This document shows, one piece after another, positions 1 through 64,000 of a DNA stretch of 64,000 nucleotides (position 1 is the first letter of the stretch; every line of letters begins with the position of its first letter). The translations under genes and the position numbers were made by a program. Under the pieces are notes generated by a model, which had not been told where the DNA came from, ran no database searches, and saw only the letters and a program-made list of their open reading frames with translations. The DNA comes from Microbacterium lacticum (GTDB taxonomy: Bacteria > Actinomycetota > Actinomycetes > Actinomycetales > Microbacteriaceae): NCBI RefSeq assembly GCF_006716815.1, contig NZ_VFPS01000001.1, positions 806,001 through 870,000 of the forward strand, in the 5' to 3' direction.

Positions 1-285
1 GAGGTCGTCGCCGGCGGCGTCTACGAGCAGACGCAGCAGGTGCTCCGCAACATCCAGAAGGTGCTCGCCACGAGCGGCGCGACGATGGACGACGTCGTCA
101 AGGTGACCGCCCACCTCGAACACCTCGACCGCGACTTCGCCGAGTACAACCGCGCCTACGCCGAGTTCTTCACCGCGCCCTACCCGGTGCGGACCACGGT
201 CGGCTCGCGCCTCGCCGACATCCTCGTCGAGATCGACGTCGTCGCGCAGCTCCCCGCCGCTCCGGCCTCCCACGCCCAGGGCTGA
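1..285 (+). CDS. RidA family protein (3' part)
   Basis: This is the C-terminal 94 residues of a Rid/YjgF-type protein; the start lies upstream of the window. The family normally deaminates reactive enamine/imine intermediates released by PLP enzymes. The visible part has the typical QVLRNIQKVLATSGAT helix followed by the VVKVT...FTAPYPVRTTVG segment, whose Arg is the usual substrate-contacting residue. The stop lies two bases before the start of the next gene, a remnant of a PLP-dependent D-amino-acid enzyme, which fits a Rid partner. Family assignment is firm; the subfamily cannot be judged from a fragment. Confidence 0.9.
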   Translation, partial: EVVAGGVYEQTQQVLRNIQKVLATSGATMDDVVKVTAHLEHLDRDFAEYNRAYAEFFTAPYPVRTTVGSRLADILVEIDVVAQLPAAPASHAQG

Positions 286-287
286 GC

Positions 288-1046
288 ATGACCTGGCAGC
301 GGGTGCCCGCAGACCGCATGCTGCGCGCCGACGACAAGGCGCTCCCCGCCTGGGCGGCGGGCATGGATGCCACGGCGTTCGCCGGCGTCGCCGGGTACGA
401 GGGAGCGGTCGCGCACGGCCGGTCGGGCGACGCGCTGCACGATGCGGGGGCGTTCGTCGCCGATCTCGTCGCCCTGCACGAGACGCTGCTCCCCCGGTAC
501 GACGATCCGGCCGCAGCGATCGTCACCGCGGGCGGCAGCGCCTTCCCCGATGTCGTCGCCGACGTGCTGGCCGAGGCGGCGGCGCGCCTCCCCGGCCGCT
601 TCGTGATCCGCTCCGGCGCGTCGCTCATCCACGACGAGGGCTACTACCGGTCGGTGTCGCCCTTCGACGGCGCGGGCCTCCGGCCCGCGGCCCGCGCGAT
701 CGCACGAGTGGTCTCGACGCCCGAGCCGGGCCTCGCCCTGCTCGACGCCGGAAAGCGCGACGTGCCGTACGACCTCGACCTGCCGGTGCCGCTCGCCCGC
801 CTCGACGCCGACGGCACGAGGCATCCGCTCGGCACGTCGACCACCGACGCGCGGATCGACGCGGTCAACGACCAGCACGCCTTCCTGCGCACCGACCCGG
901 CCGTCCCCGTCGCCCTCGGTGACCGGGTGCTGCTCGGTCTGTCGCACCCGTGCACGATATTCGACAAGTGGCGGCTCCTCCCCGTGGTCGCAGATCTCGA
1001 CGACGCCGACCCGCTGATCGTCGAGCTCATCGAGACCCGGTTCTGA
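288..1046 (+). pseudogene. D-serine dehydratase-like / amino acid deaminase, internally deleted
   Basis: The 252-residue product aligns from memory with the PLP-dependent alanine-racemase-fold D-serine dehydratase-like family (about 400 residues). The first ~25 residues look like a normal N-terminus. Then, within the segment GMDATAFAGVAGYEGAVAH, the protein jumps straight into the middle of the barrel. About 150 residues are missing, including the stretch with the PLP-binding lysine (usual HGKT motif). The C-terminal half is intact, with VTAGGSAF, a DAGKRDVP motif and the metal-binding SHPCTIFDKW near the end. The reading frame survives the junction. The enzyme should be inactive without the lysine. 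It is probably co-transcribed with the Rid gene just upstream. Confidence 0.75.
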
Positions 1047-1087
1047 ACGCGCAGTGCTGACCCAGGGCCCGCCCGGTGCCGGCAGGG

Positions 1088-2329
1088 TCAACCGCGCCGG
1101 GCGTACGGGGCGAGCACCGTCACCGCGACGACGATGACGAGAGCGACGAGCGCGAGCCCGCCGTAGCCGATCCACGCGAGCACGAGCCCCGCCAGCACCG
1201 CTCCGACCGCCGCGCTGAAGGTCATGACGGTGTCGCTGATGCCCTGGCGCCGCGGGCGGAGCGCCGTGAGCGTGCTCTCGGTGAGCAATGCCGCGCCCGC
1301 GACGGTCGCGGCGCTCCATCCCGCCCCGAGCAGGAACAGCGCGACGACGACCGCGACCTGGGCGTCCGGTGCGACGGCCGCGAGCACGAGCGACGCGGCG
1401 AGCAGCGCCTGGCCGAGCATGATCGTCGCGATCCGTCCGACGCGGTCGGCGAGCACGCCGAAGACCGGCGAGAGCCCGTACATCCCGAAGACGTGCAGCG
1501 CGATCGTCGTGCCGACCACGAGCGTCACGTGATCGGGCGCGAGGTGCGCGAGGTGGATCGGCGTCATCGCCATGACGGAGGCCATGACCACGTGCGACCC
1601 TGCGACGGCGAAGATCGCGTAGCGCGCCGCGACGGGCCGGTCGGTCTCGACGATGTGCTCGCGGCGTGCCTCGCCGCTCTGCGCGAGCCGCTGCGCCGTG
1701 AGGAGCGGATCGGGCCGGAGCGCAGTGAGGTACAGCACGAACGCGGCGATCTGCGCGACGATCGAGAATGCGTACGAACCGGTCAGCGGCGGCATGCCGA
1801 GCAGCTCTCCGACGGCCTCACCGGGGGTGAGCAGGAGCGGCCCGGCGACGGCGCCGACCGTCGTCGCCCAGACCACCGTGCCGAGGTCGCGCCCGCGACG
1901 ACCGGTGTCGGCGAGGTCGGTCGCGGCGAACCGCGACTGCAGATTGCCGGCGTTGCCCGCACCGATCAGGATGACCCCGACGATCAGCAGGGGGAACAGC
2001 CGCAGCGACGCGGCCGTGATGACCACCGCGATGCCGACGAGGGCGAACAGGTTGCCGAGCGTGAGCGCGACGCGCCGGCCGCGCCGGGCGGCGAGACGGG
2101 CGAGCGGGATCGCGCACAGTGACGCGCCGAGCGTGACGGAGGCCGTGGCGAGGCCCGACAGCGCATCCTGACCCGACAGGTCCGCCGCCAGCAGCGCGCC
2201 GAGCGACACCGTCGCACCGAACGCGATGCCGCCGAGCACCTGACCGGCGGCCAGCACGCGCACCGTGCGCCGCTGGACGCGGGCGATCTCGGCGGCTTCG
2301 CCGGTGACCGGCGAGGCCGCGGGCATCAT
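1088..2329 (-). CDS. MFS transporter, 12-TM type
   Basis: A 413-residue inner-membrane transporter of the major facilitator superfamily. About twelve hydrophobic segments are visible, with the A-loop-like motif ARLAARRGRR between TM2 and TM3 and a related GVLADRVGR motif in the second half. The ATG at 2329 overlaps the stop of the upstream hydrolase gene by four bases, which decides the start and suggests translational coupling. The substrate is unknown. Pairing with a fumarylacetoacetase-family hydrolase could point to an aromatic or dicarboxylic metabolite, but this is inference. Confidence 0.85.
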   Translation of the reverse strand: MMPAASPVTGEAAEIARVQRRTVRVLAAGQVLGGIAFGATVSLGALLAADLSGQDALSGLATASVTLGASLCAIPLARLAARRGRRVALTLGNLFALVGIAVVITAASLRLFPLLIVGVILIGAGNAGNLQSRFAATDLADTGRRGRDLGTVVWATTVGAVAGPLLLTPGEAVGELLGMPPLTGSYAFSIVAQIAAFVLYLTALRPDPLLTAQRLAQSGEARREHIVETDRPVAARYAIFAVAGSHVVMASVMAMTPIHLAHLAPDHVTLVVGTTIALHVFGMYGLSPVFGVLADRVGRIATIMLGQALLAASLVLAAVAPDAQVAVVVALFLLGAGWSAATVAGAALLTESTLTALRPRRQGISDTVMTFSAAVGAVLAGLVLAWIGYGGLALVALVIVVAVTVLAPYARRG

Positions 2330-3096
2330 CCGGCGTCGCGGACCGGGTTCCGGAGGACCCCGAGCCCCGTGATCTCCACTTCGACGGTGTCCCCGGCGAC
2401 GAACGGTCCGACGCCCGCCGGCGTGCCGGCAAGGATCACGTCGCCGGGCAGCAGCGTGAACGCATGCGACGCGTACGAGATGCACTCGGCGACCGAGTGC
2501 ACCATCTCGCCGAGCGTGCCGTCCTGGCGCACCTCGCCGTTGACGCGCGTGATGATCCGCACGTCGCCCGACGGCGTGAACTCGGTCTCGATCGCCGGAC
2601 CCAGCGGGCAGAACGTATCGAAGCCCTTCGCCCGCGCCCACTGCCCGTCGGTCTTCTGCAGATCGCGGGCGGTCACGTCGTTGCCGATCGTGTAGCCGAA
2701 GATATAGTCCAAGGCATCCTCGGTCGACACGTTCTTCGCGACGCGTCCGATCACCGCGGCGAGCTCGCCCTCGTAATCGGTGCGCTTCGACTGCGGCGGG
2801 CGCACGATGGCGTCGCCCGGTCCGATGACCGACGTGTTGGGCTTCAGGAACATCATCGGCTCCGCCGGCACCTCGTTGCCGAGCTCGGCGGCGTGGTCGC
2901 GGTAGTTGCGGGCGATGCCGATGACCTTCGAGCGCGGGATGACGGGGGCGAGCAGCGCCGCCTCGCCGAGCGGCACCCGCTCCCCCGTCGTCTCGAAGCC
3001 GGCGAACAGCGGATCGCCGGCGAGCACCACGAGGTCGGTGCCGTCGACGATCCCGAACCGGATCGCGTCCTGGTGGGCGAAGCGGGCGATGCGCAT
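2326..3096 (-). CDS. Fumarylacetoacetate hydrolase family protein
   Basis: The 256-residue product starts at MRIARFAHQ and carries the FAH-fold core: IGIARNYRDHAAELGNEVP, MFLKPNTSVIGPGDAI, then YEGELAAVIG and GNDVTARDLQ. The acidic residues of the E...E...D metal triad typical of the family are present. Members hydrolyse C-C bonds of diketo acids or decarboxylate/hydrolyse aromatic breakdown products; the exact substrate cannot be read from sequence. A start two bases after the ilvE stop and a four-base overlap with the MFS gene downstream place it in an ilvE-FAH-MFS run. An in-frame upstream start at 3138 would overlap ilvE and is less likely. Confidence 0.88.
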   Translation of the reverse strand: MRIARFAHQDAIRFGIVDGTDLVVLAGDPLFAGFETTGERVPLGEAALLAPVIPRSKVIGIARNYRDHAAELGNEVPAEPMMFLKPNTSVIGPGDAIVRPPQSKRTDYEGELAAVIGRVAKNVSTEDALDYIFGYTIGNDVTARDLQKTDGQWARAKGFDTFCPLGPAIETEFTPSGDVRIITRVNGEVRQDGTLGEMVHSVAECISYASHAFTLLPGDVILAGTPAGVGPFVAGDTVEVEITGLGVLRNPVRDAG

Positions 3097-3097
3097 C

Positions 3098-4207
3098 TCA
3101 GCCGTCCAGCCGCACGAGCCAGCCGTGCGTGTCTTCACGGCGGCCGTACTGGATGTCGGTGAGCTCCTCGCGCAGCGACAGGGCGAGCTCGCCGAGAGGC
3201 TGCTCGTCGATGAAGTCCGCGCCCTTCAGCACGCCGATCGGCGCGACGACCGCGGCGGTGCCGCACGCGAACACCTCGACGATGTCACCGGATGCCACAC
3301 CCTGGCGCCACTCGTCGATCGAGACCGCGCGACCCTCGACCTTGTGCCCGCGATCGGCGGCGAGCTGCAGGATCGAGTCGCGCGTGATGCCCTCGAGGAT
3401 CGACTCGGACTGCGGGGTGACGATCGTGCCGTCCTTATAGACGAACACGACGTTCATGCCGCCGAGCTCCTCGACGTTGCGGTCCTGGTCGAGGAAGACG
3501 ACCTGATCGCAGCCCTGCTCGTACGCCTCGGCCTGCGGCAGGAGGCTCGCGGCGTAGTTGCCGCCGGTCTTCGCCGCACCCGTGCCGCCCTTGCCGGCGC
3601 GCGCGTAGTCCTCGCTGAGCCAGATCGAGACCGGCTTCGCGCCGCCCTTGAAGTAGCCGCCGACCGGCGAGGCGATGACGTAGTAGCCGACCTTGTTCGC
3701 GGGGCGGACGCCGAGGAAGGCCTCCTTCGCGATCATGAACGGCCGCAGGTACAGGCTCTGGTCGGCCCCCGACGGCACCCACGCGCCGTCGACGGCGATG
3801 AGTTCGCGCAGCGACTGGATGAAGTACTCGACCGGAAGCTCCGGCAGCGCCAGGCGCCGGGCGCTGCGCTGCAGGCGCTTGCCGTTCTGGTCGGGTCGGA
3901 AGGTGTGGATCGAGCCGTCAGCGTGGCGGTACGCCTTGATGCCCTCGAAGATCTCCTGGCCGTAGTGCAGCACCGCGGCGGCCGGGTCGAGCGAGAGGGG
4001 GCCGTACGGCTGCACGCGCGGACGGTGCCAGCCGCCGCGCACCGACCAGCACACGTCGATCATGTGGTCGGTGAACGCCGTGCCGAACTGCGGGTCGGCG
4101 AGCAGCTCGGCGCGCTCGGCGTCGTTCTTGGCATTGAGGTTCTTGGAGACGGAGAACTCGAGCGGGGCGAGCCCGGCGTCGGGGTCGTAGGTGAGGGTCA
4201 TGGTCAT
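3098..4207 (-). CDS. ilvE: Branched-chain-amino-acid aminotransferase
   Basis: A class IV PLP aminotransferase of 369 residues, the usual length for the actinobacterial IlvE type. It transfers the amino group between glutamate and the 2-oxo acids of leucine, isoleucine and valine. Recognisable blocks are HYGQEIFEGIKAYR, SLYLRPFMIA, the PLP lysine K213 in GAAKTGGNYAAS and the GGMNVVFV cofactor-phosphate region. A second ATG two codons in (4201) is an equally good start. leuB lies 45 bp upstream on the same strand, so the two are probably co-transcribed. Confidence 0.95.
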   Translation of the reverse strand: MTMTLTYDPDAGLAPLEFSVSKNLNAKNDAERAELLADPQFGTAFTDHMIDVCWSVRGGWHRPRVQPYGPLSLDPAAAVLHYGQEIFEGIKAYRHADGSIHTFRPDQNGKRLQRSARRLALPELPVEYFIQSLRELIAVDGAWVPSGADQSLYLRPFMIAKEAFLGVRPANKVGYYVIASPVGGYFKGGAKPVSIWLSEDYARAGKGGTGAAKTGGNYAASLLPQAEAYEQGCDQVVFLDQDRNVEELGGMNVVFVYKDGTIVTPQSESILEGITRDSILQLAADRGHKVEGRAVSIDEWRQGVASGDIVEVFACGTAAVVAPIGVLKGADFIDEQPLGELALSLREELTDIQYGRREDTHGWLVRLDG

Positions 4208-4252
4208 CCCTGGTTTCAGTGCGGTCTCGGGTGTCGTATCCCGGTTCTGAGG

Positions 4253-5305
4253 CTACGCCTGCAGCGCCCGGGCGATGGCGTCGCCGACCTCGGCGGTGGT
4301 GCGCGGGGTCGTGCCCCGCTTCGCGATGTCGCTCTCGGCGGCGCGGGTGACGCGCGCGGACTCGGCCCCGAGCCCGAGGTGATCGAGCAGAAGGGCGACG
4401 GAGAGGATCGCGGCCGTGGGGTCGGCCTGCTGGGTGCCCGCGATGTCCGGCGCCGAGCCGTGCACGGGCTCGAACATCGAGGGGAACGTACCGTCGGGGT
4501 TGATGTTCCCCGATGCGGCAAGGCCGATGCCTCCGGTGACGGCGCCGGCCAGGTCGGTGAGGATGTCGCCGAAGAGGTTGTCGGTGACGATCACGTCGAA
4601 GCGACCCGGGTTCGTGACCAGATGGATGGTGGCGGCATCGACGTGGGCATAGTCTACGGCGACAGCGGGGTGTTCGAGTGCCACGGCATCCACGATCCGC
4701 TTCCACATGCCGCCCGCGTTGACGAGCACGTTCGTCTTGTGCACGAGGGTCAGCCTGTTCCGGCGCCGCTCGGCGAGGGCGAACGCGTAGCGCACGACCC
4801 GCTCCACGCCGTACGCCGTGTTGACGGAGGTCTCGTTCGCCACCTCGTGCACCGTGCCGGTGCGGATCGATCCGCCGTTGCCGACGTACGGCCCTTCGGT
4901 GCCTTCCCGGACCACGACGAAGTCGATCTCGCCCGGGTCGGCGAGCGGGCCGGGAACGCCCGCGTAGAGCTTCGCGGGCCGCAGGTTGACGTAGTGGTCG
5001 AGCGCGAAGCGCAGCTTCAGCAGCAGGCCACGCTCGATGTTCGCGTCCTTCAGGCGCGGGTCACCGGGGACTCCCCCGACGGCGCCGAGGAGGATCGCGT
5101 CGGTGCCGGCGATCGCCGTGAGGCCGTCGTCCGAGAGCGTGTCGCCGGTCTCGAGGTAGCGCGCGGCGCCGAGCGAGAACCGGATCTTCTCGATCTCGAC
5201 GTCGGAACTCGCGGTCGCGGCATCCAGCACCTTCTCCGCCTCGGCGATGACCTCGGGGCCGATGCCGTCACCAGGGATGACGGCCAACCTGATGACGCGC
5301 GACAT
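4253..5305 (-). CDS. leuB: 3-isopropylmalate dehydrogenase
   Basis: The 350-residue product oxidises and decarboxylates 3-isopropylmalate to 2-oxoisocaproate with NAD+ in leucine synthesis. Diagnostic features are [10 protein letters not shown] at the N-terminus, [10 protein letters not shown], the [13 protein letters not shown] substrate loop and the [16 protein letters not shown] metal-binding block, followed by the [11 protein letters not shown]-binding loop. Length and motifs match the short actinobacterial LeuB form. It is followed by ilvE on the same strand, consistent with joint regulation of leucine synthesis. Confidence 0.95.
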
Positions 5306-5351
5306 GGATCTCCTGCGGGTAGAGCGGGGACCGCGCCGCCGGCGCTGGCGG

Positions 5352-6899
5352 TCAGTGCTCGACGTGCGCGGTGCGGGACCCCTTCAGCGTAGTGGCCGCG
5401 ATGACGGCGGCGATCGTCACGAGCACGGCGCCGATGAGGGCGGTGGTCGTCACGCCCGCGTCGAACGCGTGCGCCGCGGCGAGGCGCAGGGCGTCGCCGG
5501 TCGCGGCGTCGAGGGTCTCGGCGACGCGCATCGCGCCGGCGAGCGTCTCCCGCGCGGCATCGGCGGCGGCGCCCGTGACCCCGGCGGGCAGCACGATCCC
5601 GGCGCGGTAGGCGGCGGTGAGGATGCCTCCGAGGATGGCGGTGCCGAGCACGGCGCCGACCTCGTAGGCGGTCTCCGACACGGCGCTGGCGGCGCCCGCC
5701 TTCTCCGGCGGGGCGCTGGAGAGGATGAGGTCGTTGGAGACCGTCTCGGCCGCGCCGATACCGATGCCGAGGAGGGTGAACGCGGCGATGAGGAGAGCGA
5801 GCGCGCCGTCCCCGACGGCGCCGGGGACCAGCAGGTACGCCACGACCGAGAACGACAGCGCGACCGGCACTACGATGCGCGGCGACACGCGGCGTGCGAT
5901 CGGCACGACCACGAGGCCCGCGATGATCATGGCGAGCATGCCGGGCACGAGCGCGAAGCCCGCCTCCATGGGCGAGAGGCCGACGATCAGCTGCAGGTGC
6001 TGCGCGACGAAGTAGAGGAATCCGACGAGCGAGAGCACGCTCAGGAGGTTCACGAGCAGCGCACCGCTGAACGTGCCGCGCGAGAACAGCCGCATGTCGA
6101 GCATCGGGGTGCGCGCGGCGAGCTGACGGCGAACGAAGAGCACGCCGAACCCGATGCCCGCGACCGCGAGCACGACCGGCAGCGGGCCGAAGCCGTGCAC
6201 CGCGACCTCCTTGATCGCAGAGACGATCGGCACCATCGTCAGCATCGACAGCGCGATGCTGAGCGGGTCGATGGGTCCCGGGTGCGGGTCGCGGCTCTCG
6301 GGCACCAGCAGCGGCGCGAAGACGAGGAGGGGCAGCAGCACCGGCACCGACATGAGGAAGACCGATCCCCAGGAGAAGTGCTCGAGCAGGAAGCCGCCCA
6401 CGATCGGGCCGAGCGCGGCGCCGGCGGAGAACATCGTCGCCCAGACGGCGATCGCGAGGCGGCGCTGGTCGCGGTCGGTGAAGATCGAGCGCAGCAGCGA
6501 CAGCGTCGAGGGCATGAGCATCGCGCCGAACACGCCCATCCCGGCGCGGGCGGCGATGAGCCAGGCGGCCGAGGGCGCGAAGGCGGCGAGCACCGACACG
6601 GCGGAGAACCCGGTTGCGCCGATCAGCAGCATCCGTCGCCGTCCGAACCGGTCGCCGAGGGTGCCCATCGTGACGAGGAGGCCCGCGAGCACGAGCGGAT
6701 AGGCGTCGATGATCCACAGCTGCTGAGCGCTGGAGGGGCCGAGCGCGAGTGCGATGTCAGGCAGGGCGAAGCTCAGCACCGTGTTGTCGACCGAGACGAG
6801 CAGCACGGGCAGCATGAGCACCGCCAGCGCGGCCCAGCCGCGCCAGCCCACACGCTTCCCGCGCGCGTCTGCCAGGGTGATCTCTTCGGTCAACGTCAC
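5352..6899 (-). CDS. MFS drug exporter, DHA2 (EmrB/QacA) family
   Basis: A 515-residue, roughly 14-TM proton-coupled exporter. It has the [10 protein letters not shown] motif in TM1, [10 protein letters not shown] in the TM2-3 loop, and a [19 protein letters not shown] motif C in TM5. The likely start is the GTG at 6899 ([13 protein letters not shown]); a TTG at 6893 is an alternative. A TetR gene is divergent, and a perfect inverted repeat lies in the shared intergenic region, so the pump is most likely repressed by that TetR protein. The export substrate cannot be predicted. Confidence 0.88.
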
Positions 6900-6951
6900 T
6901 TCCGTGCTCCATCGTGTTCCGTGTTTTGTCGTGCTGCGGACGGCGGCTTTT

Positions 6952-6973
6952 CTATACCGTCCAGCCGGTATAG
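6952..6973. promoter_or_regulatory. TetR operator between divergent exporter and regulator genes
   Basis: A perfect inverted repeat CTATACCG - TCCAGC - CGGTATAG (8-bp arms, 6-bp spacer) lies between the divergent exporter start (6899) and tetR start (7012). Its arms contain TATAGA- and TATAGT-like hexamers, so a bound dimer would cover the -10 regions in both directions. The geometry is typical of a TetR-family site that controls the regulator and its pump together. Confidence 0.75.
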
Positions 6974-7011
6974 TATCAGAGCAGGGACCCCACAGGGAAG
7001 GATCGACGACC

Positions 7012-7557
7012 ATGGCACGACCGCCGCGCGCCCGGGAGAGCGTGCTCGACGCGTTCGAGCAGCTGCTCGTCGACGAGGGCGAACGCGCCGCGACGATGGA
7101 TGCCACGGCGCGCACCGCCGGCGTCTCCAAGGGCGGACTGCTGTACCACTTCGCGTCCAAGGATGCGCTCGAGCAGGGGCTCCTCGAGCGCCTCGACACG
7201 CTCGTCGACGACGACCTCGATGCGATGGCATCCTCCCCCGACGGCCCCGTCGCGTTCTTCCTGCGCACCTCGGTGATGGACGACGATCCCCTCGATCGCG
7301 CCCTGATCGCGACCGCGCGGCTCGCGCAGGGCGGGCACCCCGGCGCCGCCGAGGCGCTCCGCTCCGTGCGGGGCCGCTGGGCGGAGGCCCTCCGCCCGCA
7401 CGTGCGCGACGAGGCCTCCCTCGCGCTCGTGCTCCTCCTCAGCGACGGGCTGTACTACAACAACGCCCTGTCCGGGCAGACGGCGGTCGCCGGCCCCGTC
7501 CCCCGCGGTACCGCCCTCGATGCGCTGGTCGCCCTCGTCGAGGCATCCGTCCGCTGA
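7012..7557 (+). CDS. TetR family transcriptional regulator
   Basis: A 181-residue repressor with an N-terminal TetR helix-turn-helix (about residues 8-55, core TMDATARTAGVSKGGLLYHF). The C-terminal ligand domain is of the type often annotated TetR_C_6 or similar. Start MARPPRARES at 7012 is preceded by a GGGAAGGA ribosome-binding site. It is divergent from a DHA2 exporter and lies downstream of the palindromic operator, so it probably represses the exporter and itself until a ligand binds. Confidence 0.9.
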   Translation: MARPPRARESVLDAFEQLLVDEGERAATMDATARTAGVSKGGLLYHFASKDALEQGLLERLDTLVDDDLDAMASSPDGPVAFFLRTSVMDDDPLDRALIATARLAQGGHPGAAEALRSVRGRWAEALRPHVRDEASLALVLLLSDGLYYNNALSGQTAVAGPVPRGTALDALVALVEASVR

Positions 7558-7585
7558 CCCGCCCGCGCGCGCCGCGCGGCCCGGG

Positions 7586-9190
7586 TCAGGCCTCGGTGAT
7601 CTCGATCTGGCGGAAGAGGTCGGCGCCGACGGCAGCGCGCATCGACTCGAGGATCTCCTCGGGCACGGGCTGGTCGACCGTGAGCACCGACAGGGCGCGG
7701 CCCGACGCATCCGGCTGCGCGACGAAGAGCCCGGCGATGTTGATGCCGGCCTCCCCGAGCTTCTGCCCGTAGATCGCGACGATGCCCGGGCGGTCGGCGT
7801 AGCGCATGACGACGTGGTGCTGCTCGATCGGCACCTCGATCTCGTAGCCGTTGATCCCGACGATCTTCGGTACCATCCGCGTCCCCGCGAGAGTGCCCGC
7901 GACGGTCAGCACCGACCCGTCGGAGAGCGTGCCCCGCAGGATCGTGATGTTGCGGTACAGCGGGCTGTCGGCCTCGACGATCATGCGCGTCTCGATCCCC
8001 CGCTGCTCGGCGAACAGCGGCGCGTTGACGTACGAGACGTTCTCGCTGACGATCTTCGACAGGATGCCCTTGAGTGCGGCCAGTCGGTACACGCTCACGT
8101 CGTAGGCGGCGAGCTCGCCGCGCACCTCGATGTCGAGGCTCGTGAGCGCGCTCGCGGCGAGCCCCGAGAAGACCTGCCCGAGCTGCTCGACGAGCGCGAT
8201 ACCGGGGCGGACGAACGGGTCGATGACCCCGCCGGCGACGTTGACGGCGTCGGGCACGAGGTCGCCCTCGAGGGCGAGCTTGACCGAGCGCGCGACGGAG
8301 ATGCCCGCCTTCTCCTGGGCCTCATCGGTGGATGCCCCGAGGTGCGGCGTCACGACGACGTTCGGCAGCGACAGCAGCGGGAACGCGGTGCCGTCCTCCT
8401 TCGGCGGCTCCGACGTGAAGACGTCGAGGCCGGCGCCGGCGATCTCGCCCGTCGTGAGAGCGGTGTAGAGCGCCTGCTCGTCGATGAGGCCGCCGCGGGC
8501 GACGTTGACGACGTAGGCGGTCGGCTTCATCAGCGCGAACTGCTCGGCGCCGATCATCCCGGTCGTCTCGGGGGTCTTGGGCATGTGGATCGTGACGAAG
8601 TCGCTCTGGGCGAGCAGCTCGTCGAGGTCGAGCAGCGTGACCCCCAGCTGCTGCGCCCGCGCGGGAGTCACGTACGGGTCGTAGGCGACGACGGTGACCC
8701 CGAAGCCCTGCAGGCGCGCGGTGATCAGCGCGCCGATGCGGCCGAGGCCGATGATGCCGACGGTCTTCTCGAAGAGCTCCGTGCCGGTGAACGAGCTGCG
8801 CTTCCACGCGCCGGCGGACAGCGACGCGTGCGCGGCGGGGATATGCCGGGCGAGGCTCAGGATGTGGCCGACGGTGAGCTCCGCGGCCGAGATGATGTTC
8901 GAGGTCGGGGCGTTGACGACCATGACGCCCGCCTCGGTCGCCGCCTTGATGTCGACGTTGTCGAGACCGACGCCGGCGCGCGCGACGACCTTGAGGCGGG
9001 ATGCCGCGGCGATGGCCTCGGCATCCACTTTCGTCGCCGAGCGCACGAGGATCGCGTCGGCGTCGGAGATCGCGGAGAGGAGCGCGCGACGGTCGGTGCC
9101 GTCGACGGTGCGGATCTCGAAGTCGGGACCGAGCGCGTCGATCGTGGCGGGAGAGAGTTCTTCGGCGAGGAGGACGACAGGTTTGGACAC
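7586..9190 (-). CDS. serA: D-3-phosphoglycerate dehydrogenase
   Basis: A 534-residue SerA of the long (type I) class. It oxidises 3-phosphoglycerate to 3-phosphohydroxypyruvate, the first step of serine synthesis. The N-terminal half is a D-2-hydroxyacid dehydrogenase with VGIIGLGRIGALIT (NAD-binding Rossmann) and NVARGGLIDEQAL. It is followed by an intervening (ASB) domain around LGQVFSGLAASAL and a C-terminal ACT domain (RPGIVAIYGQKLGEAGINIAGL) for serine feedback. The start is GTG at 9190 (VSKPVVLLAEEL). No other serine gene is in view. Confidence 0.95.
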   Translation of the reverse strand: MSKPVVLLAEELSPATIDALGPDFEIRTVDGTDRRALLSAISDADAILVRSATKVDAEAIAAASRLKVVARAGVGLDNVDIKAATEAGVMVVNAPTSNIISAAELTVGHILSLARHIPAAHASLSAGAWKRSSFTGTELFEKTVGIIGLGRIGALITARLQGFGVTVVAYDPYVTPARAQQLGVTLLDLDELLAQSDFVTIHMPKTPETTGMIGAEQFALMKPTAYVVNVARGGLIDEQALYTALTTGEIAGAGLDVFTSEPPKEDGTAFPLLSLPNVVVTPHLGASTDEAQEKAGISVARSVKLALEGDLVPDAVNVAGGVIDPFVRPGIALVEQLGQVFSGLAASALTSLDIEVRGELAAYDVSVYRLAALKGILSKIVSENVSYVNAPLFAEQRGIETRMIVEADSPLYRNITILRGTLSDGSVLTVAGTLAGTRMVPKIVGINGYEIEVPIEQHHVVMRYADRPGIVAIYGQKLGEAGINIAGLFVAQPDASGRALSVLTVDQPVPEEILESMRAAVGADLFRQIEITEA

Positions 9191-9315
9191 GGCGGCAGAC
9201 CTTCGGTGCTTCGCGCGGATGCGCACGGGTGGGACCGCTCGCCGCACGCCATCGGGGGCGAGACACGCCCAGCCTAGCGGCCCCGGTGAGGGCCGGATGA
9301 CCGTGTGAAGGGCCC

Positions 9316-9702
9316 TCAGCCGAGCATCGAGGCGCCGTTCGTGGCGCTGTAGGCGATCACGTCGAGCCAGAAGACGGCGACCACGCCGAGCCCGGCGAGG
9401 AGCACCAGAGCGAACTCCCACCCCACGCGGCGCCAGCCGATCGCGAAGGCGATGCCGAAGGCGATGAGGGGAAAGACCACGGCGAACAGCAGCAGGAACC
9501 AGCCGTAGCCGTTCAGCGGCAGCGTGCCGGAGGCGAGGGTGATGAGGAAGTCGACGGCGTTCCAGACGAAGTAGGCGTAGAACAGCCCGAAGATCACCGA
9601 GATCGTGACTATCGCCCACGTCGGCATGATGCGGGGCTTCGGCGTCTTCGCAGCCTCGCGGTGCGCCTCGGTCGCGGCCGACTTCGCTGCGCGCGCGTTC
9701 AT
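9316..9702 (-). CDS. Membrane protein, unknown function
   Basis: A 128-residue protein with a charged N-terminus and three or four hydrophobic segments (AIVTISVIFGLFYAYFVWNA; WFLLLFAVVFPLIAFGIAFA; FALVLLAGLGVVAVFW). Its ATG overlaps the stop of the next upstream gene by four bases, so the two membrane proteins are translated together and may form a complex. I do not recognise a functional family. Confidence 0.7.
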   Translation of the reverse strand: MNARAAKSAATEAHREAAKTPKPRIMPTWAIVTISVIFGLFYAYFVWNAVDFLITLASGTLPLNGYGWFLLLFAVVFPLIAFGIAFAIGWRRVGWEFALVLLAGLGVVAVFWLDVIAYSATNGASMLG

Positions 9703-10274
9703 CGCGCCACCGTCCCCACCGCGCCGACCATGATGAACGGCCACGGCACGAGCACGACGAGGCCCGCGATGAGCCACACGATCCGCACCCAGCTCTTCGA
9801 CGCCCGGGTGAGCCCGTAGGCGGTCACGAACCAGAGCGCCGGGGCGGCGACGGCGAGCCACAGCGCGACCTGGTAGCCGATCGGGCTCACCAGGAAGTGC
9901 GCGGTGCCCTGCAGGCGCAGGCCGCCGATGATCCAGCCGATCGTGAAGAGCAGGTAGACGCCGGCGAGGATGCCGAGGGTGATGAGCATCGGGCTCGACA
10001 TCGGCGCGGTGTCACCGGGCATGACGACGGTGCCGTCCTTCTCGATGTGTCCGACCTTCGCGCTGTCCTTGCCGACCGCCTGGAAGCCGTCCGGCAGTGC
10101 GAGCGGCTGCGCCGGGTCGTCGGCCTCCGCCGCCGGGTCGTCCGCGGCCGCCGGGTCGACGGCGCGATTCGAGCCGGCGCCGGCCTCGCGGGCCGCGGCG
10201 CGCGTGCCGACGTCGAGCGTCGGGTCGTCGTCACCGTCCCAGCGGAGGGCGTCTTCGTCGCGTCCCGTGTTCAC
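9699..10274 (-). CDS. Membrane protein with acidic N-terminal tail
   Basis: A 191-residue protein. The first ~80 residues are hydrophilic, rich in Asp, Ala and Pro and probably disordered (for example DPAAADDPAAEADDPAQP). Three or four transmembrane helices follow (LITLGILAGVYLLFTIGWII; YQVALWLAVAAPALWFVTAY; IVWLIAGLVVLVPWPFIMVG). It overlaps the next membrane-protein gene by four bases. The pairing resembles conserved two-gene membrane units of Microbacteriaceae, but the role is unknown to me. Confidence 0.7.
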   Translation of the reverse strand: MNTGRDEDALRWDGDDDPTLDVGTRAAAREAGAGSNRAVDPAAADDPAAEADDPAQPLALPDGFQAVGKDSAKVGHIEKDGTVVMPGDTAPMSSPMLITLGILAGVYLLFTIGWIIGGLRLQGTAHFLVSPIGYQVALWLAVAAPALWFVTAYGLTRASKSWVRIVWLIAGLVVLVPWPFIMVGAVGTVAR

Positions 10275-10295
10275 GTGGTTCAGCGTAGCGGCCGA

Positions 10296-10505
10296 TCAGC
10301 CCCGCGTCGCGGTCACCGCCGCGACGACGAGCGCCGGGTCGGTGATGTCGTGCCCGGCGGTGCCGCCGCCAGGGCCCGCCGGCGCGTCGAGGCCCGCCTG
10401 CCCGCGGCCTCCCCGGCGGGCGTCAGCGCGCCGATCACCACACCCCCGGCCCCGGCGCGGACGGCCGCCTCGATGTCGGCGGCGACGAGCAACGGCGGAG
10501 GGCGG
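10296..10505 (-). pseudogene. cutC-like remnant
   Basis: Two pieces of a CutC-type (copper homeostasis, TIM barrel) protein are legible on the minus strand in different frames. One is LLVAADIEAAVRAGAGGVVI followed by GALTPAGE (about 10,430-10,505); the other is the tail GHDITDPALVVAAVTATRG ending at 10,296. The middle of the barrel and the N-terminus are missing and there is no complete reading frame. The identification rests on memory of the family's AADIxAAVxAGAxGVVxGALT segment and is tentative. The rest of the 10,275-10,647 gap shows no gene. Confidence 0.45.
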
Positions 10506-10522
10506 CCCCCACGGCAACGCCG

Positions 10523-10556
10523 ACGGCCCGGCCCCCTTGTGGGAGGGCCGGGCCGT
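10523..10556. terminator. Strong GC stem-loop downstream of ilvC
   Basis: Perfect 12-bp arms ACGGCCCGGCCC / GGGCCGGGCCGT separated by ten bases. It lies about 90 bp beyond the ilvC stop on the minus strand. There is no U-tract, so it resembles the T-less stem-loop terminators common in GC-rich actinobacteria. Confidence 0.6.
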
Positions 10557-10647
10557 GTGACGATCATCTCGAGAGGGCGCGGACGCCCGTCGATGAGCGA
10601 CAGACTCGGCGGGTGAGCCGAGGGTCAAGGGGATCCGGTGCCGAGGA

Positions 10648-11706
<1,059 letters not shown>

Positions 11707-12216
11707 TCAGCTGCGGAGGACCCGCTCGGTGATGGACTTGCCGCCACGGCCGATGGCGACCATGCCGGATTGCGCGAGCTCCTTGATACCGAAGGGCTCG
11801 AGGGCGCGCAGGAGCGCATCGACCTTGCCGCGGTCGCCGGTCACCTCGATGACGAGGGCGTCGGTGGCGTAGTCGACGATCGAGGCGCGGAAGAGGTTCA
11901 CGACCTCGATCACGTTCGATCGGGTCTGGTTGTCGGCGCGCACCTTGATGAGCATGTGCTCGCGCTGGACGGATGCCGACTGCTCGAGCTCCACGATCTT
12001 GATGACGTTCACGAGCTTGTTCAGCTGCTTGGTCACCTGCTCGAGCGGCAGACCCTCGACGTCGACGACGACCGTGATGCGGGACAGGCCCGGCACCTCG
12101 GTGACGCCCACGGCGAGCGAATCGATGTTGAACCCGCGGCGGGCGAAGAGCCCCGCGACGCGCGTCAGCAGGCCCGGCTTGTCTTCGACAAGGAGGCTCA
12201 GCACGTGCTTGGTCAT
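11707..12216 (-). CDS. ilvN: Acetolactate synthase small (regulatory) subunit
   Basis: A 169-residue regulatory subunit that activates the catalytic subunit and gives valine feedback sensitivity. The N-terminal ACT domain is clear (HVLSLLVEDKPGLLTRVAGL, FARRGFNIDSLAVG), followed by the conserved C-terminal ALS_ss_C domain with YATDALVIEVTGDRGKVDAL. It starts three bases after the ilvB stop, which is typical of tight subunit coupling. Confidence 0.96.
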   Translation of the reverse strand: MTKHVLSLLVEDKPGLLTRVAGLFARRGFNIDSLAVGVTEVPGLSRITVVVDVEGLPLEQVTKQLNKLVNVIKIVELEQSASVQREHMLIKVRADNQTRSNVIEVVNLFRASIVDYATDALVIEVTGDRGKVDALLRALEPFGIKELAQSGMVAIGRGGKSITERVLRS

Positions 12217-12219
12217 CGG

Positions 12220-14022
12220 TCACGCCTCCTGATCGAACGTCGGCGCGTGGTCGCGCGCGTACTGGACGTAGCTGTTGCTGACGCCCTGCGGCACCATCGG
12301 CCACACCATCGCGTCGGCCGACACGACGAAGTCGATGACGACGGGCCGGTCGTTGGTCGCGAGGGCGGTCTGGATCGCGGCATCCACGTCCTCCTCCTTC
12401 TCGACGCGCATCGCGAGGCATCCGTAAGCCTCGGCGAGCTTCACGAAGTCGGGCACCCGCACGGTGTCGTGACCGGTGTTGAGGTCGGTGTTCGAGAAGC
12501 GACCGTCGTAGAACAGCGCCTGCCACTGCCGGACCATGCCGAGCGAGGAGTTGTTGATGATCGCGACCTTGATCGGGATGTTGTTGATGACGCAGGTCGC
12601 GAGCTCCTGGTTGGTCATCTGGAAGCAGCCGTCGCCGTCGATCGCCCACACGGTGCGCTCGGGCTCGGCGACCTTCGCGCCCATCGCGGCGGGCACCGAG
12701 TAGCCCATCGTGCCGGCGCCGCCGGAGTTGAGCCACGCGTTCGGGCGCTCGTACTTGATGAACTGCGCCGCCCACATCTGATGCTGACCGACGCCCGCGG
12801 CGTAGACGCCCTCGGGCCCGGTGAGCTCGCCGATGCGCGAGATCACGTACTGCGGCGACATGAGACCGTCGGTGGGCTGCGTGTACCCGAGCGGGAACTC
12901 GTCGCGCAGGCCGTCGAGGTACGACCACCACTCGGCGGTGTCGGGCTCGGCGCCCTCCGCCGCGCCGCGGTAGGCGGCCTCGAGGTCGACGAGCACCTCC
13001 TTCAGGTCGCCGACGATCGGGACGTCGGCGGTGCGGATCTTGGAGATCTCCGCCGGGTCGATGTCGACGTGCACGACCTGCGCGTTCGGGGCGAACAGCG
13101 CCGCCTTGCCGGTCACGCGGTCGTCGAAGCGCGCGCCGAGGGCCACGAGCAGATCGGCCTCCTGCAGCGCGAGCACCGCCGGCACCGTGCCGTGCATGCC
13201 GGGCATACCGAGGTGCTGCGGGTGCGAGTCGGGGAACGCGCCGCGGGCCATCAGCGTCGTGACGACGGGAGCGCCGGTCGTCTCGGCGAGGGTGAGCAGC
13301 TCGTCCGCGGCGCCCGCGCGCACGACGCCGCCGCCGACGTAGAGCACCGGCTTCTTCGCCGACTGCAGCAGCTGCGCCGCCGCCTGGATCTGCTTGCCAT
13401 GCGCCTTCGTGACCGGGCGGTAGCCGGGCAGGTCATAGCGCGGCGGCCAGACGAAGGGCACCTCGGCCTGCTGCGCGTCCTTCGTGATGTCCACGAGCAC
13501 GGGGCCGGGGCGGCCGGTCGAGGCGATCTCGTAGGCCGCGGCGATCGCGCCGGGGATCTCCGAGGCATCCTTCACGAGGAAGGAGTGCTTCGTGATCGGC
13601 ATGGTGATGCCGACGATGTCGGCCTCCTGGAAGGCGTCCGTGCCCATCAGCGTCGAGAAGACCTGGCCGGTGATGGCGAGGAGGGGCACGGAGTCCATGT
13701 AGGCGTCGGCGATCGCCGTCACCAGGTTCGTGGCGCCCGGTCCGGAGGTCGCGATCGCGACGCCGACCTTGCCGGATGCCGAGGCGTAACCCTCGGCGGC
13801 GTGACCGGCGCCCTGCTCGTGGCGGACGAGGATGTGGCGGAGCGCCGTCGAGTCCATGAGCGGGTCGTAGACCGGGAGGATCGCGCCGCCGGGCAGGCCG
13901 AACACGTCGGTGACCCCCAGCAATTCGAGCGAACGGACGACGGCCGCGGCTCCGGAGAGCACCGGAGCGGAGGCAGCGCGGGCGGGCGGCCGGGGAACGG
14001 CCGCAGCAGTGTCGACAGACAT
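12220..14022 (-). CDS. ilvB: Acetolactate synthase large (catalytic) subunit
   Basis: A 600-residue ThDP/FAD enzyme that condenses two pyruvates (or pyruvate and 2-oxobutyrate). The ThDP-activating Glu lies in [14 protein letters not shown]. The FAD-region motif [11 protein letters not shown] and the ThDP/Mg site [15 protein letters not shown]...NN are all present. It is followed directly by ilvN and ilvC. ilvD ends 40 bp upstream. I see no leader peptide or attenuator in that short gap, so transcription may run through from ilvD. Confidence 0.97.
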
Positions 14023-14061
14023 GAAGGAGACCTCGGGTGATCGATGGCGGGAAAGCGGGGC

Positions 14062-15768
14062 CTAGCCCGTGATCGCGCCCTCCGCAGCGGAGTGCACGAG
14101 CTTCGAGTACTTGGCCAGAACGCCACGGGTATAGCGCGGAGGAAGGGGCTCCCAGCCGTCCCGGCGGGAGCTCAGCTCTGCCTCGTCGACGAGTAGGTCG
14201 AGGGTGCGAGCCGCGATATCGACCCGTATCAGATCACCATCGCGCACGAAGGCGATGGGACCAGCGTCCACCGCTTCGGGTGCTATGTGGCCGATGCACA
14301 GGCCGGTTGTGCCGCCTGAGAATCGTCCGTCCGTCAACAGTAGTACATCTTTTCCGAGCCCCGCGCCCTTGATGGCGGCGGTGATCGCGAGCATCTCGCG
14401 CATGCCGGGGCCGCCCTTGGGGCCTTCGTAGCGGATCACGATGACGTCGCCCGCGTCGATGGCGCCCGCCTCGAGCGCGTCCATCGCGGCGCGCTCGCGC
14501 TCGAACACCCGGGCCGGTCCCTCGAACACCGACGCGTCGAAGCCGGCCGTCTTCACGACCGCGCCCTCGGGGGCGAGCGAGCCGTGCAGGATCGTCAGGC
14601 CGCCGGTCTTGTGGATCGGATTGTCGAACGTGTGGATGACCGTGCCGTCGACGGGGTCGGGGTTGAGGTCCTCGAGGTTCTCGGCGAGCGTCTTGCCGGT
14701 GACGGTGAGCGCATCACCGTGCAGCAGACCCTCGTCGAGCATCGCCTTCATGATGACCGGGATGCCGCCGTGCCGGTCGACGTCGTTCATCACGAACTTG
14801 CCGAACGGCTTCATGTCGGCCACGTGCGGGACCTTGTCGCCGATCCGGTTGAAGTCCTTGAGGCTCAGGTCGACGTCGGCCTCGCGGGCGATCGCCAGCA
14901 GGTGCAGCACGACGTTGGTCGAGCCGCCGAGGGCCATCGCCAGCGCGATCGCGTTCTCGAAGGCATCCGGCGTCAGGATGTCGCGGGTCGTGATCCCCTG
15001 GCGGAGGAGGTTCACGACGGCCTCACCCGAGCGGTGCGCGAAGTAATCGCGGCGGCGGTCGGCCGACGGCGGGGCGGCCGAGCCCGGCAGCGAGAGGCCG
15101 AGCGCCTCGGCGACCGAGGCCATCGTGTTCGCGGTGTACATGCCGCCGCACGCGCCCTCCCCCGGGGCGATCGCGCACTCGATGCGCTTGAGGTCCTCCT
15201 GGCTCATCTTGCCCGCGAGGCATGCGCCGACCGCCTCGAACGAGTCGATGATCGTGACGTCCTTCTCGGTGCCGTCGGAGAGCTTCACCCAGCCCGGCGC
15301 GATGGAGCCGGCGTAGAGGAACACGCTCGACAGGTCGAGGCGCGCCGAGGCCATGAGCATGCCCGGGATCGACTTATCGCAGCCGGCGAGGAGCACGGTG
15401 CCGTCGAGGCGCTCCGCCATGACGACGGTCTCGACGGAGTCGGCGATGACCTCGCGGCTGACGAGCGAGAAGTGCATGCCCTCGTGGCCCATCGAGATGC
15501 CGTCCGAGACCGAGATCGTGCCGAACTGCAGCGGGTAGCCGCCGCCGGCGTGCACGCCCTCCTTCGCGCCCTGCGCGAGCCTGTCGAGGCTGAGGTTGCA
15601 CGGCGTGATCTCGTTCCAGCTGGACGCGATGCCGATCTGGGGCTTGTCCCAGTCCTCATCGCCCATGCCGACGGCGCGGAGCATGCCCCGGCTCGTCGTC
15701 GCCTCGATGCCGTCGGTGACGGCTCGGCTGCGGGGCTTGATGTCGATGGTCGGGTCGTTCTCGGGCAT
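14062..15768 (-). CDS. ilvD: Dihydroxy-acid dehydratase
   Basis: A 568-residue Fe-S dehydratase that makes the 2-oxo acids of valine and isoleucine. Cluster and active-site blocks are visible: [27 protein letters not shown], and near the C-terminus [20 protein letters not shown]. Length matches the family. It sits upstream of ilvB and ten bases downstream of otsB, so the trehalose and ilv genes may share transcripts. Confidence 0.96.
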
Positions 15769-15777
15769 TCCCGCAGT

Positions 15778-16647
15778 CTATTCCCGTGCCGCACCGCGCT
15801 CGTACGCGAGCGTGCGGTCGTGCGTGGCGGTGCGGTCCTGCGCGAGTCGCGCGAGCAGGTCGGCGAGCTCGGGGATGCCCGCGACGCGGACGATCGCGGC
15901 GGTCTCCCCCGCCCCGACCCGCACGCCGACGTCGCCCGGCACGAGGGAGCGGAGGGCGTCTTCGTCGGTGACGTCGTCGCCGGCGAACAGCACCGCCGTG
16001 GCATCCGTGCGGTCGCGGAGCCACGCGACGCCCGCATCCTTGCCCTCGTCGCGGAACGCGTACTCGACGATGTGGTGGCCGGTGCGGCGACGCCAGTGCG
16101 GGGCTTCGGCCGCGACGAGCGCGTCGACGGATGCCTCGACGCCGGCCCGCTCCGCGGGCGCGACCGTGCGGGTGGGCACGGCGAAGCCGAACGTCTTCGG
16201 CTCGATCCAGGCGCCCGGGATGCCGGCGACGAGGTTCTCGGCCTCGGCGCGAAGGCGATCCCGGAGAGCGACCGCGTCGGCGTCCTCGGCGGTCGGCAGC
16301 ACGCCTTCGCCGGGCACCCAGTGCTCGGCGCCGTGCGATCCGACCAGGAGCACCCGTGCGTCGTCGTCGTGCTCGGCGATGATCCGGAGATCGGGCAGGC
16401 TCCGTCCCGAGACGAACGCGACCGTCGTCTCCGGTGTGGCGACGAGCGCGTCGACTGCCGCGCGGGCGGCCGGCAGCATCCGCGCCGACATCGGGTCGTC
16501 GACGAGCGGCGAGAGCGTGCCGTCGAAGTCGAGCGCGACGAGCAGCCGCGGCGTCGTCGCGAGGGCGTGGAGCGCTGCGGCGGGGTCGGCCGAGGCGGCG
16601 AGGTCGGCGGGGCCGGCTGTGGGTTCGGCGGCGTCGGCGGGAGTCAT
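15778..16647 (-). CDS. otsB: Trehalose-6-phosphate phosphatase
   Basis: A 289-residue HAD-superfamily phosphatase that dephosphorylates trehalose 6-phosphate. The nucleophile motif LLVALDFDGTLSPL (about residues 35-48), VSGRSLPDLR, and the C-terminal VLFAGDDVTDEDAL Mg-binding motif are all present. The ATG overlaps the otsA stop by four bases, giving an otsA-otsB unit in the order of the pathway. Confidence 0.94.
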   Translation of the reverse strand: MTPADAAEPTAGPADLAASADPAAALHALATTPRLLVALDFDGTLSPLVDDPMSARMLPAARAAVDALVATPETTVAFVSGRSLPDLRIIAEHDDDARVLLVGSHGAEHWVPGEGVLPTAEDADAVALRDRLRAEAENLVAGIPGAWIEPKTFGFAVPTRTVAPAERAGVEASVDALVAAEAPHWRRRTGHHIVEYAFRDEGKDAGVAWLRDRTDATAVLFAGDDVTDEDALRSLVPGDVGVRVGAGETAAIVRVAGIPELADLLARLAQDRTATHDRTLAYERGAARE

Positions 16648-18119
16648 CCGCGGTCCTTCCCCTCGGTCGCGGCCGGCGGCGTGGCATCCGCGTCCCGTGC
16701 GCCGCGCACGGTCGCGAGGTCGCGCAGGAACGCGCGCGACCAGGCCGCGACGTCGTGATCGCGCACGCGCCGGCGAAGCGCGCGCATGCGGCGCCGCTGC
16801 TCGTGCTCGGGCATCTCGATCGCGGTCATGATCGCGTCCTTCAGCCCGTCGATGTCGTGCGGGTTCACCCGGACGGCCTGGGTGAGCTCGTCGGCGGCGC
16901 CGGTGAACTCGCTCAGAACGAGTACGCCGCGACCGTCCACACGGCTCGCGACGTACTCCTTCGCGACGAGGTTCATGCCATCCCGCAGGGCCGTCACGAG
17001 CATGACGTCCGCCGCGAGGTAGAGGGCGACCATCTCCTCCCGCGGGTAGGCGTGGTGCAGGTAGCGGATGGCCGTGTGGCCGACCGTGTCGTGATCGCCG
17101 TTGATGCGACCGACGGTCAGCTCGATCTCGTCGCGCAGCTGCATGTAGGCGGCGACCCGCTCGCGGCTGGGGCTCGCGACCTGCACGAGGGTGACGTCCT
17201 CGACGTCGAGGCGGTGCTCGGCGAGGAGCTCGCCGTAGGCCTTCAGCCGGTGGCCGATGCCCTTCGTGTAGTCGAGCCGGTCGACGCCGAAGAGCACGAC
17301 CGCCGGGTCGCCGAGGCTCGCGCGGATCTCCCTCGCCCGCCCCTGCACCTCCGGGCGCCGGGCGAGCTCGTCGTACACCGCGGCGTCGATCGAGATCGGG
17401 TAGGCCTTCGCGACTGCGGTGCGCACCCCGCCGTCCGGCGTCGGCACCCGGATCGATCCGGCCTTCGTCTCGTAGCCGAGCCGGCGCCGCACCGCGCGCG
17501 CGAAGTTGCCGGCGTCGGCGACCCGCTGGAAGCCGATCACGTCGGCGCCGAGGAGTCCCTCGATCACCTGCGTGCGCCACGGCAACTGGGCGTAGATGCC
17601 GTAGGCGGGGAACGGGATGTGGTGGAAGTAGCCGATCACGACGTCGGGGCGGAGCTCGCGCAGCATGCGGGGCACGAGCTGCAGCTGATAGTCGTGGACC
17701 CACACCGTGGCATCCGGTGCGGCGACCGACGCGGCCGCCTTCGCGAACCGCTCGTTGACGCGCACGTACGCCTCCCACCACTCGCGGTGGTAGGCCGGCG
17801 GCGAGATCACGTCGTGGTAGAGCGGCCAGATGGTGTCGTTGGAGAAGCCCTCGTAGAAGAGCTCCACGTCGTCGGTGGAGAGGGAGACCGGCACGAGCTC
17901 CATCCCGTCGAACGAGAACGGATCGACCTCGATGTCGGGCTGGCCGGGCCAGCCCACCCAAGCGCCGCCGGTGGACTGGATCATCGGCTCGAGCGCCGCG
18001 ACGAGGCCGCCGGGTGAGCGGCGCCAGCCGCCGTCATCGGTCGAACGATCGACGGGAAGGCGGTTGGAGACGACGACGAAGTCGGCCCCCACGGGCGGTT
18101 CGGCGGCGTGCGCGCTCAC
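16644..18119 (-). CDS. otsA: Trehalose-6-phosphate synthase
   Basis: A 491-residue GT20 glycosyltransferase that joins a nucleotide-glucose and glucose 6-phosphate. Visible motifs are VVVSNRLPVDR at the start, VWVHDYQLQLVP, IGYFHHIPFPAYGIY, VDRLDYTKGIGHRL and ALRDGMNLVAKEYVASR. The start is GTG at 18119. It probably supplies trehalose as an osmoprotectant together with otsB. Confidence 0.95.
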   Translation of the reverse strand: MSAHAAEPPVGADFVVVSNRLPVDRSTDDGGWRRSPGGLVAALEPMIQSTGGAWVGWPGQPDIEVDPFSFDGMELVPVSLSTDDVELFYEGFSNDTIWPLYHDVISPPAYHREWWEAYVRVNERFAKAAASVAAPDATVWVHDYQLQLVPRMLRELRPDVVIGYFHHIPFPAYGIYAQLPWRTQVIEGLLGADVIGFQRVADAGNFARAVRRRLGYETKAGSIRVPTPDGGVRTAVAKAYPISIDAAVYDELARRPEVQGRAREIRASLGDPAVVLFGVDRLDYTKGIGHRLKAYGELLAEHRLDVEDVTLVQVASPSRERVAAYMQLRDEIELTVGRINGDHDTVGHTAIRYLHHAYPREEMVALYLAADVMLVTALRDGMNLVAKEYVASRVDGRGVLVLSEFTGAADELTQAVRVNPHDIDGLKDAIMTAIEMPEHEQRRRMRALRRRVRDHDVAAWSRAFLRDLATVRGARDADATPPAATEGKDRG

Positions 18120-18162
18120 ACGGTTCCTCTCGGCAGGCGTTCTTCCAGGCTAACGTGGAGTC

Positions 18163-18420
18163 ATGCGAAAGTACCTGTTCGGAACCGGGATCATCTCCGC
18201 CGTGAGGAGCGGGATGGCGCTCCTGCGCGGCGCGCGCGGCGATGTGCCGTTCACCTGGCGGCAGGCGCTCGCCTGGCTCAGCTGGGGCATCACGCTGGCC
18301 CTGTCGATCGGCACGATCGTCGACACCTACCGCGCGTCGAAGGGCAAGCTCGTCGCCGGCGACTCCCCCGTCTCGAGCAGCGAGCAGCACGCGCTGCTGA
18401 AGAAGCACCTCGACCGCTGA
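18163..18420 (+). CDS. Small conserved-looking protein with one TM segment
   Basis: An 85-residue product, MRKYLFGTGIISAVRSGM..., with a hydrophobic stretch (ALAWLSWGITLALSIGTIVD) and a charged C-terminus (EQHALLKKHLDR). The ATG lies six bases after a TAACGT -10-like hexamer (18151-18156), suggesting a leaderless mRNA. A GGAG close to the ATG is the alternative reading. Divergent from otsA. The function is unknown. Confidence 0.65.
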   Translation: MRKYLFGTGIISAVRSGMALLRGARGDVPFTWRQALAWLSWGITLALSIGTIVDTYRASKGKLVAGDSPVSSSEQHALLKKHLDR

Positions 18421-18467
18421 CGGGCCGGGCCTGACTCGCGCGGGCCGCGCGCGGGGTCAACCCGTGA

Positions 18468-18587
18468 TCAGCGCGGGCAGGTGCAGCGGGCGTCCGCCGC
18501 GACGCCGGCGAGGGCGGCGTCGACGTGCTCGCCGCAGCCGGCCCAAGTGGTCTTGCCGCAGGTGTCGCAGCTCACGGGGTAGCACAT
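18468..18587 (-). CDS. Cysteine-rich 39-residue protein
   Basis: A short protein, MCYPVSCDTCGKTTWAGCGE..., ending DARCTCPR. Six cysteines include a CDTCGKTTWAGC pattern that could hold zinc. Similar tiny proteins with the CxxCGKxTWxGCGxH pattern are, as I recall, common in actinobacteria. It begins one base after the stop of the acetyltransferase remnant on the same strand. Confidence 0.7.
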   Translation of the reverse strand: MCYPVSCDTCGKTTWAGCGEHVDAALAGVAADARCTCPR

Positions 18588-18588
18588 G

Positions 18589-18933
18589 TCACAACTCCAT
18601 CTGGTAGTGCACGAAACCGGTATCGGTCGCGAGCGAATCGTACAGGCGACGCGCGGTGGCGTTGCCCGACTGGGTGAGCCAGTAGACCTTGTGGGCACCG
18701 GCATCCGTCGCCGCCGTCCGCACCTGCGCGATGAGCGCCGAGCCGACGCCGCCGCCTCGGACGTCCGGCGCCACGAAGAGGTCCTCCAGGTAGCCGTCGC
18801 CGGCGACGAGGCGCGCGAACACGTCCTCCGTCACCGCAGGATCGAGCTCGCTCTCGTAGAAGGTCAGGTACTGCTCCCAGAGCTCGCCCCACTCGGAGCG
18901 GTCCGACGCGCGCAGGGGCGAGATCGTGGTCAC
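18589..18933 (-). pseudogene. GNAT acetyltransferase with internal deletion
   Basis: This 114-residue product has a normal GNAT start (RASDRSEWGELWEQYLTFYE) and a normal second half: YLEDLFVAPDVRGGGVGSAL (acetyl-CoA pyrophosphate loop, motif A), then KVYWLTQSGNATARRLYD. The junction at FARLVAGDG-YLEDLFV joins them without the roughly 30 residues (central strands) expected between. Full-length relatives are about 145 residues. The frame is preserved. The fold probably lacks two beta strands, so activity is doubtful. Confidence 0.65.
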
Positions 18934-18988
18934 GTTTCGAGCCTAACGCCGGCGAGGTTCCCCGTCGCCGGCGCGAAGCCGATGACGA

Positions 18989-20185
18989 TCAGCGGGTGAG
19001 GATCAGCGCCTCTCCCTGGCCACCGCCTCCGCACAGGCCCACCGCGGCGGTGCCGCCGCCGCGACGCACCAGCTCGTGCACGGCGTGCACGACCAGTCGT
19101 GCGCCCGAGGCCCCGATCGGATGCCCGAGCGCGATTCCCCCGCCGTGCACGTTCACGACGTCGGACGAGAGCCCGAGCTCCGCCTCGGAGTGCACGACCA
19201 CGGCGCCGAACGCCTCGTTGATCTCGACGAGGTCGAGGTCGCTCGCCTGCAGGTGCTGGCGCTCGAGGGCCTGCTCGATCGCCCGGGCGGGCTGCGCGTG
19301 CAGCGAGTTGTCGGGCCCCGCGACCTGACCGGCCGCACCGACCACCGCGAGCACCGTCCAGCCGCGCTCGTCGGCGTGCGCGCGGGTCGTCAGCACGACG
19401 GCGGCCGCGCCGTCGGAGATCTGCGAGGCGTTCCCCGCCGTGATCGTGCCGTCGGCGGCGAATGCAGGCCGGAGCGCCGCGAGCGTCTCGACGGTCGTGT
19501 CCGGGCGGATGCCCTCGTCGGTCGTCACCGTGATCGCGGCGCCCTTCCGCTGCGGGACCTCCACCGCGACGATCTCGGCGTCGAACAGGCCGTCCGCCTG
19601 CGCCGCGGCGGCGCGCTGGTGCGAGAGGGCCGCGACCTCGTCTTGAGCGGCGCGAGTGATCTCGAACGTCGGGTTCAGTCGCTCGGTGGAGGCGCCCATC
19701 GACTCTCGGTCGTAGGCATCCGTCAGCCCGTCGTACGCCATGTGGTCGAGCACCTCGACGGAGCCGTACGACCAGCCGTCGCGCGAACCCATCAGCAGGT
19801 GCGGGGCGCGGGTCATCGACTCCATGCCGCCCGCGACGACGACGCGAGCGTCGCCGGTGGCGATCATGCGCTTCGCGTCGATGATCGCGGTGAGGCCCGA
19901 CAGGCACACCTTGTTGACGCCCGACGCGGGAACGTCCCGCCCGAGTCCACCGGCGAGGGCCGCCTGACGGGCCGGGTTCTGGCCCGACCCGGCGGGCAGC
20001 ACCTGGCCGAGGATCACGGCGTCGACGTCGGCGGGGTCGATGCCGCCCTGGGCGAGGGCACCGGCGATCGCGAACCCGCCGAGCTGCGGCGCCGTGAACG
20101 AGGCGAGCTGCCCCTTCAGGCGGCCCTGCGGCGTGCGAGCGGCGGCGACGATCACGATGTCGTCGGTGGCGGTGCGGTCGGTCAT
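18989..20185 (-). CDS. Acetyl-CoA acetyltransferase (thiolase II type)
   Basis: A 398-residue thiolase. The nucleophilic cysteine lies in [11 protein letters not shown], the [10 protein letters not shown] motif carries the catalytic His, and the C-terminal base Cys is in [12 protein letters not shown]. Length and motifs fit a biosynthetic/degradative acetoacetyl-CoA thiolase. Its ATG overlaps the stop of the CoA-transferase beta subunit by four bases. It probably cleaves acetoacetyl-CoA formed by that transferase into two acetyl-CoA. A beta-ketoadipyl-CoA thiolase role is the alternative. Confidence 0.9.
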
Positions 20186-20835
20186 GCGATCTCCTTCAGC
20201 GAGTCGGCGATGCGGAGGGCGGGCTCGGTGGCCGCGACGACCTCGTCGACGGTGACGCCCGGCGCGGTCTCGACGAGCACGAGTCCATCATCGGTCACAT
20301 CGATGACGGCGAGATCGGTGATGATCCGATCGACCACGCCGCGCCCGGTGAGGGGCAGCGAGCACGCGTCGACGATCTTCGCCGACCCGTCGCGGGCGAC
20401 GTGCTCCATGAGCACGATGACCCGCCCGGCGCCGTGGACGAGATCCATCGCCCCGCCCGGACCCTTGACCATCTTCCCGGGGATCATCCAGTTGGCGAGG
20501 TCGCCGGTGGCCGACACCTGCATCGCGCCGAGGATCGCCGCGTCGATCTTGCCGCCGCGGATCATGCCGAAGCTCGTCGCCGAGTCGAAGTACGAGGCGC
20601 CCGGGAGCACCGTTACGGTCTCCTTGCCGGCGTTGATGAGGTCGGGGTCGACGTTCTCCTCGGTCGGGTACGGACCGACACCCAGGATGCCGTTCTCCGA
20701 CTGCAGCACGACGGTGACGCCGTCAGGCACGTAGTTCGGCACGAGGGTCGGCAGGCCGATGCCGAGGTTCACGTACGAGCCGTCGGAGAGCTCCGCCGCG
20801 GCGCGCGCGGCCATCTCGTTGCGGGTGAGTGCCAT
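20182..20835 (-). CDS. 3-oxoacid CoA-transferase subunit B
   Basis: A 217-residue beta subunit of a family I CoA-transferase. The catalytic glutamate is in [11 protein letters not shown], with the [11 protein letters not shown] segment before it and [16 protein letters not shown] after it. It joins subunit A in transferring CoA from succinyl-CoA (or another donor) to a 3-oxo acid. With bdhA and a thiolase close by, acetoacetate is the likely acceptor; 3-oxoadipate is possible given the IclR regulator. Confidence 0.9.
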
Positions 20836-20836
20836 G

Positions 20837-21655
20837 TCAGGCTCCTTCGGGAATCTCGCGCGGCGTGCCGTCGGGGTTCGTCAGCGCGTCGGCGACGGTG
20901 ACGGTGCGGCGTTCGATGCGCTTCTCGATGTCGGTGCCCACCTCGACGATGCGGTGCACGTAGATGCCGGGCAGGTGGATGCTGTCGGGGTCGAGCTCCC
21001 CCGCCGGCACGAGCTCCTCGACCTGCGCGATGCAGACCCGGCCGGCCATCGCGGCGAGCGGGTTGAAGTTGCGAGCCGCCTTGTTGAACACGAGGTTGCC
21101 GTGCACGTCGCCGCGCGCCGCGTGCACGAGCGCGTAGTCCGTGAGGATCGCCTCTTCGAGCACGTACTCGCCCTCGGCGCCGCCGGGTGCGAAGGTGCGG
21201 ACGTCCTTCTGCGGGGACGCCACGGCCACCCCGCCGGCGCCGTTGTAACGCCGCGGCAGACCGCCCTCCGCGACCTGGGTGCCGACGCCGGTCTGCGTGT
21301 AGAACGCGGCGATGCCCGCTCCCCCGGCACGCAGCTTCTCCGCGAGGGTGCCCTGCGGTGTGAGCTCGAGCTCGAGCTCGCCGGAGAGGAACTGCCGCTC
21401 GAACTCCTTGTTCTCACCGACGTACGACGAGGTCATCTTGCGGATGCGCTGGGCATTCAGCAGCACGCCGAGCCCCCAGTCGTCGACGCCGCAGTTGTTC
21501 GAGACGATCGACAGCTCGCGCGTGCCCTGCGCGAGGAGCGCCTCGATGAGGGCGATGGGATTGCCGGAGAGCCCGAACCCGCCGACGGCGAGGGACGCCC
21601 CGTCGGGGATGTCGGCGACCGCCTCGGCTGCCGAGGCGTAGGTCTTGTCGATCAC
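20837..21655 (-). CDS. 3-oxoacid CoA-transferase subunit A
   Basis: A 272-residue alpha subunit with the [13 protein letters not shown] glycine-rich motif, [12 protein letters not shown] and the [20 protein letters not shown] block. The GTG start ([13 protein letters not shown]) follows an AAGGAG site at good spacing. It is the first gene of an A-B-thiolase operon and is divergent from an IclR regulator whose start lies about 100 bp away. Confidence 0.9.
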
Positions 21656-21759
21656 GTGTACTCCTTCGTTCGTGTCGCACCTCCATCGTGCGCCCCCGGC
21701 GCGCACCCGCGCACGCGGTCGTTTGCGATGTGGGCGATCGGGCGCGTAGTGTCCACATC

Positions 21760-22551
21760 ATGGACAGCGCCGCCACCCGTACCGTGCCCGGCGCGCAGGC
21801 GGTGGCCCGCGCGGCGGCGCTCCTGCGCCTCGTCACCGGTGCGGGCGACGACGGCATCACCGTCGCCGAGCTCGCCCGCCGCGCCGACCTCACCCGCCCG
21901 ACGACGCACCGCCTGCTGGCCGCGCTGCGGCACGAGGGACTCGTCGACCAGGACGAACAGACGGGGCGGTGGATGCCGGGGCCCGAGCTCTACCTGATGG
22001 GCACCGTCGCGGCATCCCGCTACGACATCACGAACATCGCGCGCGACATCGTGCGCTCGCTCGCGGTGCGCACCGAGGAGAGCGCGTTCCTCTCGGTGCG
22101 CCGCGGCGACGAGACGGTGTGCCTGATCCGCGAGGACGGGAGCTTTCCGATCCGCTCGTTCGTCCTGTCGGAGGGCGTGCGCTTCCCGCTCGGCGTCGCC
22201 TCGGCGGGGCTCGCCATCCTCGCGTTCCTGCCGTCCCACGATGTGGACGCGTACTTCGAACGGCATCCCGAACTCGCCGAGCGCTACGGGGGCGCGCACG
22301 CCGAACCGCGACTGCGCGCTCGGCTGCGTGAGACGCAGGAGCGCGGGTTCGCGCTGAACCCCGGGCTCATCGTCGAGGGCAGCTACGGTCTCGGCGCCGC
22401 GGTGTTCAGCCGCTCGGGCCATCCGCAGTGGGCGCTGAGCCTCACCGGGGTGCAGTTCCGCTTCACGCCTGAGCGCATCGCCGAACTCGGCCGCCTGCTG
22501 CTCGGCCACGCGCACCAGCTCTCGACCCGCGTCGCCGCGGGTGCCCGCTGA
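21760..22551 (+). CDS. IclR family transcriptional regulator
   Basis: A 263-residue regulator. The N-terminal winged HTH (about residues 12-75) includes GITVAELARRADLTRPTTHRLLAAL; the C-terminal effector domain has VRFPLGVASAGLAILAF. It most likely controls the divergent CoA-transferase/thiolase operon. The ATG lies seven bases after a TAGTGT hexamer, which suggests leaderless translation. Confidence 0.9.
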   Translation: MDSAATRTVPGAQAVARAAALLRLVTGAGDDGITVAELARRADLTRPTTHRLLAALRHEGLVDQDEQTGRWMPGPELYLMGTVAASRYDITNIARDIVRSLAVRTEESAFLSVRRGDETVCLIREDGSFPIRSFVLSEGVRFPLGVASAGLAILAFLPSHDVDAYFERHPELAERYGGAHAEPRLRARLRETQERGFALNPGLIVEGSYGLGAAVFSRSGHPQWALSLTGVQFRFTPERIAELGRLLLGHAHQLSTRVAAGAR

Positions 22552-22558
22552 GAGCCGA

Positions 22559-23569
22559 TCAGCCGGCCGCCGCGGTGACCGCCAGCTCCGCCCGCACGAG
22601 CCCGGCGAGCCGCTCGGCGCCGGCGACGCTCAGCACCACGGTGTAGTGGTTGAACTCCGGCCAGCGCTCGTGTGCGATCGCCGGATGCGCGGCGAGCAGC
22701 CCCTCGAGGTACGGCTCGGCGTAGAGGCCGGGTTCCTCGTTCTGCAGGCCCCGCGGCACGGTCACGAGCGTGGCGGGGCGATCGAGAGCGGCGACCGCGT
22801 CGACGACCGTCGTGGTCGTGTTCATATCGATCGTGTCCTCGACCGTCGTAGCGTAGGACGTCGCCGGACGCAGCCGCGGCGGCTCGGCGGAGCCCGCCGC
22901 CGCACCCTCGGCCGCCTCCGGCACGAGGTCGTACGCGAGGTAGCGCTCGAGCGCGGGCGACCAGTCGTCCTGGAACGCGGGGTGCGAGCGCCAGAAGTCG
23001 AGGTAGTCCTCGGTCGAGTCGAAGCGCAGCGTGAGCCGCGCGGCGGTCGGCCCGAGGATCGCCGCGACGAGCGCGTCGGCGTCGAGCCCGGCGGGCGCGT
23101 CGAGGGGCAGTCCCCCGTCGACGAGCACGAGCCGCGACACGAGCTCGGGATGCCGCGCCGCGAAGGCCATCGCGACGAACGCGCCCATCGAGTGCGCGAC
23201 GACGACGACCGGGCCGAGCCCGAGCGCGGCCGACACGGCGGCGAGATCGTCGGCGTGCCGCGCCATCCCGGCGGGCCCGACCAGCTCGTTGCTGCGGCCG
23301 CGGCCGCGGAGATCCGGCGCGACGATCCGCACGTCCGGCAGTTCGTCGGCCAGCAGTTCCCACGCGAGGTGCGACGACGTGACACCGTGGATCGCGAGGA
23401 TCGTCGGCGCCGCGTCCTCGTGCGCCGCCTGCCCCTGCCTTCCGCGGTCCTGCCTCCCCCGCTCGTCGACGGCGTCCTGGCCGCCGCCCGCGTCACGGGC
23501 ATCCCACACACCCACCTGCAGATCGCCGCCGGGGACCGGCACGGCGACGGCGCGCACGGGCCGACTCAT
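22559..23569 (-). CDS. Alpha/beta hydrolase
   Basis: A 336-residue hydrolase. The nucleophile elbow is VVVAHSMGAFVAM, the oxyanion region IHGVTSSHLAWE, and a catalytic His is likely in EFNHYTV near the end. A Gly/Gln/Asp-rich insert near residues 28-50 looks like a loop expansion. It overlaps the bdhA stop by four bases and so belongs to the 3-hydroxybutyrate cluster. It could act on a hydroxybutyrate ester or oligomer, but this is context only. Confidence 0.85.
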   Translation of the reverse strand: MSRPVRAVAVPVPGGDLQVGVWDARDAGGGQDAVDERGRQDRGRQGQAAHEDAAPTILAIHGVTSSHLAWELLADELPDVRIVAPDLRGRGRSNELVGPAGMARHADDLAAVSAALGLGPVVVVAHSMGAFVAMAFAARHPELVSRLVLVDGGLPLDAPAGLDADALVAAILGPTAARLTLRFDSTEDYLDFWRSHPAFQDDWSPALERYLAYDLVPEAAEGAAAGSAEPPRLRPATSYATTVEDTIDMNTTTTVVDAVAALDRPATLVTVPRGLQNEEPGLYAEPYLEGLLAAHPAIAHERWPEFNHYTVVLSVAGAERLAGLVRAELAVTAAAG

Positions 23570-24318
23570 CGCGACGTCCACCCGCCGTCCATCGTGTAGC
23601 TGCCGCCGGTCACCATGCCGGCGCGGTCGGAGACGAGCCAGCCGGCGAGCGAGGCGACCTCCTCGGCCTCGATGAGCCGCTTGATGACCGACTCCGTGAG
23701 CATGATCTTCTCGACGACCTCGCTCTCGGCGATGCCGTGCACGACCGCCTGGTCGGCGATCTGCTTCTCAACGAGCGGCGTGCGCACGTAAGCGGGGTTG
23801 ATGCAGTTGCTCGTCACGCCGTGCGGGCCGCCCTCGAGCGCGGTGACCTTCGACAGACCTTCGAGGGCGTGCTTGGCGGCGACGTACGCCGACTTGTAGG
23901 CGCTCGCGCGCAGGCCGTGCGCGCTCGAGATGTTGACGATGCGCCCCCAGCCGCGCTCGTACATGGCCGGCAGCGCGGCGCGAATGAGAAGGAAGGGCGA
24001 CTCGACCATGAGCCGGTGCATGAAGCGCCAGCGCTCGGGATCGAACTCGTGGATGGGCGCGACCGTCTGGATGCCGGCGTTGTTCACCAGGATGTCGACG
24101 TCGAGCGCGAGATCCTCCTGCGCGGCGGTGTCGGCGAGGTCGACGACCCAGGCCTCTCCCCCGACCTCGGCCGCGACCGTCTGCGCGGCGTCGGCGTTGA
24201 AGTCGGCGACGATCACCGTCGCCCCGCGCCCGGCGAACTCGCGCACGCACGCGAGCCCGATCCCGCTCGCGCCGCCCGTGACCAGCGCGCGCTTGCCCTG
24301 GAGGTCCTGCTCAGGCAT
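23566..24318 (-). CDS. bdhA: 3-hydroxybutyrate dehydrogenase (SDR)
   Basis: A 250-residue short-chain dehydrogenase with ALVTGGASGIGLACVREFAG (NAD binding), NNAGIQTVAPIHEF, the catalytic Ser in IVNISSAHGLRAS and YxxxK in SAYVAAKHALEGL. The IQTVAPIHEFDPERW and NCINPAYVRTPLVEKQI blocks resemble D-3-hydroxybutyrate dehydrogenases. Its expected product, acetoacetate, would feed the CoA-transferase/thiolase operon about 2 kb away. Confidence 0.85.
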   Translation of the reverse strand: MPEQDLQGKRALVTGGASGIGLACVREFAGRGATVIVADFNADAAQTVAAEVGGEAWVVDLADTAAQEDLALDVDILVNNAGIQTVAPIHEFDPERWRFMHRLMVESPFLLIRAALPAMYERGWGRIVNISSAHGLRASAYKSAYVAAKHALEGLSKVTALEGGPHGVTSNCINPAYVRTPLVEKQIADQAVVHGIAESEVVEKIMLTESVIKRLIEAEEVASLAGWLVSDRAGMVTGGSYTMDGGWTSR

Positions 24319-25033
24319 CCGTGTTCCCCTCTGTCGCGCCCGCGCCGCGCACGGCGAGGGCGTTGCGGATGAACCGCATCATGTGGTCGATGATCTCGTC
24401 GGGCATCGCCTCGGGCGGCCGCCCCGCGCCGTCGCGCTCCCAGAGCAGGAAGCGCATGCCGATGAGCTCGCCCGCGCCCATGAGCGCCCAGGCGGTCACC
24501 TCGGGGTCGAGCGCCGCGTCGACGTCGCCGTCCCGCTGGGCTGCGCGCAGGCCCGCCTCGTAGCCTTCGACGATGCGCGTGTAGTGCAGGCGCAGCATGT
24601 CGGGCGAGACGAACTCGGCCTCGCGGACGATCCGGTAGAGCGCCGGGTGGGCGGCCGTGAACCGGAAGAACCCCTCGAAGCCCGCCCGCTCGGCGTCGAT
24701 GCGGTTGTCCGCTCCCGCCATCGCCTCGGCCATCGAGTGGCGCACGCGCCGGTTCAGGTCGACCACGAGCTCTTCGAAGATCTGCTGCTTGCTGTCGAAG
24801 TAGAGGTAGAAGGTGCCGAGACCGATGCCGGCGCGCTCGGTGATCTTCACGATGGATGCCTCGTGATACCCGAGGCTCGCGAACACCTCCTCGGCCGCTT
24901 CGAGGAGCTTCCGGCGGGTCGCCTCACCGCGCTTGGTGAGCGGCTTGCCGGTCGCCGACAGTGCCGCCGTGGGCGCCGGCGGTTCGCTCGGTTCGAAGCC
25001 GACTCCCGCAGCGAAGGCGTCAGTGGTGCTCAT
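24311..25033 (-). CDS. TetR family transcriptional regulator
   Basis: A 240-residue TetR protein. An N-terminal tail of ~30 residues precedes the HTH (RRKLLEAAEEVFASLGYHEA, then ITERAGIGLGTFYLYFDSKQ), and a long ligand domain follows. The stop overlaps the bdhA start and the 5' end overlaps the fused leader-synthetase gene upstream, so it is transcribed with the hydroxybutyrate genes and probably regulates them. Confidence 0.88.
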   Translation of the reverse strand: MSTTDAFAAGVGFEPSEPPAPTAALSATGKPLTKRGEATRRKLLEAAEEVFASLGYHEASIVKITERAGIGLGTFYLYFDSKQQIFEELVVDLNRRVRHSMAEAMAGADNRIDAERAGFEGFFRFTAAHPALYRIVREAEFVSPDMLRLHYTRIVEGYEAGLRAAQRDGDVDAALDPEVTAWALMGAGELIGMRFLLWERDGAGRPPEAMPDEIIDHMMRFIRNALAVRGAGATEGNTDA

Positions 25034-25406
25034 GCGCGGTCTCCTTGATCAGGGCGGTGGCTTGCTCACGCAGCCGGGAACGGGCGAGCTTCTCGATCGT
25101 CGAGCGGGGCAGCGCGTCGACGAACGCGATGCGGACGGGCACTTTGAAGCCCGCGAGCTCGGTGCGCGCGTGCGCGAGGAGCTCGTCCTCGCCGAGCGCG
25201 GCGCCCTCGAGGTACTGCTTGCCGTAGCCGGCGAGGGGTCCGGTCTCGCTCGTGATGACGCCGACCGTGATCTCGGCGGTGCCCGCCTCGCCCGAGCCGG
25301 AGGCGTCGGGGGCGGCCGTGGTCGGCGCGCACGCCGACAGGGCCAGGGCGGCCGTGGCGGCCATCGCCATCACGACCCCGGGGAGCAGCTTCTTCGTAAC
25401 CCGCAT
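25020..25406 (-). pseudogene. Fusion scar: LivJ-type leader joined to acyl-CoA synthetase tail
   Basis: The first ~65 residues are the lipoprotein signal and start of a branched-chain-type ABC substrate-binding protein: LSACAPTTAAP lipobox, then ITVGVITSETGPLAGYGKQY. From about residue 70 the chain becomes the C-terminal end of an AMP-forming acyl-CoA synthetase (LAGFKVPVRIAFVDALPRST, then IEKLARSRL), including the region of the usual catalytic lysine motif. The frame is continuous. The simplest reading is one deletion that removed the rest of livJ, probably the liv permease/ATPase genes, and most of the synthetase. The 128-residue product should be a non-functional lipoprotein. Confidence 0.8.
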
Positions 25407-25555
25407 GTGCGTGCCTTTCACCATTGGAAGGGATACCTGAGATCTGATTCAGGTACTGAGAGTCTGTTCAGGTTGGCATCCGTTGTCAAATGGCGCGCGC
25501 GATGCATCCATCACCATCGGGTAACCCTTGGGGGCGCTGCGCGATCCGATCCGCA

Positions 25556-25589
25556 TTGCATACCCTGGGTATATACTTCTGGTATGCAA
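25556..25589. promoter_or_regulatory. MarR operator and leaderless promoter
   Basis: Arms TTGCATACC (25556-25564) and GGTATGCAA (25581-25589) form a perfect 9-bp inverted repeat with a 16-bp spacer. A second palindrome ATACCC-T-GGGTAT occupies 25560-25572. A TATACT -10 hexamer (25572-25577) ends six bases before the marR ATG, which itself lies in the right arm, so transcription and translation probably start together. This is a compact autoregulatory site. Confidence 0.7.
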
Positions 25590-26015
25590 ACCGATGACGA
25601 CCTCCTGCGTCTCGTGCTCGGCGCCCACGCGCTCACGCGTGTCGCCTCGCTCGAGACCCGAAACGAAGCGCCCGCCGCACAGTGGCGCACGCTCAGCCTG
25701 CTGCGCGAACACGGTCCTCAGCGCATCGGCGACCTCGCCGCCCTCAGCCGGGTCACCCAGCCCGGCATGACCCGGCTGGTCGCGCAGATGGCCGACGCCG
25801 GGCTGCTCGAGCGGGGTCACGACGAGCACGACTCGCGCGCGACGGTCGTCACGGTCACTCCCGCCGGTCTCGCCGCGCTCGACGAGTGGATCCAGGTGCT
25901 CGGCGCCGCCCTCGCTCCCCGCTTCAGCGACCTCGACGCCGACGACTGGGCCGCAATCCGCCGGGCCGCCGACGTCGTCGACGCGCGCACCCGCACCGCG
26001 GAGGTCTCCCGATGA
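25584..26015 (+). CDS. MarR family transcriptional regulator
   Basis: A 143-residue winged-HTH regulator. The core LREHGPQRIGDLAALSRVTQ is followed by PGMTRLVAQM, and the wing is LLERGHDEHDSRATVVTVTP. It overlaps the following MFS gene by four bases. The start sits in a palindromic operator, so it probably represses itself and the exporter until a small ligand binds. Confidence 0.92.
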   Translation: MQTDDDLLRLVLGAHALTRVASLETRNEAPAAQWRTLSLLREHGPQRIGDLAALSRVTQPGMTRLVAQMADAGLLERGHDEHDSRATVVTVTPAGLAALDEWIQVLGAALAPRFSDLDADDWAAIRRAADVVDARTRTAEVSR

Positions 26016-27247
26016 GCGCCGGCACGAAGACCGCGAAGGTCAGCGTGTGGCGCCAGCCCGCTCAGGTGTGGGCGGTCGCCTTCGCCTGTGTCATCGCGTT
26101 CATGGGCATCGGCCTGGTCGACCCCATCCTCCCCGCGATCGCCGCGTCTCTGCAGGCGACGCCGGTCGAGACCGAGATGCTCTTCACGAGCTACCTCGTC
26201 GTCACCGGTGTCGCGATGCTCTTCACGAGCTGGATCTCCTCGCGCATCGGCACGAAGGCGACGCTGCTGATCGGCCTCGGGCTCATCGTCGTGTTCGCGC
26301 TGCTGTGCGCCCTGTCGGGCAGCGTCGATGCCATCATCGGCTTCCGCGCCGGCTGGGGTCTCGGCAACGCCCTGTTCATCTCCACCGCGCTGGCGACGAT
26401 CGTCGGGGCGGCGTCGGGCGGCTCGTCGGCCGCCATCATCCTCTACGAGGCCGCGCTCGGTCTCGGCATCGCGATCGGCCCGCTCGTCGGCGGCATCCTC
26501 GGCGAGGTGAGCTGGCGCGGACCGTTCTTCGGTGTCGTGGCGCTCATGGCGATCGGCTTCATCGCGGTGCTCGTGCTCGTCCGCAGCGCGGGTGAGAAGC
26601 GTACGCCCGTCCCGCTGTCGGCCCCGTTCCGGGCACTTCGCCAGCCGGCGCTCGCCGTGCTCGCGACCGCGGCACTGTTCTACAACATCGGCTTCTTCGT
26701 GCTGCTGGCGTTCTCGCCGTTCCCCCTCGGCTTCGGCGCGATGGGCATCGGCCTGACCTTCTTCGGCTGGGGTGTCGCGCTCGCCATCACGAGCGTGTGG
26801 ATCGCGCCGATCCTGCTCCGCACGATGAAGCGCAGCACCGCGATGCTGATCGTGCTGCCGCTGCTGGCCATCGACCTGATCGTCGCGGCGCTTGTCGTCG
26901 GTTCGGCGCCCGCGCTCGTCGCGTGCATCATCGCCGGCGGCCTCCTCCTCGGCCTCATGAACACGATCCTCACCGAGTCGGTGATGGAGGCGACGGACCT
27001 GCCGCGCTCGGTGGCATCCTCGTCGTACTCGGCCGTGCGCTTCCTCGGCGGCGCCGCCGCCCCGCCCATCGCGGCGGCGCTCTGGCACGCCTTCAACGCC
27101 TCGGTGCCGTTCTACTTCGCCGCGGTGTCGGTGCTGATCTCAGCCGCGGTCATCCTCTTCGGACGCCGCGCCCTGCGCCGGATCGACGTGCACGAAGCGG
27201 ATGCCACGGAAGAAGCCGCCGCCGTGCTGGTGGGCGACGCCGCCTGA
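26012..27247 (+). CDS. MFS transporter, drug-exporter type
   Basis: A 411-residue, 12-TM transporter of the DHA1 type, with GLVDPILPAIAASL in TM1, SSRIGTKATLLIG in the TM2-3 loop, and GLGIAIGPLVGGILGEVSWRG as motif C in TM5. It is translationally coupled to the MarR gene and is likely an efflux pump under that regulator. Substrate unknown. Confidence 0.88.
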   Translation: MSAGTKTAKVSVWRQPAQVWAVAFACVIAFMGIGLVDPILPAIAASLQATPVETEMLFTSYLVVTGVAMLFTSWISSRIGTKATLLIGLGLIVVFALLCALSGSVDAIIGFRAGWGLGNALFISTALATIVGAASGGSSAAIILYEAALGLGIAIGPLVGGILGEVSWRGPFFGVVALMAIGFIAVLVLVRSAGEKRTPVPLSAPFRALRQPALAVLATAALFYNIGFFVLLAFSPFPLGFGAMGIGLTFFGWGVALAITSVWIAPILLRTMKRSTAMLIVLPLLAIDLIVAALVVGSAPALVACIIAGGLLLGLMNTILTESVMEATDLPRSVASSSYSAVRFLGGAAAPPIAAALWHAFNASVPFYFAAVSVLISAAVILFGRRALRRIDVHEADATEEAAAVLVGDAA

Positions 27248-27370
27248 GGCAGCCCGGCCCCCCGACCGCCCGGATCTCTCCGGGGCGCGCACCGCGTGCC
27301 TCCGGAACGGGCCGGGCGGTCTTCGGCGTCACGGGGCGTGCCTCGCGCCTCCGACCACGAGCGACGCCGG

Positions 27371-27639
27371 TCAGGCGATCGCGTGACCGATGACCGACAG
27401 CAGCTGCAGCTTCTCGTAGCTCTCGCTGCCCGGCACGGCCGTGTAGACGAGCAGGAGGTGCGACTGCTCCGGGTCGAGCAGCGTCTGGCATTCGAGCTCG
27501 AGGGGCCCGACCTCGGGATGCACGAAGTGCTTCACCGTCGCCGGGCGCAGGCCGACCTCCTGCAGCTCCCAGAGAGCGCGGAACTCGGCGCTCTCCCGCA
27601 ACAGCCGCTCGACGAGCTGCGCGGCGCGCGAGCGCGGTC
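27371..27639 (-). pseudogene. MmyB-like XRE regulator, C-terminal remnant
   Basis: Only the last ~85 residues of a MmyB-like ligand domain remain: AAQLVERLLRESAEFRALWE, then HFVHPEVGPLELECQTLLD and the usual LLLVYTAVPGSES. The N-terminal XRE helix-turn-helix is absent because the sequence upstream switches to insertion-sequence DNA at about 27,640. No start codon in a plausible position remains. Confidence 0.7.
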
Positions 27640-28103
27640 CGCGTCGAGGACCATCTCGGTGCGCATGTGCGGCGTGACCCGCCACACCACGATCATGCGG
27701 GAGAACGCGTCGACGATGAAGCACACGACGTCGCCTTTGTTCGCGTCGATGAACGCGACTACTTCCGGTAGTGGCGGTCGAGCTCCGCCCCGAAGCAAGA
27801 CGCGGCTCGCTTGAGCACCTCGTTGGCCCGGCGAAGCTCCCGATTCTCTTGCTCGAGCTCTCGCACCCGCTGCGCCTCGGCGCTGCTCACGCCGGGGGCG
27901 ACACCGTCATCGACGTCGGCCTGCCTCACCCACGTCCGCACGGACTCGACCCCGTAGCCGAGTTGCGTCGCGACGCGCTGCACGGTCCCTTGCGTGACGC
28001 CGAGCTCAGCGCGCAGCGTTCTCACCATCCGCACCGCGGCGGCCTTCTCCTCGACCGAGTAGCGACCCGTTGCCGGCTTCCCATTCGCCAGTTCTTTGGG
28101 CAT
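27640..28103 (-). mobile_element. IS3-family insertion sequence remnant
   Basis: A complete orfA (27759-28103) is followed by a collapsed orfB. After orfA the -1 frame reads VVAFIDANKG, the usual orfB start, and then jumps at about 27,726 straight to CFIVDAFSRMIVVWRVTPHM, the catalytic-core DDE region, before ending at about 27,640 inside the regulator remnant. Roughly 100 residues of orfB are missing in the middle and the whole C-terminus is lost. No clear terminal inverted repeats remain. The element cannot transpose. Confidence 0.75.
27759..28103 (-). CDS. IS3-type transposase OrfA
   Basis: A 114-residue DNA-binding subunit. The HTH region (GRYSVEEKAAAVRMVRTLRA; QRVATQLGYGVESVRTWVRQ) is followed by a leucine-zipper-like coiled coil (RVRELEQENRELRRANEVLK), as in IS3 OrfA proteins. 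It ends ...ELDRHYRK at a point where intact elements shift frame into orfB; here orfB is truncated. Start at MPKELANGKP. Confidence 0.85.
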   Translation of the reverse strand: MPKELANGKPATGRYSVEEKAAAVRMVRTLRAELGVTQGTVQRVATQLGYGVESVRTWVRQADVDDGVAPGVSSAEAQRVRELEQENRELRRANEVLKRAASCFGAELDRHYRK

Positions 28104-28125
28104 AACTCCATCCTCGTTTCCAAGG

Positions 28126-29061
28126 TCAGGAGCCTCCAACAGACCCAGGGCGCTTCAGATCGCGTGGGAGCTTTCGCTCGGGTATCGTCACGAGCACTTC
28201 GCCACCGTCTCGGAGGGATGCGCTCACTGCATGGCGTCCGTTGACGATGAACGCCGTCGAACCGCCGTGTTTGCGGATGCCCCAGCCGCCCCAGTCGGAT
28301 GGGTGCACCGTTGTTGTCCGGACGTCGCCGAGCTTGCTGGCCGGAACCTGCTTGAGCGGGAACCGGAGGAGGGCTGAGCGGATGCGGAGGCCTTCCTGAT
28401 CAACGCGTACGTCGATGCCGAGCAAGGCGACCAGCGCGATCCCCGCGATCGCGAGGACAGCCCAGATGAGCGTGCGAACGATGACCGGTGCTTCCTGGGC
28501 CGCAACGAGCCCGGCCGCGCCGGCGACGGCGAAGATGGCGAACGCCACGCCGATCTGCGGGGAGTAGACCGTCGCCGCCCAGCCAGAGCTGATGGTCCGC
28601 ACGGATGGCTCTTCGTCGACCTCGCGCTGTTCTCTGGATGGGACGAAGGTGCGCAGAAGAACGCCGTAGAGGAGAAGTGCGGCGAGGAGGATCAGCCATC
28701 CGTTGAGTTCGGCGTCTTGTGCGCTTCCCGCTGCGTATGTGAGCCCTGCGGGGACGAGCCACAGTGCCATCCCGATTCCGGCGAAGAACCCTGACCAGGT
28801 GAGGACATCGCGCTTCGTGCGCAAGCTCGGAGACTTCAGCAGGACGACGATGGCGGCAACTGCGCCAGCGGCCGAGGCGATGCCCAGGGCGAGTCCGAAA
28901 ACCCAACCTGTCTCGATAACACCGTCGACTCTGCCTTGAGCGTCCCAGTGGAACGCGACCTGCGAGCCGAGTCCGTCTCTCCAGAAGAAGTAGGTCACCG
29001 CAATGGCGATGGCGGGGAGGAGGCTGGCGAGGGCAGCAAGGGTGCGGCGTGCGAGTGACAT
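28126..29061 (-). CDS. DUF1648 membrane protein
   Basis: A 311-residue protein with about six hydrophobic segments. The N-terminal DUF1648-type region (TYFFWRDGLGSQVAFHWDAQGRVDG) is followed by paired helices and a cytosolic C-terminal PH-like segment (LGIDVRVDQEGLRIRSALLR). Such proteins are often paired with GntR regulators; none is seen here. The C-terminal residues (PRDLKRPGSVGGS) end beside the insertion-sequence remnant and may be altered. Function unknown. Confidence 0.75.
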   Translation of the reverse strand: MSLARRTLAALASLLPAIAIAVTYFFWRDGLGSQVAFHWDAQGRVDGVIETGWVFGLALGIASAAGAVAAIVVLLKSPSLRTKRDVLTWSGFFAGIGMALWLVPAGLTYAAGSAQDAELNGWLILLAALLLYGVLLRTFVPSREQREVDEEPSVRTISSGWAATVYSPQIGVAFAIFAVAGAAGLVAAQEAPVIVRTLIWAVLAIAGIALVALLGIDVRVDQEGLRIRSALLRFPLKQVPASKLGDVRTTTVHPSDWGGWGIRKHGGSTAFIVNGRHAVSASLRDGGEVLVTIPERKLPRDLKRPGSVGGS

Positions 29062-29064
29062 CGA

Positions 29065-29208
29065 TCATACTCCAGTTCTGGATTCGGCGGGCTCATCGTC
29101 GCTTGTCTCGGTGTCCTCTGTCGGCGGTGATGAGGGGAGGAATGTCGCGAGTGCAGGGGCTGCAGCTTGCGTCTTGATGACGTGCTGAACTATTGGCTCG
29201 ATATCCAT
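29065..29208 (-). CDS. Possible small protein (47 residues)
   Basis: An open frame from ATG 29208 ends three bases before the DUF1648 start: MDIEPIVQHVIKTQAAAPAL..., finishing in an acidic tail (EDTETSDDEPAESRTGV). Position and spacing favour a coupled small gene, but there is no recognisable family and codon evidence is slight. Confidence 0.35.
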   Translation of the reverse strand: MDIEPIVQHVIKTQAAAPALATFLPSSPPTEDTETSDDEPAESRTGV

Positions 29209-29304
29209 GCCCGAACAGTACAGGCGGACAGCCTGTGACAGGCAGGAGCGTCGACGCTGATTCTGCACGATCCTGACAGAATCCTGACTCGATCCGAGAA
29301 GCAG

Positions 29305-29343
29305 AACCGCCTCTCCGCAGGAAATTCCTGATGAGAGGCGGTT
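29305..29343 (-). terminator. Terminator after tRNA-Lys
   Basis: Arms AACCGCCTCTC and GAGAGGCGGTT (11 bp, perfect) with an 18-base loop, six bases downstream of the tRNA-Lys 3' end on the minus strand. A TTTTCT run follows on the plus side, so it could act in both directions. Confidence 0.6.
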
Positions 29344-29348
29344 TTCTG

Positions 29349-29421
29349 TGCACCCCCTGGGACTCGAACCCAGAACCCACTGATTAAGAGTCAGTTGCTC
29401 TGCCGATTGAGCTAGAGGTGC
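29349..29421 (-). tRNA. tRNA-Lys(CTT)
   Basis: A 73-nt cloverleaf: acceptor GCACCTC pairing with GGGGTGC, D-arm GCTC...GAGC, anticodon loop CTCTTAA (anticodon CTT), T-arm CTGGG-TTCGAGT-CCCAG. The CCA end is not encoded. It reads AAG codons, common in a high-GC genome. Confidence 0.97.
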
Positions 29422-29535
29422 GTTCCGTCGGTCCGCCGATCGGGATGAAATCCACGGGGCGAACCGAGGGTCAACGTTACCATCACGATGCCGTTCATCG
29501 CCAATCGAGCATGCCACGCCCCGTATTCTGGTGGG

Positions 29536-30411
29536 GTGACCTCCCCCGCCGCATCGCCTTCCTGGAGCGCGCCCTTCGACGCCGACCTGACCGATGAGCT
29601 CACGCTCGCCCTGCGCCTGGCCGATGCGGCCGACGCGGTGACGATGGCCCGGTTTGACGCCGCCGACCTCGACGTGCAGGTGAAGGCGGATGCCACCCAC
29701 GTCACCGAGGCTGACCTCGCCACGGAGCGCGCGATCCGAGACATCCTCTCTCACGAGCGTCCGAACGACGGGATCCTCGGCGAGGAGTTCGGCGAGGACG
29801 CCGGAGTCGCCTCCGGCACGCAGCCGTCCGGCGGGACGCGCCAGTGGATCATCGACCCGATCGACGGCACCGCCAACTACCTCAAGGGCATCCCGATGTG
29901 GACGACCCTCATCGCCCTCGCAATCGACGGCGTGCCGCGCGTCGGGGTCGCCAGCCAGCCCGCGCTCGGACGGCGCTGGTGGGCGGCGACCGGCCTCGGC
30001 GCCTGGACGAACACCCCCTCAGGCGAACCAGCCCGCCTCGCCGTCTCGGGCGTGACGAACGTCGCCGAGGCGAGCGTCAGCTTCCAGTCGATCGCCCAGT
30101 GGGACGAGGTCGGCCGCGCCGACGACCTCCTGCGCCTCAGCCGCGCGGTCTGGCGCGACCGCGGCTACGGCGACACCTGGCCGTACATGCTGCTCGCCGA
30201 AGGCCGCCTCGAGTTCGTCGCCGAGTTCGACGTCAAGGAGTACGACATCGCCGCGCTCGTGCCGATCGTGACCGAGGCCGGCGGCCGCTTCACCGACATC
30301 GACGGCGCCGACAGCATCTCGTCGCGTTCGTCGCTGGCGACCAACGGCGCCCTGCACGACGACTTCCTGACCCTCCTCACCTCCCCCACCTCGACCGGAC
30401 AGACACGATGA
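29536..30411 (+). CDS. hisN: Histidinol-phosphatase, inositol-monophosphatase type
   Basis: A 291-residue IMPase-fold phosphatase. The metal sites are GEEFGEDAG and WIIDPIDGTANYLKGIP, with the C-terminal EYDIAALVPIVTEAGGRFTD. The sequence matches actinobacterial HisN, which makes histidinol from histidinol phosphate. A leaderless GTG start at 29536 lies six bases after a TATTCT hexamer. The stop overlaps the start of the lipoprotein gene by four bases. Confidence 0.85.
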   Translation: MTSPAASPSWSAPFDADLTDELTLALRLADAADAVTMARFDAADLDVQVKADATHVTEADLATERAIRDILSHERPNDGILGEEFGEDAGVASGTQPSGGTRQWIIDPIDGTANYLKGIPMWTTLIALAIDGVPRVGVASQPALGRRWWAATGLGAWTNTPSGEPARLAVSGVTNVAEASVSFQSIAQWDEVGRADDLLRLSRAVWRDRGYGDTWPYMLLAEGRLEFVAEFDVKEYDIAALVPIVTEAGGRFTDIDGADSISSRSSLATNGALHDDFLTLLTSPTSTGQTR

Positions 30412-31004
30412 CCCTCCCCTCGATCCGCACCCGCACCGCGTCGGCCCTCGCCGCACTCGGCATCGCCGCACTGCTGCTCGCCGGCTGCTCCACGAGCTCC
30501 GCACCGGCCCCCACCGAGACGATCGGCACGGATGCCCCGACGACGCCGCCCCCAACCGACGATTCCGCCGTCGACCCCTCGGCGTCACCGTCGGCCTCGG
30601 CGGTCGATGTCACATGCGAGAGCCTCGTGCAGGAAGACCTCCTCGCCGAGTTCCGGCAGAAGGGCTGGACCGCGAAGGAGACGCCGTTCGCCGCCGGCGG
30701 CGTGACGCTTGACAAGGGCCTTCAGTGCACCTGGGCAGACTACGCGGTGCCGTCCGGCAACCTGATGATCTTCGGCTGGGCGCCGATCACCGTCGACCAG
30801 GCCGACGCGATGCAGCGCGGCCTCGGCGCGAAGGGATGGCGGCGCGAGGAGCACGGCGACACCGTCTACATCACCGAGGACCCGACGCAGGCGCCGACCA
30901 CCGATGAGAACGGCTACGGCATGACCTACGAGTTCGGCGACGGCTGGGTGACGGTCGCCGACGTGAAGCAGAGCCTGCTGCTGATCCAGCGCCCGCAGGG
31001 CTAG
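30408..31004 (+). CDS. Lipoprotein, unknown function
   Basis: A 198-residue protein with a type II signal (lipobox LLAGCSTSS, Cys at about residue 27) and a Pro/Thr/Ser-rich linker (about 28-65). A compact C-terminal domain has two cysteines (DVTCESL, LQCTWADY) that may form a disulphide. Translated in overlap with hisN. The domain is not recognised. Confidence 0.8.
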   Translation: MTLPSIRTRTASALAALGIAALLLAGCSTSSAPAPTETIGTDAPTTPPPTDDSAVDPSASPSASAVDVTCESLVQEDLLAEFRQKGWTAKETPFAAGGVTLDKGLQCTWADYAVPSGNLMIFGWAPITVDQADAMQRGLGAKGWRREEHGDTVYITEDPTQAPTTDENGYGMTYEFGDGWVTVADVKQSLLLIQRPQG

Positions 31005-31110
31005 GCCGTAGACCTCCCGGCGGCGCACCGCACCACAGACAGCACGAAGGCCGAGCCCACGGCGGGGCTCGGCCTTCGTGACATCCACGTTCCGTGTGAC
31101 AGTGACGTCG

Positions 31111-31477
31111 TGGAGCTGGGGGGAATCGAACCCCCGTCCAACGCTGCAATACTGCGTCTTCTCCGGGCGCAGTCTGTAGAGACGTTCTGCTCGGCTCCGA
31201 CCTTTGTCACAGACACCTAAGTCGACGAGCCCAGTCTCAGAAGAGTCCCATGTGACGTCGAGACCCCGTCACACAGCTAGATCCCTAGATGACGCCAGGG
31301 TCCGTAGCGGGATCGCCTACGGTCTGACGGACTATCGAGCTCGCTTAGGCAGCGAGGGCGAAGTCGTTGCGCTTTGCATCGGCAACTATTGGTTCGCAGA
31401 GATCGTTTACGAGATAACCCTGCATCCTCGGCCCGCTTCCCGCAGCATCACAGGCGCTGTCGAAACCGATCAGCCCC
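31111..31477 (-). ncRNA. ssrA: tmRNA
   Basis: The 5' end GGGGCTGATCGGTTTCGACA and the 3' end CAGCTCCA pair as the tRNA-like acceptor stem, and the T-arm GGGGGTTCGATTCCCCC is clear. CCA is not encoded. The mRNA-like part encodes a tag read as ADAKRNDFALAA followed by TAA (about 31,350-31,390), close to other actinobacterial tags. It rescues stalled ribosomes with SmpB, whose gene lies 0.7 kb away. Confidence 0.96.
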
Positions 31478-31579
31478 TGGAAGCCTCAGACCTCTCGGTC
31501 TCGCGGCAGGGTGAGCCACTGTCACACTGTGGAGTTGGATGCTCGGATGCCGAGGCATCCGAGCATTACAGTCTACACC

Positions 31580-32139
31580 ATGAACGAGGTCATCATCACT
31601 GTCCGTGGCGAAAGCGAGCGACGCGTCGCTCCCGAACGGGCCGTCGCGCACGTGACGGCGACCGCCGACGGGCCCGAGCGCGGCGCGGTCGTCGAGCGCA
31701 CCGCCGCGCTGGCGGAGCCCGTGCGCACCGACCTCGGCGCACGCAAGAGCGCCGGCCGGATCGCCGACTGGTCGAGCCAGCGCATGAGCGTCTGGGCCGA
31801 CCGCCCCTGGAACAACGAGGGGCGCCAGCTCGACCTCGTCGAGTGGCAGCTGACCCCGGAGACCCGCGCACACGTCGAACGCGAGGTCGCCACCGATGCC
31901 GTCGCCGTCGCCGTCGCCCGGGCACGCGCGTACGCGGGCGCGATCGACCGGTCTGCGGTCGAGCCGCTGCAGATCGCCGATCTCGGCCTGCTCGGCGGAT
32001 CCTCGCCAGAGCCGCCCCCCCGCGCATGTTCGCGCGCGCGGCGATGACGATGGATGGCGCGGGGGCCGCGCCGGCGGTGGACTTCCGCCCCGACGACATC
32101 GTCGTCACGGCAGCCGTCGAAGCGCGATTCCGCGCCTGA
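31580..32139 (+). pseudogene. SIMPL (DUF541) protein, deleted and frameshifted
   Basis: It starts MNEVIITVRGESERRVAPER, as SIMPL-domain proteins do. Two lesions are visible. First, WNNEGRQL runs directly into EWQLTPETRAHVEREVATDA, skipping about 35 residues of the usual YYASVDVTATF-type middle; the frame is kept. Second, a run of seven C around 32,020 shifts the frame: the tail RMFARAAMTMDGAGAAPAVD, then IVVTAAVEARFRA lies one frame away. The C-run frameshift could be a sequencing error; the internal deletion could not be a simple base error. A TACAGT hexamer seven bases before the ATG suggests a leaderless start. Confidence 0.7.
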
Positions 32140-32206
32140 CACGGCCCGCGCCTTCGACTGACGGACCGAGGGTGCGCACAGCCGGGGGCGGCCGCGGCGC
32201 CTGCGC

Positions 32207-32683
32207 TCAGTCGCCGAGGCGGTTGCGCGAGCGCATGGCGCGCTCGGCCTCGCGCTTGTCTTCGCGCTCGCGGATCGTCTGGCGCTTCTCGTACTCGCGC
32301 TTGCCCTTCGCGACCGCGATCTCGACCTTCGCGCGCCCGTCGGCGAAGTACAGCTTCAACGGGATCAGCGTGTACCCACCGGCGCTGATCGCGTGCGAGA
32401 GCTTGATGATCTCCTGCTTGTGCAGCAGCAGCTTGCGGGTGCGCTTGGACGAGTGGTTCGTCCAATGCCCCTGCGAGTACTCCGGAATGTGCACGGCGTC
32501 GAGGTAGGCCTCTCCCCCGTCGATGTAGGCGTAGCCGTCGCTGAGGTTCGCACGGCCTTCGCGGAGGGACTTCACCTCGGTGCCGGTGAGCACGAGCCCC
32601 GCCTCGTAGGTCTTCTCGATGGCGTACTCGTGGCGCGCGCGACGGTTGGTCGCGACGACCTTCTCCCCGCGTTCCCTGGGCAT
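32207..32683 (-). CDS. smpB: SsrA-binding protein
   Basis: A 158-residue tmRNA partner. Motifs are [39 protein letters not shown], and the basic C-terminal tail ([20 protein letters not shown]) that enters the ribosomal decoding centre. It follows ftsX on the same strand, in the usual actinobacterial order. Confidence 0.96.
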
Positions 32684-32745
32684 GGTGACTCCTCGTTCCG
32701 GATGCCGTGGACACGGCAGCCTGTCAGCTTACCCCAGCGGGAGCG

Positions 32746-33660
32746 TCAGGCGCGCAGCCAGCGGCGGATCGCGAAGCCGGCCGACAGTGCGGCGAGCACG
32801 AGACCGATCGCGATGATGATGGGGATGACGATCGCGGCATCCGCCATGCCCACCCAGTCGGTGATGAACGTGACCCGGTCTTTCAGGTAGCCGTTGATGC
32901 CGAAATGCACCCCGGCGACGATCGCGGCGCCGGCGAGCACCGAACCGATGAACGCGGCGAAGACACCCTCCAGGATGAACGGGGTCTGGATGAACCGGTT
33001 CGACGCTCCCACGAGGCGCATGATGCCGACCTCGCGTCTTCGCGCGTAGGCGGAGAGGCGGATGGTCGTCGCGATCAGAAGCACCGCGGCGATGAGCATG
33101 AGCACCGCGATGCCGACGGCGATGTAGGTCGCGATCGTCAGGGCGGAGAAGAGCGGCTCGAGGTACTGCATCTGGTTTTTCACCGCCTCGACGCCCTGCG
33201 TCCCCGTGAACGCCTCGGTGATGACGTCGGACTTCCCGGGATCGACGAGACCCACCCAGTAGGTGTCGCCGAGCTGCGCGGGCGTGACGTAGTCGGCGTA
33301 CTCGTCGCCGTAGAGCGCGATGAGGTTCTGGTAGGCCTCGTCCGCCGATTCGAAGCGCACGTCGCGCACGATGTCGGCGAGGGCGGGGCTCGCGAGCCGA
33401 TCCGCGACGGTCTTCAGCTGCTCGTCGTTGGCCGCACCGTCGACGCACGTGGTCGCCGTGGAATCGTCGCGGCACATCACGATCGACACCTGGGCGCGCT
33501 CCACCCAGTAGGCGCGCATCTTGCCGACCTGCATCTGCATCAGCATCGCGGCACCGACGAAGGTGAGCGACACGAAGGTCACGAGGATGACCGAGATCAC
33601 CATGGAGGCGTTGCGCCGCAGGCCCGAAAGCGCCTCGGCGAGGATCAGGCGCACTCTCAC
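32746..33660 (-). CDS. ftsX: Cell division protein FtsX
   Basis: A 304-residue membrane subunit of the FtsEX complex that controls peptidoglycan hydrolases at the septum. There is an N-terminal TM helix (MVISVILVTFVSLTFVGAAM), then a periplasmic domain with two cysteines (VMCRDDS, TTCVDG), then three TM helices of the FtsX/MacB permease type. It overlaps the ftsE stop by four bases. Confidence 0.95.
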   Translation of the reverse strand: MRVRLILAEALSGLRRNASMVISVILVTFVSLTFVGAAMLMQMQVGKMRAYWVERAQVSIVMCRDDSTATTCVDGAANDEQLKTVADRLASPALADIVRDVRFESADEAYQNLIALYGDEYADYVTPAQLGDTYWVGLVDPGKSDVITEAFTGTQGVEAVKNQMQYLEPLFSALTIATYIAVGIAVLMLIAAVLLIATTIRLSAYARRREVGIMRLVGASNRFIQTPFILEGVFAAFIGSVLAGAAIVAGVHFGINGYLKDRVTFITDWVGMADAAIVIPIIIAIGLVLAALSAGFAIRRWLRA

Positions 33661-34808
33661 GAGGTCGGCCCCACTTCGTCGTCGTCGGATGCCAGGCCGA
33701 GCCGGTCGGCGACGCCGGGACCGTCGAGGTCGAGGCCGTCGAGGTCGACGGCGGGTGCGTCGATACGGATCGGTCGCGTGTGCGGGGCGGGCTCGGCGGT
33801 GGCCCCGTCCGCGGGCTGGGCCTTGACGGGCGCCGGCCGTTCGCGGGTCACCGGGGGTGCCGCGGGCTCGCGGGTCACGGCGGGCGCCGTCTCGCGGTCG
33901 GCGAGCTCAGAGGTGACGAGTTCGGGGGTCACGGCGACCGCCGCGGCGACGGCCGACGCGGCGACCGCGTCGGATGCGGCCTCGGAGACGGCGGCGGCGG
34001 CCGCCGGTGCCACGCCCTCGACGGTCGACGCGGCGATCTCGCGCTGCAGCTCGAGCACCGCGGTGAGCGCGGCGGTGGCGGCCGCGCCCTTCTCCTCCTG
34101 CGGCGCGAGGGTCGGTAGCGACGAGCGGTCGCCGTATCCGCCGTGGCGGTCGTCGCGCACCATGACGCCCGACTGCAGTTCGATCACGCGGCGCTTCATC
34201 TGGTCGACGAAGCCGGCCTCGTGAGTCGCCATCACGACCGTGGTGCCGCCCTCGTTGATGCGCGCGAGCAGCTGCATGATGTCGATCGACGTGGCGGGAT
34301 CGAGGTTTCCGGTCGGCTCGTCGGCGAGGAGGATCTGCGGACGGTTGACGATGGCGCGGGCGATCGCGACGCGCTGCTGCTCACCGCCGGAGAGCTCGTG
34401 CGGCAGGCGCTTCTGCTTGCCGTCGAGGCCGACGAGGGTGAGCGCCTCGGTGACCGCCTGCTGGATGTAGGCCCGCGACGATCCGATCACCTGCAGCGTG
34501 AACGCCACGTTCTGGAAGACGGTCTTGTTCGGCAGCAGCCGGAAGTCCTGGAACACCGATCCGATGTGCCGGCGGAAGTACGGCACCTTGCGGGTCGACA
34601 GGGTGTGCAAGTCGCGCCCGAGCACGACCACGCGTCCCTCGCTGGGGGTGTCCTCGCGGAGGATGAGGCGCAGGCACGACGACTTGCCCGACCCCGACGC
34701 GCCCACGAGGAAGACGAACTCCCCGCGCTGCACTTCGAAGTCGACGTCGCTCAGCGCCGGCTTGTTCGTCCCGCGGTACTTCTTGGTGACGTGCTCGAAC
34801 CGGATCAT
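33657..34808 (-). CDS. ftsE: Cell division ATP-binding protein FtsE, with long C-terminal tail
   Basis: Residues 1 to ~225 are a canonical FtsE ATPase: Walker A GASGSGKSS, signature LSGGEQQRVAIARA, Walker B ILLADEPTGNLD, then the H-loop MATHEAG. A tail of about 155 residues rich in Ala, Val, Pro and Thr (EREIAASTVEG-type helix, then repeats such as APAVTREPAAPPVTRE) extends the protein to 383 residues; typical FtsE is ~230. It is coupled to ftsX. The start region is normal. Confidence 0.93.
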   Translation of the reverse strand: MIRFEHVTKKYRGTNKPALSDVDFEVQRGEFVFLVGASGSGKSSCLRLILREDTPSEGRVVVLGRDLHTLSTRKVPYFRRHIGSVFQDFRLLPNKTVFQNVAFTLQVIGSSRAYIQQAVTEALTLVGLDGKQKRLPHELSGGEQQRVAIARAIVNRPQILLADEPTGNLDPATSIDIMQLLARINEGGTTVVMATHEAGFVDQMKRRVIELQSGVMVRDDRHGGYGDRSSLPTLAPQEEKGAAATAALTAVLELQREIAASTVEGVAPAAAAAVSEAASDAVAASAVAAAVAVTPELVTSELADRETAPAVTREPAAPPVTRERPAPVKAQPADGATAEPAPHTRPIRIDAPAVDLDGLDLDGPGVADRLGLASDDDEVGPTS

Positions 34809-34850
34809 GACCCGACGAGCCTAAGCGGGCGGGCGCGGGATGCCGGGCGA

Positions 34851-34878
34851 CGCGCCCGCGCGTCGCGGTTCCCGCGAC
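34851..34878. repeat. 28-bp direct repeat, left copy
   Basis: Identical over 28 bases to 36551-36578. The inner part is a hairpin GTCGCGG-TTC-CCGCGAC. The copies bracket a 1.67-kb two-gene insert between ftsE and prfB, which are usually neighbours. Confidence 0.85.
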
Positions 34879-34989
34879 ACCCCCTCCTCTCTTTATGCCG
34901 GCCCGCAGCAACGCCGATGTCCGAGGGCAAGATTAGGGTTTTCATGAGAATCACTTAATATTTGTTCAGCAAACTCGAAAGGAGAGCGA

Positions 34990-35643
34990 ATGACGACGCC
35001 CGCAGGTTGGTACGACGACGGATCGGGACGCTCCCGCTGGTGGGACGGATCGCAGTGGACCGCTCACTTCGCCGACGATCAGAAGGCTGGCCCCGCATCA
35101 CAGTCGATTGCCAAGCGTTTCACGACCAGACTCGACGGCGCCGCTGTCGAAGGAACGCTGTGGTCTGCCGTTGGTAAGCCGATGACCGGAATCGGAGCGG
35201 GACGATATCGCCTCACCGCTGAGTACCTGATCTTCGAAACGGGAACGCTGTCGACGAAGAGCCAGCAGATCAAGGTTCACGAGATCCACGATGTGGACGC
35301 GTCGCAATCCCTCACTCAGAAGGCACGCGGCGTGGGGAACGTCACTCTCTGGGCTCGCCGGACCAGCGGCGACGAGAAAGTCGTTCTGGAGGACATCGCC
35401 GAGTTCCGCGAGGGCGTTGAAGTCATCAACCGAATCGCCGATGAGGCACGTCACCGTCTGCAAGATCGTCAGAACACGCAGACCGTGAACTACACGGGCA
35501 GCCCGCTGCCCACGACGACGACCGCGGCGCCCGCAGCTACCGATCTCAACAGTGAGATCGAGCGGCTAGCCGCCTTCCATGCCGAAGGAATCCTCGACGC
35601 CGAGGAGTTCGCGGCGGCGAAAAAGAAGCTCCTAGGTCTCTGA
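34990..35643 (+). CDS. DUF2510 and SHOCT domain protein
   Basis: A 217-residue protein in three parts. The N-terminal DUF2510 motif is PAGWYDDGSGRSRWWDGSQW; the middle, PH-like domain is about residues 60-145 (RYRLTAEYLIFETGTLSTKS); the C-terminal SHOCT motif is about 190-215 (EIERLAAFHAEGILDAEEFA). A GAAAGGAG site precedes the ATG. SHOCT/PH proteins are often membrane-associated or envelope-stress related, and the domain occurs in mobile elements. It lies in the repeat-bracketed cassette with the Ltp-like gene. Confidence 0.8.
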   Translation: MTTPAGWYDDGSGRSRWWDGSQWTAHFADDQKAGPASQSIAKRFTTRLDGAAVEGTLWSAVGKPMTGIGAGRYRLTAEYLIFETGTLSTKSQQIKVHEIHDVDASQSLTQKARGVGNVTLWARRTSGDEKVVLEDIAEFREGVEVINRIADEARHRLQDRQNTQTVNYTGSPLPTTTTAAPAATDLNSEIERLAAFHAEGILDAEEFAAAKKKLLGL

Positions 35644-35683
35644 CAGACAACCATCCACCACCCATCTACAAGAAAAGCAGCAC

Positions 35684-36457
35684 ATGACAGACCTTCCCCC
35701 CTCCGCGCAGACGCCCCCCGCCGCCAGCACGCCCCCTCCGCCAGCGCCTGGCTCGGCGTCGCCGATCCAGTCCGCGCCTCCGAAGACGAAGAAGGTCTGG
35801 TACACGCGGTGGTGGGTATGGGTGATTGCGGCGATTCTCGTCGTCGGCGTCATCTCGAACCTCGCCAATGGCGGGAAGAAGCAGGACGATGGTGCCGCTG
35901 GCGCGCCGGCTCCGGTTGCGACTGCGGAAGCCGACGCCGCGAAGACTCCAGAAGCTACGAAGACGCCTGAGCCCAAGATGGTGGCGGTGCCCAACCTCGT
36001 CGGCAAGACCGTCGCAGAGGCGCGTGCCGTGCAGGGTATTGTCATCGAGGCAACGGCAGGAGCCGCCGATGACTGGAAGATCACGGACCAGTCCCAAACC
36101 GGCAAGGTCGCCGAGGGCACGGTGGTGCAGGTGACTGCGGCGCAGCCGGTGCCTGCCGAGTACGCCGCCGCCCTCCGCAAGGCCGACAGCTACGCGAACA
36201 TTATGCATATGAGCAAGGCGGGGCTCTACGACCAGCTCACGTCGCAGTATGGCGAGCAGTTCTCGCCCGAGGCTGCCCAGTATGCGGTCGACAACGTGAA
36301 GACTGACTGGAACGCGAACGCACTCGCCAAGGCCAAGAACTACCAGCAGTCGATGTCCATGTCGCCCGCCGCGATCCACGACCAGCTCACCAGCGAGTAC
36401 GGAGAGAAGTTCACTCCGGAAGAGGCGGACTACGCCATCGCAAACCTGAACAGCTGA
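35684..36457 (+). CDS. PASTA and Ltp-like repeat membrane protein
   Basis: A 257-residue protein. A Pro-rich cytoplasmic N-terminus (1-45) precedes a single TM helix (WWVWVIAAILVVGVISNLAN). A PASTA-like domain follows (VPNLVGKTVAEARAVQGIVI). The C-terminus has two tandem Ltp repeats (SKAGLYDQLTSQYGEQFSPE; SPAAIHDQLTSEYGEKFTPE). Ltp repeats are known from a lipoprotein of Streptococcus thermophilus phage TP-J34 that blocks injection of superinfecting phage DNA. A surface phage-exclusion role is therefore possible; that is inference from the family. Confidence 0.8.
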   Translation: MTDLPPSAQTPPAASTPPPPAPGSASPIQSAPPKTKKVWYTRWWVWVIAAILVVGVISNLANGGKKQDDGAAGAPAPVATAEADAAKTPEATKTPEPKMVAVPNLVGKTVAEARAVQGIVIEATAGAADDWKITDQSQTGKVAEGTVVQVTAAQPVPAEYAAALRKADSYANIMHMSKAGLYDQLTSQYGEQFSPEAAQYAVDNVKTDWNANALAKAKNYQQSMSMSPAAIHDQLTSEYGEKFTPEEADYAIANLNS

Positions 36458-36550
36458 CCGTAGCGAAGATGGCGGGGCGTGACCGGCATCGGTCGCGCCC
36501 CGCCATCTTGAACCCGAAGATCAACATCGGCGGACTTGGTGTCCTAAGCC

Positions 36551-36578
36551 CGCGCCCGCGCGTCGCGGTTCCCGCGAC
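36551..36578. repeat. 28-bp direct repeat, right copy
   Basis: The right copy of the repeat at 34851-34878. Its hairpin falls four bases beyond the prfB stop and may serve as that gene's terminator. CCTAAGC also occurs just before this copy and again about 30 bp before the left copy, so a little more of the flank may be duplicated. Confidence 0.85.
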
Positions 36579-36581
36579 GGG

Positions 36582-37694
36582 TCAGTCGTCGTCGTCTTTG
36601 CGCTTGCGCCAGCGGATGCCCGCGGCGATGAGCCCGTCGAGGTCGCCGTCGAAGACGACGGCGGGGTTGCCGACCTCGTAGCCGGTGCGGAGATCCTTCA
36701 CGAGCTGCTGGCCGTAGAGGAAGTAGGAGCGCATCTGGTCGCCCCAGCTCGCCGTGATCGTGCCGGCGAGCTCCTTCTTCTTCGCCGCCTCCTCCTCGCG
36801 CTTGAGGAGGAGCAGGCGCGTCTGCAGCACACGCATCGCGGCGGCGCGGTTCTGGATCTGGCTCTTCTCGTTCTGCATCGAGACGACGAGACCGGTCGGA
36901 AGGTGCGTGATGCGCACCGCCGAGTCGGTCGTGTTGACCGACTGACCGCCGGGGCCCGACGAGCGGAACACGTCGACGCGGATGTCGCTCTCGGGCACGT
37001 CGACCTCGACGGCCTCTTCGAGCGCGGGGATCACCTCGACCGCGGCGAAGGAGGTCTGACGCTTGTCGGCGCCGCCGAACGGGCTGATGCGCGCGAGCCG
37101 GTGCGTGCCGGCCTCGACCGACAGGGTGCCGTAGGCATATGGGGCATCCACCTCGAACGTCGCGGACTTGATGCCCGCGCCCTCCGCGTAGGACGTGTCC
37201 ATGACCTTGACGGAATACTTGTGCCGCTCGGCCCAGCGCAGGTACATGCGCAGGAGCATCTCGGCGAAGTCGGTCGCGTCGTCGCCGCCCGCGCCCGAGC
37301 GGATCGTCACGACCGCGGGGCGATCGTCGTACTCGCCGTCGAGGAGAGTCTGCACCTCGAGCTGGCCGATCACATCCTGCAGGTCGGCGATCTCGCGGAG
37401 CGCCTCGGCGGCGGTGTCGTCGTCGTCCATCTCCTGCGCGAGCTCGACGAGCACGTCGAGGTCGTCGAGGCGCTGCTCGACGTCGGTGACCCGCTTGAGG
37501 TCGGCCTGGCGGTGGCTGAGCGCGCTCGTCACCTTCTGGGCCTTCTCGACGTCGTCCCAGAGATCGGGCGCACCCGCCTCTTCGGACAGGCGCTCGATCT
37601 CCGCGCGCAGCGCGGTCACATCGACCACCGCCGCGATGTCGGAGAACGTGGCGCGCAGGGCCTGGATGTCGGCGGAGGAATCGAATTCAAGCAT
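36582..37694 (-). CDS. prfB: Peptide chain release factor 2
   Basis: A 370-residue RF2 that releases peptides at UGA and UAA. The stop-codon recognition motif SPF is in [15 protein letters not shown] and the catalytic GGQ in [18 protein letters not shown]. The N-terminal coiled coil is normal. The frame is continuous, so the programmed +1 frameshift of many RF2 genes is absent. The start [11 protein letters not shown] at 37694 appears leaderless. Confidence 0.96.
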
Positions 37695-37702
37695 GACAGT
37701 CC

Positions 37703-37712
37703 ACACTAACGT
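37703..37712. promoter_or_regulatory. Overlapping divergent -10 boxes, prfB and MFS gene
   Basis: Only 25 bp separate the prfB ATG (37694, minus) from the MFS GTG (37720, plus). A TAGTGT hexamer on the minus strand (37708-37703) and TAACGT on the plus strand (37707-37712) share two bases and sit eight and seven bases before the respective starts. Both genes would be leaderless and their promoters mutually exclusive. Confidence 0.5.
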
Positions 37713-37719
37713 GGATGGG

Positions 37720-39024
37720 GTGACGGATGCCTCCACCCCCGAGTCGATCCGGAGGATGATCCGCCGCCTCGCCCCGGTGATCTACGGCCCCACGGTGCTG
37801 TTCGCGCTGGGCGAGGGGGCGGTCATCCCCCTGCTGCCGATCTTCGCCGCGCACCTCGGCGCCGACGTGCCGACGGCGGCCCTCGTGGCCTCGGCGCTCG
37901 TCGTCGGGCAGCTGTGCGGCAACATCCCCGCCGGCTGGGCCGTCGCCCGCATCGGCGAGCGGATCACGATGGCGATCGGCGGCGCCGTCGCCCTCCTCGG
38001 CGTCGCCGGGCTCGCGCTCGCGCCGAACCTCCTCGTGCTGGCGATCTCCGTCTTCGTGATCGGCCTCAGCGCCGCCGCGTTCGGACTGGCTCGGCACTCG
38101 TTCATGACGACGCGGGTCCCGCTCGTCTTCCGAGCACGGGCGCTGTCCCTTCTCGGCGGCACCTTCCGACTCGGCATGTTCGTCGGTCCGTTCGTCGCGG
38201 CGCTGCTCATCGGGATCTTCGGCGACGAGCATGCGACGGTGTGGTTCTTCGCGGTCTGCCTGATCGCGGCGGTGCTGCTCGTGATGCTCGGGCCCGACCC
38301 GGAGCTGCAGGTCGCCGTGCCGCGCACCTCCCCCGCACCGCGGAGCGACGCGCACCTCGCCGAAGACTCCGGCGAGCCCGTCACCGGGGCGATCCCCACG
38401 CCCGAGCGCGCGGGCGTGTTCCGAACGATGTGGCGCTACCGCGGCGTGCTCGCCCGGCTCGGCGTCGCCGCGGCGTCGCTGTCGGCCGTGCGTTCGGCCC
38501 GCCAGATCGTGCTGCCGCTGTGGGGCGTGTCGATCGGGCTCGACGCGCAGACGATCGCGCTCGTCGTCGGCGTGTCGGGAGCCATCGATTTCGCGCTCTT
38601 CTACGCCAGCGGCCAGGTGATGGACCGGTTCGGGCGCCTCTGGGCGGCGCTTCCCGCGATGATCCTGATGGGGGCCGGCTTCCTTGCGCTGTCGTTCACG
38701 CACGATCTGCCGCAGGCGGCGATGTGGTACGCCCTCTTCGCCGCTGTGCTCGGCGTCGGGAACGGCCTGTCCAGTGGCATCCTGCTCACCCTCGGCGCCG
38801 ACGTCGCACCTCAGGACGACCCCGCGCCGTTCCTCGGATCGTGGCGCACCCTCACTGATGCCGGCGGTGCGATCGCACCGCTGCTGTTCTCGGGCCTGTC
38901 GGCCGCCTTCTCGCTGTCTGTTGCGACCGGGGCGATCGGCGTCGTGGGCCTGCTCGGTGCGGCGGCGTTCGTGAAATGGGTGCCGCGGTTCGTGCCCCGG
39001 GCCGCCGGCGGCGACGCGGGCTGA
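37720..39024 (+). CDS. MFS transporter
   Basis: A 434-residue, 12-TM transporter with [21 protein letters not shown] in TM1 and [20 protein letters not shown] around the TM2-3 loop. It also has a charged central loop ([20 protein letters not shown]), and a matching [14 protein letters not shown] in the second half. The GTG at 37720 is chosen because of the upstream TAACGT; ATG 37693 is in frame but would overlap prfB. Substrate unknown. Confidence 0.85.
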
Positions 39025-39068
39025 GCGGCGCGGGCTGTGAGGCGCGCGCCGAGCGCTGAGCGGGCGCG

Positions 39069-39512
39069 TCAGCGCAGCGCGGTGCGGCTCGTCGCGGTCG
39101 CCTCGATCGTCCAGCCGTTGGGTACGAACACGCTCAGCACCGGCGGATGCCACACGGTCGCGACCCGTACCCGGGCGGAGACGCCGTCGGGTGTGCCCGC
39201 TTCGACGAGCTGCGCGGTGCCGAGCGCGTCGATGATGTCGGATGCCTGGGCGTACACGCCGTCGTCGGTGAGGCGTGCCGTGGCGCCCGCGCCCGACACG
39301 GTGAGGGTGAAACCGTCGGCGCCTGCCAGCGCGGCGGCGTCGGCCGCGGCATCCGCGCGCTTCTGCGTCAGGTAGAGGCTCGTCGCGTCGACGCACACGA
39401 GCACGAGCGCGATGGCGAGCAGGGCGTAGCCGAGGGTCAGCAGGAGCACCGAGCCCTCGTCGTCGTCCCGCCCGTCGCCTCGCACCCGCGGGCGCAGCGT
39501 GTGGGCGGTCAC
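39069..39512 (-). CDS. TadG-like pilus assembly protein
   Basis: A 147-residue protein with an N-terminal TM helix (SVLLLTLGYALLAIALVLVC) followed by the TadE/TadG-type signature LTQKRADAAADAAALAGADG. The short ectodomain ends in PNGWTIEATATSRTALR. The GTG start overlaps the preceding TadE stop by four bases. It belongs to a Flp/Tad pilus operon together with the two TadE genes and the split pilin-like and tadC-like genes. Confidence 0.8.
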   Translation of the reverse strand: MTAHTLRPRVRGDGRDDDEGSVLLLTLGYALLAIALVLVCVDATSLYLTQKRADAAADAAALAGADGFTLTVSGAGATARLTDDGVYAQASDIIDALGTAQLVEAGTPDGVSARVRVATVWHPPVLSVFVPNGWTIEATATSRTALR

Positions 39513-40024
39513 GGCGCGGTTCCCCAGAACCGTGACACGCGCTGCACCGAGGCGGCCTCGACGGGCACGCGGGCGAGCTGATCGAGTCCGAGGACGGCGG
39601 GGACGAGCGGCAGCGGCACCGACGTGCGGACCGTGACCGACAGCAGCGCGCCCGGCGCGGGGCATTCGGGCGCCGACCGGTCGCAGTCGATCGAGACGTC
39701 CACCGCGGCGGGGTCGAGGCCGTATTCGGCGACGATCGCGTCGAGCACCCGGGCGCCGCGCGCGTCGGCGGTCACCGCGTCGGGCGACTCGGCGATCGTG
39801 CGGGCGAGCTGGCGGGCGCCGGTCTCCACCCCGAGCGACTGCCCCTGGATCGAGCCGAGCGCGACGATGAGGTAGACGAGCGGCACGAGCAGCACGAGCC
39901 CGACGAGGATGAACTCGAGTGCGGCGGACCCTTCGTCTCCGGGCGTGGCCGCGTCGGAACGGTCCCGATCGCGGTGCGGGCACACCGCGCTCCGCAGGTC
40001 AGTCGAAGCTCTCGCGCGGAGCAT
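39509..40024 (-). CDS. TadE-family pilus protein (second)
   Basis: A 171-residue minor-pilin-like protein. After a basic 30-residue leader comes the TadE helix GSAALEFILVGLVLLVPLVY with the conserved Glu five residues into the helix. The ectodomain contains two cysteines (SIDCDRSAPECPAP). The start at ATG 40024 overlaps the upstream tadE by 26 bp; a later start is possible. Confidence 0.8.
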   Translation of the reverse strand: MLRARASTDLRSAVCPHRDRDRSDAATPGDEGSAALEFILVGLVLLVPLVYLIVALGSIQGQSLGVETGARQLARTIAESPDAVTADARGARVLDAIVAEYGLDPAAVDVSIDCDRSAPECPAPGALLSVTVRTSVPLPLVPAVLGLDQLARVPVEAASVQRVSRFWGTAP

Positions 40025-40415
40025 GGGCGGTCACCTCCATCCCGGCCGGCACGCCGAGCAGGCCGACGAGCGGGAGCGTCGCGACGACGGTGACCTGCAC
40101 CTCCGGCCCGGCGCCGCCCTCGACGGCCGCGGCGCTGACCTCGGCATCCAGGGCTCCGCCCACCGCGGTGTCGATGAGCCGCGCGGTGCGCGCCGCGCCG
40201 TCGGCGGGCTCGGTGTCGGCGAGGGCGCCGTGGTAGGCGCCCTCCACCGCGGCGTCGTGCACGACGTTCCGCACGTAGACGGCGAAGGCGAGTTGCAGCA
40301 CGCCGAGCGTGAGCACGGTCAGCAGCAGCCCGACGAGCACGAACTCCACCGGCGCGGAGCCGGTGTCATCGCCCTCGCCGAAGCCGCCGCCGCGCGCCCG
40401 CTCGGCATCGCGCAT
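39999..40415 (-). CDS. TadE-family pilus protein (first)
   Basis: A 138-residue protein with the TadE motif GSAPVEFVLVGLLLTVLTLG, again with Glu at +5, then the VYVRNVVHDAAVEGA segment typical of the family. It begins six bases after the stop of the split pilin-like gene, as expected in a tad operon. The operon is now cut off from its upstream genes by element 1. Confidence 0.8.
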   Translation of the reverse strand: MRDAERARGGGFGEGDDTGSAPVEFVLVGLLLTVLTLGVLQLAFAVYVRNVVHDAAVEGAYHGALADTEPADGAARTARLIDTAVGGALDAEVSAAAVEGGAGPEVQVTVVATLPLVGLLGVPAGMEVTAHAPRESFD

Positions 40416-40421
40416 CGCGGG

Positions 40422-40509
40422 TCAGAGCCCCGAGACGCGGCTGAGCGCCTGCTCGAACAGGTCGGCGAGAGCCGGCCCGGCGAGGCTCCAGATCGCGACG
40501 ACCAAGCCT
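40422..40509 (-). pseudogene. Pilin-like (Flp/DUF4244-type) gene, 3' half
   Basis: The minus-strand frame reads GLVVAIWSLAGPALADLFEQ and then ALSRVSGL before its stop. It is the C-terminal part of a small pilus-associated membrane protein whose first 36 codons lie at 49,470-49,576. Joining the two at the CCT core restores one frame reading VTLMTAG-LVVAIWSLAG. The gene was cut by integration of element 1. Confidence 0.85.
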
Positions 40510-40530
40510 CCCGACTTCACGCAGTAATCT
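40495..40530. other. attL of element 1
   Basis: The host arm (pilin gene) meets the element arm at the shared core CCT (40507-40509). The element arm GACTTCACGCAGTAATC (40513-40529) is a near-mirror of the attR arm at 49449-49465 (14 of 17 positions as inverted repeat). The TAATCT at 40525-40530 also looks like the -10 box of the integrase gene. Confidence 0.8.
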
Positions 40531-40536
40531 CTTTTC

Positions 40537-42162
40537 ATGAGACGAGCCATTCTTTACCTGCGTCTGTCAGTCACTGATTCCAACGACGGCGTCTCTGACA
40601 GTATCCAGCGTCAGGAGAGCGACTTGCGGGCCTTCGCTGAATCCGAGGGCCTCGATGTAGCGCAGGTGCTGTCCGATGACGGCCTCTCAGGCCGGAAGGC
40701 GCGGGCGAACGCTGATGAAGCCCTTCGGATGCTCGACGCGGGCGAAGCCGACGCGCTCCTGGTGTGGAAGTTGGACCGCTGGACCCGTCAAGGACTCGGC
40801 GCAATCGGACGCCTGGTCGAAGTCCTTGATCGCCACCCAAAGGCCGAGTTCATCGCCCTCCGCGACGGCATCCGCTCCACCCAGCCGAGCTGGCGGCTCA
40901 CCGCAGCCGTGCTCTCCGAAGTAGCGCGCAGCGAAGCCGACAACACCGCGATGCGGGTCTCGGCGGCGATCCGCGACAACCAGCAGAAGGGTCGCTTCAA
41001 AGGCGGAACCGTCCCCTACGGGTATTCCCCAGCGCCTCACCCCTCTGGCCGCGGCCGAACGCTGATTCTCAACCCCGCCGAGGTCGCGACCATCAAGCGC
41101 ATGGCTGATTGGGCGCTCGATGGTCGGCCCATCAATGGCTTGATTGACATCCTCACGAACGAAGGCGTGCCGACCACCCGCTCCCCCTACCGTCTCGCAA
41201 CTCTCCGCGGCGAAGACGCCCACGGGCTCGCTCGGGGTGTCTGGTCCTGGCCAGCCGTCGCCGCGATCCTCACGGGGGACGCTGTGCTCGGTCGGGTCAG
41301 CGTCGGCAGTCCGATCGACGGCACCCGACGCAAGGCTTGGTCACTTGTCCTTGACGAGGCGGGACTGCCGCTGCAAGCGTTTCCGGCGGCTCTCGATGTC
41401 GAGACGTCCGCACGACTCCGCGACCGGATCAAGTCATCCAAGATTCCGAGTGGCAAGCCGCGCCGAGTCCCGCGAAAAGCGCGACTGCTCAGCGGCTTGC
41501 TGTGGTGCGGGGTGTGTGGAAAGAAGCTCTGGGTGACAGTCCGCTCGGGTCGCTCGACCTACACATGTTCTCGCAAGGCGGGCGGGACATGCCCCGCACC
41601 GAATATGACTGCCGAACTCGCCGAACGCGCAATCACAGATACATTCCTCGCGGAGCGCGGACACTGGCCAGAGGCCGTCCTCGAAGAAAGCGTGCACCGA
41701 CCGGAGCATGTAGACGAGCTGGCCCGCGTCCAGGCTGCGATCGACCAGACCGCGGCCCAGATGACCCACGACGACGCCGACGTGGCCCGACTCGCAACCG
41801 AGCTCCAGACGCTCAAAGGGCGGCGGACGGAGCTCCAGGCGGCTCCTGTGACCATCGAGCGTCGGTGGATACCTACGGGCCGCACGATTGCAGAGGCGTG
41901 GGCAGACGGCGATGACCACACCAAACGCGGTCTGCTCGAACGCTTCGGCCTTGATCGCATCGACCTCCTGCCAACGGAGACGCGGGGAAGCAACGTCTTC
42001 CAGCCTGAGCGGCTGGTGCCTCACTGGATCGACGTCGATGACCCCGACGCCCCAGACTCACTCGGTCGAGGTCTCCTGATCCCGCGCCTCAGCGCGCCCG
42101 TGAAGCCTCCGCGCGACTACTATTCACGCCCTCCGGGTGACGCCTCCCACACAGCTGGGTGA
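40537..42162 (+). CDS. Large serine recombinase (integrase of element 1)
   Basis: A 541-residue large serine integrase. The resolvase domain has the nucleophile Ser11 in LYLRLSVTD, then VLSDDGLSGRKARAN and LLVWKLDRWTRQGLG. The recombinase domain has GTVPYGYSPAP. A zinc-ribbon follows (LLWCGVCGKKLWVTVRSG ... YTCSRKAGGTCPAP), then a C-terminal coiled coil. The start lies six bases after TAATCT inside the att arm, so the mRNA is probably leaderless. It sits at the left end next to attL, as expected. Confidence 0.95.
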   Translation: MRRAILYLRLSVTDSNDGVSDSIQRQESDLRAFAESEGLDVAQVLSDDGLSGRKARANADEALRMLDAGEADALLVWKLDRWTRQGLGAIGRLVEVLDRHPKAEFIALRDGIRSTQPSWRLTAAVLSEVARSEADNTAMRVSAAIRDNQQKGRFKGGTVPYGYSPAPHPSGRGRTLILNPAEVATIKRMADWALDGRPINGLIDILTNEGVPTTRSPYRLATLRGEDAHGLARGVWSWPAVAAILTGDAVLGRVSVGSPIDGTRRKAWSLVLDEAGLPLQAFPAALDVETSARLRDRIKSSKIPSGKPRRVPRKARLLSGLLWCGVCGKKLWVTVRSGRSTYTCSRKAGGTCPAPNMTAELAERAITDTFLAERGHWPEAVLEESVHRPEHVDELARVQAAIDQTAAQMTHDDADVARLATELQTLKGRRTELQAAPVTIERRWIPTGRTIAEAWADGDDHTKRGLLERFGLDRIDLLPTETRGSNVFQPERLVPHWIDVDDPDAPDSLGRGLLIPRLSAPVKPPRDYYSRPPGDASHTAG

Positions 42163-42255
42163 CACCTTCAAAATCAAAGGTGTCACCCGAAGGTGTCACC
42201 CGGCTTTGGCCAGTGTTTCCAAGGCATCGGGGCACTGGGTGACACGGGTGACGCC
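42135..42255. repeat. Iteron-like cluster of GGGTGACRCC
   Basis: Six copies of a 10-mer near GGGTGACRCC: plus strand at 42135, 42157, 42237 (last base differs) and 42246; minus strand at 42179 and 42192. The copies at 42157 and 42179 form a hairpin with 12-bp arms (GGGTGACACCTT) and an 8-base AT-rich loop. The cluster begins in the last codons of the integrase gene and lies upstream of orf155 and the ATPase gene. It could be a replication origin, operator or terminator. The rest of the gap to 42,550 is an untranslated leader with a GCTATAGT element (42371-42378). Confidence 0.75.
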
Positions 42256-42550
42256 TTCGGGAGCATCTTTCACTATGTCCGCCCCTCCCTGACGCTGGCT
42301 TCCGGCGCCATTGCTACCTATGCGTTTCCCCTGAAGCATGCGCCCACGCCGCCCATAGCCCAGGCCGCACGCTATAGTCATCAATCGTTCCTGCGGGAAC
42401 CGGGGCTGCCGCCCGTCACACGGCAGACGAACCACGAGACTCCACTGCTGGCGCGATCCTTCGATTCACGCGCCGTCCGGCCGTCCTGGCCACCGCTGAC
42501 CACGGTCAGTCCATCTCCCTCGGCGCACCTCGCGCAGATCGGAGTCTCGC

Positions 42551-43018
42551 ATGTCTGCGAACCTTCTCATCCCTCGTCCCTACCTCGCGATCCAGCAGGT
42601 CACCGTCGAACCGGACGGCACTCGCTCCGCGTTCGTTCGCGTCCACACGCGCTCCGGCGGCGTCATCATCAAGAAGCTGCCCGCGGGCGAGAACCACCAG
42701 CCGCTCCTGCCCTTCCTCCAGAACGCGCATCTGCTCCTGCCGAAGAGCTACCAGCATTACCGACTGGTCTGGGGCACCGGCGCTGGCCTGGTCCCCACGA
42801 CCTACACGCTGCGTCACGACTCCCGCGACGAGGGGGTGACAAACGACCACCTGCTGAGCTCCGACTTCGAAGACCTTTGGGGCGCCGACAACGGGCCCGA
42901 CTTCCTCGACGCGCGCGGCTCAGCGATCCCCCGCGACGAGGTTGACCTCATCGGCGTCTACCCTGAGCTGTTCCTCACGAACGACGAAGCCGCGTTCCTC
43001 CGCGACGGTGGACAGTGA
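42551..43018 (+). CDS. Unknown protein, orf155 of element 1
   Basis: A 155-residue protein starting MSANLLIPRPYLAIQQVTVE, mixed alpha/beta in character, with GVIIKKLPAGEN and HYRLVWGTGAGLVPTTYTLR. No domain is recognised. A GGAG site precedes the ATG. The stop overlaps the start of the ATPase gene, so the two are co-translated and the protein may help replication initiation. Confidence 0.7.
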   Translation: MSANLLIPRPYLAIQQVTVEPDGTRSAFVRVHTRSGGVIIKKLPAGENHQPLLPFLQNAHLLLPKSYQHYRLVWGTGAGLVPTTYTLRHDSRDEGVTNDHLLSSDFEDLWGADNGPDFLDARGSAIPRDEVDLIGVYPELFLTNDEAAFLRDGGQ

Positions 43019-44604
43019 GCAACCGCTACGACGCCTTCAACCGGATCGCACCCGACTACGACTTCAGGCGCACCACGGAGGGCGCCTATGTCATCATCCC
43101 TGCTGATCCGGCAGTCCCCCACGTCGCCGAGTCCGTGGACTACCTCATCCCGGAGTGGCAAGAACGCCTCGCAGCAGAAGGCTCGGACACGTTCGGCCAG
43201 GCCCAGGTCGTCTACGACATGGCGAGGGCCTACGCCCGGAAGGTCACCCAGTACCAGGAGCGCGTGCCGCTCGTAACGCGCGTCAACCAGTACACCGGCG
43301 ACGACGGTATCCCTCGCGTCCTCATCGACCTGGGCGACCGCTTGACCGGCTTCGTCGTACAGGTCGGACCCGCTGGCTGGTATGTCCACGACCCGCGCAC
43401 AGAGGGCGGCCTGTTCGACTGGACGCCGGTGTGGCACCGCGAAGCGAACTTCCAGCCTCTTCCGCTCCCCGACGAGTCCCCCGACCGGGTGCCCGGCGAG
43501 GCCAAGGCCTGGTTCCGCGAAATGCTTGCCCTCTCCGATCGCGACTGGCATCTGGTGTGGCTGTGGCTGATGAGCGTCTACTTCCCGCACTGGACGCAGC
43601 AGGGCCTCATGTTCGTGGCCTCATCGCAGATGGGAAAGTCCCTGCGGAGTGCATGGCTGCTCAGCTTCCTGCATCCGGCTGACCCGACCCTCGGCGGTAT
43701 CGGCGGCGACTTCCCTACGACCGAACGGGGCTGGGGCAGCCTCATGCACACGTCCCCGATTCTGGCGTTCGATGACGTCGAGTCCATCTCACCGTCGCAG
43801 CACCAAGCCATGAAGCAGGTCATCACCGGTGCGGCGTTCCGCACCCAGACCCTCTACGAGACACGGGGCACGACGACCACCACGGGCAAGCGCCCCCTGC
43901 TCATCACCGCGTCCGGGACCCCTGCGGGCTTCCGCGACGACCTCCGCAACCGCATCTGGACGGTCTCACCGACCCGCCCGCCGCTGGGCCGCGACCTGGA
44001 CGCCGAGTTCAAGCGGATGGCCCCGGCGATCTTCGCCGACCTTCTCGATGACCTGGTGATCGCTCTCAAGGGCTTCCCCGATGGCCTGGCTGAGATGGAT
44101 GCTTTGATCGCTGCGGGCCAGCCGGTGCGTCCCCGTGAAATCCGCGCCCTCGCGCGCTCGCTCGATCAGGCGACCGGCGCTCAGTACGAAACCGCGATGC
44201 TCGAAGAGCGCCAAGACACTCTGCAAGCCGCGGCAGAAGAAGACCGCTTCGCCCGCGTGGTCTACGAGTTCGTCAAGGCACACCCGGCAGGCGGCGAGCT
44301 CTCGAACGACGACCTGCTCAGCGAGCTCCGCGGAACCGCACTCGGCATGTTCGACTTCGAATCAGCCGGTGCCCTCGACCGGGCGCAGTGGTTCCCTCAG
44401 GACACCGGGCGCATGGGATCGTGGCTCGGTCGAAAGGCCGACAGCCTCGCATCGGTCGGCGTCGTCTTCCACGCCCGTCGTGGCGCCAAGGGCATACGAC
44501 TCCGGTCCTGGGACCCACTTCCCGGCGTCCCCGAACCCCAGCCGATCATCACCGTCAACGTTCACCCTGCCGAAGGCTCACACGCGCAGGAGGCATTCTC
44601 ATGA
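43015..44604 (+). CDS. P-loop ATPase, helicase/primase-like replication protein
   Basis: A 529-residue protein. The N-terminal ~160 residues are unclassified. Walker A is GLMFVASSQMGKSLRS (A202-S209) and Walker B is PILAFDDVES (D253, D254); a sensor-like LLITASGTPAGFRDDLRNRI (arginine-finger type) follows. The order resembles the SF3/D5-type helicase ATPases of phages, plasmids and satellites. A C-terminal segment after residue 430 could bind DNA. It is the only replication candidate in the element. GTG start at 43015. Confidence 0.7.
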   Translation: MSNRYDAFNRIAPDYDFRRTTEGAYVIIPADPAVPHVAESVDYLIPEWQERLAAEGSDTFGQAQVVYDMARAYARKVTQYQERVPLVTRVNQYTGDDGIPRVLIDLGDRLTGFVVQVGPAGWYVHDPRTEGGLFDWTPVWHREANFQPLPLPDESPDRVPGEAKAWFREMLALSDRDWHLVWLWLMSVYFPHWTQQGLMFVASSQMGKSLRSAWLLSFLHPADPTLGGIGGDFPTTERGWGSLMHTSPILAFDDVESISPSQHQAMKQVITGAAFRTQTLYETRGTTTTTGKRPLLITASGTPAGFRDDLRNRIWTVSPTRPPLGRDLDAEFKRMAPAIFADLLDDLVIALKGFPDGLAEMDALIAAGQPVRPREIRALARSLDQATGAQYETAMLEERQDTLQAAAEEDRFARVVYEFVKAHPAGGELSNDDLLSELRGTALGMFDFESAGALDRAQWFPQDTGRMGSWLGRKADSLASVGVVFHARRGAKGIRLRSWDPLPGVPEPQPIITVNVHPAEGSHAQEAFS

Positions 44605-44885
44605 CTCGATTCAACCGTCCGACCGCTGACGCCGACTTCGCCCGGGAACTGCGCGCTGCTGGCCTGGCGCAGCTCCGCGGAGCACTCTTCTACGACAACG
44701 AGCAAGCCGCCATGTTCTCGGACGCCGAGACCATCGCGCTCGCCAAGCTCCACTTCGAACAGCGCAGCGGCCTGTCGGCGGCCCTGGAGCTCAACAACTG
44801 GCTCGACGTGTCAACCGCCGCGCTCACGCTGCACGAACTCCAACAGGGTCTCCAGAAGCTGGACCACGCCGACATGCTCGCCTGA
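44601..44885 (+). CDS. Unknown protein, orf94 of element 1
   Basis: A 94-residue, mostly helical, acidic protein (MTRFNRPTADADFARELRAA...). It overlaps the ATPase stop by four bases. There is no recognised domain. The following 280 bp to the capsid gene hold no gene; a GCTATAGATC element at 44913-44922 matches one at 42371-42378 and may be a promoter. Confidence 0.65.
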   Translation: MTRFNRPTADADFARELRAAGLAQLRGALFYDNEQAAMFSDAETIALAKLHFEQRSGLSAALELNNWLDVSTAALTLHELQQGLQKLDHADMLA

Positions 44886-45165
44886 CTCAGGCGTGCCCGT
44901 CCCCCCGAAGACGCTATAGATCGGTAGGGAGAGGATGCGCTGCCCAAACGTGCACCCCGCCCCACTCCGCCGCTGACCGACCGACGCGCGCGCCTACAGG
45001 AGTAGGGCCGCCCGGACGATCGACCAGCCAGCCGACACATCGGCGCAGACAGTACCGCGAGGCCCAGGAGGGCAGACGGTGCCGAGCCGATGCTGCGCGG
45101 TCCGTTGGGAGGCACTTCCGCGCCAGCTAGGCGCATCAAGTGACTACCCCCCATTGGAGTCAACC

Positions 45166-46293
45166 ATGGACCCTAAGTCCGAACTCAAGACCATCCAGGC
45201 ACGGATGGCAGTCATCGTCGACGGCTACAAGTCGGGCGGCAACCTCTCCGACGAGCAGGCGACCGAGCTCCAGGAGCTCAACGACCGCGCGACCGAACTG
45301 AAGGCCGCGATTCTGCGCGCTGAGAAGTCGGCCGAGAACATGCGCGCCGTCGCCGGCGAGCCCATCGACCACGAGGGCGACCGCAGCATCCCCGGCGCAA
45401 AGGGCTACCTGGACTTCTCGCCGGCCCGCGTGAAGTCGCTGGCCAAGTCCATCGCCAACCCCGGCATCAAGGCGCTCATCGCGGGCGGCTCGTCGGGCAC
45501 CGCGGTCCCGCTCGACCCCAAGCCGGTCCCGCTCGGCCTCACCGGCCCGAACGCCGGCTTCCTGTCGCTGTTCAAGACGGTGCAGCGCACGACCCCGTCG
45601 TACAAGTTCCTCCAGCAGACGGTGCGAACGAACAACGCGGCTGTCGTGGCTCCGGGCGCACTCAAGCCCACGTCGGTCTACTCGGCCGTCGAGGTCACGA
45701 ACTCGCTGAAGGTCATCGCTCATCTCTCCGAGATGGTGGACCGCTTCCTCCTCGAGGACAATGACGAGCTCGAGTCGTTCCTCGCGACAGAGCTCGGTAA
45801 CGGCGTCATCCGCAAGGCTGAGGCCGAGGCGATCAGCACCATCCTGGGCACGTCGGGCATCCTGACCTACGCCACTTCCGCGAGCTACACGCCGGCCAAG
45901 GGATTCGACGGCATCTTCTCCGGCATGGCGAAGCTCGCGACCGTCGGCGGCTACACGGCTGACCTCGTGGTCATCAACTCGTCGGACTACGAGACCCTGC
46001 GTCTCGCGAAGAACGGCGAGAACGACTACTACGGCGGCGGCCCCTTCACGGGGGGCCCGAACCCCGGCCTGTGGGGAGTGACGACCTTCGTCACGTCCGG
46101 CATCGCCGCGGGCACGGCCCTGGTGCTGGACACCGACACGGTCCAGATCAGCACCGACACCAAGGGCATCCGCACCGACGTGGACGCCGCGACTGGCTTC
46201 GACAAGAACCAGGTCCGGTTCCGCACGGAAGGCCGCTTCGCCACGGACGTGAAGCAGCCCACGGGCATCCTCAAGGTCACCCTCACGGCGTGA
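45166..46293 (+). CDS. HK97-family major capsid protein
   Basis: A 375-residue capsid protein. An N-terminal helical segment (residues 1-70, ERARELKAAI-like coiled coil, here ELNDRATELKAAILRAEKSA) resembles the scaffold/delta domain. The HK97 fold follows: E-loop/P-domain region (NSLKVIAHLSEMVDRFLLED), ATELGNGVIRKAEAEAISTI, DLVVINSSDYETLRLAKNGE and the closing FRTEGRFATDVKQPTGILKV. An ATTGGAGT site precedes the ATG. No protease or portal gene is adjacent, which is unusual for this family. Confidence 0.92.
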   Translation: MDPKSELKTIQARMAVIVDGYKSGGNLSDEQATELQELNDRATELKAAILRAEKSAENMRAVAGEPIDHEGDRSIPGAKGYLDFSPARVKSLAKSIANPGIKALIAGGSSGTAVPLDPKPVPLGLTGPNAGFLSLFKTVQRTTPSYKFLQQTVRTNNAAVVAPGALKPTSVYSAVEVTNSLKVIAHLSEMVDRFLLEDNDELESFLATELGNGVIRKAEAEAISTILGTSGILTYATSASYTPAKGFDGIFSGMAKLATVGGYTADLVVINSSDYETLRLAKNGENDYYGGGPFTGGPNPGLWGVTTFVTSGIAAGTALVLDTDTVQISTDTKGIRTDVDAATGFDKNQVRFRTEGRFATDVKQPTGILKVTLTA

Positions 46294-46326
46294 CCTCACA
46301 GCTCCGCGAGTAGCTAACTCGCCGGG

Positions 46327-46395
46327 CCGGCATCCTTCATCGGGTGCCGGTCCACGCAGCTCTGCGCGTCCTTACTTCGGGTTCGACGCGCAGAG
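46327..46395. terminator. Two stem-loops after the capsid gene
   Basis: The first is CCGGCATCC / GGGTGCCGG (46327-46335 with 46342-46350, one G-U pair). The second is CTCTGCGCGTC / GACGCGCAGAG (46360-46370 with 46385-46395, perfect 11 bp). Both follow the capsid stop within about 100 bp and have no T-run. Confidence 0.5.
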
Positions 46396-46494
46396 TCTCA
46401 GCAGCCCTCTCCTTTCGGGCGTGGCTGAGCGCTGATGCGGAGTGATAGCCCGACGATCAGACCTGCTGGGGCGTAGGACACCCGCGAGCAGGAT

Positions 46495-46583
46495 CACTGT
46501 GCCGGCCTCGCCCGTCGAGGTCTCCTGCCTGCGCAGCCTGACCCGCTACGCAGTAACCCCTCCGGGCGCGGGCCGGCACAGTG
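46495..46583. other. Long inverted repeat in non-coding region
   Basis: Arms CACTGTGCCGGCC (46495-46507) and GGCCGGCACAGTG (46571-46583) are perfectly complementary over 13 bp. An inner pair CGCCCG / CGGGCG (46509-46514, 46563-46568) extends the stem. The enclosed 48 bases contain a further CTGCGCAG / CTACGCAG pair. It lies in the 474-bp gene-free stretch between the capsid gene and orf104. It could be a structured RNA, a packaging (cos/pac-like) site or an operator; the sequence does not decide. Confidence 0.6.
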
Positions 46584-46767
46584 TGACCCCAGCTCCCTGC
46601 GACCCAGCCCCCGGGTAGGCGCCTCGCATCCTGCGGTGGCTCGCCCCACGGCTCAATCCCCGGCAATGGTCTCAATGTGTGCGATCCGTTTTGAATCCAG
46701 AACGGACCGGGCCACCAGGATCAAGCACAGATCATCCCTCCCGCCCCTGCGCCAGGAAGGCCTCATC

Positions 46768-47082
46768 ATGACTCTCCGCGACGACCTCGAAACCGTCATC
46801 TCTTCTGACCCCGTAATGGCCGAAGACCGCATGGCGGGCATCATCAGTCTGGCGCGCGCGGTCGCCGACCAGGCCGACGCCCAGCTCAGCAACACGGGCG
46901 CACTCGAAAGCCGGATCATCGCCAGCTACGGCGGCATGCTCGCCCAGATCAACCGCACGATCCGCGATGACCGCGACCGGCGACGCCGTACCGAGGCGAA
47001 GACCGCGGGCAAGGCATCCCGCCTTTCGCTCATCCGACAGCAGGCCGCTGAGGCGACGAAGGTGCGGGAGGAGGCCTGGTGA
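46768..47082 (+). CDS. Unknown helical protein, orf104 of element 1
   Basis: A 104-residue protein, largely alpha-helical with a basic C-terminal half (RTIRDDRDRRRRTEAKTAGK). An AGGAAGG site precedes the ATG. The basic tail suggests nucleic-acid binding; terminase-small-subunit or head-completion roles are possible but not supported by a motif. It overlaps the next gene by four bases. Confidence 0.65.
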   Translation: MTLRDDLETVISSDPVMAEDRMAGIISLARAVADQADAQLSNTGALESRIIASYGGMLAQINRTIRDDRDRRRRTEAKTAGKASRLSLIRQQAAEATKVREEAW

Positions 47083-47291
47083 CCGGCCCCGCTCTGATCC
47101 GCTGTACCCGCTGCCGCCGCGAGCTACCCGAAGACGCCTACGGCAACCACGCTGGCCGCCGCGAAGGCAGAAACAACGAGTGCAAGGACTGCGCCCGCAC
47201 ACGTCGGCTGGCCTACCGCCACACCGACGTGGGCCGCGCCAAGCACAACGCCGCCAACAAGCGCGCTCGCGAACGCCGCTCAGCGGCCTGA
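47079..47291 (+). CDS. Small zinc-motif protein
   Basis: A 70-residue basic protein with two CxxC pairs: RCTRCRRELPEDAYG and ECKDCARTRRLAYR. The pattern resembles the zinc knuckle of small phage HNH/endonuclease VII-like proteins, but the catalytic His region is not obvious. It overlaps orf104 by four bases and is followed by a strong terminator. Confidence 0.7.
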   Translation: MTGPALIRCTRCRRELPEDAYGNHAGRREGRNNECKDCARTRRLAYRHTDVGRAKHNAANKRARERRSAA

Positions 47292-47298
47292 CTGACCA

Positions 47299-47341
47299 CC
47301 CCGTGGGGCTTGATATCGAGCCTGGCCCCACGGGGGTTTTT
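47299..47341 (+). terminator. Rho-independent terminator
   Basis: Arms CCCCGTGGGGC and GCCCCACGGGG (perfect 11 bp, 15-base loop) followed by GTTTTTCTTC. It is the clearest intrinsic terminator in the window and closes the rightward capsid-to-zinc-protein transcript. Confidence 0.85.
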
Positions 47342-47388
47342 CTTCGGCTCACTCCGCGCGCCCACGCGCCCCTTCGAAAGGAAACACC

Positions 47389-47565
47389 TTGTCCGCACTC
47401 GCCCACCTGCCCACCAGCATCAAGGCGCTGGAGACGCTTCTCCTGACTTCCCCGAACCCTGAGACCGCTGACCTCATCCGCGAACGCATCAACGAGCGTC
47501 GGATGCACAACCGGCGTAGCCGTGCGAAGCGTCAGGCCCGCCTTGACGAAGCGCGCGCTGAGTGA
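47389..47565 (+). CDS. Small protein, orf58 of element 1
   Basis: A 58-residue open frame from TTG 47389, preceded by an AAAGGAAA ribosome site seven bases away: SALAHLPTSIKALETLLLTS, then a basic tail (RRMHNRRSRAKRQARLDEAR). No family is recognised. It sits just beyond the terminator, convergent with the HNH gene. Confidence 0.55.
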   Translation: MSALAHLPTSIKALETLLLTSPNPETADLIRERINERRMHNRRSRAKRQARLDEARAE

Positions 47566-47573
47566 GCAAGCCT

Positions 47574-48140
47574 TCAGTCGCCGTACTTCGTCCGCAGCCA
47601 CTCGTAGACGGCTTTCTGGTCATCCAGACCAGCACGCCTCACCTGAGCCAGCAGCCAGATCGCTGACGGCTTCTCAGTCGTGACGTTCTTCGCGCCCTGA
47701 TTGCACGTCGAGCACAGGGCGCGAAGATTCGACAGCTCATCCTTGCCACCGTAGATCTTGTCCACGATGTGCCCGAGGTGCAGCCGCACCTTCCGGCCTG
47801 TGTCGGGGTCAATCTCACCCGCGGCCTTCCCGCACATCTGACAGGTGGAGCCGTCGCGGTCCAGGACCTCCGCGCGGAGCTTCTGCGAGATGCCCCGCAC
47901 GAACGCCGCATCTGGCTTCTCCGGCGGGTCTGCCATCAACATGTACTCACCAGGCTTCAGGTCCTGCGTGTCGTTGTTGGTGTAGATCAGCCAGCCCTCT
48001 TGCTCGCGCAACTCGCGAACGCGTCGAGCCCATTCACCGACTGGCGCAACAAGCTGCGCGAGCTCTTTACCCTTGACTACTTCACCCTGGTGCTCACGGA
48101 AGTATGCCCTGAGCTTCGCTTTTGCGCTCGTGCTTGCCAC
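47574..48140 (-). CDS. HNH restriction endonuclease with winged-helix N-terminus
   Basis: A 188-residue protein. Residues ~1-75 form a winged-helix-like DNA-binding region (GELAQLVAPVGEWARRVREL type). The C-terminal HNH domain is VLDRDGSTCQMCGKAAGEID, then LHLGHIVDKIYGGKDELSNL and ALCSTCNQ, with two CxxC pairs and the HIVDK...N...C core. It ends a C5 methyltransferase-HNH pair (10-bp gap), the arrangement of a type II restriction-modification system. The recognition site is unknown. Confidence 0.85.
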   Translation of the reverse strand: MASTSAKAKLRAYFREHQGEVVKGKELAQLVAPVGEWARRVRELREQEGWLIYTNNDTQDLKPGEYMLMADPPEKPDAAFVRGISQKLRAEVLDRDGSTCQMCGKAAGEIDPDTGRKVRLHLGHIVDKIYGGKDELSNLRALCSTCNQGAKNVTTEKPSAIWLLAQVRRAGLDDQKAVYEWLRTKYGD

Positions 48141-48150
48141 GCCCCCGAGT

Positions 48151-48858
48151 CTAGGCGGCGCGCTCAGACTCCCGCGCGACGCCGCGCAGCGACCCCTGCT
48201 TGACGGCGCGCATCAGGAAGCCGCCAAGGTACTCGGTGTAGGCGGGCGGGATCGACTCGTTGAGCTCTCGCTTGTTCATCCAGTCGATGCCGAGTGCATC
48301 CTTCGCGTTGGCGATCGAACTGTTGCCCCCGCCCGTCACCTGCACGAACGACTTGTTCTGATCCAGCTTCCCGTAGTGGGCCTTACGCTTGTCGTGCGTG
48401 AACACCAGCGGGTGCTTGCCGTGCTCCGGCGCATCAAGCTCAATGTTCGACTCGAACAAGCGGTGCCGGATCACCCGCAGACCGGGGAACATGGTCCCGC
48501 ACAGCACAGTCGGGTTGAGCAGCGGGGCACCTTCGACGTTCTCGATGATGTACGGCACACCCAGGCCGTCCAGCATCTCGCGCACGGGTTCGATCAGGCG
48601 CGGCCATGCATCGGCGTTCCCGTTTCGCTTTGCAAGGTCGGAGTACGACTGACACGGCGGCGATGCATGGATCGCGTCAAACGACGCCAAGAACTCAGGA
48701 TCGAGGGTCAGCGCATCGTGCTGAATGAACTCGAACGGGTAGCGCGGCTGAGGGTCGATATCGACGCCGACAACCTCGAACCCCGCGCGGTGATAGCCCA
48801 TTCCGGCCCCGCCGGCGCAGCTGAACAGGTCTAGGAGGCGGGGCTTCTGGGAAGGCAT
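48151..48858 (-). CDS. C5-cytosine DNA methyltransferase, short form
   Basis: A 235-residue methyltransferase, short for the family. Motif I is LLDLFSCAGGAGMGY, motif IV has Cys69 in IHASPPCQSYSDLAK and motif VI is YIIENVEGAPL. The target-recognition region is small, and the C-terminus has NKRELNESIPPAYTEYLG (motif X-like). It presumably protects DNA from the adjacent HNH nuclease. Confidence 0.9.
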   Translation of the reverse strand: MPSQKPRLLDLFSCAGGAGMGYHRAGFEVVGVDIDPQPRYPFEFIQHDALTLDPEFLASFDAIHASPPCQSYSDLAKRNGNADAWPRLIEPVREMLDGLGVPYIIENVEGAPLLNPTVLCGTMFPGLRVIRHRLFESNIELDAPEHGKHPLVFTHDKRKAHYGKLDQNKSFVQVTGGGNSSIANAKDALGIDWMNKRELNESIPPAYTEYLGGFLMRAVKQGSLRGVARESERAA

Positions 48859-49090
48859 GCCGTCACATTACCGAAGGGTCCCGACGTTGCTGGACAGAAC
48901 GCGCCGACCCCGGGCGGAACCCTAGGAACTCTGTTCTCCAGTCGTCCTGTGAGCTCTCCGATCACCCTAGGTAGCCGAGGGCACTCCCCCTCAAAACGGA
49001 GTGACCCACGGAGCCCAGAACGACGATGAGAACGCCTCAACGACAGAGACCCCTGAGGAAACCTCCCCAGGGGCCTTCTCCCACCGCGAC

Positions 49091-49339
49091 TCATGCGGTC
49101 TTCTGGGCAGCTTCGTACATCGCAAGCGCCGCGGTGATCTTCGCCTTGCGCTTCTCGTTCGACGCCTTGCTCTGCGCGGCGCGCACGGCCTTGGCGTGGG
49201 CTCGCTTGATCCCTCGCGCCTGGTCAATCAGCTCGTCGACCCGGGCGAGGGTGTGCATCAGGTCCTCGCCGCTCTGGTCCATGCTCTCCGCAAGAATCGC
49301 GTCGAGGGCCTTGCTGGTGGTGGTGAAGTTCTTGTCCAT
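49091..49339 (-). CDS. Unknown helical protein, orf82 of element 1
   Basis: An 82-residue, lysine- and alanine-rich helical protein (KRAHAKAVRAAQSKASNEKR) preceded by a GGAGGA site. It is the last gene before attR and reads inward. A TAATCT at the attR arm (minus strand, 49454-49449) may drive it from ~110 bp upstream. A stem CCCCTG...CAGGGG at about 49,051-49,076 lies beyond its stop; nothing else is seen in 48,859-49,090. Confidence 0.65.
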   Translation of the reverse strand: MDKNFTTTSKALDAILAESMDQSGEDLMHTLARVDELIDQARGIKRAHAKAVRAAQSKASNEKRKAKITAALAMYEAAQKTA

Positions 49340-49447
49340 GATCTGTCCTCCGTGCTGGTGATTGGGTGTTGCTTGCTGTCATCGACATTGCCGCGACCTC
49401 GACCACCTCGGAGCGCCGGGCGCCTCACCCCAGCGGCACTCCCGGAC

Positions 49448-49485
49448 AGATTACTGCCGTAAGTCCGCACCTGCGGTCATCAGCG
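49448..49485. other. attR of element 1
   Basis: The element arm AGATTACTGCCGTAAGTC (49448-49465) meets the host pilin gene at core CCT (49470-49472). Together with the attL arm it rebuilds an attP with two 18-bp arms around a 10-bp centre (15 of 18 positions as inverted repeat). Confidence 0.8.
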
Positions 49486-49576
49486 TCACGAGAACCCAGC
49501 CGGGCACGTCGCCGCGGTCGTCGTCGATCGTGTTCGTGAGGGAGGCGCGGAGCCGTCCCCATACCGTGCGGATCAT
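49470..49576 (-). pseudogene. Pilin-like (Flp/DUF4244-type) gene, 5' half
   Basis: It starts MIRTVWGRLRASLTNTIDDD behind a GGAAGGAGG site and reads RGDVPGWVLVTLMTAG up to the core. Past the junction the frame runs into the element and stops at 49451 (ADLRQ). The other half lies at 40,422-40,509. The DDDRGDVPGWVLVTLMTAG pattern fits the short pilus proteins found between tadC and tadE in actinobacteria. Confidence 0.85.
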
Positions 49577-49602
49577 GTCCGCCTCCTTCCGACCGTCGCC
49601 GG

Positions 49603-49705
49603 TCATGAGATTCCGAGCTTGAGCATGACGATCCCCGGGAAGACGGCGAACAGCACCGACAGCGGGAGGATCAGGAAGACGAGCGGGAGGAGCGCGCCTG
49701 CTCGG
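49603..49705 (-). pseudogene. tadC-like gene, 3' end
   Basis: The frame ALLPLVFLILPLSVLFAVFP followed by GIVMLKLGIS matches the last TM helix and tail of type II/IV secretion F-domain (TadC) proteins. It ends just before the pilin-like gene, as in tad operons. Upstream of about 49,705 the sequence becomes integrase DNA of element 2, and the rest of tadC is not in the window. Confidence 0.75.
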
Positions 49706-51296
49706 ATGGCTTGCGGTCTGACACCTCCGCGGGCAAGAACATGGACGGGTCGAGCACCCCGTGAATGGTGATCGCCTGCGGTCGCCCGTCCACGATGTCC
49801 GACACGATCACGCGCACGTCGAGGAGTTCGACCACCTCGCGACGGATGGCGGCGCTGGCGTTCTCCAACCGACCACGGGCACGCTCCGCGAGCGCCGCCA
49901 CGTCAGTGATCCGCTGGGCCTGCTCGGCGCGGTTCGACCGCATCGCGGCCAGGCCATCCAGACGCTCCCGAAGCTCCGCGAGGTCGCCCCGGAGTCGCTC
50001 GACGGTCGCGCGGTGCTCCGCCGGGTCGTCCGCCATCAGGTACAGATCCTTCGCCCGCCCCATGGCGCGTTCAAGGGTGGCCTCCTGCTTGCGGAGCGCC
50101 GCGACCATCGGGGCCTCGTCGTTCAGGTCCGCGTCGTCGTCCAGTTCGAGCCACTGCCGCGCTAGCCGCTCCAGACGCTCAGGGTCCGCGAGCATCGCCG
50201 CGAGTTCGGCCCACACCGGCTCATCGATCGCCGGTCCCTTGATCTGCGTGCAGGAGCACCGGGGCTGTTCCTTCGAGCGGTAGCGCTTGCCCGCGCAGAT
50301 GTAGAACGGATTGGGTCGGCTCTTGGTCGTCACGCCGTCGTAATGCTTGTCGAACTCGCACTGCCCGAACAGCCGCCCGGTCAGCATCTGCCGCTGAGGA
50401 GCCGAGGGCGTCCACCCCGCGCGGCGGTTGACAGCGCGTTGGAGCGCCTGCCACTCCTGCCGCGTGAAAACCGGATTGCCGAGGACGACGCGCACCGTCT
50501 CGCCGTACTTCGGCGATCCGTCGCGGTTCATCTTCGTGACCTTGCGATGCGGGCGGTACGCGCCAGTCATCGCCGCGCCCCACTCCGTCTCGCCAGTCCA
50601 CAACGTCGGGTTCGTCGCGGTCTGCCTCACCGTCTGGTACTGCCATGTAGCGGCCTGGCGCGGGCGGAGCCCCATCAGGTTCAGTCGGTCCGCGACCTCG
50701 GCGGTGCTGAGGCGCTCCTTCACGAACAGCGAGTACATCGCGCGGAGCACCTCGCGTTCGCGCTCGTCGCGCACCGGGCGCGCCTCCCGCTTCAGCCCTT
50801 CGAGCTTCCAGCCGAACGGGGGCTTCGACCCTGCCCATCCCCCGGCGCGACCCTTGGCCCGCTGACCGGCGGCGGTGCGCGCGACGATGGTGTCGCGCTC
50901 CATCTCGGCGAAGCCCGCCATCATCGTGCGCATCATCTTGCCCTGCGGCGTGCTCATGTCGATCTGCTCTTTGACGAGCACCAAGTCGACGCCCATCTCG
51001 GACAGTCGGTCCGTCTCGCGGATGGCGTCCCCGGCTTTGCGGGCGAAGCGGTCGAGCTTTGACACGACCACGGCGTCGATCTTGCCGTCGCGGGCGTCCT
51101 GGAGCATCTGTCGCCATGCGGGGCGCGAGGCGTCCGTGCCCGACAGCCCCTCATCGACGTAGGTGCCGACGAGTTCCCAGCCGCGCATCTTGATCGTCGC
51201 CTCGCAGATTTCCTTCTGCTCGGGCAGTGATGTGTTGTCGACCTGCATGTCGGTGGACACTCGGGCGTAGTAGACGGCCCTGGTCTTCGTGCTCAT
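49671..51296 (-). CDS. Large serine recombinase (integrase of element 2)
   Basis: A 541-residue integrase. The catalytic Ser14 is in VYYARVSTDMQ, followed by DEGLSGTDASRPAWRQML and VVSKLDRFARKAGDAI. The recombinase domain has KPPFGWKLEG. The zinc-ribbon is weak (FGQCEFDK ... FYICAGKRYRSKEQPRCSCT), and a long coiled coil follows. The start at 51296 overlaps the HNH stop. The last ~10 residues (ARSSRSSS) are read from tadC-derived host DNA, so the stop is supplied by the insertion site. Confidence 0.93.
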   Translation of the reverse strand: MSTKTRAVYYARVSTDMQVDNTSLPEQKEICEATIKMRGWELVGTYVDEGLSGTDASRPAWRQMLQDARDGKIDAVVVSKLDRFARKAGDAIRETDRLSEMGVDLVLVKEQIDMSTPQGKMMRTMMAGFAEMERDTIVARTAAGQRAKGRAGGWAGSKPPFGWKLEGLKREARPVRDEREREVLRAMYSLFVKERLSTAEVADRLNLMGLRPRQAATWQYQTVRQTATNPTLWTGETEWGAAMTGAYRPHRKVTKMNRDGSPKYGETVRVVLGNPVFTRQEWQALQRAVNRRAGWTPSAPQRQMLTGRLFGQCEFDKHYDGVTTKSRPNPFYICAGKRYRSKEQPRCSCTQIKGPAIDEPVWAELAAMLADPERLERLARQWLELDDDADLNDEAPMVAALRKQEATLERAMGRAKDLYLMADDPAEHRATVERLRGDLAELRERLDGLAAMRSNRAEQAQRITDVAALAERARGRLENASAAIRREVVELLDVRVIVSDIVDGRPQAITIHGVLDPSMFLPAEVSDRKPSEQARSSRSSS

Positions 51297-51607
51297 CGGC
51301 TCGTCTCCTTCCATGCGAGGTTGTCGGCCCTGTTGTCGGCCTTGATGTCATTGAGGTGCTTCACGGTCGCGCCCTCGGTCGGCGGCTCGCCGTGGAACGC
51401 GCGAGCGACCAGTCGATGCACGGCGAGGGTCTTGCCGCCGCCGGGGCCATAGAGGCGCACGACGGCGCATCCGGTGCTCTGGTTGACGGGCGTCGTCAGG
51501 ACGTAGCCCGCGGGGCGTCCCTGGGTCGCACGCGCGTTGCGGATTCGCCCGAAGTCCGACACGTCGTAGAGCCCTTCGTATCCGGGGATCGGTCGCCATT
51601 CGGTCAT
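51293..51607 (-). CDS. NUMOD4/HNH homing-type endonuclease
   Basis: A 104-residue nuclease with an N-terminal NUMOD4 motif (EWRPIPGYEGLYDVSDFGRI) and an HNH_3 core (VHRLVARAFHGEPPTEGATV, then HLNDIKADNRADNLAW). It overlaps the neighbouring genes by four bases on each side, an unusually tight fit for a selfish nuclease and suggestive of a domesticated role. Confidence 0.88.
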   Translation of the reverse strand: MTEWRPIPGYEGLYDVSDFGRIRNARATQGRPAGYVLTTPVNQSTGCAVVRLYGPGGGKTLAVHRLVARAFHGEPPTEGATVKHLNDIKADNRADNLAWKETSR

Positions 51608-51855
51608 GCGAACACCTCCCATCGGTCCTCGCCCGCGATGAGCCCGAGGGTCTGCCCCGAGTCCCACAGAACGTGCACCGTGTCGGCGTCGTCCACGGCC
51701 ACGACTGTGCCCGTCGCGCCAGGTCGGAGGTCGGTGTGGGGGTCGGTTGTCTCCGCGAGCCGCACACGCTCGCCGACGCGCGCCACGGGGCCGATGGCCA
51801 CGCACGACTCGCCGGGATGCGGGTGGCCGGGCACGCACCCGATGTCGCCGGTCAT
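51604..51855 (-). CDS. DUF4314 protein
   Basis: An 83-residue protein with the DUF4314 pattern GERVRLAETTDPHTDLRPGA, then VHVLWDSGQTLGLIAGEDRW. Such SH3-like beta domains are frequent in actinophages and integrative elements; no function is established. Overlaps by four bases with the WhiB-like and HNH genes. Confidence 0.8.
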   Translation of the reverse strand: MTGDIGCVPGHPHPGESCVAIGPVARVGERVRLAETTDPHTDLRPGATGTVVAVDDADTVHVLWDSGQTLGLIAGEDRWEVFA

Positions 51856-52562
51856 GCGGCCACTTCCTCGGCGTCGGCCTTCGCCTCGGGTGCGGGCTTC
51901 GGGGCGGTCGCACGGGCGGCGGCGCGCTCGAACTTCGCGCGGAGGGCGTCGGACGGGAGCGACTTTGCGAGCTTTGCGATCCCGGCCTTCGTGAGGCTGT
52001 CGGCCACCACTACCGCGACGAGGTTCGAGATCATCTTGGCGTCATGCCCGGCGCAGAAGGTCGCGCGGGTGGCTCCGCCGCATCCGCAGAGGCAGGCGTT
52101 GAGGTTGGTGGCCTTGGCGTTCATTGGGGTATCCGATCTGAGTAGGGTTCCGGGGGCTCCTGCCCCCAATTCCCATTCAAATGTATGTAAATAATCGGGC
52201 ACAATATTCGGTCTGATCCGGCTTTTCCCGAGCCGTTGAAGCGCTCGCACCTGCGCCTTCTCGCGCTCAATCGACCGGCGGCGTTCTTCACTGCTCGGGC
52301 CGAAGAGCTTGCCGCCCCAAATGCCTGCGAGCGCCCCCGCCGTCTCGGCATATGCGCGGCATTGCGTCGCGAGCGGGCACGACCCGCACCGCTCGGCGGC
52401 GACATCTTGAAGCACGACATCTTCAGAGGTCCACGCCTCCGCGCCAGGACCGACACACGGAATCTCGATGCCGTCGTCCATTGAGGCACGCACGCGCTCG
52501 ATCAGCTCCGCGTAGGCAGTTGCAGGATCGTGCGGGCGGAGAGCCATAAGCGGGGCGGACAT
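51852..52562 (-). CDS. WhiB-like protein with C-terminal cysteine motif
   Basis: A 236-residue protein. The WhiB domain holds four cysteines (C36, C59, C62, C68) and GIWGG at 80-84, expected to bind a [4Fe-4S] cluster and contact sigma factor. Beyond it comes a second cluster, NACLCGCGGATRATFCAGHD, that may bind zinc, and a basic/Ala-rich tail. ATG 52562 follows a GGAGGT site; the GTG one codon earlier, or GTG 52682 overlapping the upstream stop, are alternatives. Confidence 0.85.
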   Translation of the reverse strand: MSAPLMALRPHDPATAYAELIERVRASMDDGIEIPCVGPGAEAWTSEDVVLQDVAAERCGSCPLATQCRAYAETAGALAGIWGGKLFGPSSEERRRSIEREKAQVRALQRLGKSRIRPNIVPDYLHTFEWELGAGAPGTLLRSDTPMNAKATNLNACLCGCGGATRATFCAGHDAKMISNLVAVVVADSLTKAGIAKLAKSLPSDALRAKFERAAARATAPKPAPEAKADAEEVAA

Positions 52563-52678
52563 CACGATTGGAAACCTCCGGGTCGAGGAAGAATCGCGAG
52601 TGGCGCGGCCCTCCCGCGCGGAGTCAACCAGCCGCAGACGCGCGCCGATCTGCTCCACGTCGAGAGGGCCGCGACGAA

Positions 52679-53062
52679 TCACGCGACGGCCTCCACGGCG
52701 TCATCGACCAGACCAGCGCGCCGGAACTGCTCGGCCCGGATCCAGTCGAGGATCACTTGGTGGTGCGACTCCTTGAGCCACAACATCCCGTTGACGTATT
52801 CGACGGGTCCGGCGATCCCGGCGACGCGCCCGAGGTCGTATAGCACCGACGCCGAGGCGTAGATGTCGGCGTGCTCGGTCGATGCTCCGTCAGCGGTCAT
52901 GCGGGCCTTCCGCATCGAGATGATCTCGGCGAGCGGGAGCGGCCCGCACACGAGCCATGCGGCGACCTCGGGGGCGCGCTTTGCGTCCTTCGTGTCGTCG
53001 ATGAGCCACTCCATGAGGCGGTCGTCGGTGTTGTCGATCAGGATTTGCATAGTGCTAGTCAT
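52679..53062 (-). CDS. Unknown phage-type protein (127 residues)
   Basis: An acidic, helical protein, MTSTMQILIDNTDDRLMEWL..., with the phrase AEIISMRKARMTADGASTEH. It is not recognised. It lies in the minus-strand early gene run between the zinc-motif genes and the WhiB-like gene. Confidence 0.65.
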   Translation of the reverse strand: MTSTMQILIDNTDDRLMEWLIDDTKDAKRAPEVAAWLVCGPLPLAEIISMRKARMTADGASTEHADIYASASVLYDLGRVAGIAGPVEYVNGMLWLKESHHQVILDWIRAEQFRRAGLVDDAVEAVA

Positions 53063-53149
53063 GATGGGTGCCCTCCTGGGCTGGTTACTTTGAATGGGTG
53101 TTGAAAGCAGGGTCGCGCGGCGGCGAGCGCCCCCGGCCAGCGCGCGCGA

Positions 53150-53410
53150 TCACCGCGTCACGCCGCATCTCGCGAGTGCGACCTTCGCGTCGATGTACGC
53201 CGACCACGCCACCGAAGCCGCCTCGCGGCGAACGCGACAGCGCTCCCCCCACTCGGCCAGCGGCAGGCACGCGAGCGGATGATCGCTATGCACGAGGTCC
53301 GGATGATGCGCCTCGACTCGGATCAGCGCATCACGCGCCGTCTTGTAATCCAGCCGCGCGCGCTGATACTCACGCTTTGCGACCTGACGTGCGATCTCGT
53401 TCTCGGTCAT
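53150..53410 (-). CDS. Unknown helical protein (86 residues)
   Basis: A basic helical protein, MTENEIARQVAKREYQRARL..., ending VALARCGVTR. Its ATG overlaps the stop of the zinc-motif gene by four bases. No family is recognised. Confidence 0.65.
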   Translation of the reverse strand: MTENEIARQVAKREYQRARLDYKTARDALIRVEAHHPDLVHSDHPLACLPLAEWGERCRVRREAASVAWSAYIDAKVALARCGVTR

Positions 53411-53841
53411 GGTGTTGTCTCCTCGGCGTTGTGGGTGGTTTCTCGCAGGGACGGTCGTCCCGGCGCTGGCTGTGCGGCCTCCGCGAATCGAAAGCGTCGG
53501 CGGGCCATCTCGCGGTGCGCATGACACAGGCCGTTCGCCGATGCGGTGCGCTTACAGGCGGCGACCCAGCAGATCGCCTCGGGCGACCTCACTGCCGGAG
53601 CGTTCACGACGGCATCGGGATGCTCGGCGACCCAGACCGCCATCGACCCCGACTCGCGGAGCGCACGCACCCGCAGGTTGTCGTAGTGCGTGTGGCAGAG
53701 CCCGAGTGAGAACGCGGTGCGCGAGCACGCCGTCACGATGCATCGCGGGTGAGGCCGGGCGACGACGGGCCACGTCCTCACGACCGCGACATGCGGCGCG
53801 AGCCACGACGGGACCGTGAACTTCGGAACCTTGGCGCTCAT
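53407..53841 (-). CDS. Protein with two tandem Cys3His motifs
   Basis: A 144-residue protein. The same pattern C-x4-C-x9-C-x2-H occurs twice: C34, C39, C49, H52 (CIVTACSRTAFSLGLCHTHY) and C91, C96, C106, H109 (CWVAACKRTASANGLCHAHR). This looks like an internal duplication of a zinc-binding unit, as in some phage DNA-binding proteins. It overlaps both neighbours. Confidence 0.75.
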   Translation of the reverse strand: MSAKVPKFTVPSWLAPHVAVVRTWPVVARPHPRCIVTACSRTAFSLGLCHTHYDNLRVRALRESGSMAVWVAEHPDAVVNAPAVRSPEAICWVAACKRTASANGLCHAHREMARRRFRFAEAAQPAPGRPSLRETTHNAEETTP

Positions 53842-54068
53842 GACTGCGCCTCCCCCGAGGTGAGGTCACACGGGCGCGCGAGGGTCAGCCAGACAGGGTG
53901 TAGGTTTCGCGTTCGGCGTCGTGAGCGGCGGCTCATCTCCGCCTCGCGTGTACTACTGAACTGGCGGAGATGATGGAAATACGTCTGTTCTCGGGGTTTC
54001 TTCTTTCCGTTATTTCCTTCATTTTGTAACGGGGAGTAGCGGAAATGGGGCACGGAAATCGGTACCAT
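53838..54068 (-). CDS. Small protein over an AT-rich repeat region
   Basis: A 76-residue frame, MVPISVPHFRYSPLQNEGNN..., with a basic middle (KKKPREQ, RRSRRRTRN). Its ATG overlaps the stop of the primase gene (TGATG) and its end overlaps the next start, which supports translation. However, the DNA is unusually AT-rich and repeat-bearing, so this could be a non-coding origin with a chance frame. Confidence 0.5.
   Translation of the reverse strand: MVPISVPHFRYSPLQNEGNNGKKKPREQTYFHHLRQFSSTREAEMSRRSRRRTRNLHPVWLTLARPCDLTSGEAQS
53974..54058. repeat. AT-rich GGAAAT repeats beside the primase gene, possible origin
   Basis: GGAAAT occurs at 53974, 54040 and 54053 and inverted (ATTTCC) at 54011. CCGTTA (54006-54011) and TAACGG (54026-54031) form a small inverted repeat around an AT-rich loop. 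The stretch is far more AT-rich than the window average and lies directly downstream of the primase-helicase gene, a common place for an origin. Confidence 0.5.
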
Positions 54069-56281
54069 CAGTACTCCTCCTCGCCGAGGCCGTCGATCGG
54101 TCTGAGCCCGTCTGGCTTGTGGTACAGCCCCTTGCCCACGCGGCGGATATCCCCTCGGTCGACAGCGCGTCCGAGCTTGCGGTGCAGGTTGGTGCGCGCC
54201 TGCTTCCCGGCACCCTCCCTCGCGTTCGGGTCCACGTCGAAGCGGATGCAGATGTCGATCCAGCGGACTGGCTCGTCCTGCTCGCAGATCCACTCGATGA
54301 CCTCGGCCGTCTCTTCCTTCACGCCGCGCCTGCCGTCACGCTTCGAGTTCTCGGCTTCGAGCAGGTCTTGCACGCTCTTAGGCGAGTCACCGATGTAGGC
54401 GGCTTTCGACACGAGCTGACTGCGGACGTTGCCCTTGGTGTCGCGACCTTGCACGACAGCGCCGGTCACCTCGAAGAGCATCGACTTGCCGCGCGCGTTC
54501 GAGTAGTTCGATTTGTCGATCGAGACGACGCGGTAGTCGGATTCCTCGTCGATCGCCATGACGAGCAGTGAGCGGAGCACGTCACGCCAGACGTGGGAGC
54601 CTGACACCTTCTCCCCTGCGACCCCGTGGCCCTTCTTGAAGTGCATGACCACCACGAGCGCGATGTTGAGTTCGCGAGCGAGCGCGGCAAGCGGGTCGAG
54701 TGCGCGGCGCACGTCGCCCTGGGCGTTCGGGTTGCCCTCGACGAAGCTGAGGATCGGGTCGAGGATCAACATTTTCGCGCCGGTGTCGATCAGCATCTGC
54801 CGGATTCCGGGGAGGTCTTGGGTCAACTGCATGACGGTTTCGATCTGCTGGCCCGCCGTCGTTTCGATGGTCGGCTGTAGCACGTGAACCCGACTCATGT
54901 CGGCACCGGCCACGTTGAGGCGCGGCGCGAGCTGACGGCTGATGTCGTCCTCGCCTGCGACGATCAGCACCGATGCGGGCTGGCCCTTGAGGTCGCCCTC
55001 GAAGGTGCCGCGGGTCACCCCGGCGGCGAGCCACGAGACGACGGTCGACTTCCCGATGCCCGCCTGCCCGGCGATCCCGGTCGGCACCCCGAGCGGGACC
55101 ACGTTGTCCCAGGCCCATTCGGTTACCTCGAACTCCACCGCCGACAAGTCGACCAGATTGAGGGATCGCTTCGAGTTCTCGCCGGCCGTGACCGTGGCGG
55201 GCTTCTCGCGGTTCGACCACGCGCTCCGGATCGCGAACTTCACCGCGTGGCGCTCGGGCGGCTTCCCGCTGTATCCGGTGCGGTGGTACCCCCAGACCTG
55301 ATCTTCGAGGTCGGTCAGGTCGGGCGCGATCTTCGCGACGGCCTCGGCCACCACGTCGATGGGCAGATCTTTCCGGATACGGTCGGCGACGGTCTGGTGC
55401 GCCGATGCGATCTTCGCCTCGACCTGCTCAATGCCCCACGCTTCATCGGTCGGGGCATGCGCTTTGACGAGCGCTTCGGCGTCGGCGACAGTGAGGTCGA
55501 AGAACGGCACGTTGGCGATCTCCAGCAGGTTGCACGCCTCGGTGTAGGTGCCTTCGTCCCAGCCCGCGCCCCCGAACCACGGTTGTGGCAGGGCGCGGAG
55601 CTTCGCGATGCATCCGTTGACGGCGGCGCGTTCGTAGTGAGTCCCACCGCTGTAGGCGTCGCCCCCGGCATAGGCCGGAACGGCTTCCGTAGCATCTCTC
55701 TTGACCTCGTGGCGCGGCGGGGCGCTCAGATAGGTCACGAGCCACTCGGGCATCACGGAGACGGGCGCGTCGTCGTTCTCAGCTTCGTAGACGACACCGG
55801 TCGCATGCGCTGAGCCTGCCGCGACGGCATAGGCGTTGCCGCCCCGAACGTCGAGGTTGTAGCCCTGCTTCTTGAACGGCGTGCGGTTGCCGAAGTGGAT
55901 GCCCACGGGCTCAGCGAAGTAGTAATGCCAGCCCTTCGCGCTCCGCACCCGGTAGGTGACCGGCACCTCGACGCCGTGATCGGCGCAGAACCGCTCGAAG
56001 TCGCCGAGTTCGTCCTCGTCGAGGATCACGACGCCGGACGGGCCGCAGACCACACCGAGGTTGTAGCCCTTGCGCCTCCACGTCGCGATCACGCCGGGGT
56101 CGTTGCTGGCGTTGCGGACGTGGCTCCCGATGGGATGCTTGCCACGCTCGGCGCAGGTCCCCGGGTCGTGCGTATCGCTCTTGGGGGCGAGGCACTGCGG
56201 TGCGGTCGGGTCGTCCAGCGGCGCGTAATGGAAGCGCGCAACCGGGGCGGTCTTCGCGGCGTGTCCGATCCTTGGGGTCAT
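54068..56281 (-). CDS. Primase-polymerase / RepA-like helicase fusion
   Basis: A 737-residue replication protein. Residues ~15-190 form a bifunctional primase-polymerase domain, with GKHPIGSHVRNASND, GYNLGVVCGPSGVVILDEDE (catalytic acids D88, D90), then HYYFAEPVG. Residues ~385-600 form a RepA/AAA_25-type helicase with Walker A GIAGQAGIGKSTV (405-414), VLIVAGEDD and KMLILDPILSF (Walker B). The H-motif is VVVMHFKKGHGVAG. The C-terminus has a winged-helix-like tail. It would prime and unwind the element's own origin. Confidence 0.88.
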   Translation of the reverse strand: MTPRIGHAAKTAPVARFHYAPLDDPTAPQCLAPKSDTHDPGTCAERGKHPIGSHVRNASNDPGVIATWRRKGYNLGVVCGPSGVVILDEDELGDFERFCADHGVEVPVTYRVRSAKGWHYYFAEPVGIHFGNRTPFKKQGYNLDVRGGNAYAVAAGSAHATGVVYEAENDDAPVSVMPEWLVTYLSAPPRHEVKRDATEAVPAYAGGDAYSGGTHYERAAVNGCIAKLRALPQPWFGGAGWDEGTYTEACNLLEIANVPFFDLTVADAEALVKAHAPTDEAWGIEQVEAKIASAHQTVADRIRKDLPIDVVAEAVAKIAPDLTDLEDQVWGYHRTGYSGKPPERHAVKFAIRSAWSNREKPATVTAGENSKRSLNLVDLSAVEFEVTEWAWDNVVPLGVPTGIAGQAGIGKSTVVSWLAAGVTRGTFEGDLKGQPASVLIVAGEDDISRQLAPRLNVAGADMSRVHVLQPTIETTAGQQIETVMQLTQDLPGIRQMLIDTGAKMLILDPILSFVEGNPNAQGDVRRALDPLAALARELNIALVVVMHFKKGHGVAGEKVSGSHVWRDVLRSLLVMAIDEESDYRVVSIDKSNYSNARGKSMLFEVTGAVVQGRDTKGNVRSQLVSKAAYIGDSPKSVQDLLEAENSKRDGRRGVKEETAEVIEWICEQDEPVRWIDICIRFDVDPNAREGAGKQARTNLHRKLGRAVDRGDIRRVGKGLYHKPDGLRPIDGLGEEEY

Positions 56282-56418
56282 CGTCCGCCCCCGATCGTCA
56301 GGGCGAACACGAAGCCGTACCCGATGTAGGCGAGGAGCCCTGTGACCGTGACGGTCGCCCAGAAGATGTCATCGTGACCGACGCGCGAGCGGCGACGGCG
56401 ATGCGTTGAGGTGCTCAC
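56278..56418 (-). CDS. Small membrane protein (46 residues)
   Basis: GTG start at 56418. The basic N-terminus STSTHRRRRSRVGHDD is followed by one TM helix, FWATVTVTGLLAYIGYGFVF, ending TIGGGR. It overlaps the primase start by four bases and the preceding gene's stop likewise, so it is in a coupled operon. Function unknown. Confidence 0.65.
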   Translation of the reverse strand: MSTSTHRRRRSRVGHDDIFWATVTVTGLLAYIGYGFVFALTIGGGR

Positions 56419-56543
56419 GCGGCGCTCACCGCCTCATCGGGGGCGTCAGTGAACGTCGGCGCGAAAAGGATCTCGCAGAGTCGTCGAACATCCTCGGCGG
56501 GAAGCGGGCGAGCTTCCCAATGGACAGTGGATCGGTTGAGCAC
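56415..56543 (-). CDS. Small protein (42 residues), first gene of replication operon
   Basis: GTG start at 56543 behind a GGAGGT site: VLNRSTVHWEARPLPAEDVR, then LCEILFAPTFTDAPDEAVSA. It overlaps the small membrane protein by four bases. No family is recognised; size and place suggest an early regulatory peptide. Confidence 0.55.
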   Translation of the reverse strand: MLNRSTVHWEARPLPAEDVRRLCEILFAPTFTDAPDEAVSAA

Positions 56544-56968
56544 CGTAACCTCCAGGGCTACGGGTCGCTTGCATGACAAACGCCCGTGGTTCCGTCGCTC
56601 ATCGCATCTGTTGACACGCGGTGAGCGGACCCGGAACCTACGGGCGTGGGTATCGGCTACCGACATTGCTGTCGGCACTCCTGGACATGGTGTCTTCTTG
56701 CCAGCCCAGGTGAGGCGGGACCTGTCGGACCCGTCAGCCTCTGTTCAGTTGTCTATCTGCGTCTATCCAAGCACGCCGCATATTCCGGGAGCGACCTTCT
56801 CAGCTGGGAGCTTTCTGCATGACCCTGAGTCAAGCTGCGCGGAACATTCCGGCGAGAATCTTCGCCTGTTTGACTAGAGGTCGTTCGGGTGGTTCCGTTC
56901 AGACCGTTGGTCTATCTCGGCTTGGCCCCCGCTTCGGCGGGGGCCTCGTCGTACACCGTAGCTACTGC
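56544..56968. other. Gene-free control region upstream of replication operon
   Basis: No credible gene is seen. An imperfect inverted repeat, CGCCCGTGGTTCCG (56581-56594) with CGGAACCTACGGGCG (56632-56646, one bulge), encloses a TTGACA hexamer at 56611. The replication operon reads left from here and the TIR gene ends at the right side. The region is likely the promoter/operator area of the element. Confidence 0.5.
56924..56945. terminator. UUCG stem-loop terminator of the TIR operon
   Basis: GGCCCCCGC-TTCG-GCGGGGGCC, a perfect 9-bp stem with a UUCG tetraloop. It lies 24 bp beyond the TIR stop. It has no T-run but very high stability. Confidence 0.7.
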
Positions 56969-57916
56969 TCAGGGCTCGGTTGGGTCGTCCGCATTCTGAT
57001 GACCGTACAGCTCCGCGTTGAGTTCCTCGGCGACCGCGCGGTCCGCCTCTCGCTCGGTTCGCGACGGTCTGAACGCGTGTGCCGGGTCGCGGAAACGTCC
57101 ACGAGGAATAAACATGGCATCGTGCGGCTCGACCACAATGCGAACGCCGTATCTGTCAGCGACGCCCTGCAACAGATCCGAGTCGAACTCGACTTGAGCA
57201 GACCCGGCATCGACGTGAAGGACCATGCCTTCGCTCATATCGCGGAAACGATACTTGATCGGCTTGTCCAGCTCGGTAATGCACCTGGCGATAGTTTGAG
57301 CCACCTCAGCCTTCCTGGAGGCGCCCCAGCTGTGCCCAGGATCTCGACGCGAACGCTCGATCCGGCGGACCCTGAGCAGAATCTCATCCAGGATCTCCGC
57401 TTGGTCGCGAGTCGTAGTAGCTGGCTCACGCCCGTCTGCCGCCGCCGTAACGGCCGCTTCAAGCTCCGGCCAGAACTTCTCGAACAGCACCTTGAGGCCG
57501 ACTTCGGGCATGGGCTCACCGTCCAGCAACTTGTTCATGTCGCGCAACAGCTTCCACACGTCGTCCTGGTCGCGAACGCTAGTCATCTGAAACTGCGTGA
57601 GCGGACCCGAAACGTCCGACTGCGTGAGGTCAACGAGTAGTGGCGCAACCCGCGAAGTACCGAGATCCTTGCCGAGCGCTCCGGCCTCAAAGTTGATCCA
57701 CTTTGCGTCCTGATTCGCCTGAGTCAGGACGACGAGCCCGAACCCGGTGTCCTCAAGGCTCGAAGCGATAATGTCCATGCCGCGCGCGCCTTTGGCTATG
57801 TCCTGACTCGATACGAACGGGGTGACCCGTTCCATCAGCACGTTTTTCAACCAACCCTGCAGAAATTCGGCAATGGCTCGCGAGTCGGACCCCGACCAAC
57901 TAATGAATACCTTCAC
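56969..57916 (-). CDS. TIR-domain protein
   Basis: A 315-residue protein. Residues 1-~150 form a bacterial TIR domain: KVFISWSGSDSRAIAEFLQG at the start, GFGLVVLTQANQDAKWINFE, and the candidate catalytic Glu77 in WINFEAGALGK. Bacterial TIR domains often cleave NAD+ or make cyclic-ADPR signals in anti-phage defence. Residues ~155-190 are a charged linker; the C-terminal ~120 residues are unclassified. It lies 52 bp downstream of the PLD endonuclease gene on the same strand, so it is probably part of that operon. Confidence 0.85.
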   Translation of the reverse strand: MKVFISWSGSDSRAIAEFLQGWLKNVLMERVTPFVSSQDIAKGARGMDIIASSLEDTGFGLVVLTQANQDAKWINFEAGALGKDLGTSRVAPLLVDLTQSDVSGPLTQFQMTSVRDQDDVWKLLRDMNKLLDGEPMPEVGLKVLFEKFWPELEAAVTAAADGREPATTTRDQAEILDEILLRVRRIERSRRDPGHSWGASRKAEVAQTIARCITELDKPIKYRFRDMSEGMVLHVDAGSAQVEFDSDLLQGVADRYGVRIVVEPHDAMFIPRGRFRDPAHAFRPSRTEREADRAVAEELNAELYGHQNADDPTEP

Positions 57917-57968
57917 GGCCTCAGATTAGCGGGCGGTTTGCATGCGGAACGCCCGTTCCTCATTGCAA

Positions 57969-59033
57969 CTAGAGGCGGTAGGTGTCCGCTCCACGCTCCT
58001 CGTACTCCGGCGAGTAGTCCATGATGTACGACGGCTCCTCGTCGCCCTCATCGATTCGGTAGAACGCGACGAATCGCGAGCCGAATTCGAGAACGTCGTC
58101 CTGGACGACCGGCTCGCCGTTCGCTACTCCGAGACGCATGCGGAAGTACTCACCGATGAAGCTGTTGTTCTGCGGCGTCTCCAGCGCCTTGCCCTCCTCC
58201 TGAGCCAGCTTCATGAGGAACAGCTTGTTGTCCGTCGTGGTGACGCGAAACACCACTCCCAGCGGCGGGAAGAAGCCCATCCGCCGAACCTCAGCAGGCA
58301 CAGGAATGTACGCCTGGTTAGGTTCACGTTGATACTCAGGTCGCTGACCCCAGTTCAGCCCGCTCTTAGCGTGCACCTTGCCGCGTTGCGTCCCTGTCCT
58401 CGAATTGGACGTGAGAGCCACCAACGGGAGCACCACCGACTCGGCGCTCATGTAGTCGGGTTCCACGTCTCCCTCGGACGATGCAACCGAAACGGCGGTC
58501 GAAAGTGGCCGGTTATGGATCGTGATCTCGTTCTCAACGTCCGGATGGTCGATGGCGATCGACACACCCTCGATCGCCGCATAGTAGGCGAGCGCCGTCT
58601 CGATGTCCGTGGTCGTCATGATCTCTTTGTGCAGGCTCCCTCGGAAGCCGACGCCGAAACCGTTCTGAGTGAAGTTCGCCGACCCAATCCAAGCGCCGAG
58701 GGGCTGGTTGCCCTGCATCCAGATGAACAGCTTTGAGTGGACGCTGATCCCGTTTGTGACGTAGCTGACGCTCACCGAGCCGGAGTCTTCCGGCGGCTCA
58801 GCCTGCACGCTCAACAGCCCTTGGTGAGTGTCGACTGTGATGCCTTCGTAGCCAGTCATGCCGACGATGAGTCGAATCTTGAGCCCCTTGTGCATCTTCT
58901 TCGCGGCGAGCAAAAGCCGCGTACACATCTCAGCCGACGCGTAGCCAGACACAATGCGCAGTTCATCCGCGCCGCGCTCGATATAGCGGGTCAGGACCGT
59001 CTCGAACAGATCTTTACTCAGAAACATGGGCAC
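57969..59033 (-). CDS. NgoFVII-type PLD-family restriction endonuclease
   Basis: A 354-residue protein. The phospholipase D-type catalytic motif is SVHSKLFIWMQGNQ (H99, K101) followed by AWIGSANFTQNGF (N120); one such motif per chain means it would act as a dimer. The C-terminal region (about 215-335; YIPVPAEVRRMGFFPPLGVV) resembles the B3-like DNA-recognition domain of NgoFVII/BfiI-type enzymes. It lies 18 bp downstream of a C5 methyltransferase gene, forming a type II restriction-modification pair. Confidence 0.85.
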   Translation of the reverse strand: MPMFLSKDLFETVLTRYIERGADELRIVSGYASAEMCTRLLLAAKKMHKGLKIRLIVGMTGYEGITVDTHQGLLSVQAEPPEDSGSVSVSYVTNGISVHSKLFIWMQGNQPLGAWIGSANFTQNGFGVGFRGSLHKEIMTTTDIETALAYYAAIEGVSIAIDHPDVENEITIHNRPLSTAVSVASSEGDVEPDYMSAESVVLPLVALTSNSRTGTQRGKVHAKSGLNWGQRPEYQREPNQAYIPVPAEVRRMGFFPPLGVVFRVTTTDNKLFLMKLAQEEGKALETPQNNSFIGEYFRMRLGVANGEPVVQDDVLEFGSRFVAFYRIDEGDEEPSYIMDYSPEYEERGADTYRL

Positions 59034-59051
59034 CCCTCCGTGCCCATGACT

Positions 59052-60179
59052 CTAGGCGGTAGCCACCGACACTCGCTCGGCCTCAACACGACGGGGCGGG
59101 ACAATGTGCTGGAGGTTGGGCTCGATGCCGTCGTACTCCACACCTGCGAACGACTTGAGCACCGCCTCGAACACGATGCGCGCGCCCTCGACAGGCACCG
59201 CCATGCCGATCTGCTTCCGCACGCTCTCCTTGCCGCCCTTGAACTCGAAAGTGTCGGGGAAGGTTTGAATGCGAGCGCGCTCACGGTTCGTCAGCGCACG
59301 GTGCTCTTCCCAGTGATAAACGTGCGTTCCGCCGCCGCCCGAACCCGTGATCGTATACGAAGGCTTGTCGGCTTCGAGGCGCTTGTAGATCTGGCTGATC
59401 TTCGCGCCCGCGACGTTCAGCTGGAGGTCTGCGGGGATGTCCGCCGTGAACGCGTTCTGGCCCGGCAGGATGTGCTTGAGTCGCTTCACCACGTCGTCGC
59501 TCTGGCGGGTCAGCTCCTGGTTCTCGGCCCATCCGGGAATGTCAGACAGCGCCTTGCGCGCGGAGTTGTCGATGTCCTTGTACGACGCGGGCGACGGAAC
59601 CGTGAACTCCACGTCGATGTCGTCGCGGATGCCGACGATGAGGATGCGGTGGCGGCGCTGAGGCACGCCGTAGTCCTCGAACTTGTAGAGGTGCGGATAG
59701 AGGCGGTAGCCGCCCTTCTCACCGCCAGCGTGCTGGAGCCGGTCGAGGATCATCTCGAAAGCCATGCCGTCGTTCGAGTTACGGAGTCCGCCGACGTTCT
59801 CGGCGACGAACCACTGCGGCGCGTACTCGTCAATGACTCGCGCGCCGTACTCGTAGAGCGGCCCGAACGTGCCGTCGATCCCCTTCTGCTCGCCGACCAC
59901 GGAGAAGTCGTTGCAGGGGAAGCCGAACGCCAACCCGTCGATGGGTCCCAGCTGGTTCTCGATGTCCAGTTTGCGCACATCCTCGTGGATGACCCGCGTG
60001 CCAGGGAAGTTGTGCCGGTAGGTCGCGCAGGTGTCCTTGTCGTAGTCGGTCGCCCAGGCGTGTGCGATCGAGTAACCGGGGACTGACTTAGAGGCCTGGC
60101 GCGCTCCTTCGGCGATGCCCCCGGGGCCACTGAAGAGTTCACCGAGGCGGAAGGTCTTGGGGGTTTCGGTCTGTGCCAC
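59052..60179 (-). CDS. C5-cytosine DNA methyltransferase
   Basis: A 375-residue Dcm-family enzyme. Motif I is LGELFSGPGGIAEGA, motif IV holds Cys89 in GFPCNDFSVVGEQKG, motif VI is FVAENVGGLR, and motif VIII-like QRRHRILIVGI follows. It is the modification partner of the PLD endonuclease just downstream. A vsr gene is divergent 160 bp away, as usual for systems that make 5-methylcytosine. Confidence 0.94.
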   Translation of the reverse strand: MAQTETPKTFRLGELFSGPGGIAEGARQASKSVPGYSIAHAWATDYDKDTCATYRHNFPGTRVIHEDVRKLDIENQLGPIDGLAFGFPCNDFSVVGEQKGIDGTFGPLYEYGARVIDEYAPQWFVAENVGGLRNSNDGMAFEMILDRLQHAGGEKGGYRLYPHLYKFEDYGVPQRRHRILIVGIRDDIDVEFTVPSPASYKDIDNSARKALSDIPGWAENQELTRQSDDVVKRLKHILPGQNAFTADIPADLQLNVAGAKISQIYKRLEADKPSYTITGSGGGGTHVYHWEEHRALTNRERARIQTFPDTFEFKGGKESVRKQIGMAVPVEGARIVFEAVLKSFAGVEYDGIEPNLQHIVPPRRVEAERVSVATA

Positions 60180-60341
60180 GGGGTTTGGCCTCTCGGTCGG
60201 GGATTGCAGATCGCGTTTAGTTCAGGCTAGATAGTCCACTAATGGGGAGCGTGGATTGGTTACCGCGTGTTGCAGGGTTTCTTTCGAAAGCATCGCACGC
60301 ATGTTCGAACTCGGACCAGCGCGGGTGTGTAGCCTAACGGG

Positions 60342-60761
60342 GTGGCAGAGTCGTGGGCATCGAGCGAGCAAGCCCGCCTGACGATGGTCGCCAACCGCTC
60401 GAAGAATACGACTCCCGAACTCGCGGTGCGGGCACTCCTACACGCGCGCGGTCTGCGTTATCGAGTCCACTTCCGGCCAGTGCCTACTCTCCGACGAACC
60501 GCCGACATTGTGTTCACGAGGCAGAAGATCGCCGTCTTCATCGACGGGTGCTTCTGGCACGCCTGCCCGGAGCACTTCGTGATGCCTCGGTCGAATCCGG
60601 CCTACTGGGTGCCGAAAATCGAGGGCAACCAGCGCCGCGACCGCGAGACGAATGACGCCCTTCGGGCGGCGGGTTGGACCGTCACACGGTTCTGGGAACA
60701 CGACCCGCCCGCTCAGGTCGCTGACCGCATCGCGGCGGTTGTGCGCGAGCTAGCAAGCTGA
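60342..60761 (+). CDS. vsr: Very short patch repair endonuclease
   Basis: A 139-residue Vsr nuclease that nicks at T:G mismatches arising from deamination of 5-methylcytosine. Family motifs are LTMVANRSKNTTPELAVRAL, RTADIVFTRQKIAVFIDGCF, CFWHACPEH (zinc/metal) and VTRFWEHD. The GTG start follows TAGCCT closely and may be leaderless. It reads divergently from the methyltransferase. A CTTTCGAAAG palindrome lies in the shared gap. Confidence 0.94.
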   Translation: MAESWASSEQARLTMVANRSKNTTPELAVRALLHARGLRYRVHFRPVPTLRRTADIVFTRQKIAVFIDGCFWHACPEHFVMPRSNPAYWVPKIEGNQRRDRETNDALRAAGWTVTRFWEHDPPAQVADRIAAVVRELAS

Positions 60762-60806
60762 CGCAGGAGCGTGCATCCCGGCTCGAAACCAGCGATCGCA
60801 AACGTT

Positions 60807-60881
60807 TGGTGCCCCCGAAGGGATTCGAACCCCCGACCCTCTCCTTAGGACGGAGTGGCTCTTCCACTGAGCTACGGAGGC
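60807..60881 (-). tRNA. tRNA-Arg(CCT)
   Basis: A 75-nt cloverleaf including an encoded CCA: acceptor GCCTCCG with CGGGGGC (one G-U), D-arm GCTC...GAGC, anticodon loop GTCCTAA (anticodon CCT), T-arm GGGGG-TTCGAAT-CCCTT. It would read AGG, a rare codon in high-GC actinobacteria. It lies between vsr and an excisionase-like gene, inside element 2. Confidence 0.95.
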
Positions 60882-60894
60882 CAGCCCTCCGATT

Positions 60895-61275
60895 CTACCG
60901 CTGGGTGTTCGCCTCGATGAAAGCCACCAGGGACGCGCGCGAGATGTACTTCCCCGAACCCACCTTCGTGTATTCGATGCCGCCTTCCTTCATCAGCGCG
61001 TGCAACGTGCCGTAGGAGATGCCGAGTTCCGTCGCGGCATCCTTCAGCTTGAGCAACATCGGCCCCGACGCCGACATCTGGCTCTGGTCCGAGTGGCCCG
61101 CCTCGGGCTGGGAGTCGACCACATGCACGTCGGTGGCTTTCGTTTCCCACCGTCCGGCGTAGGCCCACGAGGTGGTCAATTCGTCCTTGACCTTCTTCGC
61201 GGCGGCTTCCTCGTCGGTGGCGCGAACCCACAGTTCGGCCACCTCGACCTTCGTCACCGTCACCTTGAACCGCAT
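60895..61275 (-). CDS. Excisionase-like HTH protein with N-terminal extension
   Basis: A 126-residue protein. Residues 1-~60 form a small alpha/beta segment (RFKVTVTKVEVAELWVRATD). The C-terminal ~55 residues are a MerR/excisionase-type winged HTH (LKLKDAATELGISYGTLHAL, then SGKYISRASLVAFIEANTQR). ATG 61275 follows an AGGAGGT site. It may act as a recombination directionality factor or repressor. Confidence 0.75.
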   Translation of the reverse strand: MRFKVTVTKVEVAELWVRATDEEAAAKKVKDELTTSWAYAGRWETKATDVHVVDSQPEAGHSDQSQMSASGPMLLKLKDAATELGISYGTLHALMKEGGIEYTKVGSGKYISRASLVAFIEANTQR

Positions 61276-61297
61276 GGGCACCTCCTGCAAATGGAGA

Positions 61298-61323
61298 GGG
61301 CCTCGGGTGCGACCCCGAGGCCC
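61298..61323. terminator. Stem-loop between terL and HTH gene
   Basis: GGGCCTCGGG / CCCGAGGCCC, perfect 10-bp arms with a 6-base loop, between the terminase stop (61464) and the HTH start. It probably ends the terminase transcript. A weaker stem, GGAGCC...GGCTCC, lies at about 61,411-61,438. Confidence 0.6.
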
Positions 61324-61463
61324 GAGCAGCTCCGTCCTAGGAACATCGTACGCTCGCGGGCACCCACGCGCGGCCTTCCTTGGGGTCTTCCTTGACCTCG
61401 GATACGCCAGGAGCCCCTGAGATAGTCCCAGAGGCTCCCGAGGTCACGGAGAGGCTTCCGTCG

Positions 61464-62828
61464 TCAGGCGGCGGCGTACTCATCCAGGTCGCGCACGCCC
61501 GCCGCGTGGTCCGACGCGGCAGACACCCGCACGATGTCCCGCCAGAAGCGCCGGGTTGAGTACACGACGTATCGCCACGCATCGAGCTCGTCGTCGTTCT
61601 CCTTGATCGGCTCATCCTCACCACGCGCCGCCGCCTTCGGATCCCACATGTACCCCGGCACGTGCTCGATCAGCGCCGGGCAGGCATCCGATACGACGAT
61701 GCCGTCAATCGCCAGCAGAGCATTCAACGTCTGTATGCCGCCGTCCTTCGCATTATGCGCCGGGAACGTCACCAACCCGTCGTCCGCGAGTTGCGCGCGG
61801 AAGTGCCGCGCCGCCGGGTCCACGAATACCCACTCCGGTGCGCCGAACTCGGCCTCGACGCGCTCCAGCCACTCGCGAAACCGTGTCGATTGCCGACCAG
61901 GACTCATGTCCGGCTCAGGCGCGAACTCCGCCACGACATACAGCCTGCGCGGGATCTTGCGCGGGTCCGTCGCGGGTGTCCGCTCGAACTGGTGGTCAGG
62001 CCCGATCCCCAGCGCGTAAGCCCGCGTCGGGTGCTGAGTGCCGAAGTCGAGCGCGACGCCCAGCACGGCATCGAGCGTCGGCACGTCCTCAGCGCGGACC
62101 ACATGACGCTCTTCGTCCCACTCCTCGTAGACCGCGCCTTCGGCCTGCACCCACTCCCCGTTCAGGAAACGGCGTCGCCAGAGGCCGACGTACTCGCGAT
62201 CCAGTTGCGCCACGTACGACGGGTTCGACTTCATCAGCCACTCGTTGTCGGCGAGCATGAAGTGGAACCTCTTGTAGCCCAGTTCCTTGACGCGCTTGAT
62301 GACCATGCGGTGCGCCCAGTGGTGCGGACCATCGGGGTTCGTCGTGGCGAAGATCCGCGAACCGGGAGGTGACATGCGCCCGAGAAGCTGAGTCCAGAAC
62401 GGCTCGCTGATGAGCGTCAGCTCATCCACGTAGGCGAGGCCGACCGTGAGGCCACGGAGCACCATCTCGGATCGCACATCCGAAGCTCCGAGGATGTGCA
62501 CCGTCCTGCCGTAGATCTTCGCGGTCGATGCCCCCGGCGTGTACGACACCAGCGACGCGAACTCGCCGAACAGCGACGGATCCATCAGGACATCGAAGAC
62601 GTTGCGCGCGATGCTGTCGCGAGTCCTGCCGACGACGACAACCGCGCCACCCGGCGGCGGGTCCGCGCACGCCATGAGGAACGCGAACAGCGACGCGATG
62701 GTCTTACCCGAGCGGATCGCGCCGTCCCAGATGCAGACCTTCGCGATCTCGCCGTGCGAGTTCGGCGTGAACGCGCGACCGATCGACTCGCGCTGTGCCG
62801 GTGACAGGTCGAGGGAGACATCACTCAT
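61464..62828 (-). CDS. Phage terminase large subunit
   Basis: A 454-residue PBSX/T4-type terminase. The ATPase has Walker A GAIRSGKT (36-43) and Walker B LAYVDEL (131-137), with a coupling motif FATTNPDGPHHW. The nuclease half has GVALDFGTQHPTRAYALGI, VFVDPAARHFRAQL and ENDDELDAWRYVVYS as acidic sites. It overlaps the small subunit gene by four bases. No portal gene follows; the next gene leftward is the HTH protein. Confidence 0.93.
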   Translation of the reverse strand: MSDVSLDLSPAQRESIGRAFTPNSHGEIAKVCIWDGAIRSGKTIASLFAFLMACADPPPGGAVVVVGRTRDSIARNVFDVLMDPSLFGEFASLVSYTPGASTAKIYGRTVHILGASDVRSEMVLRGLTVGLAYVDELTLISEPFWTQLLGRMSPPGSRIFATTNPDGPHHWAHRMVIKRVKELGYKRFHFMLADNEWLMKSNPSYVAQLDREYVGLWRRRFLNGEWVQAEGAVYEEWDEERHVVRAEDVPTLDAVLGVALDFGTQHPTRAYALGIGPDHQFERTPATDPRKIPRRLYVVAEFAPEPDMSPGRQSTRFREWLERVEAEFGAPEWVFVDPAARHFRAQLADDGLVTFPAHNAKDGGIQTLNALLAIDGIVVSDACPALIEHVPGYMWDPKAAARGEDEPIKENDDELDAWRYVVYSTRRFWRDIVRVSAASDHAAGVRDLDEYAAA

Positions 62829-63322
62829 TCGATCACCAGCCCCTCGCGTGCGCCGTTCTCGCCCACCGTGGCGGTCAGCGCGACGATCAGAGTGCCCATG
62901 ACGGACTTCGCCTGCTCTGCTCCGCCGTCCCCGGCCTGGTCGGTCTTGGTCACTTTGTCGTATGCCCGGATCGCGGCGTCACCGCCCTGCATGAAGTAGG
63001 CGAAGTCGCGGGCGTTCTCGGCGGTCGCCGCCCGGTCTGCGGCAGTCTCGGCACGGTCGAGCATCTTCTCGGCGATCGCGTCGCGACGAGCTTTCGCGTA
63101 TCGCGACCGGTAACCGCGCGCCCGCGCGGCAGACTCCGGCGTGCCAGACGAGCCCGCATTCACCCGCCCCCACTCGACGCCAGGCGTCCGCCGGACGATG
63201 GCCTTCACTGTGGCTCTGTGCAGGCCGGTCGCCTCGGCGACCTCGCGGGTCGACTTGCCCTGGCGGGCAAGCGCGACGACCTCCGCTTCGACTTCTGGCG
63301 CTGTGCGCTTGCCCGCCGTCAT
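62825..63322 (-). CDS. Probable terminase small subunit
   Basis: A 165-residue protein with an N-terminal HTH (VVALARQGKSTREVAEATGL, HRATVKAIVRR), then a long helical region, as in small terminases that bind the packaging site. The coupling to terL by a four-base overlap supports the assignment; the family itself is diverse, so this rests mainly on position. Confidence 0.7.
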   Translation of the reverse strand: MTAGKRTAPEVEAEVVALARQGKSTREVAEATGLHRATVKAIVRRTPGVEWGRVNAGSSGTPESAARARGYRSRYAKARRDAIAEKMLDRAETAADRAATAENARDFAYFMQGGDAAIRAYDKVTKTDQAGDGGAEQAKSVMGTLIVALTATVGENGAREGLVIE

Positions 63323-63325
63323 CGG

Positions 63326-64000
63326 TCAGCCCACCTTGAGGTCGCCCGAGACGACCAGCGAGTCGATGCGGGCCACAGCCTGCCGCACGTCACCCGTCGG
63401 GTCAGCGGTCGCCCGCGCCACGGCGAGCGCGCGGTACCCCTCAGGGTCGGCGCTGTGCAGTGCGGTGAGTGATCCGAGGCTCTGGTCGGTGCCCAGCGCC
63501 TCGGTCATCACCTCGTGCCAGGCCTGGTGCGCGGCGAACTGCTCGTTCGACGTGTTGGCGGTCACCGCGGGCTCGTAGTCGACCTGCACCAGACGGTCGT
63601 AGACCATCGACTTGAGGTCGGCGGCGACACCGGCAGGATCGCTCGTCTCCTGCCCGTAGGCGAATGCTTCGGCGTGGCTGAGGATCGCGGCAAGGCGCTC
63701 CACCGAGGTGGCCTCCATGATCACCTGCTGGATAACTCGGCCTGACTTGAGCGCCGCCTCGACCGTCGCCCATTCGTGACTGTGGACGGCCACAGCGTCG
63801 GCACTCTTCGGTGCGAGGGCATCCAGCACCTTGGGCCGGTGGTCGGTGAGCGTCTCGGGCCGGAGCGCGGCGGGGATCTTGGCCTGGAACTTCTTCCGGG
63901 CCTCCACGACGCGGCGGGCGCGCTCCCGCGTGATGCCGCTGTTCGAGTAGTCACGGTGAGTCCATGTCGCGGCGGCGGCGAGTTCCGCCTGATATGCGGC
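63326..64000 (-). CDS. Unknown phage-type protein (5' end outside window)
   Basis: The frame stays open to the window edge, so the start lies beyond 64,000. The visible 224 residues are helical: SNSGITRERARRVVEARKKF, then ATVEAALKSGRVIQQVIMEA and LAAILSHAEAFAYGQETSDP. It ends three bases before the small terminase start and is in the same operon. No domain is recognised. Confidence 0.7.
   Translation of the reverse strand, partial: AAYQAELAAAATWTHRDYSNSGITRERARRVVEARKKFQAKIPAALRPETLTDHRPKVLDALAPKSADAVAVHSHEWATVEAALKSGRVIQQVIMEATSVERLAAILSHAEAFAYGQETSDPAGVAADLKSMVYDRLVQVDYEPAVTANTSNEQFAAHQAWHEVMTEALGTDQSLGSLTALHSADPEGYRALAVARATADPTGDVRQAVARIDSLVVSGDLKVG

What the first reader, a model, noticed from the sequence alone, without database searches (positions are those of the whole stretch)
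40507..49472. A 9-kb capsid-bearing, serine-integrase island: likely a new type of actinobacterial phage satellite
Seen: exact ends set by an interrupted host gene; integrase, an SF3-like ATPase, a complete HK97 capsid gene, small helical proteins and a restriction-modification pair; no portal, terminase, protease, tail, lysis or repressor gene. Known: capsid-forming PICIs of other phyla encode their own capsid but usually with portal, terminase and head genes. Inference: a minimal satellite that redirects helper DNA packaging into its own (possibly smaller) capsid and uses helper portal, terminase and tails. I know of no described family with precisely this content.
Basis: partly seen in the sequence, partly recalled or inferred. 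Interest (0 to 1): 0.9.

Follow-up and report, generated by a model that had tools for sequence, protein, structure and literature searches.

The report
Actinobacterial phage satellite with helper's cos
A 9-kb genetic parasite in a bacterium related to Microbacterium carries its own virus-shell gene and what looks like the DNA end site of a known group of bacterial viruses, so it probably travels by borrowing those viruses' packaging machinery.

Summary
The island (40507-49472) is real. It splits a pilin-like gene that is uninterrupted in 15 of 19 other genomes searched. Two relatives at other sites (L002 ~8.9 kb, L005 ~8.8 kb) share a core: 155-aa protein, ATPase, HK97 capsid protein, 104-aa protein, zinc protein, 82-aa protein, serine integrase. 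No portal, large terminase, protease or tail gene was recognised.

A 96-bp search of 50,697 phage records hit 35; the 25 listed (14 phages by name) all stop at the record's last base. A six-phage matrix finds the site in 3 of 3 islands. The 104-aa protein is a divergent small-terminase homologue. Island capsid proteins form one clade and share a 9-residue gap seen in 0 of 22 others.

Best reading: a cos-packaged satellite using its own TerS and capsid protein plus the helper's TerL, portal, protease and tail, working like SaPIbov5. Mobilisation and capsid resizing are untested.

The parts
40507..49472 (.). whole island, ~8,966 bp, inserted in a Flp-pilin-like gene of a tad-type locus (locus named by eye)
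   Evidence: split pilin reading frame
49466..49576 (-). host pilin gene, 5' fragment (residues 1-37)
40425..40517 (-). host pilin gene, 3' fragment (residues 33-63)
40537..42162 (+). large serine integrase
   Evidence: PF00239, PF13408, phrog_95; 39% and 35% identical to the integrases of L002 and L005
42551..43018 (+). 155-aa protein of unknown function, just upstream of the ATPase in all three islands
   Evidence: 63% and 53% identical in L002 and L005; no tblastn match in 50,697 phage records
43015..44604 (+). ATPase, probably SF3/AAA+-type replication helicase
   Evidence: 67% and 44% identical in L002 and L005, Walker-type motifs by eye; 25.6% match to Microbacterium phage Zeta1847 'DNA helicase/primase'
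44601..44885 (+). 94-aa protein; L002 has a 115-aa counterpart in the same place (matched by eye)
   Evidence: no tblastn match in phages
45166..46293 (+). HK97-fold major capsid protein with N-terminal delta domain (predicted cleavage after K102) and an island-specific 9-residue gap
46600..46690 (+). cos-type site; the right end of the phage genomes corresponds to base 46665
46768..47082 (+). 104-aa divergent small terminase subunit (TerS) homologue, first gene after the cos site in this copy
   Evidence: profile-profile score 33.8, E 1.5e-5, 200 column shuffles at most 19.0
47079..47291 (+). 70-aa zinc protein (four Cys, similar to the N-terminal part of endonuclease-VII families)
   Evidence: not called by my gene finder in the window, called in L002 and L005
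47389..47565 (+). 58-aa small protein, least certain gene
   Evidence: open reading frame, not called by my gene finder; no Pfam hit
47574..48140 (-). HNH endonuclease, probable restriction enzyme; cargo of this copy
   Evidence: PF01844; PADLOC REase_II 3.3e-9
48151..48858 (-). short C5-cytosine methyltransferase; cargo of this copy
   Evidence: phrog_363 2.6e-46, PADLOC MTase_II 1.9e-11
49091..49339 (-). 82-aa protein conserved in all three islands
   Evidence: 68% and 41% identical; no tblastn match in phages

Best explanation
A phage satellite of Microbacteriaceae. Shown by sequence: it sits in the chromosome with its own serine integrase; it carries its own ATPase, capsid protein, a TerS homologue and a cos-type site matching the physical genome ends of Dismasvirus-type phages; no other head, packaging or tail gene was recognised. 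Inferred: when such a phage infects, the island excises, replicates with its ATPase, and the helper's TerL (with the helper's HNH nuclease), guided by the island's TerS, cuts at the island's cos and packages one ~9-kb unit. The island's capsid protein, matured by the helper's protease, enters the shell (mixed with helper protein, as Ccm of SaPIbov5 is, or alone) and yields a smaller head that receives the helper's portal, connector and tail. Least certain step: the exact role of the capsid protein.
For: Recurrence at three unrelated sites with near-equal length: 8,966 bp, ~8.9 kb, ~8.8 kb, despite different accessory genes. cos: a six-phage matrix scores 28.3, 21.1 and 17.6, the best position in each of 3 islands, always 3' of the capsid gene on the same strand; best of 600 shuffles 13.9; best in ~237 kb of other DNA 12.3. 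Unbiased search: 35 of 50,697 phage records hit, 33 of them Microbacterium phages; the 25 listed (14 phages by name) all end at the record's last base. L002's site: best of 5 records is AvGardian's genome end. TerS homology with shuffle and other-protein controls, and its place next to cos as in phages. Island capsid proteins monophyletic, 99/99, all three with a G-x-K-A-L junction. Four island proteins have no tblastn match at E<=1 in 50,697 phage records. The same combination of helper cos and delta-domain capsid homologue works in SaPIbov5 (PMC8569155, passages).
Against: No induction, excision or transfer evidence. No resident helper of this capsid type: the island's is the only PF05065 hit in the own genome. 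L005's site is found only by the matrix; none of the 8 records hit by blastn is a Microbacterium phage. Blast E-values are modest (best 2e-3). The cos pattern had 0 exact matches in viral contigs, and the ATPase and 155-aa protein found no relative there, so there is no sign of packaged copies in virus sequence sets. Against the six cos-donor phages the window capsid protein is 32-35% identical and TerS 25% in the profile alignment, so the true helper may be a relative of the named phages. No repressor recognised. Rare: three elements found.
Confidence: 0.82

Rival explanations
1. A cos-packaged satellite whose capsid gene is not needed for transfer: several island copies are packaged together into full-size helper heads, and the capsid protein only interferes with the helper or is a passenger gene.
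For: Reported for gram-negative PICIs: 21 of 29 reference elements carry a capsid gene, said not to be required for transfer, and an E. coli model is packaged as phage-length concatemers (PMC10111431, passages). Four units (35.9 kb) would roughly fill a 41.5-kb head (arithmetic).
Against: Capsid gene open in 3 of 3 diverged copies (41-53% identity) with a shared gap; near-constant element length suits a one-unit head, T=3 capacity about 11.6 kb by volume (arithmetic only).
Confidence: 0.25
2. A decayed prophage: remnant of a full phage that lost portal, large terminase and tail.
For: It has phage-derived genes and a phage-type cos site; such elements were first described as prophage-like elements or remnants in Mycobacterium (PMC3986857, passages).
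Against: Three independent insertions keep the same core genes open; the capsid proteins form their own clade; TerL, portal and protease, which lie between TerS and the capsid gene in the phages, are not recognised in any of the three.
Confidence: 0.05
3. The capsid island and the neighbouring terminase-bearing element B (about 49.7-64.2 kb) are partners that complement each other.
For: They lie side by side in the same locus; A has a capsid and no recognised TerL, B has TerL and a TerS-like protein and no recognised capsid.
Against: B's TerL is 70-71% identical to that of Goodman-type phages, a different group from the cos donors of A; L002 and L005 show no such neighbour in the stretches read; no portal recognised in either.
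Confidence: 0.03

Closest known systems
cos-type SaPIs with Ccm (SaPIbov5 / phage phi12)
   Same: Carries the helper's cos site and a capsid-protein homologue with delta domain that joins the shell and is cleaved; the rest of the particle comes from the helper (PMC8569155, passages)
   Different: Different phylum and helper; serine integrase; own TerS homologue; no SaPI-type regulator recognised; Ccm sequence not compared here
Candidate PICIs and phiRv1/phiRv2-like elements of Mycobacterium
   Same: phiRv1 9.3 kb, phiRv2 10.8 kb; integrase (serine in phiRv1 and phiMmcs_2) and, in the candidate PICIs, a capsid gene, some with a helicase (PMC10654092 section 9; PMC3986857 passages)
   Different: Some carry a protease, terminase or portal; no cos or helper match is reported in the text read; sequence homology not tested here
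Capsid-forming PICIs (cfPICI)
   Same: Own capsid protein and TerS
   Different: cfPICIs encode the whole head set with protease, portal, connectors and both terminase subunits (description in PMC10690885, passages)
Mulch/Flayer satellites of Streptomyces (MulchRoom, MiniFlayer)
   Same: Actinobacterial satellite with own capsid gene
   Different: Those encode both terminase subunits, portal, scaffold and adapter (PMC10690885, passages)
Gram-negative PICIs with a capsid gene
   Same: Small element, integrase, replication gene, a capsid gene
   Different: AlpA-type regulation; capsid gene reported as dispensable for transfer (PMC10111431, passages)

Membership tests
Phage satellite (general) | integrated element with own integrase and defined host junction | tested here: met
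Phage satellite (general) | lacks a complete virion gene set | tested here: met
   window: 10 proteins by Pfam and PHROGs, one more by Pfam. L002 and L005: shared genes by alignment, 7 accessory proteins by Pfam; a short L002 call at 12688-12969 was not scanned
Phage satellite (general) | packaging signal shared with a helper-type phage | tested here: met
   for L005 by the matrix only (one search gave no Microbacterium hit)
Phage satellite (general) | mobilised in particles by a helper phage | not testable with these tools
   needs infection experiments
cos-type SaPI (SaPIbov5-like) | helper-type cos site in the island | tested here: met
cos-type SaPI (SaPIbov5-like) | capsid-protein homologue with delta domain, no protease gene | tested here: met
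cos-type SaPI (SaPIbov5-like) | sequence homology to SaPI genes (regulator, integrase, ccm) | not tested
   no SaPI sequence was fetched; the integrase here is of the serine type
cfPICI | capsid protein | tested here: met
cfPICI | portal, protease, connectors and large terminase encoded | tested here: not met
Candidate PICI of Mycobacterium (PMC10654092 definition) | integrase plus major capsid protein in a phage-like region | tested here: met
   definition (the host here is not a Mycobacterium)
phiRv1-like element | sequence relation of capsid and ATPase to phiRv1 | not tested
   no phiRv1 sequence was compared; the 14 control genomes rang in 4 named species, none a Mycobacterium, and whether one is among the 14 is not stated
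Defective prophage | relatives are full-length prophages | tested here: not met
   the two relatives found are same-size islands

The most novel reading that the evidence does not exclude
An independent, actinobacterial satellite lineage that has converged on the cos-plus-capsid strategy: its capsid protein, lacking nine residues that none of 22 other capsid proteins compared lacks, builds or templates a small (about T=3) head sized for one 9-kb genome inside cells infected by Dismasvirus-type phages, which may be virulent rather than temperate.
Probability: 0.35. Interest if true: 0.85.

Novelty: new variant of a known kind. Interest (0 to 1): 0.74.

Why it matters
The mycobacterial candidate PICIs are undemonstrated as mobile (PMC10654092 says this remains to be determined). 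Here the packaging site names a group of cultured, public phages on Microbacterium foliorum, so helper dependence, TerS redirection and capsid resizing can be tested directly. It also suggests that the capsid-homologue strategy known from a staphylococcal satellite arose elsewhere, and that scanning islands for phage genome-end sequences is a simple way to propose helpers.

Tried and rejected
Decayed-prophage reading: set aside on recurrence, clade and conserved core. Adjacent element B as helper prophage: set aside, it has TerL and a TerS-like protein but no recognised capsid or portal. Resident helper: the only PF05065 capsid in the genome is the island's; a portal hit below the family cut-off leads to a ~14-kb mini-prophage-like element at 539-553 kb of contig 1 whose own capsid was not compared. 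phiRv1 plus satellite literature search: no paper. Viral contigs: ATPase and 155-aa protein gave no relative; single-sequence capsid none; capsid alignment 34 loci at 24-32% identity, of which 12 were used in the tree; the cos pattern had 0 matches there. PDB by sequence: one weak hit for the ATPase, E 0.049. AlphaFold of the ATPase and the 155-aa protein with two-row alignments failed (mean pLDDT 42.2 and 41.7), so no fold search was run. Ten loci with distant ATPase relatives, some cut by contig ends, were read from gene calls by eye only; none shows the gene set of this family, several look like integrative elements of other kinds. Goodman- and Jera-type genome ends against element B: only 11-12-base matches. 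Element-size and T-number argument: arithmetic only.
Full report
WHAT IS THERE. The window is part of a genome (G000) of the same genus as G472. L002, whose record is titled uncultured Microbacterium sp., carries the same element at the same contig coordinates as G472, so the host is taken to be Microbacterium. The island lies at 40507-49472. A pilin peptide joined across it matches 16 of 20 genomes searched, the own one included: it is uninterrupted in 15 of the 19 others, without a match in 4, and split in the own genome at the island ends. The island occurs once in the genome. Its gene content is listed in 'parts'.

IT IS A FAMILY. Searching with the ATPase found the same element in a Microbacterium metagenome-assembled genome (L002; the same locus as in G472) and in another genus of the family (G127/L005). 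Counts at E<=0.001, own genome included: 2 of 150 family genomes and 2 of 366 genus genomes. With the three-row ATPase alignment, 8 of 396 order genomes and 6 of 398 family genomes match, but beyond own and G127 these are ten weaker ATPase relatives whose neighbourhoods lack this gene set (by eye). The samples overlap. So three members are known here, and they are rare. All three share, in order, the 155-aa protein, the ATPase, the capsid gene, the 101-104-aa protein, the zinc protein and, on the other strand, the 82-aa protein (the zinc protein is only 29-31% identical). The integrase is at the left end in the window and at the right end in the other two. L005 interrupts a comM/Mg-chelatase-like gene and L002 sits at the stop codon of a proline-dehydrogenase-like gene, by reading the flanks. 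Lengths are 8,966 bp, about 8.9 kb (8-bp repeat at 6239 and 15150) and about 8.8 kb, although the window copy has an HNH/methylase pair of about 1.3 kb and the others have different small genes. No portal, TerL, protease or tail gene was recognised in the three; in L002 and L005 the shared genes were identified by alignment and 7 accessory proteins by Pfam, and one short L002 call (12688-12969) was not scanned.

THE COS SITE. Comparing the islands' noncoding DNA with the ends of phages whose capsid proteins are nearest gave a match. In the window the site reads up to base 46665 like the right genome end of the phages and continues like their left end. A weight matrix made from six phages only (AvGardian, Dismas, Arroyo of Microbacterium, genus Dismasvirus; CliffHanger, Teagster, Buldak of Curtobacterium; Buldak and Arroyo differ right of the nick) puts its best score in each of the three islands at this one place: 28.3, 21.1 and 17.6, the next best in any island being 1.5. 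The best of 600 Markov shuffles was 13.9, and the best in 100 kb of own chromosome and 137 kb of other loci was 12.3. The six phages are partly close relatives, so they are not six independent samples. An unbiased blastn of 96 bases around the site against 50,697 phage records returned 35 records, 33 of Microbacterium and 2 of Gordonia. The 25 listed (14 phages by name, several in two records; genome lengths 40.9-42.2 kb) all end at query base 71 (window 46665) and at the last base of the record, that is at the genome end. E-values are modest, 2e-3 to 0.9 among those listed; 10 records were not listed. The same test with L002 gave 5 records, the best being AvGardian's genome end twice (6e-3), the other three unrelated and weak. 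With L005 it gave 8 records, none of Microbacterium. A control stretch of the window island gave 15 records; the 6 listed are weak and inside a terminase gene of Mycobacterium phages, not at record ends; 3 Microbacterium records among the unlisted 9 were not seen. A degenerate pattern made from seven sites (four phages, three islands) occurs once in the window, 0 in 100 shuffles, and matched only the two island genomes among 361 of the genus, the reversed control none; those two matches are by construction, the point being the absence of background. The pattern had no match in viral contigs.

A SMALL TERMINASE. In the phages TerS is the first or second protein gene after cos in four of the six, and the protein aligned as TerS is the second in AvGardian and the third in Arroyo. 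In the window the first gene after cos is the 104-aa protein; in L002 and L005 another small gene comes before its counterpart. Profile comparison of the three island proteins with six phage proteins (four annotated as TerS; those of AvGardian and Arroyo annotated hypothetical but aligning as TerS) aligns 97 of 104 columns, 25% identity, score 33.8, E 1.5e-5, probability 79.5. 200 column shuffles reach at most 19.0, and the 82-aa family as control gives 14.6. In the multiple alignment the window protein is only 16-22% identical to the phage proteins; the best-conserved part is the C-terminal tail. A TerS that keeps its TerL contact and changes its DNA contact would look like this; that last sentence is inference.

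THE CAPSID PROTEIN. The three island proteins (41-53% identical) form one clade, 99/99 support, among 25 rows: 9 phages chosen from 476 matching records, 12 of 34 viral-contig loci, one other element (L025) and the three islands. Several rows have long branches, L002's among them, so the place of the clade among phages is not settled. All three islands share a nine-residue gap that none of the 22 other rows has; one of the 22 (L025) aligns poorly. They keep a delta domain of about 102-116 residues ending in a G-x-K-A-L junction that resembles HK97-type maturation sites (resemblance recalled); the cleavage is predicted, not shown. No protease gene was recognised, so the helper's protease would be needed.

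MECHANISM. Linearised at cos, the window element runs TerS, zinc protein, cargo, 82-aa protein, attachment site, integrase, 155-aa protein, ATPase, 94-aa protein, capsid, cos. The likeliest cycle: excision on helper infection, replication with the ATPase, packaging from the island cos by helper TerL guided by island TerS, assembly of heads containing the island capsid protein with helper portal, protease, connector and tail. By volume a T=3 shell would hold about 11.6 kb if T=7 holds 41.5 kb (arithmetic), so a 9-kb unit fits; this is an argument, not evidence. AvGardian's annotation, seen for the whole record in three pieces, lists no integrase or repressor but does list a 'recombination directionality factor', so whether such helpers are virulent is open.

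COMPARISON WITH THE KNOWN. Functionally the nearest is SaPIbov5: it contains the phi12 cos site and makes Ccm, a capsid-protein homologue with a delta domain that is built together with the phage capsid protein into smaller isometric T=4 shells and is cleaved during assembly (PMC8569155, passages). In Actinobacteria, small integrase-bearing elements with a capsid gene, some with a serine integrase, were described as prophage-like elements (PMC3986857, passages) and later as candidate PICIs, to which phiRv1 and phiRv2 correspond, with mobilisation undemonstrated (PMC10654092, section 9, and passages). cfPICIs and the Mulch/Flayer satellites encode far more of the head (PMC10690885, passages). 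My searches of the open-access library for satellites with Microbacterium, for phiRv1 with phage satellite, and for capsid-bearing satellites listed no paper on this family that I recognised from titles and abstracts; subscription papers and preprints were largely not searchable, and one search was too broad to be informative. A prophage survey of the related genus Curtobacterium (PMC9862828, outline and passages) does not use the word satellite.

VERDICT. New variant of a known kind; interest 0.74.

Noticed in passing
window about 49700-64000, continuing to about 64200: A second serine-integrase element (~14.5 kb) splits the neighbouring tadC-like gene (by eye); it has a PrimPol-AAA protein, R-M genes (NgoFVII-like, C5 methylase, Vsr-like), a TIR-TM match, TerL (70-71% to Goodman-type phages) and a TerS-like protein (35% over 89 aa to Goodman's), but no recognised capsid or portal. 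It may be another satellite type for a different helper.
   Followed up: partly
own genome G000:C1 539200-553500 (L034, L035): A ~14-kb tyrosine-integrase element with TerL-like, weak portal-family match, short tape-measure-like and tail-like genes, resembling a mini-prophage; read from gene calls by eye.
   Followed up: partly
L022 1-8100: A serine-integrase element with PrimPol-like and TerS-like genes (by eye), cut by the contig end, lies next to a tad-type ATPase gene fragment in another family of the order; the tad locus may be a recurrent target.
   Followed up: no
L025 6889-15100: A tyrosine-integrase element with a distant relative of the ATPase and an HK97-like capsid gene (by eye) in another family of the order; possibly a further capsid-bearing satellite type.
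   Followed up: no
window 47298-47345: A stem-like inverted repeat followed by a T-rich run directly after the zinc-protein gene: a likely intrinsic terminator, seen by eye in the sequence, not scanned.
   Followed up: no
window 42177-42202: Tandem 13-base direct repeat in the gap between integrase and the 155-aa gene, possibly a regulatory or replication site.
   Followed up: no
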